DNA from: Agarophyton chilense
Taxonomy: Eukaryota > Rhodophyta > Florideophyceae > Gracilariales > Gracilariaceae
Length of the DNA stretch: 64,000 nt
Direction: 5' to 3'
Assembly: GCA_030374765.1 (NCBI GenBank)
Contig: JARGXX010000022.1
Span: forward strand, 1,054,001 to 1,118,000
This document shows, in pieces, positions 1 through 64,000 of the stretch. The position numbers and the translations under genes were made by a program. The notes beneath the pieces were generated by a model. That model was not told where the DNA came from and did not search any database. It saw only the letters and a program-made list of their open reading frames with translations. How positions within the stretch are numbered: the first letter of the stretch is position 1; each line of letters opens with the position of its first letter.

Positions 1-323
1 ATTTTTCTTAGCTACGTGGCGAGGACTTGGCGCGAGGTGATTTGGGGAGAAGGAGTTCGAGTTGCGGCCGGCTTGTGCATTGGACGAGGAGAGAGAGAGG
101 AAGATGTGGGACGATGTGGGACGATGTGGACGGTGTGGGCGATGTGTGATTGGCCTGATACGTATATGCGCAAAGAGCGCCATGCGAGCTCAGAGAGAGC
201 ACTCCGAGTTGGGGGCCACAGTGCATTGTACGGTATCTGAAATGCGGCCAGAATTTAAGTGGTCTACATCTAGTCTATTTCATACATACAAGACGTCGTG
301 TATTTTGGCCTTTTGCTTTCAAG
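1..323. other. No recognisable gene (left edge)
   Basis: GC-moderate sequence up to the start of repeat R1. Short open frames exist on both strands, but none resembles a protein family and none has coherent composition. Nothing else is supported here. Confidence 0.5.
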
Positions 324-1030
324 TCGGGAGGGCGCAGATGCGTGTGTACGAAGGTGTTTCAACAACATATCCCTTGCACACAACATTTGATAACTTAGCT
401 TTTCGACTACATTACAACTAGTAAAAACAACAAGATACTGTTTTCAAAACATATATTTTAATGCATCATGCTCTCTCTAACGCACACTCAGAAGTTTATT
501 TTCGCTCCTTTCGTCTGGATAGCAGTTTAAAAGCTTGGAATTGATTCAATAGAAGGGTCAATAGCATTATAACTAGTTTTGTCCCCGCAATTCTTGATAC
601 AGTTTTCAGTTCAAAAACTGTACTTAAAGGTTCAAAAAACCATGTGAATAACCGATATGGTCTTTATCGGCCAACAAACATATAACCAATTTTCCCCAAA
701 AAACTCCTTCTGTAAATCCCAACTAAAGCTGGAGCTCACTTTTTTAGCTCCCAGCTGCCAAATATGAAATGCCGTTGCAATTTTCGGTAGTCTATGAATA
801 AGCGCACAACTTGCGAAAACCTGCCTTTCGACTATTTTGAGCTACAGAAATGAAAGACAACAAAAAGACCATAGCAGTGACGACGGTCTATTAAATGATT
901 GGCTCGTCGTCTAAAACCGTCCACTCTGACAAGTATATGGGCTTTGCTCTTACGTGGTCTTCTTTTTGGCATCCTTCGAGGACTTGTTTGCACCTTGGCC
1001 ACTTATTCAATCTACGCTCAAACGTTTGAT
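324..1030 (-). repeat. Dispersed repeat R1, copy 1 (uninterrupted)
   Basis: About 707 bp that reappears on the plus strand at 19833-20359 plus 37913-38076, and in part at 41511-41732. Reverse-complemented, it starts ATCAAACGTTTGA, a near-palindrome, and ends GCGCCCTCCCGA. This copy is continuous where copy 2 is interrupted by element D: its reverse complement reads CTGAGTGTGCGTTAG across the site, so it records the empty site. No coding capacity was recognised, no target duplication is visible at its ends, and the class (old DNA transposon, LTR relic or other) is unknown. Confidence 0.85.
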
Positions 1031-1348
1031 TTCAAACATTCTTTTGATGGTATGGGAAGCAGTCGTAAGCAGAGCGGGAGGTCTGTTGGTCTGGTGTGTA
1101 GTATGCACTCGCAGCGCGCGGTGGAACCGAGGAAGGTGGAACGGGGACAAGGTGTCCCCTCTTGCTCCTCTGTCCCCAGTGTCTCGGGGTGGAGCAAAAG
1201 TGAGGTTTAGTATGCAGCGCCGGCGGCATTGTGCCAGGTGGCAATCGTGTATTGCACACCCCCCGCCTTGGCGCAATACAATAAAATTTGATTTTTTGGA
1301 GTGCGGCCACATGCTCTGCAACTCACTTTCTGACCCTAAGCGCGATTT

Positions 1349-1357
1349 TTTTGGCGC
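1349..1357 (+). promoter_or_regulatory. E2F-like site upstream of the H3-tail gene
   Basis: The 9-mer TTTTGGCGC matches the E2F/DP consensus TTTSSCGC. It lies about 220 bp before the ATG at 1578, with a second, inverted copy at 1454-1462. E2F sites of this form control S-phase genes in plants, animals and algae. Binding here is inference. Confidence 0.35.
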
Positions 1358-1453
1358 ATCTTCCTCTCGGGCCAGTTATTTCCAAAAAGATCTTCCCTGT
1401 GTATCTTCAGCGTCTTGCGAGTACCCTTATATTTCCTTTTGGGAACCGCGCAC

Positions 1454-1462
1454 GCGCCAAAA
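1454..1462 (-). promoter_or_regulatory. Second E2F-like site, inverted
   Basis: GCGCCAAAA on the plus strand is the reverse complement of TTTTGGCGC. It lies about 115 bp before the ATG at 1578. A TATA-like TTATATTT lies just upstream, near 1426. The function is inferred from the motif only. Confidence 0.35.
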
Positions 1463-1577
1463 CGCTAGATGTGAAACGTCACTGCTTCCATCTAAAAGTG
1501 TGAAACCTTGACGCGGAACTCGACGTGTCACCTCTCTCCAGACAGCGTGGACGACTTCTGCTCAGGTGAATCCATCG

Positions 1578-2396
1578 ATGGCTCGCACTAAGCAGACGGC
1601 TCGCAAATCTGTTGGCGGAAAAACCCAACGACGCCAGCTTGCAGGCAAAGCGGCAAGAATTACAAGCGAGACACATCTTGTCCAATACCTTAACAAGAAT
1701 ATTGTCAAGCTTCTCTGTTCCAAACCGCAGCGCAGCGTGAAAAACATCTACGCAATCACTTTCGAGGGCAGCATTAACCTCGTGCGGTTTAGCGAAAACG
1801 AAGCCATTGTTCTGCTCGGGCGCAGGATAACTCATTTTATCCGACAATATCGTGGAATGCAATTTGGAGGGTTGATGCTGTTCCGATTGGGTCTTATAGA
1901 GCCATTGGATGACGAAGACGATCCCGATACCAGTATTAAGTATAACGATTGGATGATCGAGAAGGTATGGTTGTCGAGAGGGGGTCGTGGTGAGATTAAG
2001 GACCAATACTATGCTCTGGAGCATGGCACTAACGTAGTGTGCCGCATCGATATGCATACTTTCCGAATCGAGTATAGTCAGGCAGTTGGAGGTGGTGCGT
2101 CGAGAAGTAGGGTGACGTATGATGGCAGAGAAGCAGAGGGAACCTTCCATTGGGGAGGTAAGGACCGGTATGAAGCGATCAAGAGCATTCTAGTTACTTG
2201 CAGCGCAAAGCCAGGTCAAAGGCTCACCGTGTTCCAACCCGAAGCGCGGATGCCATCGTCGGGCGTCCGAAGTTTCCATCTCCGTCATACGTCCGTGCAA
2301 TTTCGCGACGAGACGTTTCCGTGCCTTGAAGCTTCTTTAAGTAATGCGTTAGCTCTCACCATTGGGTCCGAGAAGGCTGCCGAGTGTTGGGTGTAG
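1578..2396 (+). CDS. Histone H3 tail-like N terminus on an unknown protein, 3' end cut by LTR of element A
   Basis: Uninterrupted frame of 272 codons from the ATG at 1578. The GTG at 1566 is in frame but less likely, because ATG gives exactly M-ARTKQTARKS as in histone H3. Using H3 numbering after Met removal, R2, T3, K4, R8, K9, S10, G12, G13, K14, R17, K23 and R26 are kept. T11 is V, K18 is R, and K27-S28 are replaced by I-T. After about residue 28 the protein leaves H3: there is no histone fold, and I recognise no family in the remaining ~245 residues, which include an acidic stretch (DDEDDPD, about residue 112). The stop codon TAG at 2394-2396 belongs to the LTR of element A, so the native C terminus was probably removed by that insertion. 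A short, ordinary H3 gene is excluded by the lack of an H3 core. Two E2F-like sites lie upstream. Chromatin binding or mimicry of the H3 tail is inference. Confidence 0.6.
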   Translation: MARTKQTARKSVGGKTQRRQLAGKAARITSETHLVQYLNKNIVKLLCSKPQRSVKNIYAITFEGSINLVRFSENEAIVLLGRRITHFIRQYRGMQFGGLMLFRLGLIEPLDDEDDPDTSIKYNDWMIEKVWLSRGGRGEIKDQYYALEHGTNVVCRIDMHTFRIEYSQAVGGGASRSRVTYDGREAEGTFHWGGKDRYEAIKSILVTCSAKPGQRLTVFQPEARMPSSGVRSFHLRHTSVQFRDETFPCLEASLSNALALTIGSEKAAECWV

Positions 2397-3058
2397 TATT
2401 CTACTATGTGGGGGAATCCGATATGTTGGTTTTTCGCGAAGTCGCGGTTGGAACTCATAAGTGAGTGAGGTCATCAAACTTGGGATTTGAAACGGCACAC
2501 GGCGTAAGATGCCAGGAGGCAGGGTACATTAGTGGAACACGTGGTATCACGAGTGGACTGGCTTGCAACGGCGCATGTAGTGGCGATCCACGTGGCTGGT
2601 TTTACTACCCTTTGTAGCTAGACGTCTATTAGGGACCATACCCATACAGTGGTTTGGCTAATTGGCTGACCACTGGGTATTATTTATATAGTTATTTGGG
2701 CACTCACCTTGGCACACAGTATACAGTGTACCAGAGGTGAGCGCCGACTCCGAGTAAAGGAGACAACATGGGCATCATGACTATTCTGTTCCTCGCTTAG
2801 GATTCCTTAACCGGAGATCTGGACGAGCTATAATAGATAGTCAGCCCCCAACCACTTCACGAGCCGTCTCGTACGTACGTCCTATCAACGTTTTACAGTT
2901 GCACTGTTCACCCTCGCTGGCGAGTAGTGGCCTTACACCCCAGTTCCAGCTCGCTGGTGTTGTAGCTCTACCACCCCTTTTCCTTCGCCGCAAGCGACCC
3001 ATCGGCAGTCCGAACGCTGTGGCAGGTGTCTGCTCTCTCCGTTAGAGCAAATACTACA
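2392..3058 (+). repeat. Element A 5' LTR
   Basis: 667 bp with inverted ends TGTAGTATTC...AAATACTACA. It matches 12458-13114 base for base without indels. It contains a GGCCTTACACCCC motif (2929-2941) that also occurs near the 3' end of the LTR of element B. It is followed two bases later by the primer-binding site. Confidence 0.93.
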
Positions 3059-3060
3059 AG

Positions 3061-3078
3061 TGGTCTCCCGAATTAGAA
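3061..3078 (+). promoter_or_regulatory. Element A primer-binding site
   Basis: TGGTCTCCCGAATTAGAA, two bases after the LTR. It begins with TGG, complementary to tRNA 3' CCA. The same sequence with one change lies after the 5' LTR of elements B and C, so the three families use the same primer. I could not name the tRNA. Confidence 0.8.
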
Positions 3079-3273
3079 CCACTGTGGTCAGCTGCACTGA
3101 ACAATTCGTTCCTGGAACGTAGAATCGATATCGATACTTGGAAGAAGTGGAATGACTACAGTTATTGTTTATCTAACCACCTCCGGCAATTGCGGAATTC
3201 ATTGTGGTTGAACACGTGGTCGAGAAGTCGAAGACACCATTTGGTTCGCACCTGGACTCGGGTTTGGTCTAGG

Positions 3274-5370
3274 ATGCCGAAGACCCGAAGCCAGTCGAGT
3301 ACTGGTCGCCCCGGTCCTGCGGGACCACCCCCGAAACAGAGGCTCGCCTCTTCTGTTGAAGCCGGAGAGCGGCTGTATCGTCAGGCAATGTCGCGCTCAC
3401 GCTCTATGAATGATGAACGAGATCTCTCGGATGTACCGGCCCCTGTGGCAGCAGCAGTCGAGCCCACCACAGAAGCCGTAGTTGACCCTGAGGTCGTCGG
3501 ACCTCAAGAAGAGGATGATTTGCGCAGGGAAGTGCGTCGTCTCAAGTCTGAGTCAAGCGCTTCGCGTTTGCGCATGGTTGAGTTGGAATCGCAGATCGCT
3601 GCTCTTATCGCTGGTGTCGAACAATTACGCAGTGCGCATCAAGCACTCGTTCGTCAAGACGATGGGAAGCAGGTCTCTGCATCAGTGAAAACACTACGTG
3701 AGGATTTGAACCATCTACTGGAGAGGTACGGTAATACGCCCGATGCTCTACCCGGCTTAACCGTGGATGTAGAGGAAGTCCTCACTCGATTGAACCCTCG
3801 TTTAGAACGCCTGGAGGCGGCAGTTCATGCGCAGACTGCTGCTCAACCAGTCCTGCTGGAAGAGGAAGGAGCTCCCTTGAAGGAAGCTCGTTCGAAGAAG
3901 TCGAAGTCACGACGTAAGAAGCGGAAGTCTGCACGTGATTCGAGTGAGAAATCGTCAAGTACGGAGGGCTTCAGTTCCAGTACTGATGATTCCGATGATT
4001 CAGATACGTCAGATGAAGACGAAAGTGATGATGGTCATCGAAGGTCCCGATCTCGGAAGCAGAACACGTCTTAGTGGTTAATGAGAAGAAAAGGCTCACC
4101 TTACAGAGGATTGAAGGTGCTCCCGTGCACGAATCCGCTTTATCGGAAGGTCCTGAATCACAGGTACTACCGTCTGAAGGTGAAGAGCAAGAAGCGCTCA
4201 GGACGCGAAACCGCGAAGGTGAAGGATCACATCAAACGATTGAAGATCGGCCTTAATGATTTATCATTTGATGGGAAAACCCCCTTTCTCGTTATCGAGT
4301 TTCTCACTCGATTCATTGCAGAAGCAGACACTCTAGAGATGAGTGAACCACAGGCATTTGTGTCTTTACCACACTTCTTGAAGGGTTTTGCTCTAGAGCA
4401 ATATCGTTCCGTATGCGGATCATTGACAGCGGATGAAGGCGGCGTTACCTCATGGCCAGAGGCGGTGCAGTATTTGCTGCGCAGTTCCGCGACTTCAAAC
4501 GCGATAGGTCAGGTGATCCTGGACCTAAGGGATGTGACCCAAAAGCCTGAGGAGGGCGAAGCTGAGTACAGCTCAAGGCTTAACAAAGCTTCAGTCCGCT
4601 GTGGAAACGTCCACTCGACGGAGAACATGATTACCTTCTACATCGACGGACTGGACCCGAGCATCAAGTCGTTGGTAGCTCGATATCGAGAGGAGCATGG
4701 AAGAGTCTCCTTTTTGGAGTTAGTTCATTTTGCGAAAGCTGAACGAGACGCGGCCGGTGCGCGTGGTAGCCCCTCTCGTTCAGTGGCTTTTGGAACTTCA
4801 ATGGGTAGGGAGAAGATCTCCGCAAGAGTTAAACAGCGCAGCAAACTGCTACATCTGGAATCTCCAGTTGACTCGCGAGATTCGTCGTTGGCACCCAAGT
4901 GGAGTGACTCACATGAGGAGGCGGTCCATTTAATGGAATACACGGACTCTTCTGTACCTACAGTGGATCTCCCACACTCGGAGTCTCAGGACGAGGAAGA
5001 CCTAATGGCTATGGAAGGCCGTCGCCCTATGTACCGTCCCTATAAGGTGCCTCCACAAGGAGGTTTTAAGAACGGGAAACCCGGATGGGTGGATACTCGC
5101 ACGGCATACCGTTCACAACCTATGTTGACCAACCGTCGTGACGGTTTGATATGTTATTCATGTTATGGAAAACACCATTTGAGTGCAGAATGCACGCTTC
5201 CTGCAAAGGATCTGAGTCGTATCATGACGAATTATGAAGCACTCTCAGAAGAGAAAAGGAGCCACGTACCAGCGGCCATGTATTGGAAAGCCAAAAGTTG
5301 GTTTTCTCAGACACCAATGCGCCGGACGGACAAGCCGGTTGCTCAGAATGCTGAAGTGTTACAACCCTGA
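3274..5370 (+). pseudogene. Element A gag, one in-frame stop
   Basis: Structural polyprotein. I chose the ATG at 3274 because the corresponding ATG in element B is at 26682. The N-terminal part is Ser/Arg-rich with a predicted coiled region, followed by an acidic serine tract (SSSTDDSDDSDTSDEDESDD). A UAG at 4072-4074 interrupts the frame; the same frame then stays open to 5370. The second half holds the Ty3-type retrotransposon gag domain (capsid-like) and one CCHC zinc knuckle, CYSCYGKHHLSAEC, near residue 630 of the joined frame. It packages element RNA in a virus-like particle. Element B also has a gag stop, but about 50 codons earlier relative to this one, so the stops are probably independent decay rather than a shared readthrough signal. 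Confidence 0.85.
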
Positions 5371-5468
5371 ACCCCGATAGGAAGAGGCGCCTTTGAGACG
5401 AATAAGCCGGTGCAACCGGAAAACTAAGTGAGGGAGCCCCTAGGGGGTCGACACTAGTCGATCCCGTA

Positions 5469-6449
5469 GTGCTGACCAGGGAGAGCTCGCCTCCCTGCTC
5501 CCGCTCTTGGAAGCCCAAGATTCTCTTGAGGCCTCCCAAATTTCTGCCGTACGGAATCAATCCGCCGGACGGAAAGCGAGTACAGTTTGACTGTGAGTCA
5601 CATCGTCTTTGGAGACGTTATAATTGTCTGTCAAAACGGGAAAGTTACCTCATGGTAATGTCTAAAAGGAACTATAAGGTCTATGCCGACATCGGATCTG
5701 ACAGGAATCTTTTATCTCGTCGATTGCCTATCCTGGACACAGGTGCTGGTCCGAACTTCACACGGGAATCGGAGCTCGCTCGTGCGGACTTAGAACCTAT
5801 TCCATACGGTCCTTTACCGGACATCCGAGATGCCAACAAAAATGCTGTGAAGACACTGGGTACAGTTCGACTCGTGGTGCGTTTGGGACGCTTTGTAGTC
5901 CTAGTCGACTTCATTGTCTGTAAGACGTTAGCTGCACCAGTGGTACTGGGATGTGATTATTGCGACAAGTTTGTCGAAGCCATTTGCCCGCTAAGAAAAC
6001 TAGTGGAACTAGACGATGGATCAATGGTACCAATTGTTCGCAAGCTAATACGTCGTTGCTCTGAAGCACCTCCACTTCCACCATCTATGGAATACGGGAA
6101 ATCCCGAGGACGTGTCTCGCCGAGGATTCGAGTAGCGAAGAGTGCCATGCTGAAGGCGCAAACCCAAACTTGGGTTCAAGTAAGAACAGAACGACACGGA
6201 CTCGTAGTAATTCAAGCGAATACTCGGATGTACGAATCCCGTGGATTGGTAGTTGCTAACCGCATTGTTCAGGTTGATCCTGGTAGCCCCTTTTGGATAC
6301 TAGTGAGTAACTTCACCGATAACGATTATCAGATACCGAAGAATCAGGTTGTTGCAACAGCTTTGCCTCATCCCACAGTGGTGGTCCCTACTCATATTTC
6401 TACTGCAGAAGTATTGGGAGTAACCCATGTCGGTGACACAGACGAATAA
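5469..6449 (+). pseudogene. Element A pol: aspartic protease region
   Basis: Frame -1 relative to gag. It contains the retropepsin motif LDTGAGPNF followed by the second conserved hydrophobic-Gly element (APVVLGCDYCD), as in Ty3/gypsy proteases that cleave Gag-Pol. About 130 residues later comes a conserved linker also present in elements B and C (PHPTVVVPTHISTAEVLG). The frame ends at a UAA (6447-6449) and continues in the same frame into the RT, so this is one pol gene broken by a nonsense codon. Bases 5371-5468, between gag and pol, contain stops in the pol frame, so the original frameshift site is lost. Confidence 0.85.
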
Positions 6450-6473
6450 CTCCAAACTCCGTCTGGAGATCAA

Positions 6474-7448
6474 TTGCAAACGGCAAAGGATCGAGAGAGC
6501 CTGGTCGATGAGCTAGACTTAGCACATGTGTCGGAACACTACAGAACGAAGATCAGGTCTATGCTGAAGAAGTATACATCCATGTGGAGTGGAAAACTAG
6601 GAGAGATCTCCGCTACGGAACACCACATTGACTTGGTCCCAGGGTCACGACCCATCTCCCAACCACCCTACAGAGCGGGACCGCGAACTCGCCAAATCGA
6701 GCAGGAGAATGTCAGCAAAATGCTGGAAGAAGAAGTAATCGAAGCAGCTCAATCCGCTTGGGCCTCACCAGTGGTGCTGGTCCCAAAACCTGATGGTTCT
6801 TTACGAATCTGTATCGATTATAGAAAACTGAACGCAGTTACAGTTCGAGATACATACCCGTTGCCTCGAATGGACCAATATATTGACAGCTTAGGAGAAG
6901 CGAACGTGTTCACCACGTTGGACGCCAACTCTGGCTATTGGCAGGTGCCTGTAGCGGAAGAAGACCAAGATAAAACCGCATTTGCGTGTCACGCCGGTCT
7001 TTACCGTTTCAAAAGCATGCCCTTAGGCTTAACGAATGCCCCGGCTACTTTCCAGCGTACTCTAGACATCTCACTCCCAAAATACAAGTGGAAGACTTGT
7101 TTATTCTATTGGGACGATGTGATCATCTTTTCCGAGGATGTGGAAAGCCATTTACGGCATGTCGAGGAAATTTTCAAAGCACTACAGAGCGCAGGTATCA
7201 CCTTGAAGTTCAAGAAATGCGAATGGTTCGCTGGCACCGTCCGGTACTTAGGACATGTGATCAAGCCGGGACAGCTTTCCATTCAAGAGGCACAGACAGC
7301 GGCTCTCCGCAAAGTACAAACTCCGTCGACACAGAAGCAATTGCGTTCTCTCCTCGGCTTGTGCAACGGCTACCGACGATTCGTGCCGCGATACTCGCAT
7401 ATAGCGGCACCGCTCAACGCAAAGCTGCGTAAAGGACAACCAGTATAG
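6474..7448 (+). pseudogene. Element A pol: reverse transcriptase
   Basis: All Ty3-type RT blocks are visible in order: HHIDLVPGSRPISQPPYRAGP, WASPVVLVPKPDGSLRICIDYR, LDANSGYWQVPV, MPLGLTNAPATFQ, the active site FYWDDVIIFS, and YLGHVI. The second residue of the catalytic YxDD box is W, where B has L, C has F and D has I. The block ends in a UAG (7446-7448) at the connection to RNase H, and the same frame continues afterwards. In a live element the product would copy RNA to DNA from the tRNA primer. Confidence 0.92.
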
Positions 7449-8356
7449 CTGGAACAATTCAGACAAGCTGAAGCGGAAGCGTTCGACACGCTGAAGACAA
7501 AGATTATTACAGCCCCAGTCTTGGCGCTGCCCATCCCCAACCTGCCATACTCAGTAGATACCGACTCTAGCGAGTACCAAGTAGGGTGTGCCCTTTTTCA
7601 AACACACCCTGATGGTGAACGCAAACCCATTGGTTACTTGTCAAGATCGCTGAACACAGCTGAGAAGAAGTATTCAGTTTCAGAAAAGAAATGCCTTGCA
7701 GTCGTTTGGGCTCTAACCACATTGCGACTGTATCTGCAGGGAGAACGTTTTACCATCAACACGGATCATTCGTCTCTACGATGGTTACTGTCCATTACAG
7801 ACCCGTCTGGTCGTCTCACAAGATGGCCCTTACGTCTTTCTGAATTCGATTTCGAAGTGAAGTATAATAAGGGATTGGCCAATGTCCAAGCTGACGCGCT
7901 ATCGCGACTCAAAACACTGGGCGAAATCCAAGGCGAAATCGATGAAGAGATACCTTGCTTCTACATGGAGACCCATTCACCATCTTTTGAAGAAGAGGAA
8001 CAAGAGACCCTTGATGATTATTCGGATGCAGACCCGTTCCTTGCATTAGCAGACACTGACCCTTCAGTTCAACTCGAGCGATTCTCGTGCACTGAGCTTC
8101 TCAATGAGCAACACGCCGATACGTTTTGTGCGTCGATATGCTCTCGTCTTAGCCGGGGGGAGGAGCTCCCCTTTTCACTCGATTCACGACGAATACTGTT
8201 AAGACATGTCGAAAAGCATGATCAAATCGTGATTCCACACGTCTTGAAGAGTCGAGTACTCCATCTGGCACACTACAGCAGGCTGTCTGGTCATCCAGGA
8301 GGAACGAAGTTGTTCATGACTCTAAGAAGAGAATTTTACTGGCCTACTTTGGCAAA
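7449..8356 (+). pseudogene. Element A pol: RNase H and integrase zinc domain start
   Basis: The frame resumes after the UAG. RNase H shows the conserved first Asp block YSVDTDSSEYQVGCALFQ, then SEKKCLAVVWAL, NTDHSSLRWLL and ADALSRL. The integrase N-terminal zinc domain begins with LAHYSRLSGHPGGTKLFMTLR and FYWPTLAN. One extra base near 8357 shifts the frame, so the CxxC half of the zinc domain is read in the next feature. Confidence 0.88.
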
Positions 8357-9894
8357 TGGACTGCCATGCTACAGTGAGGTTGTGTACAACATGTGCGAAG
8401 AATCGCGTGAAGCTTTACAGGAAGCGGAAACCGATGAAATTATTCCAGGCGAGAGCGCCTTTACAATACGTCAGTATCGACGTCCTAGGGGAATCGATTC
8501 GCTCAAGGCGAGGTTATCGCTACATATTGGTAATCACCGACCGCTTCTCGAAGCTAGTGCGGACTGTGCCGCCGAAGCGTATAGCCGCAACCGTAATCGC
8601 ACAGGCGTTTACCAAACACTGGGTATTTATATACGGACCACCAGAAGTTGTGTTATCAGATATTGCGAAGCAATTCGTTGCGAAGTTCTTTCAGAATTTT
8701 TGCCGCATTATAGGCCTTCGAAACGTATTTACGACGACCTATCATCCGCAATGAAACGGTCAGGTGGAGCGTTTCAACCGCACGCTGATAGGAGCATTAC
8801 GACACTACATCGCGGACCACCCGAAAGAATGGGACATGTTTACAGATACCCTGTGCTACGCGTACAACACGCAAGTGCATACCTCTACAAAGACGGCACC
8901 GTTCGACCTCGTGCTCTCACGTAACCCTCCGGCTTTACCGGTTGCGCTCGACGACGAGACCGAATTGGACGCGCCGACCCCGGCTATGTACCATCTGAAA
9001 AGGAGGAATGACCTGAAGGCCAGAGCGGAAGAAGCCGCTAAAGAGTTATCGAAGACGCAAGCTCGCTATGAGCGAAACTATGACGCCAGAAGGCGGAGAG
9101 GAAATCCGGCAATCCGAGTAGGAGGTCACATCTTCGTGCGAATCGAAAGACCTGACAAACAGGAAGAATCGCGTCATAAGTTGTTGCCGATAGCGGCTGG
9201 ACCCTTCAAAGTGGTGGACCTTGATGAAGACACAGTAGTCATCAAGACAGGTAAGGACATTGAACGTGTTTCGCACGATCGCGTTGAAGTCGCGGCTGAC
9301 CCGCAAGTGGAAGTACAGGTATCTGGTAGAACCAAGGAGTCAAGTGCGACAGAACGTGAAGGCAAAAGCCCAAGTGACTCTCGGGAGAGTGAACCGCCAC
9401 CAATGGTTCGAGCGGAGGAGAAAGCTCCTGATTTCCCACCGCCGGCGGTTGCGTACGCCAATCACGGACAGCTTCCGAAATATCGGGATATGCCCCATGG
9501 CACGCGCACACCCGTAAGTACAGAAGTGGAACCTGAAAGCAGGAAAGATGTTTTGGAATTTGGCCCCAAGGACTTGGAAACGAGTGCACGCGAAAACGCG
9601 CCTTTACCGCTTCAGGCTGAACCGTCAGGTGAAGCGCCACTCGCTGTTCCGCCGATATCGGCTCCCATCCCTTGTGGGCAGGAAGAAGAAAAGGTATCGC
9701 CTCCTGTCGTGGTGCAAGCACCATCGTCCACCGAACAGCGTTCAGAATCGGATAAACCGAAGGAAGTTCATCCACGAATAGAATTGAGAAATAGCAAGAA
9801 GTATGCTTCTATGGAACCTGGAAAACGGGATAGCTCTTTATCTGAGAAAGGTTCTCAAGGAATGAGTACACTGCCCCTGCGGGCAGAACGATAG
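8357..9894 (+). pseudogene. Element A pol: integrase core and C-terminal domain
   Basis: After the frameshift the frame reads DCHATVRLCTTCAKNRV (the rest of the zinc domain), SIDVLGE (first catalytic Asp), LSDIAKQFVAKFF (second Asp, normally SDNGSQF, so degenerate), then TYHPQ, a UGA at 8752-8754, and NGQVERFNRTL (catalytic Glu). The C-terminal GPF/Y-type module follows (PIAAGPFKVVDLDEDTVVIK), then a long Pro/Ser/Glu-rich tail to a UAG at 9892-9894. It catalyses DNA insertion in live relatives; this copy cannot make an intact protein. Confidence 0.9.
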
Positions 9895-10200
9895 TTAGTC
9901 GACGAGCGAACGCTTAGCGACGCTGAGACTGCTAACACAGAGACGCTTGGGTCAGCCCTAAGGCATTTCAAACCTGGTAACAGGAGTCTCGCGCCAACAG
10001 CGAAAGCATTGGGAAACGCCCAGGAATATGTCATGGATCGCATATGTGAACATGGCGAGCATGAAGATACTAGAGAATTACTGTATCGAGTCCGTTGGTA
10101 CGGTTTCCTCCGGAAGCGGATACGTGGGAACCTATAGCTCATATCCCCCGTTCGCAGCTCGTGCGATATCATCGACGCATGCTATTACCACTCCCCAGAA
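9895..10200 (+). pseudogene. Element A chromodomain (integrase tail)
   Basis: The integrase frame continues past the UAG at 9892 and reads EYVMDRICEHGEHEDTR, then LLYRVRWYGF. After a one-base loss near 10106 it reads PPEADTWEPIAHIPRSQLV. The aromatic residues Y, W, W and the ExxTWEP block are those of a chromodomain. Chromoviruses use this to steer integration to methylated histone tails. Elements B, C, E and F have the same domain at the same place; D does not. Confidence 0.8.
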
Positions 10201-10353
10201 AGATCGACTCCTCGCTGGTCGGGCTCATGGGCACATCCCATTTCTCAGTATGGGCTACAAAGGAAGTAAAAACTCGAAAGGCGAGAAGAAAATAAGAAAG
10301 CATGAAGAGGAAACGTGAAGACAGGCAAGCAAAGGACATTTACTGATTATCAC

Positions 10354-10540
10354 CTAGGACAAACTCGAGAATCGAGAAGAAGGATTGAAGAACTCGAGAA
10401 GCGAGAAGAGATGATTGAAGAACTCGAGAAGCAAGAAGAGAAGTATGAAACTCGAGAAGCAAGAAGAAGAAGCTAAGAACTCGAGAAGCGAGAAGAGATG
10501 AAGACTAGAAGATAAGAAGGGAACGTGAAAACACGAAGTC
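10354..10540 (+). repeat. GA-rich imperfect tandem repeat between converging genes of element A
   Basis: Repeated units around AACTCGAGAAGCGAGAAGAG, five or more imperfect copies, in the gap where the pol and antisense genes converge. It contains no gene. It could be a spacer, or could separate the two 3' ends. Confidence 0.7.
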
Positions 10541-10606
10541 ACCGGAGTTTTATTGGTATCAAGATTCCACCGCAAGGGTGTTGAATAGGAGTCTTTTCTA
10601 GGATCA

Positions 10607-12433
10607 TCAAAGAGACGTGCGAGCACGCAGGTTCGCAAGAAGCTGTGCGCGATCACCCTCAACTTGGTCCACGGGAAAGCCCGCATCTAAGAGGAACTGC
10701 CTCAGCGGATCCAAGCCTGGATCTTCGACCGGCACTGCACTCGGTTGTTGGGTAAACCCATGAGAGTACTCTTGAGCAACTCCTGCCGCTGCGGATTGAT
10801 CGACGGAAGTCGCTACGCCTGCCAGCTCTGGCTCGTCCTCGTAACCGAGTTCGGCCTCAGCTCCCGGCGCTTCCTCACACGGTTCCTCTCCGTTCTCGGA
10901 TGGAGTAGCATCGTACAAGTATCCAGTAAGCTGGTTCGGTGGCATGTCACGCGGGTTCTCCCGAAGAAAGCGAGCCTGCTCGGAGGTGATCAACTGGCGC
11001 GTCCAGGGGTCGTACCAAACGAGATCTCCAGCACTTGCTGTTCGTCCAGGAGAATGGTCGTGGTGTCTTGCACGGGTTCCGCGAGCGGATTAATCAGCTG
11101 GCACTCCAGACCAATCGACACTGTCGATCAAATCCACAAGATGGAGGAAGTCGGCATGGTTCGCACGGGATCCCAAGACAAGGGAAAGATCGAGTTCTCT
11201 TGCATACTTTCGGGCTGTAGGCGACATGTACCAAACTCTAAAGATATCATAACCATCCCACAGGAGGAAGACGGCCATCTTGGCGATAAACTCGGTATAA
11301 ACCACCGTCCAATATCTCGAGAACGGGTCGTTAACCAACGCGGACCCGATGTAGGAGAGCGCCTGTGGGAGCTCCACAGGGCAACCACGGGGACTTTCGA
11401 TCGCCGCCAAATGCTCCGTATTACCGATGTAGCGCCCGAAGCGCGCGTTCCGCCGGACGCGGTCAATCTCGATCATTTGATACGGCACCAAATAGCCCAA
11501 ACGTGATCGAGTACGACGTTCCCAACGGAGATAATCCCAATAGGGAATTTCACGCTTTCGGAGGAAGCGAAACTCCGCACGGAGAAGAGGTTGCTGAAAG
11601 CAAAGAGCTGCATCACGCACACCGCGCACACCGCGCCAACCGCTAACATCGACTTCAACGAGAGTCTCGATATACGAGTAAACTTCACCGTCTGTACGGG
11701 CTTTCCAGGTATCTAGTTCCCAGTCCTGCGGGAGGAGAACCGTACTGATGAATCGAAGAAGACGCTTGTAAATCAGCTTGGTGAACCGCGTACGGGCTTC
11801 GGAAAAGGTTTCCGTTGAATATTCTGCAATCGCGTTGTCTGGCAAAGCCATATGGCTCGCCCAGTCGTCGCTATAAATCGCGTGTTCCGGAATACCGTCA
11901 GAGAAGTACCCACCGTGTACATACTGTTGTATCAACGCTTCATCGTGGATAGCAACTGGATCAAACCAGGGCGCTTGCGCGAAAAGTTCAACGTTGTCGA
12001 GAGGATCTCGTCAATAGCAATCCGCAGGGTTCGAGTAGCTCCGCTGAGCACGACAAGAAGGAGCTCGAATCACACCCGCAGAGGCGACGTAAGCCGCGTT
12101 CGGCATCGGAGCCACGGTTGGCTGAGGTAACGGTACCGACCGGAATCCGGTGTACGGGGTAGGGAACGAACGGTATGGACCGAGTTGAGCAGTAGGATGC
12201 GACGCAAAACCAGAAGTGTTTGACGGAGCCCCAGAAGGCACATCCCCAGAGGAGGGCTGAAACGGGTTGGACCCGGCGTTCGGATCCATCGCTAGAGATC
12301 GAGCTAAAGAGCGGTGAGGAAGAGAATGCTGTTGGGAACTGTAAGAGTTGGTAGTGGGGCGAGGAATTCGTGATGACGATGAGTACCCGGAACACCGATC
12401 CGACTGCGTATAAACGCTTCTTGCGTCCCCCAT
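10607..12433 (-). pseudogene. Element A antisense gene (unknown protein), two stops
   Basis: Three minus-strand blocks lie in the same frame: 12433-12011, 11935-11090 and 10993-10607. They form one ~609-codon gene broken by an in-frame stop at the end of the first block and another at the end of the second. The ATG at 12431-12433 is 25 bp from the 3' LTR. The protein matches the antisense protein of element B: APWFDPVAIHDEALI, LRAEFRFLRKRE, SRLGYLVPYQMIEIDR, FLLWDGYDIFRVWYM, DPWTRQLITSEQA and LRQFLLDAGF, each at the equivalent position. I know no family with these motifs. No membrane anchor typical of an envelope protein is evident. Confidence 0.75.
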
Positions 12434-12447
12434 GGTTCGAGCTTAAC

Positions 12448-12457
12448 GAGGGGGGTA
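12448..12457 (+). promoter_or_regulatory. Element A polypurine tract
   Basis: GAGGGGGGTA immediately before the 3' LTR: a purine run that primes plus-strand DNA in LTR elements. Confidence 0.7.
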
Positions 12458-13114
12458 TGTAGTATTCTACTATGTCGGGGAATCCGATAGGATGATTTTT
12501 CGCGAAGTGGCGGTTGGAACTCATAAGTGAGTGATGTCATCAAACTTGTGATATGAAACGGCACACGACGTAGGATGCCAGGAGGCAGGGTACATTAGTG
12601 GAACACGTGGTATCACGAGTGGACTGGCTTGCAACGGCGCATGTAGTGGCGATCCACGTGGCTGGTTTTACTACCCTTTGTAGCTAGACGTCTATTAGGG
12701 ACCATACCCATACAGTGGTTTGGCTAATTGGCTGACTACTGGGTATTATTTATATATTTATTTGGGCACTCACCCTGGAACACAGTATACAGTGTACCAG
12801 AGGTGAACGCCGACTCCAAGTAAAGGAGACAACATGGGCATCATGACTATTCTGTTCCTCGCTTAGGATTCCTTAACCGGAGATCCGGACGAGCTATAAT
12901 AGATAGTCAGCCCCCAACCACTTCACGAGCCGTCTCGTACGTACGTCCTATCAACGTTTTACAGTTGCACTGTTCACCCTCGCTGGCGAGTAGTGGCCTT
13001 ACACCCCAGTTCCAGCTCGCTGGTGTTGTAGCTCTACCACACCTTTTCCTTCGCCGCAAGCGACCCATCGGCAGTCCGAACGCTGCCGCAGGTGTCTTCT
13101 CTCTCCGTTAGAGC
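12458..13114 (+). repeat. Element A 3' LTR, last ~10 bp missing
   Basis: 657 bp aligned without gaps to 2392-3048. The terminal AAATACTACA is missing and the sequence switches abruptly to the integrase tail of element E (GGATAAAAAAGACTCC). This marks a deletion junction after both elements were in place. Confidence 0.9.
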
Positions 13115-14562
13115 GGATAAAAAAGACTCCTTACTGCAAAGCGTGGAAAAATTGGCTCACGAAGCTCGTTCCCGCCGCACGGCGTTCAATGGGCCGAGCC
13201 CAGGCCGCTGACAAGCGTGACTTTGATATCAAAGCCTCTCGCTCGCCGCCACGTCTCGCCCCTGACGGTTATGTATTCATCCGAAAGGAGTATTGGAACC
13301 CAGAGAAGGAGAAACGCCACAAGCTGTCACCCGTTGCCGACGGCCCCTTTCGGGTTATTTCGGTTTCTTCCGACACTGTCGTTGTTGACCTCGCTGATAA
13401 TCACGAAAGCATCTGCCGCGATCGCGTGGTATCGGCTTCTCCGCCGTTAGCATCCCAACCTACTGGTGTGACTGCTCCCGTTGAAACGGATTCCTCGACC
13501 CCTTTACCCCAGGTCCACCCGCGTCCCTACGCGTTACCACACCCATCTCGGGGTTTGTCTGACCTTCCGCTACCCGTGGCGCCCAACCCGCAAGGAATCG
13601 TGTCGCGCATTCGTCGCTCCTTTTCAGTCCACCCCACGGACACCAACTCCGGTGCATCGTCTAAGGAGGGGGAGGCGCCTGACAGCCGTCGTAATCCGGT
13701 CGATACCGTCGCTGGAAACGCCGCACCGTCGCGTGTAATTCTTCGCCCATCAGAGGTGCCTGATACCGACGTCCGGCAAGACTCCACGCAGTCGCTATCC
13801 AAGCCTCAGAACGTAGCTGCGGATAACGCCACCAACACTCGACGAGGTGTCACCACACGTGCAACACGGAATGCAAATGCGCTCGACGCACCGCAGCCTG
13901 ATACAGTACGAGTGGAAGACGCACCGCCAAGTACCCCGCACAGGGAGGCGGATACATCCATGGCGCCGACGCCGGACAGCCAGCCATTGAAACCCTCACG
14001 TGACTACAGGGAACCTCGCCGTAGGACAGAGATGTGCGACAATGCGCCACCGCCCCAGCGAATCTCACCGCCGAAGCGAGCTTCACCACGCCGAATAGCG
14101 GAACGACCACCCGGGTTACCCGCCGGTGTGGGCCCTCCAACATGACTGGGAAACGCCGAAGCAAACCAGGCACTTGAGGAAGATGAACCGCCGAAGTCGG
14201 GTCGACATTCTACTCAGCCGAGGACTTCCTTGCGGGCTACAAGGTCCGACCGGAGCGAAGCCGCCCAACGCGTGATCACTTCGGTACCCCCTGGCTCAGG
14301 ATGGGTACCACCCGGAAATTGCGACACCGTCATACGGGATGGCCGGGAGGTGTAACGACAAGAGTTCGTGGTCGGGCGCATTTTGGAGCACTCCTACCAC
14401 CCAAAGGTGTATATCCAATACTTGTTCCGTTGGTACGGGTACGGCCCCGAATGGGATTCAGACGAACCGATAGAGCACCTACCCCGGTCGAAGGTGGTAC
14501 AGTATCATCGTCGTACTGTCACGGCTATGCCGGCTACCATAAACGGAGCCCAAGTGGGATAA
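13115..14562 (+). pseudogene. Element E pol 3' fragment: integrase C-terminal domain, tail and chromodomain
   Basis: The fragment begins inside pol at the junction with element A. It reads the GPF-type integrase module (LSPVADGPFRVISVSSDTVV), then a long Pro/Thr/Ser-rich tail. In-frame stops at 14143 and about 14353 follow. The chromodomain (VGRILEHSYHPKVYIQYL, then RWYGYGPEWDSDEPIEHLP) ends at 14562. The sequence is closely related to element B and to the reversed copy F. The 5' half of E (LTR, gag, RT) is gone. Confidence 0.85.
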
Positions 14563-14774
14563 GAAGACATCCGATGGGGATAAAGGAAAAAAAGATCTAG
14601 ATAAGGACCCTTGGAAGAAGGAGAAGATACACAGAAGGTCTGGAGTAGGACACTCAGAAGAAGTGGAAGAGAAGAAAGAAAATAAATACGTCATAGACGG
14701 AAGAAGTTTACTATTTTCGAAGTTGCTGCACTCACTACCGCACAGCGGGATATACTAACTAAGATCACAAGGGA
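14563..14774. other. Gap between converging pol and antisense genes of element E
   Basis: Purine-rich sequence (GGAAGAAGGAGAAG). No frame is supported here. It corresponds to the GA-rich repeat in A and to 33564-33741 in B. Confidence 0.5.
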
Positions 14775-16688
14775 TTAGTTGGAAGAACCCGGATTACCGT
14801 GCGCGCCAGCCGAATCGCTAGCGGAGTTACTCCCGCCGGCCAGGCGTGCCACGAGGGCGTCTCTCATCGTACCGATGTCGCCGCTCGCCGCTTGCGCGTT
14901 CAGTCCGGCATTCTGAAGGAACTGGGAGATCACGGCCGCCTCTGGACGTATGGGAACCTCGATAACTTCCGGTTCGTCCGGCAACGCCGCCGCCACTGGA
15001 TCGACGACCGCACCTGCGTGAGTCGCTCCCTGCGCCGGCTGCGCCGTGGTATCGGCACCATCGGGGTCTCTCACGTCTTCCATGATCTCGTCGCCACGGT
15101 ATTCGCCCCCCTTCTCCGTTAGATCATCACCGCCATAGGCGTAGTAGAAGTCATCCGAGTTGACAAACCCCACGGGGTGCCCGTATGGTATGCCTCGCGG
15201 AGCCATCCGGAGTGCCGACGCCTCCGCCTCGGAGATCTTTTGCTGCTCCCATGGGTTAAAGAAGATGAAATCTCCCGCCAACGGCGTGCGACGCCTCGGA
15301 GACCGATCAGCCCCACAGGCTTCTTGACCACGGCCGCTCTACCGGACAGGCACGAAAGCCCAGTCGACACGCTCAATGATGTCGATGAGCTCCTGAGCTT
15401 CATCAGCGTTATTGACACCTCCAAGAGGGAGTTAAAGGTCCAGCTGCCTGATGTAACCACGCAAGCGCGGAGGAAGATACCACAGTCGATACTGGTCGTA
15501 GCCTTCCCACAAGATGTACGCCGCAGCGCGGACTGCCCATTCGGTTAAAACCACAGACCATAAGCCGGAGTGCGGATCCTCGATGAGGTACGAGCCCAAA
15601 TAGGAGACGACTGGAGGCAACTCCACGTAAGATCCCCGGCACACCTTGACAGAGGCCCACCACCCAGGCAGGGGAACGTATCGCCCGAACTGATAGAAGG
15701 GACTAACCCGGTTTGTCTCCGTGTTCTGATAAGGGACAAGGAACCCAAGGCGAGATCTGCCCCGACGCTCCTCGCGGATGAAGTTCGGTAACCACCGATA
15801 TCGGGACTCACGACGAAGATGACGGAACTCGGCGCGAATGATCGGACGGACCCAGCAGATCGCTTCTTGACGCGATCGCGGTTGACCGCGCCATGCGTAA
15901 GTTTCGAACGCCGCAAGGCGGTCACAATAGCCGATCTCACCCTGCGTCCGGTACATCCGTAGGTCGAAGCCGAACTCATCGGGGATGGGGTATTGAAAGT
16001 TTGCCCGGTTGATCCGTGAGTAGCCGATGCAGACGAAGGTACTATGTGCCTCTTCCGCCGACTCGCGCCTTCGCCGCAGAATCGCGTGATTGGGAACCGC
16101 CACACGGCGTCGCCAATCCCACGAAGTGGTGATCAAAGCCGGCAACTCGCCCGGGAGACGCGCATTGCCATCAGCATACGACGCCACGAGTTCTTCGTCG
16201 AAGACCGCTGCCGGATGGAACCACGGAGCTCTCCGGAGAATCGCCGCATGTTGACGCGGGTTTAAACCGACGAGATCGTCGTAACTGGGCCAGGTGTCCT
16301 CCGCAGGAGTGATGTGGCTTGAAGCTTCAACGGGACCCCGGAATCGGCTCGGCGCGGTTGACGAAGCACTCCCCCATGGAAGGGGAGCCGAATGGAAACC
16401 GGAGAAGTAACCCCGGCGGGGATTGTTACCACTGTTCATCAATAATACTGGTCGCCGAGGTATCCAAATGTGGTCGCTGGAAGTTGGTGCACGATGCAGA
16501 GGAACGCTCGAAGTTCGAGGAGTTGTTACCGCGTTGGTGCGTTTGTCATTGGGTTGTGCAGCTCTGCCTTCGACAGTCGAGTGGTCGCTGGACGCGTTAC
16601 GCGGCTCGCTTTTATGCCGCTTGGACCATTGCCTTCCCGCAATGTCGGTGGCGTGTTCGTCACCTAAGGAGGGGGATATCAAGTGCAA
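14775..16688 (-). pseudogene. Element E antisense gene (unknown protein), two stops
   Basis: One frame from 16688 down to 14775, broken by two stops: TAA at 15432-15434 and TAG about 90 bp further on. In sister copy F both are CAA/CAG codons, so they are C-to-T changes. The likely ATG of F (61847) is ATT here, so the start is also lost; upstream the frame runs through the polypurine tract into the LTR. The protein is nearly identical to F and clearly homologous to B: YRTQGEIGYCDRLA, RPIIRAEFR, GFLVPYQNTETNR, LPPVVSYLGSYLIEDP, WAVRAAAYILWEGYDQY, GDFIFFNPWEQQ, and the C-terminal AVISQFLQNAGLNAQAASGD. The function is unknown. Confidence 0.8.
16666..16678 (+). promoter_or_regulatory. Element E polypurine tract
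   Basis: AAGGAGGGGGATA directly before the LTR. The same tract occurs in B and F. Confidence 0.7.
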
Positions 16689-16879
16689 TGCCCTTCAAGG
16701 GGGTTTCTTCCCATGACTTAGAGATTTCGCTCGCTTGAGGACTATCTTGGTCTATGACAAGCTATAACGCTATTGCATGCCGACGGCCGGTTAGGACCGG
16801 AGGTGCAAACTGGTGGAACACGTGGACTGCACGGATGCCGACGCTCGAGTGCGAGGCGTGCCACACGTGGCCCGGATTC

Positions 16880-17795
16880 TGTAGAGCAACGCCCAGTTAG
16901 GGGATACTTGAAGATGCAACTCATAGAATGAGGGTTGAACCCTCCGAGGGTTATGACTATGATCCCCTCTAAGGTGTGCTGAGGTGGCACTGTTTTCTGG
17001 TTAGAGTTCGCCTATGACGTGAAGATTCGGATGGCCCATGGTTGGATTGGCCCCGTGATACACGTGGCTTGATTTTGGCACCGATTTTTCGGATATTTGT
17101 TAGAACGTTGGATTTTTGGGCCCTGACACTGGGATCTCTACGTGTATGGCCCTGAGCAGGTGTGCACTACTGTAGAGTTTAGTTAGTGGGCCCTACTTAG
17201 GGAGACGAGATCTGACAGTCCGAGCTCAAAGTAAATGGTAACCAAGGTTGGTCTTCGATACCTTTAGAGGTTCTTCGTCGCCATCGTTTCGGCCTTACAA
17301 CCCGGAACAGGCTCTGGTTAGCAACGCCTGCGTAGGGACACGACTCCACTTGGAGGGTGCCCACGTTTGGGTTCCGTGCAACCACCCCCTTGGGACCGCT
17401 CAGACGACCTGCGTGCACGATACCCCGTGGGGGTTCTGCTTACTTGTTGCGTGCTTTTTGTGTCTCCTTTCGAGGACAGGTTTTCGCCCCTGTATTGGGT
17501 TTCTTTTGTTGTTTCGCCCCTTTTCTGGTTCTCGGGTCCGGTGCCTGTTAGAGCCCGACCCTCGCCCCGTTCTTCCTCTTCGCCGGATTTTCCCCCATTC
17601 TTTGGGATACCCATACTCATTCCCGACCCAACGGTTTCTACCCCTCACCTCCGTCGGTACTGCCGGAATCTCCCCTGGGAGTTACACCCCACACTACGGG
17701 TGGAACGGAGGGCTCTGTCTCTGAGTCTGCCTCCCCCAGGGAGCAAGGCTTCGAACACCTTGAGAGCACTTCCCGTCGCCGGGTTTTGCTCCACA
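16880..17795 (+). mobile_element. Solo LTR of family G inside the LTR of E
   Basis: 916 bp with inverted ends TGTAGAGCAA...TTGCTCCACA, flanked by a perfect GATTC duplication (16875-16879 and 17796-17800). Element F shows the uninterrupted sequence at this point. There is no internal region, so this is an LTR left by recombination. It contains TCGCCCCTGTATTGGGTTT at 17484-17502. No full element of this family is in the window. Confidence 0.88.
17484..17502 (+). promoter_or_regulatory. Shared LTR motif TCGCCCCWGTATWGGGTTT
   Basis: A 19-bp motif found in LTR G here, in LTR E at 18122-18140, in LTR B at 26224-26242 (and its 3' LTR), and in LTR F at 61272-61290 on the minus strand. It always lies about 280-350 bp before the LTR 3' end. 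It is likely a core transcription or RNA-processing element; the role is inferred. Confidence 0.5.
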
Positions 17796-18488
17796 GATTC
17801 TACCTAATGGTTAGTATAATTTTGTATTTTTTAGTATTTATTTAGCTACGCTATCGCTATTTGGTGTCTATTTTTCGGGCGCGCGCCCACTGTCAGGGGC
17901 CGGGCGCCACACCACCTAGGAGGTTGAGCACTGTTCCCCAGTAAACACCCTCTTGGGAGATCCCAAAGGAGGGAGTCCTGGCTCAGAACTTTTCGCCTTC
18001 GGCGTGTCTTCACCGCATACTGCGTGAGCGCCCGTTGCACGTTAGTTCATCCACCCCTCTGTCGACCAGAGTGCTACCACCACCGTGGGTTCATATTTAA
18101 TCGACGACACTTGTCGTAGTCTCGCCCCTGTATAGGGTTTCGCCCCCGTTTTCCTCTTGTTCTCCTTTTTGGCTGTCGTGAGTGGCTGCCTCACTCACCT
18201 CGCTCGTCCACCTCATACGAGTGTTTCCTCGCTCCTTTTCCGACAATCGCCGTGGTACCACTCCGCCTAGGATTGGTCACACCCCGGACTGTGCCGTGCT
18301 CACCTAAAAACTGTAGGTATATCCCGCCGGAGTGGCCTCGGTCTTACACCCGACTTCGTCGTGCCTTTCCAGAGTGGCTCTGTTTCTGTTCTCCGCTGGG
18401 ACGCGTCTGTTCCGCCTGAGGCGTGTCTCTCAAGAGAGGAAGATCCCGAACATCTTCGTGGTGTCTCCGCTCCAAGTGTTGTCCTACA

Positions 18489-19145
18489 TGTTTGTTTGAA
18501 ATATCACAGCTCGCCCAGGTGACAGAAGAGATGTTCGAGAAGGAGAGAGAGAAGTATATCAAACAACTAAATCGTGCCGTTCGATATGCGAAGAGCCACC
18601 AGGTATCCCTACGATTTCCTTCATTGGACAGCAAGACGTTGAGAGTAATAGGATTTTCAGACTCTTCATTTGCGAATAACGCAGATCTATCATCGCAACT
18701 GGGACACATTGTCTTCATCGGTGATGCTTCTGGTGCGGTAATACCCATTACCTCCAAGTCTTACAAGTCTAGAAGAGTCACTCGCTCTGCAATGGCCAGA
18801 GAGGTTACAGCTTTCAGCGATCTCTTCGATCGCGCAGTAACACTCGGAAAAAAATTGGAGTTGCTTACCCAAAGAAGAGTTCCGGTGCAGTTACTTACGG
18901 ATAGCAAGTCACTCTTCGATGTCACATCGAAAGATTCTTGCACTTCTGAGAAACGAATGATGTTAGATATTGCCGCTGCACGCAAAGGATTCAAAGATAT
19001 GACGATCTCTGATATTGGTTTCGTGCGAAGCTCGAAGTAGATGGACTTACCAAGTTTATGCATCAAGCAGCGCTTTGCACGGAAATGGCGACAGGATCAC
19101 TGGAAGTCAACGTCGAGCAATGGATCATTCGAGAATGATTCTTTG
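18489..19145 (+). pseudogene. Ty1/copia RNase H and pol C terminus (fragment H)
   Basis: It starts at the edge of LTR E, so the upstream pol is missing. The frame 18489-19040 reads copia RNase H: VRYAKSHQVSLRFPSLDSK, IGFSDSSFANNADLSSQLGH, LLTDSKSLFDVTS and IGFVRSS. After a one-base shift near 19033 it ends DGLTKFMHQAALCTEMATG and WIIRE, the usual C terminus of this copia group. It belongs to the same group as the remnant at 43330-45480. Non-functional. Confidence 0.85.
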
Positions 19146-19832
19146 CAGCAGTTGCAAGTCCTGCAGTAGACGTCAAGATTGTTTGTCGAGCGTTTGTTTG
19201 GATAAAGCGTCATACTTCGTGGCGGCCATGGGATACCGAGAGCAGGAAACCAGCAACGCTGCATACAGGTGGCACGAAAGCTTCCGCATCAAGTTCCTCG
19301 AAGGCCGCACGCCGCGCGCTGTTCGCCCGAAGGTTTCGCTCACTCTATCCTTGCTGACCGCTCTATATAGATTTTGGCAGGTGCAACGCAACGTGTCCAG
19401 AATCCCTAGATCGTCGCGGGGGAGTTGCAGAGATGCTAGAGTGTAAATGGAGGGAGTGTCAATTATATGGAAACTCGGTGTCGTCGAATCGTGGGTAGCA
19501 ATTTGAAATAATTTCAAAATAGGTGCTACTGCATTAGGCAGATTTGCACTGCTTGCGCCAGCGCTGCTCGCCGGTGCGCGCGCATCTCCGCAATAAAATC
19601 CCCGCTGTGAATGCAGCCCTCTTCCATCTCGAAGAGGGCAGCACAGAAGATATTGGGTTTTGAAGCTTCTCGTAGAGAAGAGCTTCTTTGCTTGGCGAAA
19701 AGACGGCTCGCCCCCAATCCAGCTGTTTCTATCTACGTCTACAGCAAACAACTCCCCTCCTGCGCTATCCAGCTATCTTGATTGTAAAAGATATTGCGCA
19801 AAAGGTCACACAGTTGCCGTTCACACAACAAG
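19146..19832. other. No recognisable gene
   Basis: Between the copia tail and repeat R1. Short frames on both strands show no family resemblance. The sequence may be the 3' untranslated region or LTR of the copia remnant, but I cannot define ends. Confidence 0.45.
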
Positions 19833-20359
19833 ATCAAACGTTTGAGCGTAGATTGAATTAGTGGCCAAGGTGCAAACAAGTCCTCGAAGGATGCCAAAAA
19901 GAAGACCGCGTAAGAGCAAAGCCCATATACTTGTCAGAATGTACGGTTTTAGACGACAAGCCAATCATATAATAGACCGTGGTCACTGCTATGTTCTTTG
20001 TGCCGCCTTCCAACGGTGTAGCTCAAAATAGTCGAAAGGCAGGTTTTCGCAAGTTGTGCGCTTATTCATAGACTACCGAAAATTGCAACGGCATTTCATA
20101 TTTGGCAGCTGGGAGCTGAAAAAGTGAGCTCCAGCTTTAGATGGGATTTACAGAAGGAGTTTTTGGGGAAAAAATGGTTATATGGTTGTTGGCCGAAAAA
20201 TCCATATCGGTTATTCACATGGTTTTTTGAACTGAAAAACTGTATCAAGAATTGCAGGGACAAAACTAGTTTTAATGCTATTGATCCTTCTATTGAATCA
20301 ATGCCAAGCTTTGCAACTGCTATCCAGACGAAGGGAGCGAAAGTAAACTCCTGAGTGTG
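19833..20359 (+). repeat. Repeat R1, copy 2, left part
   Basis: Continuous with 37913-38076 before element D inserted. The last five bases, GTGTG (20355-20359), are the target duplication of D. The alignment to copy 1 is close throughout. Confidence 0.88.
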
Positions 20360-21436
20360 TGTGGGCGCCATCACGGGACTGTGACGCAGGGGGCTAAAAT
20401 TAAAGCAAATAAATGAATGAAAAGTGCTTCTCGTAGACTCAAAAGCCCCAAAAGATGAAAGCGGCCAAGAAAGAACAAAGGCCAAAGCAGAAAACAGAAG
20501 AGTGTGTGGGTCAAAAGGACTCGACCCAACACTAATGAAAAATGAAAACAAAGGGAGAGCACAGGCTCAATCTCTTGTAGAACTTCGACGACTTCTTAAA
20601 ACTTCTTCAAACGACGCGCAACCCGAGACTTATGTCAAGGGCTACTAAGTGTCAGACACTCGGCTTCCGGTAAGACACTCCGAATGTGAGACAATTTCTG
20701 CAGCCTACGTACTTCTGCGCTAACCAGAAGCACGCGTATACAATCCCTACAAGACTTCCTGAGGAGAGCTAATGACAGAAAGATATGCCTTCACTCATAC
20801 AACCAAGCTGGCCTTTTGCGGGAAAGGTTACACGGCACGTCGCCTGCGGACAGAATCCCGTCCAGCACAACCGTCCGGAAACCACCAGGTCTTTCGACCG
20901 TCACTGTTATCCGAGCAAAAGCTCGAGTGGGGGCTCACAGCTGACAGAAGCGCCGTTGGTACACGCTGCCCGTCTCCCGTCCACGCCTAATGGCGCTTCA
21001 ACCGGTCTTAGAGACGGTAGTGCCCCACCCCAATACGCGCTAGCGTTGCGCGCTTTGATGATTGACTATTACGGTTGATTAGGTTGAAAGAATGATTGAA
21101 AGATGTGGGGGTGGGGGCTTGAAGTGTGTGTCGATGGCTTGAGGTGAGTCGAGACTGAAGTCGGCGACTCTGGACCTCCTTTTATAGAGTTTAGAAGCAT
21201 GCAGAACTACTCAGAAACTAATTTTCACCCTATGTGCTTTTAGGTTACTCCATTGGCTTCTAGAAGCCGTTGGAGCAGCACACTAACCAATCACGCTGCG
21301 CCAAATATGCACAGCGTGGCGAAAATGAGACCGTGACGTCAGCTACAGTAATGACGCTGATGTTCTAGCCGCGTCTGGCACACTCTACACGTGTGTGCCA
21401 GCAGTGCAGAACTTTCTACACATTCCGCGACCCACA
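20360..21436 (-). repeat. Element D 3' LTR
   Basis: 1077 bp, the same length as the 5' LTR at 36836-37912, with scattered substitutions. On the minus strand it begins TGTGGGTCGCGG and is preceded by a weak purine tract (GAGGTTGGAGAAG). Confidence 0.9.
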
Positions 21437-21480
21437 CTTCTCCAACCTCAAAGGTTGCTACGCCGCGGCAACCTGGAAAT

Positions 21481-22647
21481 CTAAACATCCAGAGGGCGCG
21501 GAACATATTTCTTCAAACGACGAGCGTGTATCCCATTACGTGTGTACCGATTGTGTTGAGAAACCAAAGTATATCGGGGATGGTTTTCCCTGACCACCCG
21601 ACAAGGACCAAAGTATTTTGAAAAGAAAGCGGGCCACTTCACCGTATTGTTTAAAGCTTTTCCACGAGCCACAAGAACCAGATCACCAAGTTCAAACTTC
21701 GTGATAGGGACTGTATCTTGATCAATTGTATTCCTTTTTGCAGAACGTTTAGCTCTGTGATTCAATGACGCTAGTGTTTCCAAAGATCGAAACTCGCTCA
21801 AAGAGTTTCCATCCCGGGCCACAACACCACTTTCATCCGAAGTCATACGTGGCTTCACGCCGTAAAGTAACTCGAACGGAGAGATTCCACTAGCAAGATG
21901 TCTTGGTAGGTACCCGCAAAGAACTGAAGGCAACTGCTCGTCCCAATTCGAACGATTCTCCAATACTTTCGTTCCTAATGCTCTTTTGAGAGTACCAATC
22001 ATTCTTTCTGCCCTTCCATTGGACATGGGTGCGTATGCCAAGACTGTCTTCCACTTGATGCCGTGATCATCCATGAACGCGACGAGAGACTTTGATGTAA
22101 AGCAAGTGGCATTGTCCGATACAATGACTCGAGGAAGGCCAAAAGGAGAGATGATCTCTTTTCTAACGAATTGTATAACTTCCTGTGATGTGGATCCTTT
22201 TGTCGCCATAGCTAGGGGCCATCCGGTCAAGTGCTCGACGCAAATCAAAAGAAAACGGTTTCCGAACTTGGTGGTAGGAAGAGGACCAGCAAAGTCGATT
22301 GAAAAGACCTCAAAGAGAGAAGACATGGGAGTGTGAAGGTTACTATAGTAACAAGGAAGCGGGGCTAACCTCTGGCACTGGTCACAACTCTTGACATACT
22401 TGCTTATCCCTTCATACATGGAAGGCCACCAGTATCTCTCGGTGATGAACTTTCTCGTCGCCTTCAAGTCCCAATGTCCTATGTCGTCGTGAAAAGACTT
22501 CATGATGGTACGTCGCATATTGACTTTAGGGACAACTCGTAACCCATTTGAAATCCTTCTGAATAACTCGCCTTCCCACACCAGGAACATCTTCGCATTT
22601 CGTCTAATGGACCGGAGGGTAGATGCATCACTTTCATCTATGGGCAA
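21481..22647 (-). pseudogene. Element D pol: integrase
   Basis: Zinc domain (SFHDDIGHWDLKATRKFI, then CDQCQ), catalytic core with SIDFAGPL, VSDNATCFTSK and NGRAERMIGTLKRAL supplying the D, D and E residues, and a C-terminal SH3-like region (LGDLVLVARGKAL, then GPCRVVRENHPRYTL). It ends at 21481 next to the LTR, with no chromodomain. A UAG/UAA class stop just upstream (22750) separates it from RNase H in the same region. The domain itself is intact over 388 codons. Confidence 0.9.
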
Positions 22648-22749
22648 ACCACAAAGAAAACGAGCAATACTTGCATGTAGTGGCTCAAGACCGGAGAAGT
22701 CATCAGATTCACCCGATACGCAAACTAAGTCCCCTTCATCTTCTTCATT

Positions 22750-23265
22750 TTAGATCTTATCCCCATGAGAAATTCTAGACAGGTAATTGGCGGCACCATT
22801 CTCTTTTCCCGCACGATACACGATTTCAAAGTCATACTCGGACAAGAAGTCTAGCCAACGAGCCAAACGCCCATGTATGTCACGCTTCTGGAAGGTGTAT
22901 TTCAATGCCATATGGTCTGTAATGACTTTAAATGGAACCGACGAGAGCAAGTACACCCTGAACTTCTTCAGAGCGAATATCACAGCCAATGCTTCTCTTT
23001 CACATGCGGAGTAGTTTCTTTCTGCAGCTGTCATAGTACGACTGGCGAACTGCAGCGGATGTATCTTTCCATCTTCCTTTTTCTGGGAGAGAACCGCTCC
23101 GAGTGAAATACTAGAGGCATCCGTCTCAACGATGAATCGCTGATCGAAGTCCGGGAATGACAACACTGGTGGCTCAGTCATCTTCTTTTTGAGACCATTG
23201 AAAGCTTCTAACATCTCTTTCGTCCAAGTCAGCGTTCTATTTCCAGAAGTAGCACTGTGAAGCAC
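22750..23265 (-). pseudogene. Element D pol: RNase H
   Basis: Ty3-type RNase H: FIVETDASSISLGAVLSQ, ACEREALAVIFALKKFRVYL, ITDHMALKYTFQKRD and LDFLSEYDFEIVYRAGKENG. The block starts after a UGA near 23299-23301 in the RT-RNase H connection, where relatives have Arg (GYY-RFIRNF), and ends at a stop at 22750. Confidence 0.9.
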
Positions 23266-23298
23266 AGCAGAGGTCTCTGCAAAGTTTCTTATGAACCT

Positions 23299-25312
23299 TC
23301 AGTAGTATCCAGCTAGTCCAAGAAAAGATCTAAGTTCCGTAGTGGTAGTGGGAACTGGAGCATCTTGAATTTTCGAGATCTTTTCTTTGTCTACGTATAC
23401 TCCACTTCCGTCGATGACATGACCTAGCAAGGAAACCTTTGACATGGCAAAGAAGCATTTCGACAGTTTTAGCTTCAGACCGTGCTCGGAGATGCGATCA
23501 ACCACGATCTTCAAATGAACCACATGCTCTCTAAGACTTCGGGAGAAAACAACAACATCATCAATGTAAACTCGAACAAATGATAGGCCTTTCAGAACAT
23601 GGTCCATCATCCGCTGGAAGGTTGAAGGAGCATTCATGAGACCAAATGGCATGACTTCGAACATAAAGGTTCCATATCTGCAGACAAACGTCGTCATCTC
23701 TTTGCATTCTTCGGACATCTTCACTTTCCAGTACTCAGAGAAGAGGTCGAGGGTGGTAAAAACAGAACAGCTTCCCAGTTCATCGAAAATCTCTTCCATG
23801 CGTGGCAACGGCCAGCGGTCGGCTTTCATCACTCGATTGAGCTCTCGATAGTCTACGCAAAATCTTACACTACCGTTCTTCTTCGACGCAATGACAACTG
23901 GAAACGCCCAGGCAGAGTTAGAAGGGGTGATGATACCAGCTTCCAAAAGAGGATCGATTTCCTTGCGAACAAACTCATTGTGCTTGGGCGACATCCTCCT
24001 GGGTCTGAAATATATCGGCTTATCAGTCGTAAGCTCGAAAGAATGTGAAACAGGCACATCTGCGGGGCGCAAATCCGTCACAGACCAAGCAATGATATTA
24101 GAGTTCTCCAGACAAGAAACCAATTCATTTCTTTCGGTTTCTGGGATGTGACACAGTTTCGAAAGAAGCAAATTCTCATTTTGATGGCTGGTAGTCACAT
24201 CTAGCTGCGGAACCACCTCAGGAGTATCACATTGGTTCTTTTCCGTCAAAGCAACGACGAGCTCTTCATCATCTTCAGAGGCAGTGTCGGAGTCAATTGC
24301 AGCACCAGAGTCAGAAGTGAAGTCTTCACTATCGGTCTGATATCCACCTTCGTCCGGTGCTTCAACACGAGTATAGTCAAAGGCGAGCGTCACTCTTTTT
24401 CCATTGATTTTCATCTTGACATGCTGGTTTCCGAGATCTAGACAAGCTTGCAAGGCTTCAAGAGTTGGACAACCCACGATAACGTCGAATGGAGGACCTT
24501 CAATCACGAGAAAGTCTAACGGAACAGAGACTCCACCGAATGATATCGGGAGATCATAGAGTATTCCCTTATATACTGCACTTTGTCCATTCGCAATGGT
24601 TATCTTCTTGGTCGTGTCCTGGGGCTCCAATGCTAATCTCTCACACAGCTTAGATGACATGAGGTTTAGAACAGCTCCAGAGTCAAGCAAAGCTTCGGTC
24701 TCAGTACCATATACCATGACAGGAACCGCCTTAAGACGCCTAAGTTGCTTTCCGACTGGACCAACGAAGGGACGACGAACCTTGCTTTTTCGCCCGATGA
24801 GCTTACGAATCTCCTTCTTAGCGTCATCTGCATCTCCTCTGATAAGTTGTCCAAAGGTTAGTCCAGACGAGGCATTTGCCAACTCAGTGAGAACATTATA
24901 TTTGCTAGCATGGTCTTGAAGACTCTCTTTCTTTGATTTCTTCTGCTTCGAATTCTTTGGTTTCTGTTCATGAACCTTTGGTCTTCGAACTTTCTCGTCA
25001 CTTCGAGCTGGATTAAGTAAGAATGGAATGGGTGCACCACTATCTGAACGGCGCTGTTTTGGCAGAGCTTCGCCATCAGCACTTCTCTTGGTTGTGGCAA
25101 ATAAATCAGCCTCATCAGACTTCTCGGTGACAATTGAGACAGGATCGGGTCCCTTCTGACTACCCTTTGCAGCTCCAGGATCTTCGTTCGTGCCCCATAC
25201 TTCACGAGTCTCTTCTGGTCGGATTCTTCTCCAACAGGTGATCTCTGAATGTCCAAGCTTTCCACAACGAGAGCATCTTGTATCTCGATGTGGGTTTGAA
25301 TCGCACTGCGAT
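23299..25312 (-). pseudogene. Element D protease and reverse transcriptase (with gag end)
   Basis: The frame is open from the stop at 25313-25315 down to 23299. It starts with the end of gag, whose second zinc knuckle is CSRCGKLGHSEITC, then a basic linker, the protease motif ALLDSGAVLNLMS (DSG instead of DTG) and the flap-side VIVGCPTLE. The RT follows with RPADVPVSHSFELTT, FPVVIASKKNGSVRFCVDY, TLDLFSEYWKVKM, MPFGLMNAPSTFQRMM, the active site VYIDDVVVFS, and LLGHVIDGSGV. The RT is complete. There is no separate gag/pol frame: gag and pol are one frame. Confidence 0.9.
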
Positions 25313-25722
25313 GCTTAATGTCCAGGTTTTCTACAGTACGAGCAAGTCCTTTCGTAGTCCTTGCGCTCCGTCTGGGATTTCTTAATCATCAGTGAAAGCT
25401 GTGCAAACTGCTCAGAGAGTTTGTCAACCTTGGATTCCAAAGCGTGAGAAGCTACTTCTTCAGAGAACCTTTGATTCTGACCCATGCGCTTAGGAGGTGT
25501 GTTGAAGGGAACATGATTACCCATCGCCGTCCTGGCAGCGTCAAAGGCTTTCACTTGTGCCTTTAACTCATCATAATCATCTGCGCCACGGAAAACAACG
25601 AACTGGGCAAGATCAGCATATGCCATTACTGCCTTCTTCAACAAACCAAACTTAGCTTTGGCATTGAATCCCGCTTTCATAAAGAGGTTGTCCATTTGAC
25701 TCAAGGAACCAACCAAATCTGC
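25313..25722 (-). pseudogene. Element D gag, 3' part
   Basis: Continues the gag split by element B. It contains a hydrophobic and coiled segment (KFGLLKKAVMAYADLAQFVV) and the first zinc knuckle CSYCRKPGH, which is cut by a UAA (25313-25315) just before its last Cys (ASQC). The same frame continues into the second knuckle and the protease. Confidence 0.82.
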
Positions 25723-25727
25723 ATAAT

Positions 25728-26521
25728 TGAAGTGCAACCCTCGTGAGGGCCGTTTTCCAGGACTTGGTTGTTTTTCCGCCTCGGGCGATATTTGTGAGAT
25801 CTATGAGTAATACCGCTACTAGCGGGCTGGCGTAGCCAGGTGTATACGCGTTGTACGCGAAGTGCACCGGCGGCCGTGCGCCGTGGCCCCGATTCGGGTG
25901 TGACTTACCCACGTGTACCACGGGTGGCCCAGGACAGGTTGGCACAGCATAGCTGGATATTTCTCTATTTGTTTAGCTTTATTACACTAGGTTAGGGAGC
26001 TCTCTACAGTAGTCTACACTATATAGTGACAGGGCGATCTCGCCCTGACACTCAGTAAACCTCCCCAACCAGGGTTCTTGGCTCTAAGTCTTTTTCCGCT
26101 TTCGCGAGTCTTCCACACTCTACGGAGGTGAAGCCGCGTTACTAACGGTAGACTTATCCACCCTGCGTCAACAGGAGACTCACCGCTTCTAGCGTGTATA
26201 TCTTTCATACCACTGCCGTGTTCTCGCCCCAGTATTGGGTTTGCTACATATTTCTTTTGGCTCTCGTGGCCCATGCCCTCGATCGCCCCCACTGGGTGGT
26301 CCCCCCTTTATCACTTGCCCACTCCCGTGGAATACAGCTCATACCTGGTCTGCTCCCTTCTAGCATCCTGCACTCTCCCCGCTTGGCGTGCCGGTGAACC
26401 TCGGCCTTACACCCCGACTTAGTCGTGTTCACTCCGGAGAGGCTCCGTCGCCGTGCTACCCTCCTTGGAGGAAGACTCGGACATCTTCGTGTGTTTCCGC
26501 CGCCCTTGGCGTTGCACTACA
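25728..26521 (+). repeat. Element B 5' LTR
   Basis: 794 bp with inverted ends TGAAGTGCAAC...GTTGCACTACA. It contains TCGCCCCAGTATTGGGTTT (26224-26242) and GGCCTTACACCCC (26403-26415), both shared with other LTR families here. Confidence 0.95.
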
Positions 26522-26524
26522 AAC

Positions 26525-26542
26525 TGGTCTCCCGACTTAGAA
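26525..26542 (+). promoter_or_regulatory. Element B primer-binding site
   Basis: TGGTCTCCCGACTTAGAA, three bases after the LTR. It matches those of A and C with one change each. Confidence 0.82.
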
Positions 26543-26681
26543 GGCTAAGCGGACCTGGTTTGGTTGTTTTTCACATTGCTCTGCTGTCTTCTCTCGTCGA
26601 GATCTGCTTTCCAATTTCTTGGTTCGGACCCACTTGGTGGACGCTTTTGTTGTCCTATTCTTAGTGGTCAACGCTACAACC

Positions 26682-28811
26682 ATGTCACGACTACCGACGG
26701 AAGCGGAACCCGCGATCACGCGGAGCCGTTCCGTCAATGACGTGGCGCCTGCGGACCCTGGAAGGGTTCCTCCGCCGTTACCTCAAACCGCTCCGAAAGG
26801 CAAGAGTAAGGGGTCGAACTCCTCCAAGAACAACAAGCTACCGCCTAAGGCGTCGAAGAATGGACCCAATTCTGGTGCTGGACCGGCCCCTGCCGTAGAT
26901 GACCCGGCTCCTGCCGACGAAAAGGCCCTGCAAAACGAGTTCCACATCGACATAAACTCAAGTGTGAGGCAGCAGATCCGCGTAATGCGGGAAGCGCACA
27001 ATGCCTTCGTGGAAGAGTTCGAAGCCCTGCGTTCCAGGTGTGATGTCGCTTCTATGAAGGAAGTAGTTGACGACCTCTGCGTGTTGCGGGCGGACGTCAA
27101 CACCCTGTTGGAATGTTTTGGTGGTCCCGCCGCTTACGTGGAAGGTGTCGAGACCCGATTCAATCGTGTTAGCGCCCGTCTCCAGACGTTAGAGCAAACC
27201 ATCTTGATGGAAGACGTCCCGGAGAAGCCGGTTGCTGTGTCGCACCAAGCGTAACACGAGAGGAAAAGGGACGATACCCGCCGTCGGCGTGGAAAGCGTG
27301 ACAGCGATGACTCGGACTCGTCGAACTCCTCACGGTCGTCGCGTGGCTCTCACCATTCAAATGGGTCGGACTCGTCAGATTCGTCTCCTGACGATGGCCA
27401 TCGCAGGCGTTCATCCCGTTCTAAACGGTCGTCTGCCACCCAAGGTGTGATCCGCGCCCGCGAGAAGGGAAGGAAACACTCCGGGTGGAAGGAGCTGAAA
27501 TGCACCAACCTCCTGTACAAGAAGTTGGTTTCTTACCGATACTATCGGCTAGAGAACTCCTTTTTGGATCGCACGCCCCGTGGCACGGGTAGAGTGAAGG
27601 ATTGCATAAATCGTATGCAACTGTCCCTCAGGAACCAGAACTTTTCTGGAGAAGACCCCATTTTGGTGCTGGATTTCCTTGCGAGGTTCGTCGCCGAAGC
27701 GGATATTCTCGGTATGACCGAAGGACAGGCGTTTATTGCACTCCCGTACTATATGAAAGGCCTCGCCGAGGATCAATACAACTCTGTAAGAGGTTCGTCT
27801 AGAGCCTCCGAAGGAGGGGTAACCTGCTGGCCAGAAGCAGTACAATACCTCTTGAGGTCCTACGCCACTAATCACGCAATTCAGTCGGCTATTCTCGCTC
27901 TTCGCGATACGCGCCAGAAGTCTGGAGAAACGGAAACCGAATTCTCGGTGCGCCTGAACAAGGCTTTCCACCGTAGTGGGAACGTACACTCCGCCGGAGA
28001 GCGCTGCACCATGTTCATCGATGGACTGGACCCCGCTATCCGAACACTCGCGGCCCGTTACCGGGAAGACCGAAGGAAGACAGCGTATCTGGAGTTGGTC
28101 CAACACGCGCAAGCGGAAGGTGACGCTTTAAGAGCTCGTGCCCCCGGACACAGGTCGCGAACCGCCAAGGCGTTGGTGATGGAAACGAAGTCGCCATCCA
28201 TATCGCTGATTGCGAGTGAGCGCCCCCAACAGGAGTACGACAACGTACACTTCGCCCGAAGCGATATCCATTCGGTCCCGACAACCGAACTACCGTCTAC
28301 GACGGACGACTCATATGACACGGCCCAGGATGGACCCCTGCTGTACGCAGACTCTCCCCGTGTTCACGGACCTCGCATCCCGTATTCAAACGGTGCGCTC
28401 CGACAGAGTCGCCCTGGATGGAAGGATACCCGCCAAGCGGTGAAGTTCACGGATGCTCGCTCCGGTTTGCAGCCCTCACGCCCGGGACTCATATGCCACA
28501 TATGCTACGAACACGGTCACATTTCACCGGACTGTATCCTCACCATGAGAGAAGTAGCCCGAGTAATCGGTAATTATGAGGCGTTGACCCCAGTGGAAAA
28601 GCGGATTGTTCCGATGACGTCGTATCTTCGAGCAAAGATCGATTTTCCACGGAGTATTCCGGAGGCGAAACCGCGCAATGCGTTACTTTACCCTGCCGAG
28701 CAGGCTTCCGACCACCGCCCCGTTCCTTCAAACCCCGCCGCTGGCGCCCCATTGCTAGTGGTTCAGGATTCTGAGGCCCCGCCCCAGGCGGATGGGACTC
28801 AGGAAAACTGA
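26682..28811 (+). pseudogene. Element B gag, one stop
   Basis: Starts MSRLPTEAEP. The N-terminal part is Pro/Lys-rich, followed by a coiled region. A UAA at 27252-27254 breaks the frame, which then stays open to 28811. After the stop come a basic Arg/Ser tract, the gag capsid-like domain (LVLDFLARFVAEADILGM, CWPEAVQYLLRSYA) and a zinc knuckle CHICYEHGHISPDC. The overlap with pol is in the -1 frame between 28775 and 28811, with GGAAAAC (28802-28808) directly before the gag stop as a candidate slip site. Confidence 0.85.
28802..28808 (+). promoter_or_regulatory. Candidate -1 frameshift site gag/pol of element B
   Basis: GGAAAAC, read as G-GAA-AAC in the gag frame, one codon before UGA. The pol frame is -1 and open across this point (its previous stop is at 28772). 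It is not a canonical X-XXY-YYZ heptamer. The mechanism is inferred from frame geometry alone. Confidence 0.35.
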
Positions 28812-31800
28812 TTTCGGGAGTCTCCCCTTCGGGAGAGGCGTCCCCAACAGTGAGGTTGACGACGCCCGAGGCGTCTCCGCCTCGCTCCCCGGTAACAATC
28901 CTCACGAGGAAACAGGCCGTCTCAGACGTGGACTCTGAACACTTTGGTGTTCTATGTCGACCGTGGAAACTTGTTCTTAACCGCCGGTTCCCGGATAGAG
29001 TCTTAGTAATGGCCAAGCGCAATTACAAGGTGTATGCCGACCTTGGCCTTTCTACCCAGTTTATGGTTCGAGTCCTTACTGTTTTGGACACAGGTGCTGG
29101 TCCGAATTTCATCGTGGAGTCGCTGCTGCCCCCGCCCTTGCGGTCTCAGATCCGCCTTGGCGTGGCGCCCGACGTCGCGGACGCGAATAACAACCCGTTG
29201 TCAACGGTTGGAACCGTCGCTCTCGTCGTTCGCTTGGGCTCCTTCGTGGTGAAACTCGACTTTATTGTATGCCGGAAATTGGCTGCCCCCATCATCTTGG
29301 GATGTGACTTCTGTGACAGATTTGTTGACGCCATAAGGCCCCACTTAAAGCGTGTTGAGATGGAAGACGGCTCGTCGGTCCCGATTGTCCGTCGTCCGCT
29401 GCGGCGTGCCTCCAAGAAGCACGTACCGCTCCCTGCCGCGCAGGAACCTCCACCCGCTTCTCGGGAGTCTACCAAGCTCCGCGTGGCTGCATCTGTCCGA
29501 ATCCCGCCAGAGTCCCAAGTATGGGTGCGTGTCACTTCCCGTCAACACGGTTTACGAGTCATTCAGCCTCTCTCATCTCTGTACGATGGATATCAACTCG
29601 CCGTGGCGAATGGAGTCGCGCAGATTGTCCCAGACAAGGCGTTCACCGTGCTCGTTGCCAATCTGGGCTCCACCCCCCAGTCACTGGTGAAAAACCAAGT
29701 TATTGGATCGGTAATGCCTCACCCCACCGCGATGGTCCCCACTAGGCTGACCGCTGCCGAAGTCCTCGGTCTCGTTCACTCTAAGGAGCGGGAGGAAGCT
29801 GCCGTCCAATCACCGAATGATTCGGAATCGCAACCTGCCGAAACAGAAAAGAAGCCCGTTCCGACGAGTTACGACCGGGTAGACCCCGTGAAAGAACTCG
29901 AGGAACTCGACCTCGGTCATGTACCGGAGTCACACCGTGAAAGTCTGCGTGAGATGTTACGGCAGTTTACCACAATGTGGGATGGCTCTCTTGGTGAGAT
30001 AAATACAACGGAACACCGGATAGATTTATTGACGAACACCCGACCGGTGGCTCAACACCCTTACAGGGCAGGCCCCAAGGCTCGAGAAGAGGAACAGTTC
30101 CAAGTGGACAAAATGCTCCGAGCTGGAGTGATCGAACCGGCTCAGTCGCCGTGGGCATCCCCAGTGGTACTGGCTCCGAAACCCGATGGGTCCTGGCGCT
30201 TTTGCATCGACTACCGTCGCTTGAATGATGTTACCGTCAAGGACGTGTATCCGATCCCACGAATGGATGAGTACATCGACTCTCTTGGCACTGCTACCGT
30301 GTTCACGGCTTTGGACGCCAATTGGGGATATTGGCAGGTTCCCGTTAGGGAGGAGGACCAAGATAAGACTGCGTTTGTCTGTCACTCGGGACTCTACCGT
30401 TTCAAACGGATGCCTTTTGGTCTAACCAATGCTCCCGCTACCTTTCAGCGTGCTATCGACATTTTGTTGGCCCGCTTTAAGTGGCGTACTTGCCTCGTCT
30501 ATTTGGACGATATCATTGTATTCTCAGACAATCTGGATGACCATCTCACCCAAGTCAGAGACATAATGACCACGCTACGTGACGCTGGAATAACCCTCAA
30601 ACTGAGGAAATGTGAGTTCTTTACCGATACTGTGAAGTATCTCGGGCACATTATCCGTCCTGGACGTGTAATGATCGAGGAAGCTCGAGTGAGATCCCTT
30701 CGCAAGGCGAAAGAACCCGCTACCCAGACGGAACTGCGCTCCTTTCTAGGATTGGTCAACGTCTACCGACGGTTTATCCCTAACTTCGCTGACATCGCGG
30801 CCCCCTTGAACGCGCTTCTGCGGAAAGGTCAACCACCTAAACTGGACGCCTTTACGTCCGCCCAGACGGATGCTTTTAACTCCCTTAGGGAGGCTGTCAC
30901 ATCAGCACCGATTCTATCGTTACCGAAACCCGGACTACCGTTTTCCGTGGACACAGACTCTAGCGACTACCAGGTAGGCTGTGCGCTCTTTCAAAATACT
31001 CCCGAAGGAGAACGCAAACCCATTGGGTACTGGTCCCGCTCGCTCAATGTCCACGAGCGGAACTACTCCGTGTCGGAGAAGGAGTGCCTCGCAGTTGTAT
31101 GGGCCCTCTATACACTCCGCCCCTACCTCATGGGTGTGCACTTTACCGTTTACACGGATCACTCGTCCCTACGATGGCTCATGACCATCTCGGAACCGTC
31201 AGGCCGCTTAATGCGTTGGAGACTCCGCCTCGCGGAATATGACTTTGAAGTGATCTACAAGAAGGGCACTCAGAACGCGCAAGCGGACGCGCTCTCGCGT
31301 TTACCCACGAATGGGGAAGCTCTAGCCGTCGATGACGAGGATATACCTTGCTTCGTCGTAGACGACGGAACACCGGAGGACCCAGATTGGTTACACGATA
31401 AATGGAACGAAGGCCCAGAATCGGATGATGATATTGACGCATTGCTCGTCTCGGACGACTCAGAGAAACCCCCGCCGGGTAATTTTGTGCCGATACCCCC
31501 GGAGGATATGGTCAGAGAACAGCAGGGTGACCCCTTCTGTACGAAGATTCGCGCCTGGCTTAATGGCGGTGCACAACTCCCTTTCGAGGTGAACGATCTT
31601 GGATACCTCGTCAGGACGGTTCAGTCATCCCCACAAGTCGTGGTGCCGCATACTCTACAGTCTAGAGTTTTGCATCTATCGCACTATGCGAAACTTGGTG
31701 GACACGCCGGTGGACGGAAACTCTACCTCACTTTGCGAAGGAACTTCTACTGGCCCGCCCTGGCGGTGGATTGCTACACAACGGTGGCTCAGCCCACTGC

Positions 31801-32290
31801 CGTGGTTTCCAGACCTTCTGCGTTACCACACCCTACCCGGGGACTCTCTGACTTGCCGATCTTATCAGACCAAGGCCAGAATGGCCTCTCTTCTCTCACG
31901 CCACGGCGCGGTGTCTACCCCCGCCCGTTGGGCGTTTCAACCACTCCCCATGCCGCTCCGTCTCAGGAGGGGGAGGAGGCTCATAACTCTCGTCGAGAGA
32001 CGGAAACCGCTTCGTCGCGTCATGACAACCGTGGTGCACGGACTCCTGGACACACCAGCAAGAACAACGGTGACCCGGACGTCCCGTCTACCGACGTGCC
32101 ATCTCCACATTTGCGCGCTACAGCCGTTGCTGAACCCTCTATGGGAAGCGCCACCGCATCTGCGTCTGATCGCACTCCCCACGGGGACTCTACTCGACAG
32201 GACGCACCACGTAGTGGAAGCCCCCTCGCCGAAGCGAAACCGAAATCGTCGCAGGATGCTGTTCGCCCCTCGCGATACTGGACCGGCTAG
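28812..32290 (+). CDS. Element B pol: protease, RT, RNase H, truncated integrase
   Basis: Open frame from 28775 to 32290. The protease has LDTGAGPNF at about 29087. The RT has VVLAPKPDGSWRFCIDYR, ALDANWGYWQVPV, MPFGLTNAPATFQ and the active site YLDDIIVFS at about 30500. RNase H has FSVDTDSSDYQVGCALFQ, TDHSSLRWLM and ADALSRL. The integrase begins with HYAKLGGHAGGRKLYLTLR and FYWPALAVDCYTTV. Near 31780 it jumps to TAVVSRPSALPHP, the Pro-rich tail that follows the GPF module in element E, so the D,D,E core and GPF module are missing in frame. A shift near 32270 moves the remaining tail into another frame. Confidence 0.93.
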
Positions 32291-33563
32291 GCCGTCGAGC
32301 GTTGACCCGCAGCCCGTGGGTCACGGTTCGTCGACACCAGCTACGCTGGAAAACTTAGAGAACGCCCTCGCAGGCCCCTCTAAACCGAATCGATCGGAAG
32401 TGGTCCCTCGTACTGTACGGCAGGACACACTGGCTAAGCCGGGCAAGCACACCGTAGCAGACGGGAGATTCACACCCAGCACGCTTGATGCTGGTTCAAA
32501 ACCCGCGCGAAGTGGCGGACGCACTCCGAGTGTCTCGGTTGACCCCGACAGCGTTGTCGAAGGCGCACCGGTCACCCCGGAGAAGGTGCCCGTCAAGGAC
32601 GGAAGCAACTCGTCGCCGAGTGAAGTTGAACCCTCGAAAGGGATAGTTGAGGACAAACTCGCTCCCCGCAGGGGTTCCTCGCCGCGCACTTCGCCGCCCG
32701 TTGGTGAGGAAGGCACGGTTGACCCGGAGTTGCACGCCCGTCGCGGTACTGTGTCGCTTAAGCGAGCAGACATACCTGCAGCGCCGTTGCACACGCCCTC
32801 ACGTGAGGAGGCGGAACGCAGCACTGCGCGGAGTACTCCCAGCCATCAGCCGGACGTGTCACGTGACCAGACGACACCCGGCTCGGGAGATACGCCAATC
32901 AACGCCCAAGGCGGCTCACCCGGCAAGGCACGACGCCCCGTGATGAAACCGCCTCCCGCGTCAAGTTCAGCACCGTCGCGACGGATTTCACCCCGACGAC
33001 TCGCGGAACGCGACCGCGAAACCCAGCCTTGGGATGAGTCCGCGTTCCCCCGAAGGGTAGCCTCTGCACGAGAACTCTCGGAAAGCATTTCGACCCAAAA
33101 ACTGGGAGAATTGCCCCACGGGAAGGCCTCCGGCCGAAGCCGTCAAACTGACGCTCTTCGTCATGACGCCTTGGCGGAAGCAACCCGCCAAGCGGCCAAG
33201 GCAACCCGGAACCCACTTCGTTCCCCTACCCAGGGCATGGAAAGGCAACGCCAACCCATGGACCCCTCGGGGGAAGGGCACAGTAGCCCACACGCACCCG
33301 CGGACGTACACCGGTTTGGTCCGGTGACGCTTACACCGCAAGGGCGGGAAGTCTACGAGAAGGAGTTCGTGGTCGACCACATAGTGGAGCACTCATACCA
33401 TCCGGAGGGTTATATTCAATACCTCGTCCGTTGGTACGGTTTAGGGCCCGAATGGGATTCGGATGAGCCGATGGAACATCTCCCACGTTCGAAGGTGGTG
33501 TCATATCACCGCAGAACGCGGACGGGAATCCCGGCATCGGTTGTTAAAGCCCAGGTGGGATAA
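32265..33563 (+). pseudogene. Element B pol tail and chromodomain
   Basis: The low-complexity Pro/Ser/Arg tail continues pol after a frameshift. The chromodomain at about 33340-33500 (FVVDHIVEHSYHPEGYIQYL, then RWYGLGPEWDSDEPMEHLP) ends the protein at VKAQVG. It is expected to bind a methylated lysine on a histone tail. The domain sequence is intact, but whether it is made depends on crossing the frameshift. Confidence 0.85.
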
Positions 33564-33741
33564 CACCCACCTCGGTGGAAGAGAAAAGAGAAGTAGGTTT
33601 GCTTGAGAACAGGTTAGTGAAGAAAGGTTTTGGGTTACACAAGTCACTTGGTTTTTATTCGAAGCTATCGATGGAATACCGAGCACTCGGGATACTACTC
33701 TAAGTCACAAGGGAAACTCCCCATCGGGATCGCGTGCCCCG
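33564..33741. other. Gap between converging pol and antisense genes of element B
   Basis: 178 bp without a gene. Both genes end here tail to tail. A purine-rich stretch (GGTGGAAGAGAAAAGAGAAG) follows the pol stop. Confidence 0.5.
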
Positions 33742-35679
33742 TCACGGGTTCGGCTCACCACCCCCGGGTTGGTTACCTCCCTGGAGGCGGGTGATCAAGG
33801 CCTCGCGCATCGCGGCAACATCGCCCCTCGCTGCGTTGGTCCCCAGCCCCACCTGTCGCAGGAACTGGGAGATCACGGCCGCTTGACCCGCCGGAGCGGA
33901 GCTCGCATCGCCTGGGGCGGACGCCCCACCACTTGGGAGATTCACCGGTGGAACCGGAGGTGGTCCAGCTACCGCATACTCCGACCCAGCCCCCGCGGGG
34001 TTATTCAAACCCGCGTAAGGCGTGGCTGGCGTCCCCGCGTTAGAGGGACCTTCCGCTTCGGATCCCTCGACCTCCGCCTCGGCGTACGCTTCCCCGTCGT
34101 CGGGTTCGTTGTCCACCATTGGATCGTCGCCGTCGTAGACGTGGCAATATTCATCCGCGTCCACGAAACCGATGGGATGCCCCTCGGGGATATGGCGTGG
34201 TGCAAACCGGAGTTCGTTCGCTTCCTCCGCGGAGATTTCGTGCCCTTCCCAGGGGTCAAAGTATACGAAATCACCTCCCAAGGGAGTACGCCTTCCTGGT
34301 GACAGGTCCTGACCCCGGCTACCCACGGTGCGCCCACTTTGTTCAATCGGAACGGCAGTCCAGTCCAACTGGTCGATGTAATCGAGAAGACCCGCCACTT
34401 CCCCGGCGTTGGTTACTCCACCAAGTGGGATGCTCAGGTCCAGGCTGCGAATCGCGGACCTCAACCGGAACGGGAGGAACCACAGTCTGTACTGGTCATA
34501 CACCTCCCAGAGGAGGAACACCGCCGCGCGGACTGCCCATTCGGTAATCACCACGGACCACAGTCCGGACTCGGGATCCTCGATGAGGTACGAACCGTAA
34601 TACGTGATGACGGGTGGCAGCTCGATGTAACAGCCCCGGCAGGCCTCGAGGTTCGACCACCACGGTGGAATGAGGACATAGCGACCCCGTCGGTCGGCCA
34701 CGCGAAGGCGTTCGATCTCCACGTTCTGATACGGGACCAAATACCCGAATCGGGATCGTGCTCGACGCTCGAAGCGGATCAGGGCGAGGAAGTTGGCCCG
34801 CGCAAGTCGACGCATGTAGCGGAATTCTGCCCGGATAATCGGTCGCGTCCAGCACATGGCCCTTTGCCGTGCTATCGGGATGCCCCTCCACGAGAGTGTT
34901 TCCAAACCCGCCAGGCGGTCGACGTAACCAATCTCACCTTGAGTGCGGTAAAGCCAAATGTCGGTGCCGAGACCATCGGGGATGGGATATTCGAAAGGAG
35001 CCCGGCGAAGCCGTTGATGGCCAAGAAGGACGAATGCCGCATGAGCGGAAGCCGAGGTTTCCCTACCCCGGCGCGCCACAGCGTGGACCGGAACCGCTAC
35101 GCGGCGTCGCCAATCCAACGAAGTTGTCGCCACGGCCGGAATATCGCCCGGAAGCATCCCGTTTCCATCGGTGTACATCGCTATGAGCGCTTCGTTTAAC
35201 ACCGCAATCGGGTGGAACCACGGCGCAAGCCGGAGAACGGACGCATGATGCCCAGGATGGCGCCCGACAAGCATGTCGTATGGCGGCCACCCTCTCGGGG
35301 GGAACATTCCGTACGGAGCAGCAGCCGCGTTTGCGGTAGGAATCTGCGGCGCAGCCGATGACGCGCTTTGCGGAAGCAGAGCGGACCGGAGGCCGGAGAA
35401 GTACCCCACAGGGAGACGGTTGGGTTGATTGTTTTGGTTGCTCATCGGTGAGCGAAGAGGCCAGATGACCGGAAGAGGAGACCGGCGAAGCGGGAGACGA
35501 TGCCGAGGAATCGGAGGACTGGCACGCAAGGATGCGGATTCGGTTGAGATGGAACGTTGAGAACGGTTGTTGCCAGGAGACTGGAGTTTTGCCGCACTGC
35601 GTTTCTTGGCACCGGATGAAGTGGATCCCAGCGAGCTGGTTGCACTCTTATGCATTCGTCTCGGCGCGTCGCCCACCAT
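33742..35679 (-). CDS. Element B antisense gene, 645-residue protein of unknown function (best copy)
   Basis: Uninterrupted on the minus strand. The ATG at 35677-35679 is 36 bp from the 3' LTR, the same distance as in element F. The N terminus (1-100) is Ser/Arg/Pro-rich and basic. The conserved core covers about 130-440: YDMLVGRHPGHHASVL (134-149), APWFHP (152-157), YRTQGEIGYVDRLA (244-257), RPIIRAEFR (279-287), GYLVPYQNVEIERLR (312-326), and a hydrophobic-aromatic segment (354-400) with YLIEDPESGLWSVV and LLWEVYDQYRLW. GGDFVYFDPWE follows at 468-478, then an acidic stretch (508-545), and a C-terminal helix-like motif AVISQFLRQVGLG (601-613). There is no signal peptide, no cysteine motif and no clear membrane span. 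I recognise no family. Homologues in A, E and F keep these motifs although the DNA has diverged, which argues for a real protein. The promoter would have to be in the 3' LTR. Confidence 0.8.
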   Translation of the reverse strand: MVGDAPRRMHKSATSSLGSTSSGAKKRSAAKLQSPGNNRSQRSISTESASLRASPPIPRHRLPLRRSPLPVIWPLRSPMSNQNNQPNRLPVGYFSGLRSALLPQSASSAAPQIPTANAAAAPYGMFPPRGWPPYDMLVGRHPGHHASVLRLAPWFHPIAVLNEALIAMYTDGNGMLPGDIPAVATTSLDWRRRVAVPVHAVARRGRETSASAHAAFVLLGHQRLRRAPFEYPIPDGLGTDIWLYRTQGEIGYVDRLAGLETLSWRGIPIARQRAMCWTRPIIRAEFRYMRRLARANFLALIRFERRARSRFGYLVPYQNVEIERLRVADRRGRYVLIPPWWSNLEACRGCYIELPPVITYYGSYLIEDPESGLWSVVITEWAVRAAVFLLWEVYDQYRLWFLPFRLRSAIRSLDLSIPLGGVTNAGEVAGLLDYIDQLDWTAVPIEQSGRTVGSRGQDLSPGRRTPLGGDFVYFDPWEGHEISAEEANELRFAPRHIPEGHPIGFVDADEYCHVYDGDDPMVDNEPDDGEAYAEAEVEGSEAEGPSNAGTPATPYAGLNNPAGAGSEYAVAGPPPVPPVNLPSGGASAPGDASSAPAGQAAVISQFLRQVGLGTNAARGDVAAMREALITRLQGGNQPGGGEPNP

Positions 35680-35702
35680 CGCGGATGTCGTACTCGCGCC
35701 TC

Positions 35703-35714
35703 AGGAGGGGGATA
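35703..35714 (+). promoter_or_regulatory. Element B polypurine tract
   Basis: AGGAGGGGGATA directly before the 3' LTR. On the other strand it lies in the 5' leader of the antisense gene. Confidence 0.75.
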
Positions 35715-36508
35715 TGAAGTGCAACCCTCGTGAGGGCCGTTTTCCAGGACTTGGTTGTTTTTCCGCCTCGGGCGATACTTGTGAGATCTATGAGTAATAC
35801 CGCTACTAGCGGGCTGGCGTAGCCAGGTGTATACGCGTCGTACGCGAAGTGCACCGGCGGCCGTGCGCCGTGGCCCCGATTCGGGTGTGACTTACCCACG
35901 TGTACCACGGGTGGCCCAGGACAGGTTGGCACAGCATAGCTGGATATTTCTCTATTTGTTTAGCTTTATTACACTAGGTTAGGGAGCTCTCTACAGTAGT
36001 CTACACTATATAGTGCCAGGGCGATCTCGCCCTGACACTCAGTAAACCTCCCCAACCAGGGTTCTTGGCTCTAAGTCTTTTTCCGCTTTCGCGAGTCTTC
36101 CACACTCTACGGAGGTGAAGCCGCGTTACTAACGGTAGACTTATCCACCCTGCGTCAACAGGAGACTCACCGCTTCTAGCGTGTATATCTTTCATACCAC
36201 TGCCGTGTTCTCGCCCCAGTATTGGGTTTGCTACATATTTCTTTTGGCTCTCGTGGCCCATGCCCCCGATCGCCCCCACTGGGTGGTCCCCCCTTTATCA
36301 CTTGCCCACTCCCGTGGAATACAGCTCATACCTGGTCTGCTCCCTTCTAGCATCCCGCACTCTCCCCGCTTGGCGTGCCGGTGAACCTCGGCCTTACACC
36401 CCGACTTAGTCGTGTTCACTCCGGAGAGGCTCCGTCGCCGTGCTACCCTCCTTGGAGGAAGACTCGGACATCTTCGTGTGTTTCCGCCGCCCTTGGCGTT
36501 GCACTACA
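35715..36508 (+). repeat. Element B 3' LTR
   Basis: 794 bp, same length as the 5' LTR, five substitutions. It is followed by the ATAAT duplication and then by the gag of element D. Confidence 0.95.
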
Positions 36509-36513
36509 ATAAT

Positions 36514-36847
36514 CTAGCTTAGCGGAGATTGCAAGCCTTATATCTTCTTCAGGCTCTTCAACCTTTCCAAAGCGTGTAATGAAAGCTTGCTTTACAGATC
36601 GGTAGTCTTTTGCTTCATCACGAAGTGAGCCATTCACTGCATACGAATCGTAGTAGAATTCGAAAGCCTTGTCTTCGAGGAAGCCAAGCAACTCAAGAGC
36701 CATATCTTCATCGGACTTTCCTCTCATCGCGACATTCTCGAAGTAAAAGAAAAACTTAACAACATCGATGGAAGATCCGTCAAAGCTTGTGAAAACGGAA
36801 CTGGAATCAGAAGAATTGCCTCCTCTAGAGTACCATGTGGGCACCAT
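36514..36847 (-). pseudogene. Element D gag, 5' part
   Basis: The ATG at 36845-36847 lies inside the 5' LTR. The frame reads through the LTR end and across the primer-binding site, then through a gag domain (FFYFENVAMRGKSDEDMALE, FEFYYDSYAV, FITRFGKVEEPEEDI). It stops matching at the insertion of B and resumes at 25722. It is unusual that gag begins in the LTR and encodes across the primer site. Confidence 0.78.
36822..36835 (-). promoter_or_regulatory. Element D primer-binding site
   Basis: Minus-strand TGGTACTCTAGAGG directly after the LTR. It begins TGG as expected for a tRNA 3' CCA. The primer is not identified. It is translated as part of gag. Confidence 0.6.
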
Positions 36848-37912
36848 AACGGGACTGTGATGCAGGGGGCTAAAATTAAAGCAAATAAATCAATGAAAAG
36901 TGCTTCTCGTAGACTCAAAAGCCCCAAAAGATGAAAGCGGCCAAGAAAGAACAAAGGCCAAAGCAGAAAACAGAAGAGTGTGTGGGCCAAAAGGACTCGA
37001 CCCAACACTAATGAAAAATGAAAACAAAGGGAGAGCACAGGCTCAATCTCTTGTAGAACTTCGACGACTTCTTAAAACTTCTTCAAACGACGCGAAACCC
37101 GAGACTTATGTCAAGGGCTACTAAGTGTCAGACACTCGGCTTCCGGTAAGACACTCCGAATGTGAGACAATTTCTGCAGCCTACGTACTTCTGCGCCAAC
37201 CAGAAGCACGCGTATACAATCCCTATAAGACTTCCCGAGGAGAGCTAATGACAGAAAGATATGCCTTCACTCATACAACCAAGCTAGCCTTTTGCGGGAA
37301 AGGTTACACGGCACGTCGCCTGCGGACAGAATCCCGTCCAGCACAACCGTCCGGAAACCACCAGGTCTTTCGACCGTCACTGTTATCCGAGCAAAAGCTC
37401 GAGTGGGGGCTCACAGCTGACAGAAGCGCCGTTGGTACACGCTGCCCGTCTCCCGTCCACGCCTAATGGCGCTTCAACCGGTCTTAGAGACGGTAGTGCC
37501 CCACCCTAATACGCGCTAGCGTTGTGCGCTTTGATGATTGACTATTACGGTTGATTAGGTTGAAAGAATGATTGAAAGATGTGGGGGTGGGGGCTTGAAG
37601 TGTGTGTCGATGGCTTGAGGTGAGTCGAGACTGAAGTCGGCGACTCTGGACCTCCTTTCATAGAGTTCAGAAGCATGCAGAACTACTCAGAAACTAATTT
37701 CCACCCTATGTGCTTCTAGGTTACTCCATTGGCTTCTAGAAGCCGTTGGAGCAGCACACTAACCAATCACGCTGCGCCAAATATGCAAAGCGTGGCGAAA
37801 ATGAGACCGTGACGTCAGCTACAGTAATGACGCTGATGTTCTAGCCTCGTCTGGCACACTCTACACGTGTGTGCCAGCAGTGCAGAACTTTCTACACATT
37901 CCGCGACCCACA
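36836..37912 (-). repeat. Element D 5' LTR
   Basis: 1077 bp. On the minus strand it starts TGTGGGTCGCGG and ends GGTGCCCACA. It is followed at once by TGGTACTCTAGAGG, the likely primer-binding site, which differs from that of A, B and C. The gag ATG lies 12 bp inside its 3' end. Confidence 0.9.
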
Positions 37913-38076
37913 GTGTGCGTTAGAGAGAGCATGATGCATTAAAATATATGTTTTGAAAACAGTATCTTGTTGTTATTACTAGTTGTAATGTAGTCGAAAA
38001 GCTAAGTTATCAAATGTTGTGTGCAAGGGATATGTTGTCGAAACACCTTCGTACACACGCATCTGCGCCCTCCCGA
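37913..38076 (+). repeat. Repeat R1, copy 2, right part
   Basis: Starts with the second GTGTG duplication of D, then matches copy 1 to GCGCCCTCCCGA. It ends about 60 bp before the ATG of the GT13 pseudogene. Confidence 0.88.
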
Positions 38077-38136
38077 CGCGAGTGCTGAAGGCGACACGAA
38101 GAGACCACATACCGCCCCAAGAGCAATGCCGCCAAA

Positions 38137-39330
38137 ATGACGGCGACGGTGCACACGGCGGTGCCCGCGGAGGTGCCCGCGGAGGTGCCCCACGGCGCCC
38201 TCGCGCACACGCGTCGCTGGCGCTCACTACGACGCGCCGTCGTGTGGCTGTCGCATATGCTCGTGCTTGCCGTGTTTCTTCTTTCGGGCACAACGCTCGT
38301 GCACATTGCGTACCCGGCGTTGTCAGCACCAGCACCAGCACCATCACCGTCGCCATTGCCGCGCCCGTTTGAATTCCCCATCGTCGTGTCGTGCGATCAG
38401 CAGGATGGCCACCACCCGCCCATTGATCGCCTTGTGCGTCATTTTGTGCCCTATTGGCACGCTCCCGCGCCATTCCTTTGTACTCTTGCGCCCACGTCAA
38501 GTGCTATGTCGATGAGCCAGATCCGCACCAGCCTGCGTTCGTCGATACCATTGCCCACCGCCGAATCACGCGTCATTACCACTGGGCTCTTGACACCGTC
38601 TTCTCCGCCGCGCTCACGTCGCACCCTGTGCACCGCGTCATCGTCCTGGAGGATGACATGCAAGTCGCCTCGAACATAGTTTGACTACTTCCGCGCCTTC
38701 ACCCCTGTGCTGGAATCTGACCCTTTCTTGTTCTGCGTGTCCGCGTGGAATGACAATGGCATCCCCGACGTCGCTTTGAACGACTCCCAGTTTCACCGAA
38801 CCGATTTGTTCCCGGGGCTCGGATGGATGTTGACGCGTGCCATGTGGCATGAACTAGAGCCAAAGTGGCCATCCAAGTACTGGGACTGGGACGATTGGAT
38901 ACGGTATTAACAACAAACAAAGTCTCGCCACTGCAGGCGTTTCACAATCGTTTCATTTTCAAGAGCACGTGTCGAAAGTGATCTTGTCACGACAAGCCGT
39001 CGATTTCTCCCGCCTCAATCTGTCCTATTTGAATGAACGCCAATACGATGAGTTCATCTTTGGGCGTATGAAACATGCTAGTGCGCTTTTCAAATTACCT
39101 CGCCGGCCGGCCTCAGAACGGAGACGTTATCGCATTTTATCCGGACGAGAATATGGATGCAATTAGCAAGCGTACGGGCACTATGGGAGACCATCGAAAC
39201 GGCGTGAGGCGTACTAGTTACAAAGGCGTGGTGGTGCTTCCGTGGAATGAGCACTGGGCGTTCATTGTCAGTCGTAGCTGGAAGCCGCCCGCGCGCTGTC
39301 AACTTGAAGGTCCCACTTGTTGTTGACTAC
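38137..39330 (+). pseudogene. MGAT1: GT13 N-acetylglucosaminyltransferase I (GnT-I) pseudogene
   Basis: GnT-I transfers GlcNAc to the alpha-1,3 arm of Man5GlcNAc2 in the Golgi and starts complex N-glycan synthesis. The frame at 38137 gives a type II membrane anchor (VVWLSHMLVLAVFLLSGTTL), a Pro/Ala stem and the start of the catalytic domain (FPIVVSCDQQD). A shift near 38480 leads to HYHWALDTVF and VIVLEDDMQVASNIV (the EDD metal motif). A second shift (38684) leads to FLFCVSAWNDNGIPDV, LFPGLGWMLTRAMWHELEP and WDWDDWIRY. A short stretch is missing, then HVSKVILSRQAVDFS, and after another shift DGVR-type end FYPDENMDAIS and RRTSYKGVVVLPW. Most family landmarks are present, but at least four frameshifts and a deletion make it inactive. 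A 36-bp GT-AG intron at 38911 was considered and is too short to trust. Confidence 0.82.
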
Positions 39331-39946
39331 TGTGCTGCTTTGGCTGCCATTGAGATGTTGGTAGCCACTTGTTTGAGAGCCCCGCCGAACAGAACCTTGA
39401 ACAATATCGTGGGGGTTCGCTTTGCAAGCGGTAGCTTTTCATGAAGTGCCGATGCTGCGCTCGGGATTACTACCATTGGTAACAGCGATATGAAAAAGGG
39501 CTGTTGGATAAATTGTGTTCCATGGTGATCGAACCACTTGGCCGCTCGGAGATGGAATCGGGAGTGGGCGGTTGCATCAGACTGGGACAGTAGCGCGCCA
39601 TGTTGTAGTGCGGATGACACATTGCAACCGCCGGTTGCGCATGACGGTGATTGGCTCCGGGCGACGCGGCGGCAGCCGGGCGATCTCTAAATGTAGCATG
39701 GGCCAGCTCGCTGGAATCTATGCTTCCGTTTTTGTTCTAATCGAACTTGGTGAACTGAACACCTAGACGAGGCACTTTCGGAACGCGGGCACGGTGGAGA
39801 TGGACGTGGTCACCACAAAGTGTCTGAGCTGCATATTTGGAGGATCAGTGTGGATGCAGCAGAGCGCTTGAGAAATGTGACACTTTCTCATGGGAAAGGA
39901 CTCCCTTTTCATGTAAAGTAATATGGTTTTGTTTATACATCATTCT
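39331..39946. other. No recognisable gene
   Basis: Sequence between the GT13 pseudogene and the 3' end of the Uma2-like gene. Short frames on both strands show no family resemblance. Confidence 0.45.
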
Positions 39947-41239
39947 TCAACGGCGGCTTTTAGGCTTCTTCTTAACTGGGCTAGTGGTTTTGCTACTATT
40001 CCGACTCCCACTAGAGTTGCTCATCTCATCCTTTGGAACAAATTTCTTAGCTATGGATTTGTAATGCCATTTCCTGACACGAGCTTCCTCTTCTCGTCTA
40101 CGGGCTTCCTTTGCATCCTCACGGGCTTTCTCTTCTCGCCTACGGGATTCCTCTTCTCGCCTACGGGCATCCTCACGGGTTTTCTCTTCTCGCCTACGGG
40201 CTTCCTTTGCATCCTCACGGGCTTTTTCTTCTCGCCTACGGGATTCCTCTGCATACTGAAGGGCTTTCTCTTCTCGCCTACGGGATTCCTCTTCTCGCCT
40301 ACGGGCATCCTCACGGGTTTTCTCTTCTCGCCTACGGGATTCCTTTGCATCCTGACGGGCTTTTTCTTCTCGCCTACGGGCTTCCTTTGCATCCTCACGG
40401 GCTTTCTTTCCATGCTCTAATTCATTAGACACCTTCCGTAGAGGAGAATCAGGGTCAGGATCATTAAACAAAGATTGCGGTTTGTGAGTTCCAAAAGGAC
40501 CAAGATCCGCAGGGCTAGCGCCACGATACACTTGTTTAGGGCCCCATCTGTTTGTATTCGAATCTCTGTCATAGACCTCCACGCGTTGATCTTTCTTGCC
40601 CTCTTCCTTACAGTTTGCGTCCCTGTTGATAATGATGTACTTATCCACCTTCGCCTTTTCGTACTCGGCCACTTTGACATCCGTGTCCGTACTTTCGTTG
40701 TGGCTGGTAATTTCTACAGCTGTTTGGACCTGTCCAGCAACCGGATTTGAGATCCTTCGCGACTTTGGGGAAAGCTGACTTCTTCGCGATGGCGACAACG
40801 GGGCTGCAGTGCTAACATCGGGCCTTCGTATGGTCCTTCTCAATGGGGGTTTCCCAGGAGAGGGAGGTGAACGGGGGATAGCAACACTCTCTTGTGATGC
40901 CGGTGGATATTTGGTCTGGCCTCTGAGATATCGTGCTGTGCCGTGGTTCTGCAAATACTTGGCTATGTTATCGTGGGGCCCTTCTGACATTGGTAGTGCG
41001 ACGAGAATACCTTCCACGTATTCGTATCTTCCATACACTGAAGGGTCTATGTCCAGGTATTCCTCCACCGAGCAGGGCTTGAGATCTAGCGAGCCCATTT
41101 CGGTTCTGGGCGGGGCAGTATCAGACGCTTCGACGAAAGAGGCAGGCCCCGAAGGTGGCGCATTCGGTTGGAGGTCAGATCGATCGCATTCAGGCTCTGG
41201 AGTACAAGGATGCGAACAAGACGGAAGCGGAAACTCCAT
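39947..41239 (-). CDS. Uma2-like (DUF820, PD-(D/E)XK fold) protein with long charged coiled coil
   Basis: 430 residues, uninterrupted. Residues 57-95 (SVEEYLDID, RYEYVEGILVALPMSEGPHD) match the start of the Uma2/DUF820 nuclease-fold domain. Residues 173-215 match its end (VEITSHNES, KVAEYEKAKVDKYIIINRD, QRVEVYDRD). The middle, which normally holds the central PD motif and strands, is replaced at 112-170 by a Pro/Ser/Arg-rich stretch, so nuclease activity is doubtful. Residues 265-378 are repeats of REEKAREDAKEARR type, predicted coiled coil, encoded by near-identical 42-63 bp units. The tail is basic. Cyanobacterial Uma2 proteins often carry a similar C-terminal coiled coil, which suggests origin by transfer; that is inference. 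It is on the opposite strand to the GT13 pseudogene. Confidence 0.65.
   Translation of the reverse strand: MEFPLPSCSHPCTPEPECDRSDLQPNAPPSGPASFVEASDTAPPRTEMGSLDLKPCSVEEYLDIDPSVYGRYEYVEGILVALPMSEGPHDNIAKYLQNHGTARYLRGQTKYPPASQESVAIPRSPPSPGKPPLRRTIRRPDVSTAAPLSPSRRSQLSPKSRRISNPVAGQVQTAVEITSHNESTDTDVKVAEYEKAKVDKYIIINRDANCKEEGKKDQRVEVYDRDSNTNRWGPKQVYRGASPADLGPFGTHKPQSLFNDPDPDSPLRKVSNELEHGKKAREDAKEARRREEKARQDAKESRRREEKTREDARRREEESRRREEKALQYAEESRRREEKAREDAKEARRREEKTREDARRREEESRRREEKAREDAKEARRREEEARVRKWHYKSIAKKFVPKDEMSNSSGSRNSSKTTSPVKKKPKSRR
40075..40415 (-). repeat. Tandem repeat encoding the coiled coil of the Uma2-like protein
   Basis: Plus-strand units such as TTCTCGCCTACGGG recur about every 21 bp, in higher-order blocks of 42-63 bp. 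The period is a multiple of three, so copy-number change keeps the frame. Confidence 0.8.
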
Positions 41240-41510
41240 TGCGCTGGCGTCGCTCTATGTTGTAGACGGTGTGGACTGGCGGTGGGCTTGCCAAGCACCG
41301 GACTCGATACATGTGAGGATTGCCTGCGATTCGGTTTGTCTCGAGACAGGTCGACAGCCGTGAGATTCTCAACCGTTGTAATTGCGGCAAGTGCCGAATC
41401 GGAACGACGTGGTCGACTCACAGGGAGCCATCCAATCAGACAACTCTAGATGGGCTCAAACAGAGTGCTGCAGATGTACTGGTGCGCTTACAGTACACAC
41501 GCCCGCCGCC

Positions 41511-41732
41511 GGTGCAAACGAGTCCTCGAAGGATGCCAAAAAGAAGACCACAAAAGAGCAAAGCCCATATACTTGTCAGAATTAACGGTTTTAGACGACG
41601 AGCCAATCATATAATAGACCGTCGTCACTGCTATGGTCTTTGTGCCGCCTTCCAACGGTGTAGCTCAAAATAGTCGAAAGGCAGGATTTTGCAAGTCGTG
41701 CGCTTATTTATAGACTACTAAAATTTGCAACG
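41511..41732 (+). repeat. Repeat R1, copy 3 (partial)
   Basis: About 222 bp matching 19862-20094 of copy 2, same orientation. It lies upstream of the Uma2-like gene. Copies 2 and 3 therefore bracket the GT13 and Uma2 genes in direct orientation. Confidence 0.85.
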
Positions 41733-43329
41733 TCAGTCCACAATCTCCACACAGTTAATACGCACTTGTAAATCGATGAATCGGCGGTTATGTGGGAAAT
41801 AGCTCAAATAAAAGAAACTAGAATCATCGACTACTGACACATCTCGCAACCATGAGTTGAGATGCACTGAGTTAAATTCTGCCGTAGAGCTTAAAAATCT
41901 CCCAATATGCGTGGGGCAATATTTTCTTGTATATTGTTTTTTTTTCGTTTCAGCAAGCAGGGCCATCGAGCGAATAGTACGAGAGATTTGAATAAATTTC
42001 TAGCTATTTCTCTCAGCCCTACAGTTTCCGTTAAAAAACGATGTAATTAGATTACAACAATACAATTTGATACAATTTTTCTTCTAAAAGCAAAAAGACG
42101 CTCTCATACTATACATTTTAACTTTAATAGCTCCTTGTCGAACACGCTGTACATGAACCGCGATTTTATGGACAATATTGTCTGATCAATGCTTTTAAAC
42201 ATCGAAAGTTGACAAAATTGCGGATTCTAAGTTTTATTGTTGAGAAATGTTCATTTTGAATAATGCTACTTGTCCAAACTCATATATTTTCTCTTAATAT
42301 CATGATTTCAAGCAATCAATCACTGTCATGGAGTCCTAAGCGAAACCTACAAAGCAAATACAGAACTTTGAATTGGTCATTGTGATGCAGTGACTGACTT
42401 GAACGAAGATGAGTTTCTCACACCTTTTTCCATACTACGCAAAAATACGTAGAAAGGACTTTGAAAAGTATTCTATCTTCACTGAAAGTCATATTTGAAC
42501 AAAAATTATTTAAATCACTGCATTTTCTAGTTTAGTTACGTCGAGATAGTTTGGCTCTTGACCAAGTAGGCAGCTTGTCAAAAATGAATCACTGCGAATT
42601 CGAGATTCTTTTCTGAAAATACTCTCCAAACTGGTATGTTTTAAAGCATATTTGTTTCACGAAGGTAACCTTAAATTCCGATGAATATTGAAACATCTGG
42701 CGTTGGAATTTACAAAGCACGCCAATCTGTGTATTGAGTTCTAATGTTATGAAAAAACCAACGATCTGCAACGGTTCGACGTTAACAACTAAAAACTACT
42801 GAAGAACGCAGTGAACCAGAGAAAAGTTACTTAAAGCCAGGTGGTACTGTTCCATCTCACAATACCGAGCATGATCAGGATCATCTTCATACGGATGTTC
42901 TTTCTACCGAAACCCTCTCCGGTTCGGTTCTTCAAGGTTTGAGAAACTGTGATTCGGCAGTATGAAATACGTAAAAACTCATTTTTTGGATTGAAGGAGA
43001 AAACTCCAACCTCAATAGTATCTCTGATCAACAAGACGAGAGTGGTTCTGAGCATGCCCACAAGAATGTTGGTCTGTTTGACGAACTAACTAAGGACCGG
43101 TTTATCGCGGTTGCTTCTGGTTTTGGAGCAGTTGACTACAAATGGTGTAGAAAATACTGGAACGGTGCTTCGGGTATTTCTGTTGCTTCTTCAAACAACT
43201 GTTCTCCGTAGTTTTTTTCAGAAACGCATCGAGGGAACTTGGCTCGTCTTCGTCGCCTAGCATGATTGATAACTTCCTATCGCACCACTCATCTGAGGCG
43301 CTAAGCAGGCGTGAAGAGTATGCACGCAT
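41733..43329. other. AT-rich stretch without a recognisable gene
   Basis: Clearly more AT-rich than its surroundings. No frame resembles a known family. Because copia protease remnants start at 43330, part of this may be decayed copia gag or LTR, but no repeat ends were found. Confidence 0.5.
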
Positions 43330-45480
43330 GGATGTCTCTGTCGCATCCATTTTACGAGAACATCGTCTCTCTCGTCTACATGGCTTCTGCGTGGTCATTG
43401 GTGCCCCGAAATCTGTTGTTGATATCAAGGAATTGAAAAGGGTGTACCGTGAATAATTGGTTCCCATGCTAACTCTTTCAAAACGTCTGTAAAACTCAAT
43501 ATTCCATTTCGCCTAGACATTCTTCGATTCCATAGAACAAGTAGTGATACATCTCGCAACACCATCTAGTGCGCATCCTATATTTTTCAAATTCGAAGTC
43601 TTTAAAGCTAGTTTACACGCTGTTTTTGGTATGGACGTCCTGTTCAAAGAGTTCTCGATCACAAATATGGTTTCAAGTCGTTTAACCAAACGATTGTTTA
43701 TTCGCCATGATGATGAATCCCAAAAGTAAAAAATCAAACAGGAAAAGAAGCATACTCGAGTCTTGATATTGGCAAAAGGTATTACCGGCCTCTTCGATAG
43801 ACGTACCAGAAGTTAGCTCCACAAGACTTCTTTGCGGACGGCGGAATTGCTCTTTCTGTCGCACTTAAATCAGTAACGGATACAGTAGGCCCTGAGCGAC
43901 TATATTCTTTTCCCTAGTTGTCTGGGAGTGCCCGAAATTTCACACTCGATCTTAGATACTAGACCAACAAGTAACATTGGAAAGTAAGAAAAAGATCGGT
44001 GGGACGTCGAAGGAAGAAATTGAAAGAATTTCATGGCTGAGCTCTGTATAGATCGCGCACTGAAGCACAGAACATCTCCTGCGACTGACAAAATATATAA
44101 GACGAAAGATAAGGTCTTTGTTTTGCGAGAGAAGATCGTTTACAATCGTATTGGAGAGTTGATTGGTGCACTGACCGTCAACAGTGTCTGCAAGATTAAA
44201 CGACTTAATTTCGCCCAAGACATTCGCGTGGGACTGTCAAACAGTTTTCTCTTGCACAAGTCAAAGCGTATTACGAACCTGAAGATTTGGCGCACTCAAT
44301 CTTTACCGAACTTTGAGAAGGTTAATGATTTTAAAGTTGCCCGTATGATCCTGGAATTTACTTGACGGAAATTATGGGCATCGTCGAAGAAGATGCGTTC
44401 CGCGAAATGTAATGACATCAAGAATCTGTTGGATACAAAGACTTTCAAAATCATACAATCAGAAGATAACCCGACGAAGGCAATCGTTTTATATGAAGGA
44501 TTTGTACTTGGAATTTATTCTCCTGGCGATGAAAAACTGAATTACAAGTCTAGACACGCTATCGATATACACCGTGGTCGCACGAAGAACATGATGGTGT
44601 ATTAAACAACCCATCTACAACCGCCGTCTATCAGATTGCCTCTAGTTCTAGCTGCCATGTATAGGTGCGATGTCTGGAGCTCTGATATCAGTCGAGCTTA
44701 CTTCCACTCCGCAGAGCCTATTCTCCGCGAGCTTTTCATCAAAAGTCCTCTTCCAGAGCTTAAACTGAACTATTCCCCGTGCCCACAGCTGCTGAAACCT
44801 CGGTAGGGTTCTTGTTCATCTGGGGAACTGTGAAACCAAATTAAAGACGATAACAATACCACGGACCTGGGCATGGTATCAACTGGATTGGGACAGGCTC
44901 TTTACCTTCACATGGAATACAGTAGTCTCAAAGAAATATTAGGTGGTTTTTAGATGATCTCTTGCGATAAGGTGACTCTTCTTCCAAGGAGTCTTAAAAG
45001 AAGACGAACAAGAAGCTTGAAATGACAGAGGAGACGTTTTTGCCTTGCATCTCTACTGGGCTTTCGTTCACTTGAGAAAGCGATGGAATAAAAATACAGA
45101 ACAAGCGCATCTACATCAAGAACCTCGAAGAACTGTCTACTGCCGTGTCGTTTTCTGTTTTATGATTTATGCACATAAGAATCGCTTGGTGATAAAACAC
45201 CATGCCAGATTACAAGTCCGCAGTATCGCAACTGGCTCACAACAAAATGGAATGACTCGAGAGGAAGAGGGTGAAGATTGTCGATCAGCTGAGCCGAGCT
45301 GTTCGCTACGCTAAAGTGACCCCGTATCTCGTCTTATTCTTCTACTCAAGATGGACATTATACGAGTTGTTCGCTTTTTAGACTCTTCTTACGCTAAAAA
45401 ACGTCATATATCCGTAGCTTTGGTGGACTTGCTTCCTGGTGACTACATTTGAAAAGTAGCTCCTACACTTTTAAAGTTTT
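43330..45480 (+). pseudogene. Ty1/copia pol remnant (protease, integrase tail, RT, RNase H)
   Basis: Pieces in the normal copia order in different frames. Protease: HGFCVVIGAPKSVVDIKEL (catalytic DTGA changed to VIGA) and FGMDVLFKEFSITN, NRLTKR-type end at 43540-43735. The integrase core is missing near 43740-43840. Integrase C terminus: RALKHRTSPATDKIYK and REKIVYNRIGELIGALTV (44033-44365). RT start: EIKNLLDTKTFK-like block and a YKSRHAIDIHRGR block (44393-44605), then DVWSSDISRAYFHSAEP. RNase H relics reach 45480 (QLSRAVRYAK, DSSYAK). It belongs to the same group as the fragment at 18489-19145. Old and non-functional. Confidence 0.75.
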
Positions 45481-46113
45481 AATTTTCTAAAATGGTTACC
45501 AGCTCATCGATGGAGGGTTAGTTGATTGCTTTTAGAAACACCTTCAAGTTTATCAGACAAGCAAACTTTTGAAACAAAGAAAAACCACCTAGTCTTACCT
45601 GCAATAAACACGGTATTAGTCTACAATTTAAAACGTTTTGTAGTTCTCAAAGACCAATGGACCCCATATACTACTGTTCAAAAGAATCTCAACCATATTG
45701 AGAACTAAAAGACGGAATACTACAGCCTTTTGAATATGGAAGCAGAGAGCATACCATTGGAGAACATTTTCGCAATGGGAAAATATCCGAGGCAGTATTA
45801 ATCAGTACACTAAAAAATGGTAGCAGCCCGATACCAAAACATTTCCAACAAAAGCAATACACCACACACTTCATCATTTCATACCTTAAGAAACACACTA
45901 CTGTACCTCTTATCTCCATTCCCATACTATGCAACAAAGCTAACTCAATTTGCCACTTCAGCAGAGTGTTCGAATCACTGAACACTGAAAAACATGCATC
46001 AGATCTATACAGCAGAAAAAATCTCAACTTCAACTACGAAATGATTCGACGTGGGCTGTAGTACTCCAAAAGTCAGCTACACGAAAGTAGCTCGAACAGA
46101 AAAAAGAAGCCCA
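45481..46113. other. No recognisable gene
   Basis: AT-rich. The last ~70 bp may hold the upstream part of the Ulp1 domain (STWAVV, where Ulp1 enzymes have HW) in another frame. Confidence 0.4.
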
Positions 46114-46443
46114 CAATGTTCTATGGCGATAGTCTACGCCGAAAATGTTCGCGGAAAGTACTGATGCTTTTTGAAGAGAGCGTTTGAGTATACTATTATG
46201 AATGGAAAGCGTTCTGCGGTTCTCTCAACGAAGAATTGTATGCTTGACGTGAAGAAATACTCTCGGCAGAGGGATAGACACAGCTGCGGGTGTTATGTCA
46301 TATCTGCGGCGGCTGAGTTTGCTGTGGATCGAGGATGTGCTCCTCCTCGTAGTCTTGCGAAGGGTTTTAGTGCTACGTTGTCGGAAAAGTACAGGTGGAT
46401 GGCAATCAGGAGTCGTGTAGTTCATGTTCTTACAGCCTACTAA
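46114..46443 (+). pseudogene. Ulp1-like (C48) cysteine protease fragment
   Basis: Ulp1 enzymes remove SUMO. The fragment shows FYGDSLRRK (the Asp of the catalytic triad, usually YDSL) and, after a one-base shift near 46170, RQRDRHSCGCYVISAAAEF (the Gln and catalytic Cys of QxDxxxCG). The His block upstream is degenerate (STW instead of HW). The frame ends at 46443. Some MULE families carry an Ulp1 domain, and a MULE transposase lies 2 kb downstream, so it may belong to the same element. Confidence 0.6.
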
Positions 46444-46730
46444 ATCTACGAAGAGAAACAGGTATCCGAGAGTATGCTTCAACAATATCGCTTGCATCAT
46501 CGCCCTCACATGTATCACACCCGGGAGCAAAGAAAGTGGCGCTTGAAGAAAATTCACAGTCCTGTTATGGAACGGGATGATTTGCTGATGACGAAAAGGA
46601 AAGGGACTGGATATCCCTCGCAAGCAGCACCAGCCAGAGATGGCGGCAAGCCTGCCCCAAGTATCCTTTCCTTGAAAAAGATGAATTATTCAACGTAGCA
46701 AAGTGGTGGTGGAAGGGAAAGACGTGCGAC

Positions 46731-47309
46731 GTGGGTAACGCCGGATTCGAATCAGTTGATGAGCAGCTGAGAGATTTCATAGTGAGAATGATGGAGGGAA
46801 TTGAAAGAAAAAAGTCGTTGCAATGTCAAGAAGAAAACATTAAGAAACTGCTTCGAATCAAGGTTGAGGGTTTTAATTCATGTCTATCTCCTCCGCCGCC
46901 GAGAAATTCTACTCGCAGAGTGAAGTTTCTCGAGAGTGCTAAGATTGCGCATTCAGGCCTGGATCACGTCATTGATCAAGTGATAGAGAGAGTATCTGCT
47001 CTAGAAGTACACTCTCTCGACGAAAACCGTACCCGAGATCACAAGAAGGCTCCTTCCGTGGGATTACGAGTAGGAGGGAAGGCTCCCAGTGATTCTGGGA
47101 TAAGGTTCTCATGCGGGATAGACGATCTGATTACTTTCATATCCTCGAGAGCTTCTACTCATGGGTTCCTTTGTGTCATGCACCACTTTCGAATTGTGAG
47201 AAGAGACATGAAGCAGAACGATCGCATCTTCAATGGGAGACTTCGGTGTGCCAAGGGCAAAGCCCCGAATCGGTGCCCTTCAAGTATTATTTTCAGCTTC
47301 GAAAGATAA
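46731..47309 (+). CDS. Hypothetical frame, unknown
   Basis: 192 codons without a recognised domain. It has a charged helical stretch in the first third (VDEQLRDFIVRMMEGIERKK) and a Pro-rich patch (LSPPPPRNS). It lies between the Ulp1 fragment and the MULE transposase and may be a decayed part of the same transposon. It may also not be a gene. Confidence 0.25.
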   Translation: MGNAGFESVDEQLRDFIVRMMEGIERKKSLQCQEENIKKLLRIKVEGFNSCLSPPPPRNSTRRVKFLESAKIAHSGLDHVIDQVIERVSALEVHSLDENRTRDHKKAPSVGLRVGGKAPSDSGIRFSCGIDDLITFISSRASTHGFLCVMHHFRIVRRDMKQNDRIFNGRLRCAKGKAPNRCPSSIIFSFER

Positions 47310-47837
47310 AGTCTGAACTGGCATGTTCATGCTGACCTACGAAACAACTGGACACCCTTTGAATTAACTTCTGATGTTGTCAAGGAGCGATGTGAAGCTC
47401 TTCAGAGCTCAATGAGAGCTCACTATCTGAATTTGAAGGAGGAGGGTTGTAGCGGATGAAAGCAGGGAGCAAGGGATTGGGAATCGTTAGAACCGAAGCG
47501 CTTTACTAACAAAAAAGATGGTTCTACGTCCGATGTTCCGGGTTGCACATTATTGGAAGATGTGTTCAGCTGCTTTGAAACTTGAAGTCAATCCTTTCAC
47601 GACTTGAAAGCCAAATAGAACGACTAATAGCCCTTCCCGTCGCCTCGATGACCTTTCTCAAACTCTGGAAGAGATCCCGAAGAATACAAGTTCATGGCTG
47701 CGTGTAGGAAGCGTGAATGGGATATAGAACACGGCGAAAACAGTAGAAGAAGTTGTGGACTTGAGGTCGTCAACTAATGACGTAGGAGACGGAAGTGATA
47801 AAGACTAACGGGCGTGATTGGTAATGAAGTAGGAGAC

Positions 47838-48017
47838 GTGAGTGTTCTAGGAGCCCCAGTGTCTGGAACTGAAGCCCCCGGGATACGGAGCCCCGACGTA
47901 ATTGTTCTAGGAGCTCCAGAGTCTAGATCTGAAGCCCCTGGGATACGAAGCCCCGACATCAGTGTTCTAGGAGTACCTGCATCCGGATCTGAAGCCCTTG
48001 GGATACCGATTCCCAAC
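47838..48017 (+). repeat. Three 60-bp tandem repeats
   Basis: Units 47838-47897, 47898-47957 and 47958-48017 share TGTTCTAGGAG at the start and GATACGNAGCCCCGA-like ends. In one frame they encode three 20-residue units of the form VLGAP-S-SEAPGIRSPD. The open frame continues to 48047. The setting is the MULE region. Confidence 0.85.
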
Positions 48018-48131
48018 AGAGAACCTAAGAAGCATTGTGTAGATTAATTTTCCTACTCTTCTATCTCAAATCCTCACGGTGGTACAAGGGCAACACAGAA
48101 CAAAATGCTGGCATAAGAGGCAGATGAGGTA

Positions 48132-49405
48132 ATGAAGAGCAGTAATAGCATGGAAACGATAGAGGATGATATTAGACTACAGCTTGATGATAGAACTTCT
48201 GATCTGATCGATCGTTTTCTGTTCTTAGATAAAAAAGAAGAGATTCCTCCAGATATTTTCCACATACAAGAACCCCTCCATGACGATGACCCACTGCATG
48301 CCATGATGAAGTTGACGTCCAAGTCAGAGATAGAGAAGTAGAGAAGCACATTTCGCTCAGTGGTAATATTGGTAAGGTCGAAGATGACCAGAAACGTATT
48401 GAAGAATGCTTTAAGGCGGCAGTTATTGCTTTTTTTCAAAGTCAATCCTTCAATGCACCCGGTCATGATGTCGTAAAAGAAGTGCAGCACACTGCAAATT
48501 GTATGGGATACTATCTGTATACGTGGAAAGCGGTCTACGTAGGCCACAGGAAGCGGAGCGAAACAAATAGAGTCGCTGGAGACCGTCGTGTACTACACAA
48601 GGGCATCCTTAAGTGCGAGAAATACAATTAGAAGCAACCTGAGAGATACAATTTCTCTCTCACCATCAAGACAGTCGGCTCAGACGAAGACGGAGCAGGT
48701 AAACACTACGCCGTGGACTTAACGGGGGCTATACATAATCACAATCCTGCAGAAAGCTGCAGGGTCAAGCCTCTGGCCCCCAAGATGTGCACCGAAGCCC
48801 TTCACATGACTAAAACTCTTAGAATGGCCTTCCAAGACACGTTACGATACTTGGAGAACAAGTTTGAGAAAGGAATCAATCCTTTAACGGCTGGAAAGAA
48901 ACTTGGATATGCGGGTTCGTTGAGCAATCCAAAGGATCTGGCATGCATGAGACTCTGTGAAGCCCTTGTTTACCTAAACAAAGAAGACGCAGGCAACAAC
49001 TTCGTCTTCAACTGCGACTCCTCCAGGAGAATGATGTCTGCGTGCTGGTCTTTCAGGTAGTGGTTGAATTACTACGAGAAGTGAGGAATTATTCCAGGCA
49101 TTTCTGTTGATAGCAAGGCAGTAGCGAATCGTTTCGGATATCCTTTATTCACAATCAATGGGAGATCAAACGATGGTTTTATTCTAACGTTTTTCACGGG
49201 TTTCATTGCCGGAGACAGAGAAGAAGATTTCAATCAGGTAATTTATCGTTTTAAGTCCATTAATATGTACTCTCCAGCAATGATAACTATGAACCAGAGC
49301 GTGCCGTGCATTAACGCGACCGAAAGATCTTCGATAGATCTTTTGTTGCGCTTGAAGGGTGGCATCTGAATCAAAACCAGATAAATAATGGCAATTCTTG
49401 GTGTG
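48132..49405 (+). pseudogene. MULE transposase, N-terminal and catalytic parts
   Basis: The frame 48132-48341 continues after a one-base shift. A DNA-binding domain of the FAR1/FLYWCH kind follows (YLYTWKAVYVGHRKR, LHKGILKCEKYN, GAIHNHNPAES at 48520-48780). Then helices (DTLRYLENKFEKGINPLTAG) run to a UAG at 49058-49060. The transposase core is VDSKAVANRFGYPLFTINGR, then FFTGFIAGDREEDFNQVI (first catalytic Asp near 49105). Where the second Asp is expected the sequence reads MITMNQSVPCINA, so it is lost. Element C interrupts it after GTGTG (49401-49405); it resumes at 59643. Confidence 0.7.
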
Positions 49406-49851
49406 TATGAAGAAGAAACGATTAAAGTTGAGTTGTGTAAGCCGCCAGGGCCTGAGGTATCTTACAAGCGCCACGTGGACTGGCCGACCTCAGCTGGACA
49501 TATTTTGAAATTTTCTTTATTCTATTTAGTGTAATCGCATAGATTTACAGTTCCAGGGATATCATAGCGCCTCTACATCGATATTTGCTTACCTGGAGTG
49601 ACACTTTTCTATTCGAATCAAGTAGGAACCGTTAGGATACTAAATCACCCACTTTGGTCCATTAGTCCCACCAATTGGTCTTCAAGCCATCGTTTCCGTA
49701 CCTCCGATCTGTATGACTACGCAGTAAACGACAGTTCATTGCGCCAAGTAATTTGGGATTGCCGCTGTCAAGAATACGAACCTTAGGACCCGCTCTACCA
49801 CGTTACCCCAGGTTGAGACCGGTACGCTGACCTACCAGTCATTGCGTAACA
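49406..49851 (+). repeat. Element C 5' LTR
   Basis: 446 bp ending GCGTAACA. It aligns without net length change to 59192-59637. The start is fixed by the GTGTG duplication and by the gap-free alignment to the 3' LTR. Confidence 0.88.
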
Positions 49852-49854
49852 TTT

Positions 49855-49872
49855 TTGTCTCCCGACTTAGAA
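49855..49872 (+). promoter_or_regulatory. Element C primer-binding site
   Basis: TTGTCTCCCGACTTAGAA, one base different from B (TGG changed to TTG). It links C to A and B. Confidence 0.72.
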
Positions 49873-50054
49873 TCCCCTAGGAATAATTGAGCGGACCACT
49901 GAAACGAAGAATTATATGGATTCTACCTTTTGGTTTGATTCTCCAACGGACCAGAAGTACAGAAGCAACCGCCACTATGAATGCAGGAAACACACCCAAC
50001 TGAATAGATCATAGGACTCTTATTGCAGGACGAGTTGCCGCTACAACGCCGAAG

Positions 50055-52092
50055 ATGTCGCCTGAACCACACGTTGATACTGTTAGCGACATCAGGAGAA
50101 CGAGAAGCCAGCCGCAAGAAGTACTGACTCCCCTGGGGGACCCTGAAAGGATTCGCCAAGAACCAACGGTGGCAGCGCGTTTACGAGAACGCCTCACCAG
50201 GGCCACCTCTAGGCCAGAGACGCCCCAAAAAGAGAACCCCGTAAGACCGGAAGAATTAGAGAGAACATTCCCACAGGGCTTGCCGACAATCATTGGCCCC
50301 GTCACAGTGAGCTCTGCTCAGCCCATGTGAATTCTATTGTGAACATGCGACTCGCTACGGCGATCTCTGACCATTCGGATTACCTCATTAGGCGAATAGT
50401 GCTTAAGGTACTGGAGTCTGAGTTATTCAGATACTCCCTCCTGCAGGGCGTTTAAGGAGCAGTCACCAGCTAGTCAGGCAATGAAGTCCCTAAAACCTCT
50501 CCAAAAGTCAACCATCCGGCTTCCATGTGGAAACCCCCTACGGAATCCCCAGGAATGGCGGTATTACCGGCTCCTCTCCGGGAACAAAAGCAGGAAAATC
50601 CAATGGAAAGATAAACTAAGAGCAGAAGAGAGGCTCCGCGTCTAGAAGAGAGACAGATTGCTCAACCCAAAAAACAATACGAGGTACAGCGAACTCAAGG
50701 CTCCATCGGATCTGATAGAGAGATCGATCCGTTAGGTTCCCATCCCACCGAAAAGAAACGAAGTAACCGCGGGAGAAAAAGGAATAGAAAGAGAAAAGTA
50801 AGAGAACGTTCGGACACGAGTGATTCCGATTCGGACTCAACCGAAACGACCTACCCGGAAGTAAACAAGGCTGCCGTTCGAGGCGACAAACCACTGACAA
50901 TAACTAACTACCTTTTCCTTAAGATTCTAGACTACCAGAAGTATCGATTGGCCGACAGGTCTCCGACATATTCTGGTTCGGTGGCTCGCAGAGTCATCAA
51001 ATGGGCCAAACGGATGCAACTCACCATTACGGACAAGTTCTCAGGTTCCGATTCCATTGCCGTCCTTAGGTTTCGTAGTTTGTTCCGTACGGCCTGTGAT
51101 CAGAACGGTGTCCACTAGGGCGCCGCTCTGTACCTTTTACAATTCTTTCTCACAGGACATGCGCCTGATTGAGTGGTTTCGAAGGTATCTTGCGCAACTG
51201 ACCTCGTGGATGCTCATGATCGTGAGCTTCTCAGGTCATATCCTGAGGTTGTTCATTACCTCTCGGGAACCTATGCCACAGATGAGGTTATAATGGATCC
51301 CTATCAGGAAGTGATATCCTTTAGGCAGAGCTCCAACATGACTGAATAGGCTTTTGCAGACGACCTATGGAAGAAGGCTTACAGATGTGAAAAAGTATTC
51401 TTCGAAGAACGGCTAAAACGTCATTTTATCACGTGATTACTTCCTGCCATTCGGACACATGTCTGTAATTACCACACGGAAAACCCCTAATATTCCTTCC
51501 GACGGCTCGTCACCTATGCTGAAGGTTATAGCAAAACCTACCGAACTCCCAGGCGCAATGCTGATATATCCAGAGGACACGCAACTCTATTGCGGAAACT
51601 AAACCAAGCCCATTCGATTAGCTCCACGGAATCAGACATGGATTCATCACTTCATTATGCTGCCTCGGGAGATATTCTCTCGGTTAATTTTGGTGCCCTC
51701 CGTCTGGGCCCCCATCGTTTACCTCTCAGGGAAGTACAGCGACCACTGGACCACCCACACCCAAGTATTACCCCTTTCCACCACGCAAGGACGCTTTTCT
51801 TCGCTCACCAAGGACCTGCTTTCTCTGCCCTTCCATGATCCAACCCTGTGAATGCACAAGATATTTGCCTGAAGACGCACGCAAACATCTCCCAGCCGTG
51901 AAGGAAGAGAATTACAAGGTGAGGAGATCCAAAGAACTGTTTAACAGGGCACAGCAACGACCCACGGGAATACCTGGAAGCTCTCGCTATGCCCACCCTC
52001 CGGATAGCCTAATGAAAGCCCCACGGGTCCATGCCATTGTAGACCCCACGGACGACCCCGAAGAGGAACCCCATCGTCAGGACGAAACTTAA
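50055..52092 (+). pseudogene. Element C gag, heavily broken
   Basis: Pieces in several frames. The first is Arg/Pro-rich (50055-50330). Next comes a Lys/Arg plus acidic Ser tract (RGRKRNRKRKVRERSDTSDS, about 50770-50830), matching the tract in A and B. The capsid-like domain (YQKYRLADRSPTYSGSV, RRVIKWAKRMQLTITDKFSG) runs to about 51430. A CExY-type zinc knuckle may lie near 51845-51870 (QPCECTRYLPEDARKH) but lacks the standard spacing. Non-functional. Confidence 0.65.
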
Positions 52093-52162
52093 CACCATTG
52101 TAAAACGCTTAGAGAGTCTACTCAAGGCAAATCCTCCCTCTTGAAGTACATTCCTCAACTAT

Positions 52163-53125
52163 TTGGAAGGTCAGGTGCCAAGGAGCTCCTCATCTCCCAA
52201 TACAAACCCCAACCATTTGACCACTCCGAATTCAATAAGATTGGAAGACAGTAGCGACCCCGTCTGTATCCTCAGGAAGGAGAATTATGAAGTTCCTGTA
52301 GCCATGAAACTATGTTTCAACACCTGCCTGGTGGCAACAGCAGTATAGGACACAGCCGCTGGTCTCAATTTGGTCCATTCTAAGCTACACTCATTTGGTT
52401 GTCAAGATTTCCTTCAGGAAAAGAAGAACCACGGGACTACTGATGAATCACTTAGACCAATGGGCATTAAAGGGATATTACCACTTTAAATACACATAAA
52501 ACGATTCAAAGTCCGCACGTGGTTCCTTGTATGTGCAAACTTGGGCGCTGATGCAATCCTAGGGACCTCCTTCATCCACCTATACATCGAAGCCATTTAT
52601 TCTGTCCTTATGAAAGTCGCATTTTATCGCGCACCTTCCATCTCCATAATTGGCTCCGCCCCAGGGCCAGAAGCTAACCTCAAACGAACAATTACCTCCG
52701 AAGATCCTAAGTCCAATAAGATTCGCTTATCGAAAGCCATAACGACACCCCCAATGACCCAGATCACTGTATCGGTCCATGCCCAGTCCTCAGGTCTCTT
52801 GGCGATACAGAACCACCCGAAAATGGTTTTGAAGCACCTCACCTTAATAGCCACTGGAGCAATAGACATCCGCCCCAACAGGCCCTTTTTGTTCACAATC
52901 AGCAACTTCAGAGATAATCCCGTACAGTTACCGAAAGGTACAGTGATTGGCATCACTCTACCCGCCCCTTTGGGCATTATGGAAGCCCAATTGGATAACT
53001 TTTCAAGGAAAATTCCCGACGAGAACGTCGACGATTGGAAGGGGACAGTCGCCATCCGCGCAGAATTTGAATCCTCTAGGCCCCGGGTAATTGATCTCCT
53101 CGGGGAATACCAAATCATGTGGTAA
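52163..53125 (+). pseudogene. Element C protease and linker
   Basis: The protease motif is DTAAGLNLV (about 52350), preceded by a stop; other elements have DTGAGPNF. The linker, with VHAQSSGLLAIQ, IRPNRPFLFTISNF and GTVIGITLPAPLGIMEAQ, matches the linkers of A and B. It is open from 52541 to 53125. Confidence 0.75.
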
Positions 53126-54698
53126 GGTAGATTTGGGGAAAAACAGAGCTACTACGCACCGCATTGACCTCCAGGATGATGCTAGACCACAGTTCCAGCA
53201 CTCATGCCGTACAGGCCTGAAGGGTAGGGAAATTGTCGCCGACCAGATGGACAAAATGCGCCAAGCTCACGTCATCGAGCCCGCACCTCCTAACCAATCC
53301 GAATGGGAAAGTTCCCTTGTCCTCGCTGATAAGAAGGATGGCTCCCTCAGGTTCTGTGTCGACTACAGGAAGCTGAACGCAGTAACCAAGAGGGACTTAT
53401 ACTCGATACCCCGTATGGATGACTGTCTAGATTCCTCGGGTAGAGCAGCCGTATTCACCACACCGGACGCTAATACCGGATATTGGCAAAGCTCTATGGC
53501 TGATGATGCGAGAGCGCTGACAATCTTCACCACCCATGAAGGTCTGTTCAGATTTGCTCTTATGCTCTTTGGTTTAAAGAATGCACCAGCAACCTTCCAA
53601 CGGGTAATGGACATCATACTATCTAGAGTCAAATGAAAATTCGCCCTGGTCTACTTTGATGACGTATTAATCTTCTCACAGACCGTTAAGGAACACCTTG
53701 TCCAAGAGTAGACGTTGCTAACAATCCTACAAAACGCCGGAATAACAATGAAACTCCGCAAACGCGCCTTCTTTCGGGCCTCAGTGGAGTATCTCGGTCA
53801 CATCGTCCTTCCAGGAAAGTTAAATATAGCCAAAAAGACCACGGATGCCATCGGCCAGACTAAAACTCCCCAAACCGACATGGAAATACGATCTTTTTTG
53901 GGCTTGTGCAATGTCTACCGACGTTTTGTCCAAGAACTTGCTATAATCTCGGCCCCCTTCAACGCAATGTTGAAGAAGGAAACACCTTCGGAGTTTGAAT
54001 GCCTTACCAAGGACCAGTATCAGGCATTTCGAACCCTAAAGGCCAAAGTGCTAAACCCACCCATACTGGCTTTACCAAAACCCAACAGGCCCTTTGTCTT
54101 GGAAACAGTCGCTTCTGATGTCCCAGTAGGATTTGAACTGCTACAGGAACAAGATTCAGCAAAGGGTTATCGACCTATTGGATACTGGAGCAGAACGAGT
54201 ACTAGCGCGGAGCGAAACTACAGTACTACCGAATAGGAATGTATCGCCATCGCATGGTCTGTATTCACACTCCGACCATACCTCTAGCGAACTAGGTTCA
54301 CCACTAGGGCAGACCACGATTAACTCCGCTGGTTACTCAATATGACCGATGCATCAAGTCGCCTTGCTCGTTGGCGCCTTAGGCTGTCAGAGTATGACTT
54401 TGATAATCCCTATAGGCCAGGCATCAAGCACCAGGCCGCAGATGCCCTCTTGCGAATCATTACCGACGGAACCGATGACACGCAAGTGAACGACCTCATT
54501 CCTACTCCCTTCGCAGATGATGGACCTCAAGATAATACGAAACCGGATTACCTGGTGGATACGGTCAAAGTGGATGATTCTGAGGTAAAGGAGAATGAAT
54601 TCTACTTTTGCACTGGGAGACAGTACCACCCAACCCGATACCACCTCAGGTTCATGCAAGAACCCCAGAGGAAAATAGCTCCTCCATATAACTATTGA
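53126..54698 (+). pseudogene. Element C reverse transcriptase and RNase H
   Basis: RT blocks: THRIDLQDDARPQFQ, LADKKDGSLRFCVDYRK, TPDANTGYWQ, LFGLKNAPATFQRVMD, a UGA, then ALVYFDDVLIFS (YFDD box), another stop, and YLGHIVLPGKL. RNase H: FVLETVASDVPVGFELLQ (first Asp replaced in ETVAS), RPIGYWSRTSTSAERNYS, and later SRLARWRLRLSEYDFDN, AADALLRI. Several stops. Confidence 0.87.
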
Positions 54699-54750
54699 GG
54701 AACTTCTACAGGCGCTGGTCGAAGACGAGTACTGCAATGAAACAGCCTAA

Positions 54751-55790
54751 TTGGTAGAAACCCCTGGATGCTTAGTCGACAACGACCGATTCGGACTATT
54801 GTGTCGCCGCGCACCACTAGGTGGCGCACTCCAACGGGTAGTACCGAGGCCATTGAGGGCGCAATTCTTATACCTCGCCCATTTCCTTCGCTTGGCTGGT
54901 CACCCTGGAGGCCGACGAATGAACCAGACCCTAAAGAAGTTATTCTACTGGCTACTGATGGCGCAGGACCTATGGACAACCGCACGGAACCGCACTTCGC
55001 GCGCACAAATTCGAGGGTCTCGCGCCAACCATCAGGCCAATTTGAATGTTTTCCCCGCCGCAGGCCCGATGGAATTCGTCGCAATGGATATACTTGGACC
55101 TTTGTACAAGTCGTCCCATGGGACACGGGTCGTCTTGGTAATAACCGATAGGTTTACCAAACTTACCCGAGCCCTACCCCCAGGGAAGGCAAAATCCATG
55201 GATGTTGCCACGGCCTTCTTGTTCCACTGGGTACATCCATATGGCATGCCACTCTCCCTCCTTACAGATAATGGCAGCCAGTTTGTATCCAAAGTATTTT
55301 CGCCCGTTTGTGCTACCATACGTATCAAACATTTAACCACAACGGCATACCACCCGCAAACCAATGGCCAAGCCGAACGCTTCAACCGTACCCTTCTAGA
55401 CCGATTGGCACACTACGCATCGGGGCACCGATTGGACTGACACGACTACGTTGAGCCACTCGTTTATGCCTACAACACTCAAGTACAAGCTTCCAAGGAT
55501 ACAACAATATTTTATTTAACGCTAACGAGATCGCCACCGCTGATAGCTGTTGACCTTCAGGAGTCCATTATACTCCAAGACATAACCGAAGAAATGACTC
55601 CTACTCAAGCGAAGTGCTACTTGTGCCGACGCATCGACAACATTATCCAATCGGCTAGAGCTGTACTGACCAAAGCCCAAGGGCGCTACAAAGTCAATTT
55701 CGACAAAACAGTCTGGAACACGCCTACCTTTGGGAAAAGGAGAATTGGTTCACCTGGACCGGCCACCGAAAGACAGTGATGACCTCGAAG
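54751..55790 (+). pseudogene. Element C integrase
   Basis: Zinc domain LAHFLRLAGHPGGRRMNQ with its CxxC half degenerate. The catalytic core is well kept: VAMDILGPL, LLTDNGSQFVSK and HPQTNGQAERFNRTLLDRL supply D, D and E. A UGA at 55438-55440 follows. The C-terminal part continues in pieces (ARAVLTKAQGRYKVNFDK, near 55650). Confidence 0.88.
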
Positions 55791-55906
55791 ATACCACGCG
55801 GAAACTCCTACCCCGCTCGACGGGACTATAAAAAATCCCTAAGGACAGTCAACACAGAATTACGACACTAATTAACGGCCTACAGGACACAGCGTCTATT
55901 GATCGG

Positions 55907-56443
55907 GTGACAAAAGCTCCCAGTTCCTCCGTACCACCAATGTCCCAGCCCCTTGGCCCGACGGAATCACCACGACCTCAGGTCAAGGTTCAGATCCCCA
56001 CTGCTCCTAAGGCAATATCCGCGGACCCGACTATACTCATGGACCCATTGGTCAATGCCAATCACGATGACTCATCTCTCCCAACCAACCCCGGTAGATT
56101 CGCCCCTCCGGACAACAATCTTCTTTCAGAGGAGGAATACCAACACGAATACTTTATTGAACGAATCATCTCCGCCGGTCGAGGAGAAGATTGGATAGTG
56201 CGCTATCGCGTCCGTTTGTTTGGCTATGCTCTTGAGGAAGACACATGGCAAAAGCCAAAGACCATTCCCGCTAATTTTATCGCCCGCTATTGGAGCAAAA
56301 TTGGCAGCACGGAGCGCAGCTTTCAGGAGGGGGCAACCATTGGCCCGAATAATACCAAAACGTCTCTCGATACGTCTCCTGACACGACGGTTAGCCGTAG
56401 CTCCCGCATCAAGGAAAAACATCAGTCCTCAGCCGAAACCTGA
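55907..56443 (+). pseudogene. Element C pol tail and chromodomain
   Basis: Pro/Thr-rich tail, then a chromodomain: YFIERIISAGRGEDWIVRYR, LFGYALEEDTWQKPKTIPAN and FIARYWSKIG. The aromatic cage positions are partly kept (Y, W). It ends at a stop at 56443. Confidence 0.75.
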
Positions 56444-56617
56444 GGAAGACATGAGAAGCTTTTAAGGTTCGGACGCCGTCTCGGGGCACCCAAGTGGGAA
56501 AGTACAGGAGCAACTTGGGAAAGCACAATCATTACTTTATTTGAGTAACTAGCAGAGGCGTAACAGCCTTCGCTATGACCTCAAGGTTCGCAAAAGCGCT
56601 TTGAACACCAACAGGAC

Positions 56618-58602
56618 TCACTGGGGCGGCGCAGGAGTAACTCCGTCGTCCTCATTGGAAACTGCAGGAGCGAAACCGGGGATAGGATCAACCGAGGGTC
56701 CTACTGGACCAATAAGACCAGCACCAGCGAGCCGAGCACGCTTCTTCTGCGGAGATTCACATGAGGAACTATTGTCACCCTCGAAAGCCTCGCGGTCGCT
56801 CATATTTAGACGATGCCGGGAATCCAAGTCGGCAGTAAACCTCTGTGACATCACTTGTGCATTCTGCTGCAGGAAAGTGACCATAGCGGTCTTCAGATCT
56901 TGACCCTGTTGAAAAACCGCGGTTGTAGCGCGCCGAGCGACGCGGCCAGAAGCAAGCATCCCTCGGGACTGTCTCAATGTCTATCAAAATAGTAATACCA
57001 ACCGTACGGCATTCATGACGGAGATCCGCGGCTGCAGCCGTGATTGAAGCGGTAAATTACGGCAATGGAGAGGACAGAGCGATGTCGACGCCCACAGTGA
57101 ACGTCTGAGCCATCGAATCACCTACAGGACATTCGGTTATGACAGTAACCTCTCCAGGAGGGATATCCCCTTGGGCGACGGGGGGCTCATATGAGAGTTC
57201 ATCCTGAGGACCAGTGCCTGGAGGAGCTGGAGGAGGGGAAGCGGTCGGCAACACAACAGCGGACTCGACCGGAGGATTGACGCACTCCACGGGTAAGATG
57301 AAGGGATCTTCGCCGAATTATTCTCCATCTGACATAACAGCACGAACTAACGGCGTGGCTTCCAAATCAGGCTCAAAACACAAGGGATCGAAACCGATGG
57401 CCTTCGGGTAATAGTCAGGCCCATGACGCGTCGGAATGCCCGATGGTTGTTTCCTCAAAGGGTTGGCGCCATAGGCACAAGTGTCATCCTGAGCCAGTGG
57501 ATGTAGCGGAATCGACGTAAACGAGTCGGTATCGTGGTCATACCGAAGAAATCCGGGAGTCTCGCTCCACTCCACCTGTAGACCATGATCCAAAAAGGAT
57601 CTCGGCCTCCTCGACGGCGAAATGGGTCCAACGGACGATATTCTGGATGCGCAGGTTCCTTAGGAAACGGATCATGATGTCCGGAAGCGGGATTAGACGA
57701 CCTCGAGGACCGGGTATGTGCTCGTCGTGCCATATCCTGCAATCGTCCGAACGGATATTACCACGTACTCCGTACTTCGACGTATCCAAGAATGCCATAA
57801 GGGACATCACGCCGAACTAACCGAAGAGTATATGCCAGGATAACCAAAACCTTCGGTCATTGTCATCGCCCATGAGTTGGGACGATTGATACGCCACTAC
57901 GGACGGCGTGGGAACCAAAAGCAGCGGCGAGATACGCCAGTAGAGGGCCCATTGGTTCTCATCCACGCCGGGAAGCGAGAGATATAACGGAGAACGTTTG
58001 TCTGCGCTCATATTGTGAAACACCACCTGGTGCCAGCAGAAGAAGAACTTCAGGGATTGACGGAGGAGTCCATCGGGCTCATGCATCTCGTTCCAATAGA
58101 CCCTATTGGACATCCAAAACAGGTGGTCATACGGCGGTAGGAAGCACATGAGCGTCAAAAGATTGTGACCCGCGGGAGGAACTCTCACGTAAGGCGAGAT
58201 GAAGTCCTCTTATAGGTCCGAAAGGAGTTTGTTCACCCTGAAATGGTTCTCGGTTTCTTCCTCACAACGGACGTACGGCATGTCCGCTGGAATGAGGGTG
58301 CGACACCGCGTCGCCAATTGCGGATCCACAGGACAATGCAATCAATGGTTATACCACGAGACGCTGCGCGCGTTATTACTGCTCCTCCAGAAATCGGGGA
58401 TCTGAGGGAACCTCCTGGCGTCGAGATACTCATTACAAAACTTCTGGTATTCTTCCACAGAGGACGGCAGAATGGCATGACGCACTGCCCGCGGATTTAG
58501 TCCGATGGTATGTTCATAGCTGTCCCCGGGCTGCTCATGAACCACTTGGTATCCCGAGGAGCTCCCCGCTTGGTTGTTCGAAGCCATGGCGCCGCCGCCC
58601 AC
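56618..58602 (-). pseudogene. Element C antisense gene, divergent and broken
   Basis: Minus-strand blocks in the same place and order as the antisense gene of A, B, E and F. 58602-58342 has SYEHTIGLNPRAVRHAIL, matching SYDDLVGLNPRQHAAIL of E. 58188-57817 has PTPSVVAYQSSQLMGDDNDR, comparable to LPPVVSYLGSYLIEDPHS of E. 57593-57318 has GFLRYDHDTDSFTSI and GIPTRHGPDYYPKAIGFD, comparable to the FDPWE...HPIGFVD stretch of B. 57290-56618 is the Pro-rich and charged C-terminal part. The frame changes several times. Similarity is weak but collinear. The start (58602 or the next Met at 58587) lies about 590 bp from the LTR, unlike the other elements. Confidence 0.5.
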
Positions 58603-59178
58603 AGGTAGGTCCGCCGGAAAATAGATATGGGAACCGACGGAAGAGAGAGAATTCGGAGGGTGAGTGGCGTATCCGACGGGCTAATAAGGCGAGTTCGGCA
58701 TCGCGCGCGACCAATGGAGGAATACTACGACGGAAAGGAGAGAAGATGAAACAGAATCGGGCAGGATGATCGAAGTGAACCCGAATGGACGAAGTGCACA
58801 CCGTGGTTCACTGCGGACGACGCGCGTAGGGTCACCAAAAGAATAGCGAAGCATAGAAAAAGTGGCACTGATCCCCCCCCTCCCGGTGCGCGTACAGTAC
58901 CTTCGGGGAACTAGCTGCAAGCATGGCGCCAAGCGTCAGCTCATACGCACTGGTACCCCCGAGGATGGTGGCGGTGCGACGCCCCGTCGGGCCCCCCCAA
59001 ATGGTCATGGGGTGCTAACATGTCAATCAAGGCACTGCTCGTGTCCAGATTAGTATGCAGATAATCACGACGTTCTGACCCTGAAGGAAAGATTGGAGAT
59101 TCACATAAAGGCCCAATCAGAGCCAGACTCCCAGGAAGGTGTGAGGCAATTCGGACTTCGCCGGGACGGTCGAATCCT

Positions 59179-59191
59179 AAGAAGGGAGGTA
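59179..59191 (+). promoter_or_regulatory. Element C polypurine tract
   Basis: AAGAAGGGAGGTA directly before the 3' LTR. Confidence 0.68.
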
Positions 59192-59637
59192 TGTAAAGGA
59201 GCAATGATTAAGGTTGAGTACGGTAAGCCGCGAGGGCCTGAGGTATCTTACAGACGCCAAGTGGACTGGCCGACCTCAGCTGGACATATTTTGATTTTGA
59301 TTTTATTTTATTTAGTGTAATAGAATAGATTTACAGTTCCAGGGAGATCCCAGCGACTCACCGTCGATATTTGCTTGGCTCGAGTGACGCTTCTCCAGTA
59401 GAACCAGGTAGGAACCGCTAGGATACTAAATTGCCCTCTTTGGTACATTAGTTCTACCAATTGGTATTCAAACCATCGTTTACGTAGCTCCGACCTGTAG
59501 GACTACGCAGTAAACGCCAGCCCAATGCACCAAGAAATCTGAGAGTGCTGCCGTCGAGGATACCAACCTTAGGACCCGCTCTACCACGCTACCCCAGGTT
59601 GAGACCAGTACGCTGACCTACCAGTCATTGCGTTACA
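59192..59637 (+). repeat. Element C 3' LTR
   Basis: 446 bp with TGTAAAGGAGCA at the start and GCGTTACA at the end, followed by GTGTG and the continuation of the MULE transposase. Confidence 0.88.
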
Positions 59638-59642
59638 GTGTG

Positions 59643-60722
59643 GCAACGTTGGAAGGAGCACATGGTGCGATGCATGTCCCGAGACCTCTTTAATCTTAGA
59701 AGGTCGAGAAGTATATCAAATTTTATGTCTAGAAGAATTCGTTCGAACAACGGTACTTCGGTTTGGAACGTAGCCCTCCACTCTGGTTCAAATACCTTTA
59801 CCACTTGAAACCACAAATGTTAGTGCTTTGTTCCAGAGCTGCATCTGTCCCAAAAAGGTATTTTTTGCAAGGCAGAGGCTATAAAGAGGCATCCAGTTCT
59901 GGACATAAGGCATACATTCTACCGAAGAAGGTGCCTTTCCCTAATAAACTTTACGAAATGAATCGGCTTACGAGAAAAAGGACAGTTGAAAGGCATTCCT
60001 CACATCTCAGATCCCTTAGTCCGCTCAGCTCACGTCATCGATCTATCCGAGACACAGAGCTCCCTATCCCCTCTCCAGTTCTGAACTTCATATTCAATGA
60101 GTACACAAGCTACGGGCTCCTGCAGTTAAAGGAGCCCAGTAAAGTTACGTCAAAATTGTACGCTGTGTTAAGCGCAACTATAGTAGATATCGAGGATGTA
60201 GAATGACCTGAGCTCGAACAAGGTGAGAGCTATGTCGGACCTGTCGTCAAATTCGAGCTAATATGTAGAGAAACGTATGCCGCAGCCTCCAGAACACTTT
60301 CCAATCCACATCCTGCCTATGATTCAAAGTTTAATACCACTGAAATTACTGTGCTTTTTGCCCTTAGAGTACACGGAAATGGCACATAAGCCAAAAGAAA
60401 TCTCAAAGTGCGCGCCAGCTGTGAGAAGAACATAATAATGGGGTTTCCGTGCCGTCATATTGTTAGATGCGCAATGGTGTACGGAGTAGAGGTTCTCCAT
60501 CAGCCGTATTTTAAAGTCCTACTCTCGGAATACATTCAACTGGACAAATTGTTTGACACATACTGGAATCAAACTTTGGATGACCGGATTATTTGGCGAC
60601 TGTCCATCGTTCGTCAAACAGCAGGTTGGATAGATTTAAATGCGTTGAAACTCAAGCTAATAGCCGTAGAGGGCACCGAAGACGCAGGAGCGGAGTTGAA
60701 TGATCTCGTGACAGCCAATTAG
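59643..60722 (+). pseudogene. MULE transposase, C-terminal part with SWIM zinc finger
   Basis: Joined across element C the sequence reads WQFLVWQRWKEHM, close to the CWFHV block of MULE transposases. Further on are FNEYTSYGLLQLKEPSKV (about 60095) and, after frame changes, the SWIM finger RASCEKNIIMGFPCRHIVRC (60410-60470) with the GxPCRHI core. The frame ends at 60722. Many stops; no terminal inverted repeats of the transposon were located. Confidence 0.72.
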
Positions 60723-60923
60723 GATTTTGAGCTTCACAACTACGGCCAGTACTCAGAATGTAAGGCAATTTACGATCAGATACATATTTTGGCTTCCAGC
60801 TTGGTCATTATTGCACTTCAGAGAGTGCATAGGCTATTAGCAACAGTGAAAAATGCTTTCTGATCGTTCTATTCTTTCCTTAGCTTTTGAAACTAATGTA
60901 ACACGCGCAGGTCTTACGAACTC
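60723..60923. other. Spacer between the MULE remnant and element F
   Basis: About 200 AT-rich bases with no gene. It should contain the right end of the MULE or the target flank of F; no duplication could be verified because F runs off the window. Confidence 0.4.
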
Positions 60924-61811
60924 TGTAGGACAACACTTAGAGCGGAGACACCACGAAGATGTTCGGGATCTTCCTCTCTTGAGAGACACACCTCAGGCGG
61001 AGGAGACGCGTCCCAGCGGAGCACAGAAACAGAGCCACTCTGGAAAGGCACGACGGAGTCGGGTGTAAGACCGAGGCCAATCCGGCGGGATATACCTAGA
61101 TTGTTTAGGTGAGCACGGCACAGTCCGGGGTGTGACCAACCCTATGCGGAGCGGTACCACTGCGATTGTCGGAAAAGGAGCGAGGAAACAATCGTATGAG
61201 GTGGAGGAGCGGGGTGAGTGGTGCGGCCGCTCACAAGAGCCAAAAAGGAGAACGAGAGAAAAACGGGAGCGAAACCCAATACAGGGGCGAGATTACGACA
61301 AGTGTCGGCGATTAAATATGAACCCACTGTGGTAGTAGCACTCTGGTCGACAGAGGGGTGGATAAACTAACGTGCGACGGGCGCTCACGCAGTATGCGGT
61401 GAAGATGCGCCAAAGGCGAAGAGTTCAGAGCCAAGACTCCCTTCTTACATCTTCCAAGAGGGTCTTTACTGTGGAGCAGTGCTCAACCTTCTAAGTAGTG
61501 TGGCGCGCGGCCCCTGACAGTGGGCGCGCGCCCAAAAAACAGACACTGAATAGCGATAGCGTAGCCAAATAAATACTAAAAATTACTAAATAATACTAAC
61601 CATGAGGTAGAATCCGGGCCACGTGTGGCACGCCTCGTACTCGAGCGTTGGCACCCGTGCAGTCAACGTGTTCCACCCATGTGCACTTCCGGTCCTAACC
61701 TGCCGTCAGCACGCAATAGCGGCATAGCTTGTCATAGCCCAAGCTATTCCTCAAGCGAGCGAAACTTCTAAGTCCTACGAAGAAACCCCCTTTGAAGGGC
61801 ATTGTTCTTCA
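60924..61811 (-). repeat. Element F 3' LTR
   Basis: 888 bp. On the minus strand it starts TGAAGAACAATG and ends CTCTAAGTGTTGTCCTACA. It has the shared motif AAACCCAATACAGGGGCGA (61272-61290, plus strand). It lacks the G insertion and so shows the empty site CCCGGATTCTACC. Confidence 0.9.
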
Positions 61812-61824
61812 TATCCCCCTCCTC
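61812..61824 (-). promoter_or_regulatory. Element F polypurine tract
   Basis: TATCCCCCTCCTC on plus, that is GAGGAGGGGGATA on the element strand, directly before the LTR. Confidence 0.7.
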
Positions 61825-61846
61825 AAGTGGCGAACACGCCGTCGAC

Positions 61847-63737
61847 ATGGCGGGGAGGCAACGGTCCAACCGGCATAAGAGCGAGCCGCGTAACGCGTCC
61901 AGCGACCACTCGACTGTCGAAGGCAGAGCTGCATCACCGAACGACAAACGCAACAACGCGGTAACCACTCCTCGAACTTCGAGCGCGCTTCCGCACCGTA
62001 CGCACACTTTCAGCGACCACATCCCGATTCTTTGGCGACCAGCACTCCCGATGAACGGTGGTAATAATCCCTGCCGGGGTTACTTTTCCGGTTTCCATTC
62101 GGCTCCCCTTTCGCGGGGGAGTGCCTCCTCAACCGCACCGAGCCAATCCCGGGGTCCGGTTGAAGCTTCAAGCCACATCACTCCTGCGGAGCACTCCTGG
62201 CCCAGTTACGACGAACTCGTCGGGTTAAACCCGCGTCAACATGCGGCGATTCTCCGGAGAGCTCCGTGGTTCCATCCGACAGCGGTCTTCGACAAAGAAC
62301 TCGTGGCCGTGTATGCTGATGGCAATGCGCGTCTCCCGGGCGAGCTGGCGGCTTTGATCACCACTTCTTGGGACTGGCGACGCCGAGTGGCGGTTCCCGT
62401 TCACGCGATTCTGCGGCGAAGACGCGAGTCGGCGGAAGAAGCGCAGTGTACCTTCGTCCGCATCGGCTACTCACGGATCAACAGGGCTAACTTCCAATAC
62501 CCCATCCCCGACGAATTCGGCTTCGACCTACGGATGTACCGGACGCAGGGTGAGATCGGCTATTGTGACCGCCTTGCGGCGTTGGAAACTTACGCATGGC
62601 GCGGTCAACCGCGAGCGCGTCAAGAAGCGACCTGCTGGGTCCGTCCGATCATTCGTGCCGAGTTCCGTCGCCTTCGTCGTGAGTCCCGATATCGGTGGTT
62701 ACAGAACTTCGTCCGCGAGGAGCGTCGGGGCAGGTCCCTCTTTTGGTTCCTTGTCCCTCATCAGAACACGGAGATAAATCGGATTAGTCATTTCTACCAG
62801 TTTGGGCGATACGTTTCACTGCCTGGGTGGTGGTCCTCCGTCGAGGTGTGCCGGGGATGTTACGTGGAGTTGCCTCCAGTCGTCTCCTATCTGGGCTCGC
62901 ACCTCATCGAGGATCCGCACTCCGGCTTATGGTCCGTGGTCCTAACCGAATGGGCAGTCCGCGCCGCGGCGTACATCTTGTGGGAAGCCTACGACCACTA
63001 TCGACTGTGGTATCTTCCTCCGCGTTTTGCGTGGTTACATCCGGCAGCTGGACCTTCAACTCCCTCTTGGAGGTGACAATAACGCTGATGAAGCTCAGGA
63101 GCTCATCGACATCATCGGGCGTGTCGACTGGGCTGTCTTGCCTGTCCGGCAGAGCGGCCGTGGTCAAGAAGCCGGTGGGGCTGATCGGTCTCCGGGGCGT
63201 CGCACGCCGTTGGCGGGAGATTTCATCTTCTTTAACCCATGGGAGCAGCAAGAGATCTCCCAGGCGGAGGCGTCGGCACTCCGGATGGCTCCGCGAGGCA
63301 TACCATACGGGCACCCCGTGGGGTTTGTCAACTCGGATGACTTCTACTACGCCTATGGCGGTGATGATCTCCCGGAGGAGGCGGGCGAATACCGTGGCGA
63401 CGAGGTCATTGAGGACGTGGGAGACCCCAATGGTGCCGATACTACGGTGCGGCCGGCGCAGGGAGCGACTCACGCAGGTGCGGTGGTCGATCCAGTGGCA
63501 GCGGCGTTGCCGGACGAACCGGAAGTTATCGAGGTTCCCATATGCCCAGAAACGGTTTTTATCTCCCAGTTCCTTCGGGTTGTTGGACTGAACGCGCAAG
63601 CAGCAAGCGGCGACATCGGTGCGATGAGAGACGCCCTCGCGGCACGCCTGGCCGGCGGGAGTAACCCCGCTAGCGATTCGGGTGGCGCGCACGGCAATCC
63701 GGGTTCTTTCAATTATTCCCTTATGATCTTTGGTTAG
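61847..63737 (+). pseudogene. Element F antisense gene (unknown protein), one frameshift
   Basis: The ATG at 61847 is 36 bp from the LTR edge, the same as in B. The frame runs to 63076 and, after one extra T near 63027, continues to 63737. All motifs of the B protein are present: ELVGLNPRQHAAILRRAP, YRTQGEIGYCDRLA, RPIIRAEFR, LPPVVSYLGSHLIEDP, WAVRAAAYILWEAYDHY, GDFIFFNPWEQQEI, a short acidic part, and VFISQFLRVVGLNAQAASGD. It has no nonsense codon at the two positions where E has stops. A single base separates it from an intact ~630-codon gene. Confidence 0.82.
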
Positions 63738-63929
63738 TATGTCTTGCTGTGCAGTAGTGTGTGCAGCAACTTCCAAAATAGTAAACTGCTTCCGTCTATG
63801 ACGTATTTGTTTTCTTTTTTCTTTTCCAATTCTTCTGTATGTCCTTCTCCAGGTCTTCTGTGCATCTTCTTCTTCTTCCAAGGGTCCCTATCCAGATCTT
63901 CTGTTCCTTTATCCCCATCGGATGTCTTC

Positions 63930-64000
63930 TTATCCCACTTGGGCTCGATCTATGGTAGCCGGAAAAGCCGTGACAGTACAACGTTGATACTGTACCACCT
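63930..64000 (-). pseudogene. Element F pol, last codons after the chromodomain
   Basis: Reverse complement matches 14496-14562 of E (KVVQY, then AQVG and stop). It is cut by the window end, so the chromodomain itself is outside. Confidence 0.75.

Follow-up and report, generated by a model that had tools for sequence, protein, structure and literature searches.

A conserved antisense protein gene between pol and the 3′ LTR in several families of Ty3 elements of Agarophyton chilense

Extra genes that run antisense to gag-pol are a known kind of addition to LTR retrotransposons, as in Grande, Retand and Boty. A long open frame on the reverse strand of a Ty3-type element of Agarophyton chilense raises the question of whether it is such a gene, whether it is maintained as a protein, and what it may do for the element that carries it. 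The frame is located in a 64 000-nucleotide stretch of DNA (hereafter the window), in an element that we call B, where it lies opposite to gag-pol and between the chromodomain and the 3′ LTR. The initial annotation had described it as fully open, and the frame indeed runs from ATG to stop exactly as claimed (Table 1), with no stop in its 645 antisense codons, where the remaining five frames over these positions have 6–18.

Element B is a young insertion, because its LTRs are 99.4% identical over a 795-base match and the target duplication is present on both sides. Its layout is that of a chromovirus, with reverse transcriptase, RNase H and integrase followed by a chromodomain at the integrase end, where the chromodomain match scored 22.6 bits against a Pfam cut-off of 25.1. 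This match sits at the end of the frame after pol, which ends at position 33563; the end of the antisense gene faces it convergently across a gap of 178 bases. Chromoviruses are known from red algae (PMC3605345). The whole of B (25728–36508) is a young nested insertion in D, another Ty3-type element, of minus-strand orientation, with LTR-like repeats (20360–21436 and 36836–37912) that match at 98.3% over 1077 bases. D carries a reverse transcriptase and an integrase, and no chromodomain match was found in it. The antisense gene had been described as missing from D, in agreement with the 44 bases between the end of the D pol frame (21481) and the neighboring LTR-like repeat, which leave no room for it. 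Outside the studied elements, tandem arrays were observed at 40078–40407 and 47835–48006, with units of 138 bases (containing 21-base subunits) and 60 bases.

Table 1. Features of element B and antisense genes in the window
Feature	Position	Strand	Evidence or detail
Target duplication of B	25723–25727 and 36509–36513		ATAAT, 5 bases
5′ LTR of B	25728–26521	+	Repeat match, 99.4% identical to the 3′ LTR
B pol: reverse transcriptase, RNase H, integrase zinc binding	28850–32290	+	Pfam
B chromodomain (PF00385)	33366–33509	+	Pfam, E 9.8e-5, 22.6 bits (below the cut-off of 25.1)
AATAAA of B	33654–33659	−	83 bases past the stop of the antisense gene
Antisense gene of B	33742–35679	−	Open reading frame, 645 codons, ATG to stop; homologs in E, F and A
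3′ LTR of B	35715–36508	+	
Perfect palindrome CACTATATAGTG with TATATA in the B LTR	36004–36015	both	333 bases upstream of the antisense ATG
Antisense gene of A, in pieces	10607–12433	−	tblastn, profile search
Antisense gene of E, in pieces	14775–16688	−	tblastn, profile search
Antisense gene of C, remote homolog, broken	56618–58602	−	Profile–profile comparison
Antisense gene of F, frame-shifted	61847–63737	+	tblastn, profile search; element F on the minus strand

The same antisense protein had also been proposed for the window elements E, F and A, and weakly for C. A tblastn search of the window with the B protein matched all of the first three: E at 48.7% over 634 columns (14826–16622, minus strand), F in two frames at 52% and 43% (61847–63701, plus strand) and A at 35% over 544 columns (10619–12154, minus strand). 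A profile search added an N-terminal piece of the A gene at 12014–12442, and a five-family profile recovered all pieces of B, E, F and A. The motifs named in the initial annotation are visible in the alignments as kept among the families. The window copy of C gave no tblastn match to the B protein at E ≤ 1 and did not rise above noise in the profile search (best E 8.1). In two genomic copies of C, chosen for their length, the antisense frame is open for 698 and 598 codons, and a profile of these matched the profile of B, E, A and two further genomic families (G and H, see below) over 140 collinear columns with an hhalign probability of 88 and an E of 2.9e-6. A repeat of this comparison gave a probability of 72 and a score of 47.7, well above the best of 60 column shuffles (24.2) and the reversed profile (18.0), which bears out the weak relation claimed for C. 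Judged by these comparisons, the antisense genes of E, F and A are related to that of B, and that of C remotely so. A six-frame profile search of the window for an origin from gag or pol found only the antisense genes above noise.

In the best stretch of pol, B is 52, 50 and 39% identical to A, C and D, respectively; the gene is present in A and C and absent in D, the most distant of the three from B. This distribution fits a single gain before the A/B/C split, with a loss in D as the alternative. The antisense protein diverges faster than pol, as seen in B–A (35–37% versus 52%) and in B–C (detectable by profile only versus 50%).

Genomic copies were located through the gene itself, so that the counts cover copies that carry it. 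In the genome of 79.8 Mb in 135 contigs, the numbers of scored places were at least 68 for the B family (of 1997 first-look candidates), 71 for the G type (of 1868; found with a Gracilariopsis chorda protein at 57–71% identity), 138 for A (of 1545), 100 for E/F (of 1733) and 150 for C (of 499). These numbers are lower bounds, and not all places are independent insertions, as some resemble identical duplicated stretches on different contigs. H, a sixth family left out of these counts, was met via the protein P0002, whose 98 matches are intermixed with B and E copies. The match was stop-free in 25 of the 68 scored B places, the whole 645-codon ATG frame was intact in 14 of 28 fetched B copies, and open copies (picked for openness) are present in the five other families too; the frame is therefore not peculiar to the window copy. 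The integrase–chromodomain end of B was matched on the opposite strand in all 58 fetched B, G and A copies.

In the protein databases, with at most 8000 candidates scored per search, the only named relatives came from G. chorda and A. chilense, both Gracilariaceae, and one further relative was an unnamed protein, in accordance with the initial remark that no antisense extra ORF with this protein was known. Pieces of the gene (P0001 and P0003–P0016) are found in the public protein sets of both species as hypothetical or unnamed proteins. Plasmids (searched by tblastn) and IMG/VR contigs contained no match to the antisense protein. These searches bear on the suggestion that an ancestral element once took up a host gene in antisense orientation, for example an antagonist of silencing or defence. 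Such a capture would agree with the lack of a match to any known family, and a gene common to families with about 50% pol identity in the best stretch fits one old acquisition, but no relative was recognised outside the elements, the database relatives being those of Gracilariaceae and the unnamed protein. With at most 8000 candidates scored per search, this absence counts weakly against capture; we consider a captured host gene improbable.

We then asked which reading frame the conservation follows. In frame-blind DNA alignments between families for five pairs (B–E, B–G, E–G, B–H and B–A), 98–100% of the aligned bases fell in the same antisense frame. The mismatch rates at antisense codon positions 1, 2 and 3 were.29,.20 and.55 for B–E,.30,.26 and.55 for B–G,.32,.25 and.61 for E–G,.29,.25 and.55 for B–H, and.33,.28 and.63 for B–A, so that the third position was the least conserved (55–63% mismatch versus 20–33% at the other two). 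Codon-based dN/dS over 462 core columns was 0.12–0.32 in the six computable between-family pairs, which, given that dS is saturated, is to be read as well under 1; in four pairs with A, dS was beyond measurement. A dN/dS near 1 in the antisense frame had been named beforehand as a refutation; these values and the third-position excess speak against it.

Conservation imposed by a frame on the sense strand was ruled out, since every sense frame is stop-ridden, with 4–24 stops each in all six families examined (chosen open antisense copies). The same observation decides against a mechanical origin, in which base composition opens a frame by chance opposite a sense gene. A GC content near 60% does lengthen random frames, and the sense frame that shares the wobble position showed 28–46% identity, near the 33–53% of the antisense frame, in an alignment built from the antisense proteins. 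However, this sense frame has 18–24 stops in each of the six families, the antisense frame is the more identical of the two in every one of the 10 pairs from five families, and independent relatives exist in other species. We regard a chance frame, to which we give almost no credence, as refuted by the sense-frame stops. It might also be that the antisense RNA is the useful product, pairing with the genomic RNA, and that the protein is secondary. About 2 kb of the genomic RNA would be covered by the presumed mRNA, and double-stranded RNA control is among the proposals made for plant elements (PMC7264820), but the conservation tracks the codons of the antisense frame rather than the nucleotides as such, a pattern not expected from an RNA role alone; we deem this account very improbable.

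Within families, we measured the ratio of observed to expected N/S in 28 B, 15 G and 15 A copies. The ratio was near neutral for private variants (0.85–0.91), 0.75–0.90 for variants in two copies and 0.64–0.88 for those in three or more, and private variants at the B pol end, used as a control, were near neutral too. Because most of this variation arose after insertion, the within-family ratio is neither proof nor disproof. Variants common to at least five copies lean synonymous, the ratio being 0.44 for the 14 such variants of B and 0.52 for the 11 of G. For B variants in at least four copies, the antisense frame gave 0.65 (19 variants) and two other frames gave lower values of 0.58 and 0.61, so that the within-family signal of B does not single out the antisense frame. 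No stop was found among the variants in three or more copies (32 in B, 24 in G and 11 in A), where about 2.0 were expected in all. Since the within-family ratios are near neutral, the case for selection rests on the comparison between families, from which we conclude that this is a protein gene maintained by purifying selection throughout the lineage's history. That it is a real protein gene we hold to be practically certain.

The protein is 591–655 residues long in chosen open copies of B, E, G, H and C, a range in which the frame of the E-family copy L060 reaches the end of the fetched stretch. A nine-row alignment of five families contains 53 invariant columns in the core, with ERRxRxR, GYLVPYQN-, ELPP-, DPxSG- and RLW-type blocks, where an arginine-rich stretch is followed by the GYLVPYQN block. 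After the core comes an acidic stretch, which is strong in B and E (a 50-residue block there has a net charge of −16 and −11, respectively) and less marked in the other proteins; the N-terminus is basic in B and E. The conserved core of about 330 residues is predicted, with low confidence, to be mostly helical, and a short C-terminal piece may likewise be helical at the same low confidence. The structure models were poor (mean pLDDT 38.9 and 51.5), the better one covering residues 125–505 with good local confidence mainly at model residues 250–370, and their fold comparison returned no meaningful match.

No match was obtained in Pfam for the B protein at E ≤ 0.1, in NCBIfam for three proteins, in PHROGs for two proteins or among PDB sequences, and no DNA-binding domain was recognisable. 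The sequence and profile searches of these databases thus turned up no known family, in line with the initial annotation. Four Pfam candidates, E3_binding (E 0.1, two of nine members), DUF7462 (E 0.21, one of nine members), DUF5575 (E 0.32, one of three C-type members) and Bubble (E 0.022, a piece of A), were below the cut-off where shown and were taken as noise.

The size of the protein, its conserved core, the arginine-rich stretch before the GYLVPYQN block and the basic N-terminus of B and E would suit an accessory structural or transport factor that, for example, joins the particle, aids nuclear entry or aids cell-to-cell passage. For the plant antisense proteins, the functions suggested in the literature include nuclear entry and accessory roles (PMC7264820). 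Against this reading, no clear transmembrane stretch was seen by hydropathy in five proteins (the highest 19-residue value being 1.5), and the genomic RNA strand is usually the one that encodes particle proteins. We rate a structural or transport role as unlikely, if less so than host capture.

The ends of the gene were sharply placed. Of 28 B copies examined, 25 had a recognisable edge string, and in 23 of these 35 bases separate the ATG from the LTR edge. The distance is 46–49 bases in 10 of 12 G copies (15 examined), and in the window copies of A and F it is 24 and 35 bases, giving a range of 24–49 bases over A, B, F and G. An LTR-edge start is therefore seen in four families, with E/F represented by the F copy. 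C differs, its first ATG as read being about 600 bases from the LTR. If the LTR-edge ATG is used, the antisense mRNA must start inside the LTR, as there is too little room otherwise; from the position of the ATG, we consider an LTR-started antisense mRNA likely.

At the other end, an antisense AATAAA follows the stop in four families (A, B, C and G), at a distance of 83–85 bases in 27 of 28 B copies, 59–60 bases in 14 of 15 G copies, 53 bases in all 15 A copies (first base 10554 in the window copy) and 77 bases in the window copy of C (first base 56541). The chance of such a match was 1.6–5.7% per family by dinucleotide shuffles over 120 bases, and in each of B, A and C the signal is the first AATAAA on the antisense strand within the internal region. 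Neither AATAAA nor ATTAAA was found in the 310–530 bases read downstream of the gene in E and F, which, like the distant start of C, counts against the interpretation that we prefer below. Furthermore, the 3′ LTRs of B, A and C hold one or two antisense-strand AATAAA upstream of the ATG, for which any account of a private poly(A) signal must allow. Over the internal regions of A (3049–12457), B (26522–35714) and C (49852–59187), the sense strand contains no AATAAA versus about 6.1 expected under a first-order model, and the antisense strand contains 10 versus about 3.0 expected. The sense-strand absence fits selection against premature cutting of the genomic RNA, within a small sample.

The palindromic TATATA in the B LTR can be read as a TATA box on either strand. 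In the A LTR, the three copies read have TATATA-type sites, mostly readable on either strand, at 321–406 bases upstream of the ATG. No two-way LTR TATA was found in E, F, C or G, where one of three G copies read had a TATA, on the gene strand only. A two-way TATA promoter is hence an idea limited to A and B.

Among known antisense genes, those of plant Ty3 elements (maize Grande gene23, rice RIRE2 and Silene Retand ORF4, class aORF-3R) likewise lie between pol and the 3′ LTR on the strand opposite to gag-pol and are reported to be likewise conserved at the protein level (PMC7264820). The gene studied here has the same position, and its conservation across families is seen in the alignments, the frame-blind DNA comparison and the C profile match. 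Nevertheless, the searches made revealed no relation to the plant proteins, with no Pfam match and no plant protein among the matches listed. Retand is reported to belong to a non-chromovirus lineage (PMC11963269), whereas B has a chromodomain and the fetched B, G and A copies have matching ends, and the TRP28 (transposase 28) domain of the Retand protein had no Pfam match at E ≤ 1 in nine members or three C-type members. Retand plant elements are described as often having tandem arrays between pol and the 3′ LTR (PMC11963269); in A, a tandem array of 4.7 copies of a 29-base unit (10362–10498), located after the end of the chromodomain and before the antisense gene, resembles them.

The promoter of Grande gene23 is placed in the region upstream of the gene (PMC7264820), in contrast to the ATG at the LTR edge here, and its product is reported to be nuclear and transcribed from its own promoter (PMC7264820; PMC11963269). 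Boty/brtn of Botrytis cinerea, also reported with an antisense extra gene (PMC8365987), is set apart by the absence of fungal proteins among the matches listed. HBZ of HTLV-1 is an antisense gene with a promoter within the 3′ LTR (PMC7264820; PMC9822710) and encodes a bZIP factor (PMC6950816). The present gene is like HBZ in its antisense position and in its putative 3′ LTR promoter and differs in that no bZIP domain was detected in the B protein (Pfam, E ≤ 0.1); no evolutionary link is claimed.

Our preferred interpretation, which we hold somewhat more firmly than its alternatives taken together, is that one lineage of chromodomain Ty3 elements, probably of red algae, carries a true accessory gene that is started from the LTR and whose product acts as a nuclear regulator. 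The 3′ LTR would be a promoter in both directions; the antisense mRNA would begin within it, pass the LTR edge, reach the ATG 24–49 bases beyond (A, B, F and G) and end at its own AATAAA just after the stop, before the end of pol. The product would be a protein of about 590–655 residues with a loose N-terminal tail, the conserved core, an acidic proline-rich linker and the short C-terminal piece, and would feed back on the element in the nucleus, regulating either transcription from the LTR or the genomic RNA. We infer transcription, the LTR promoter, the nuclear location and the regulatory role from the layout of the gene and from known systems. That the protein regulates the element is a tentative suggestion by likeness to Grande gene23, for which such action is proposed, and to HBZ, for which it is known, and it has to be set against a protein without a recognisable DNA-binding domain, poor models and a sequence that offers no tie to regulation.

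Among the literature matches listed, a set that largely leaves out subscription papers, no antisense gene has been described in red-algal LTR elements. As far as these matches go, what is new is the family of proteins, the occurrence of such a gene in this phylum, its presence across six element families and the tight layout of LTR-edge start and AATAAA. Relative to the initial annotation, the additions are the start at the LTR edge, the antisense AATAAA, the families G and H, and stronger evidence for C. For annotation, the finding concerns antisense frames that are already in public Gracilariaceae protein sets under hypothetical or unnamed entries. These elements combine several diverged families, hundreds of scored copies within a genome of 80 Mb, selection at the protein level and sharply placed ends. 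They offer a system suited to asking whether antisense accessory genes have originated more than once and whether LTRs are two-way promoters. A bolder and doubtful possibility is that a complete antisense gene originated independently in red algae, with a two-way LTR promoter, an LTR-edge ATG, a private poly(A) signal, a sense strand cleared of poly(A) signals and a new family of feedback regulatory proteins. If true, this would be an HBZ-like strategy outside the retroviruses, with no common ancestry of the protein.
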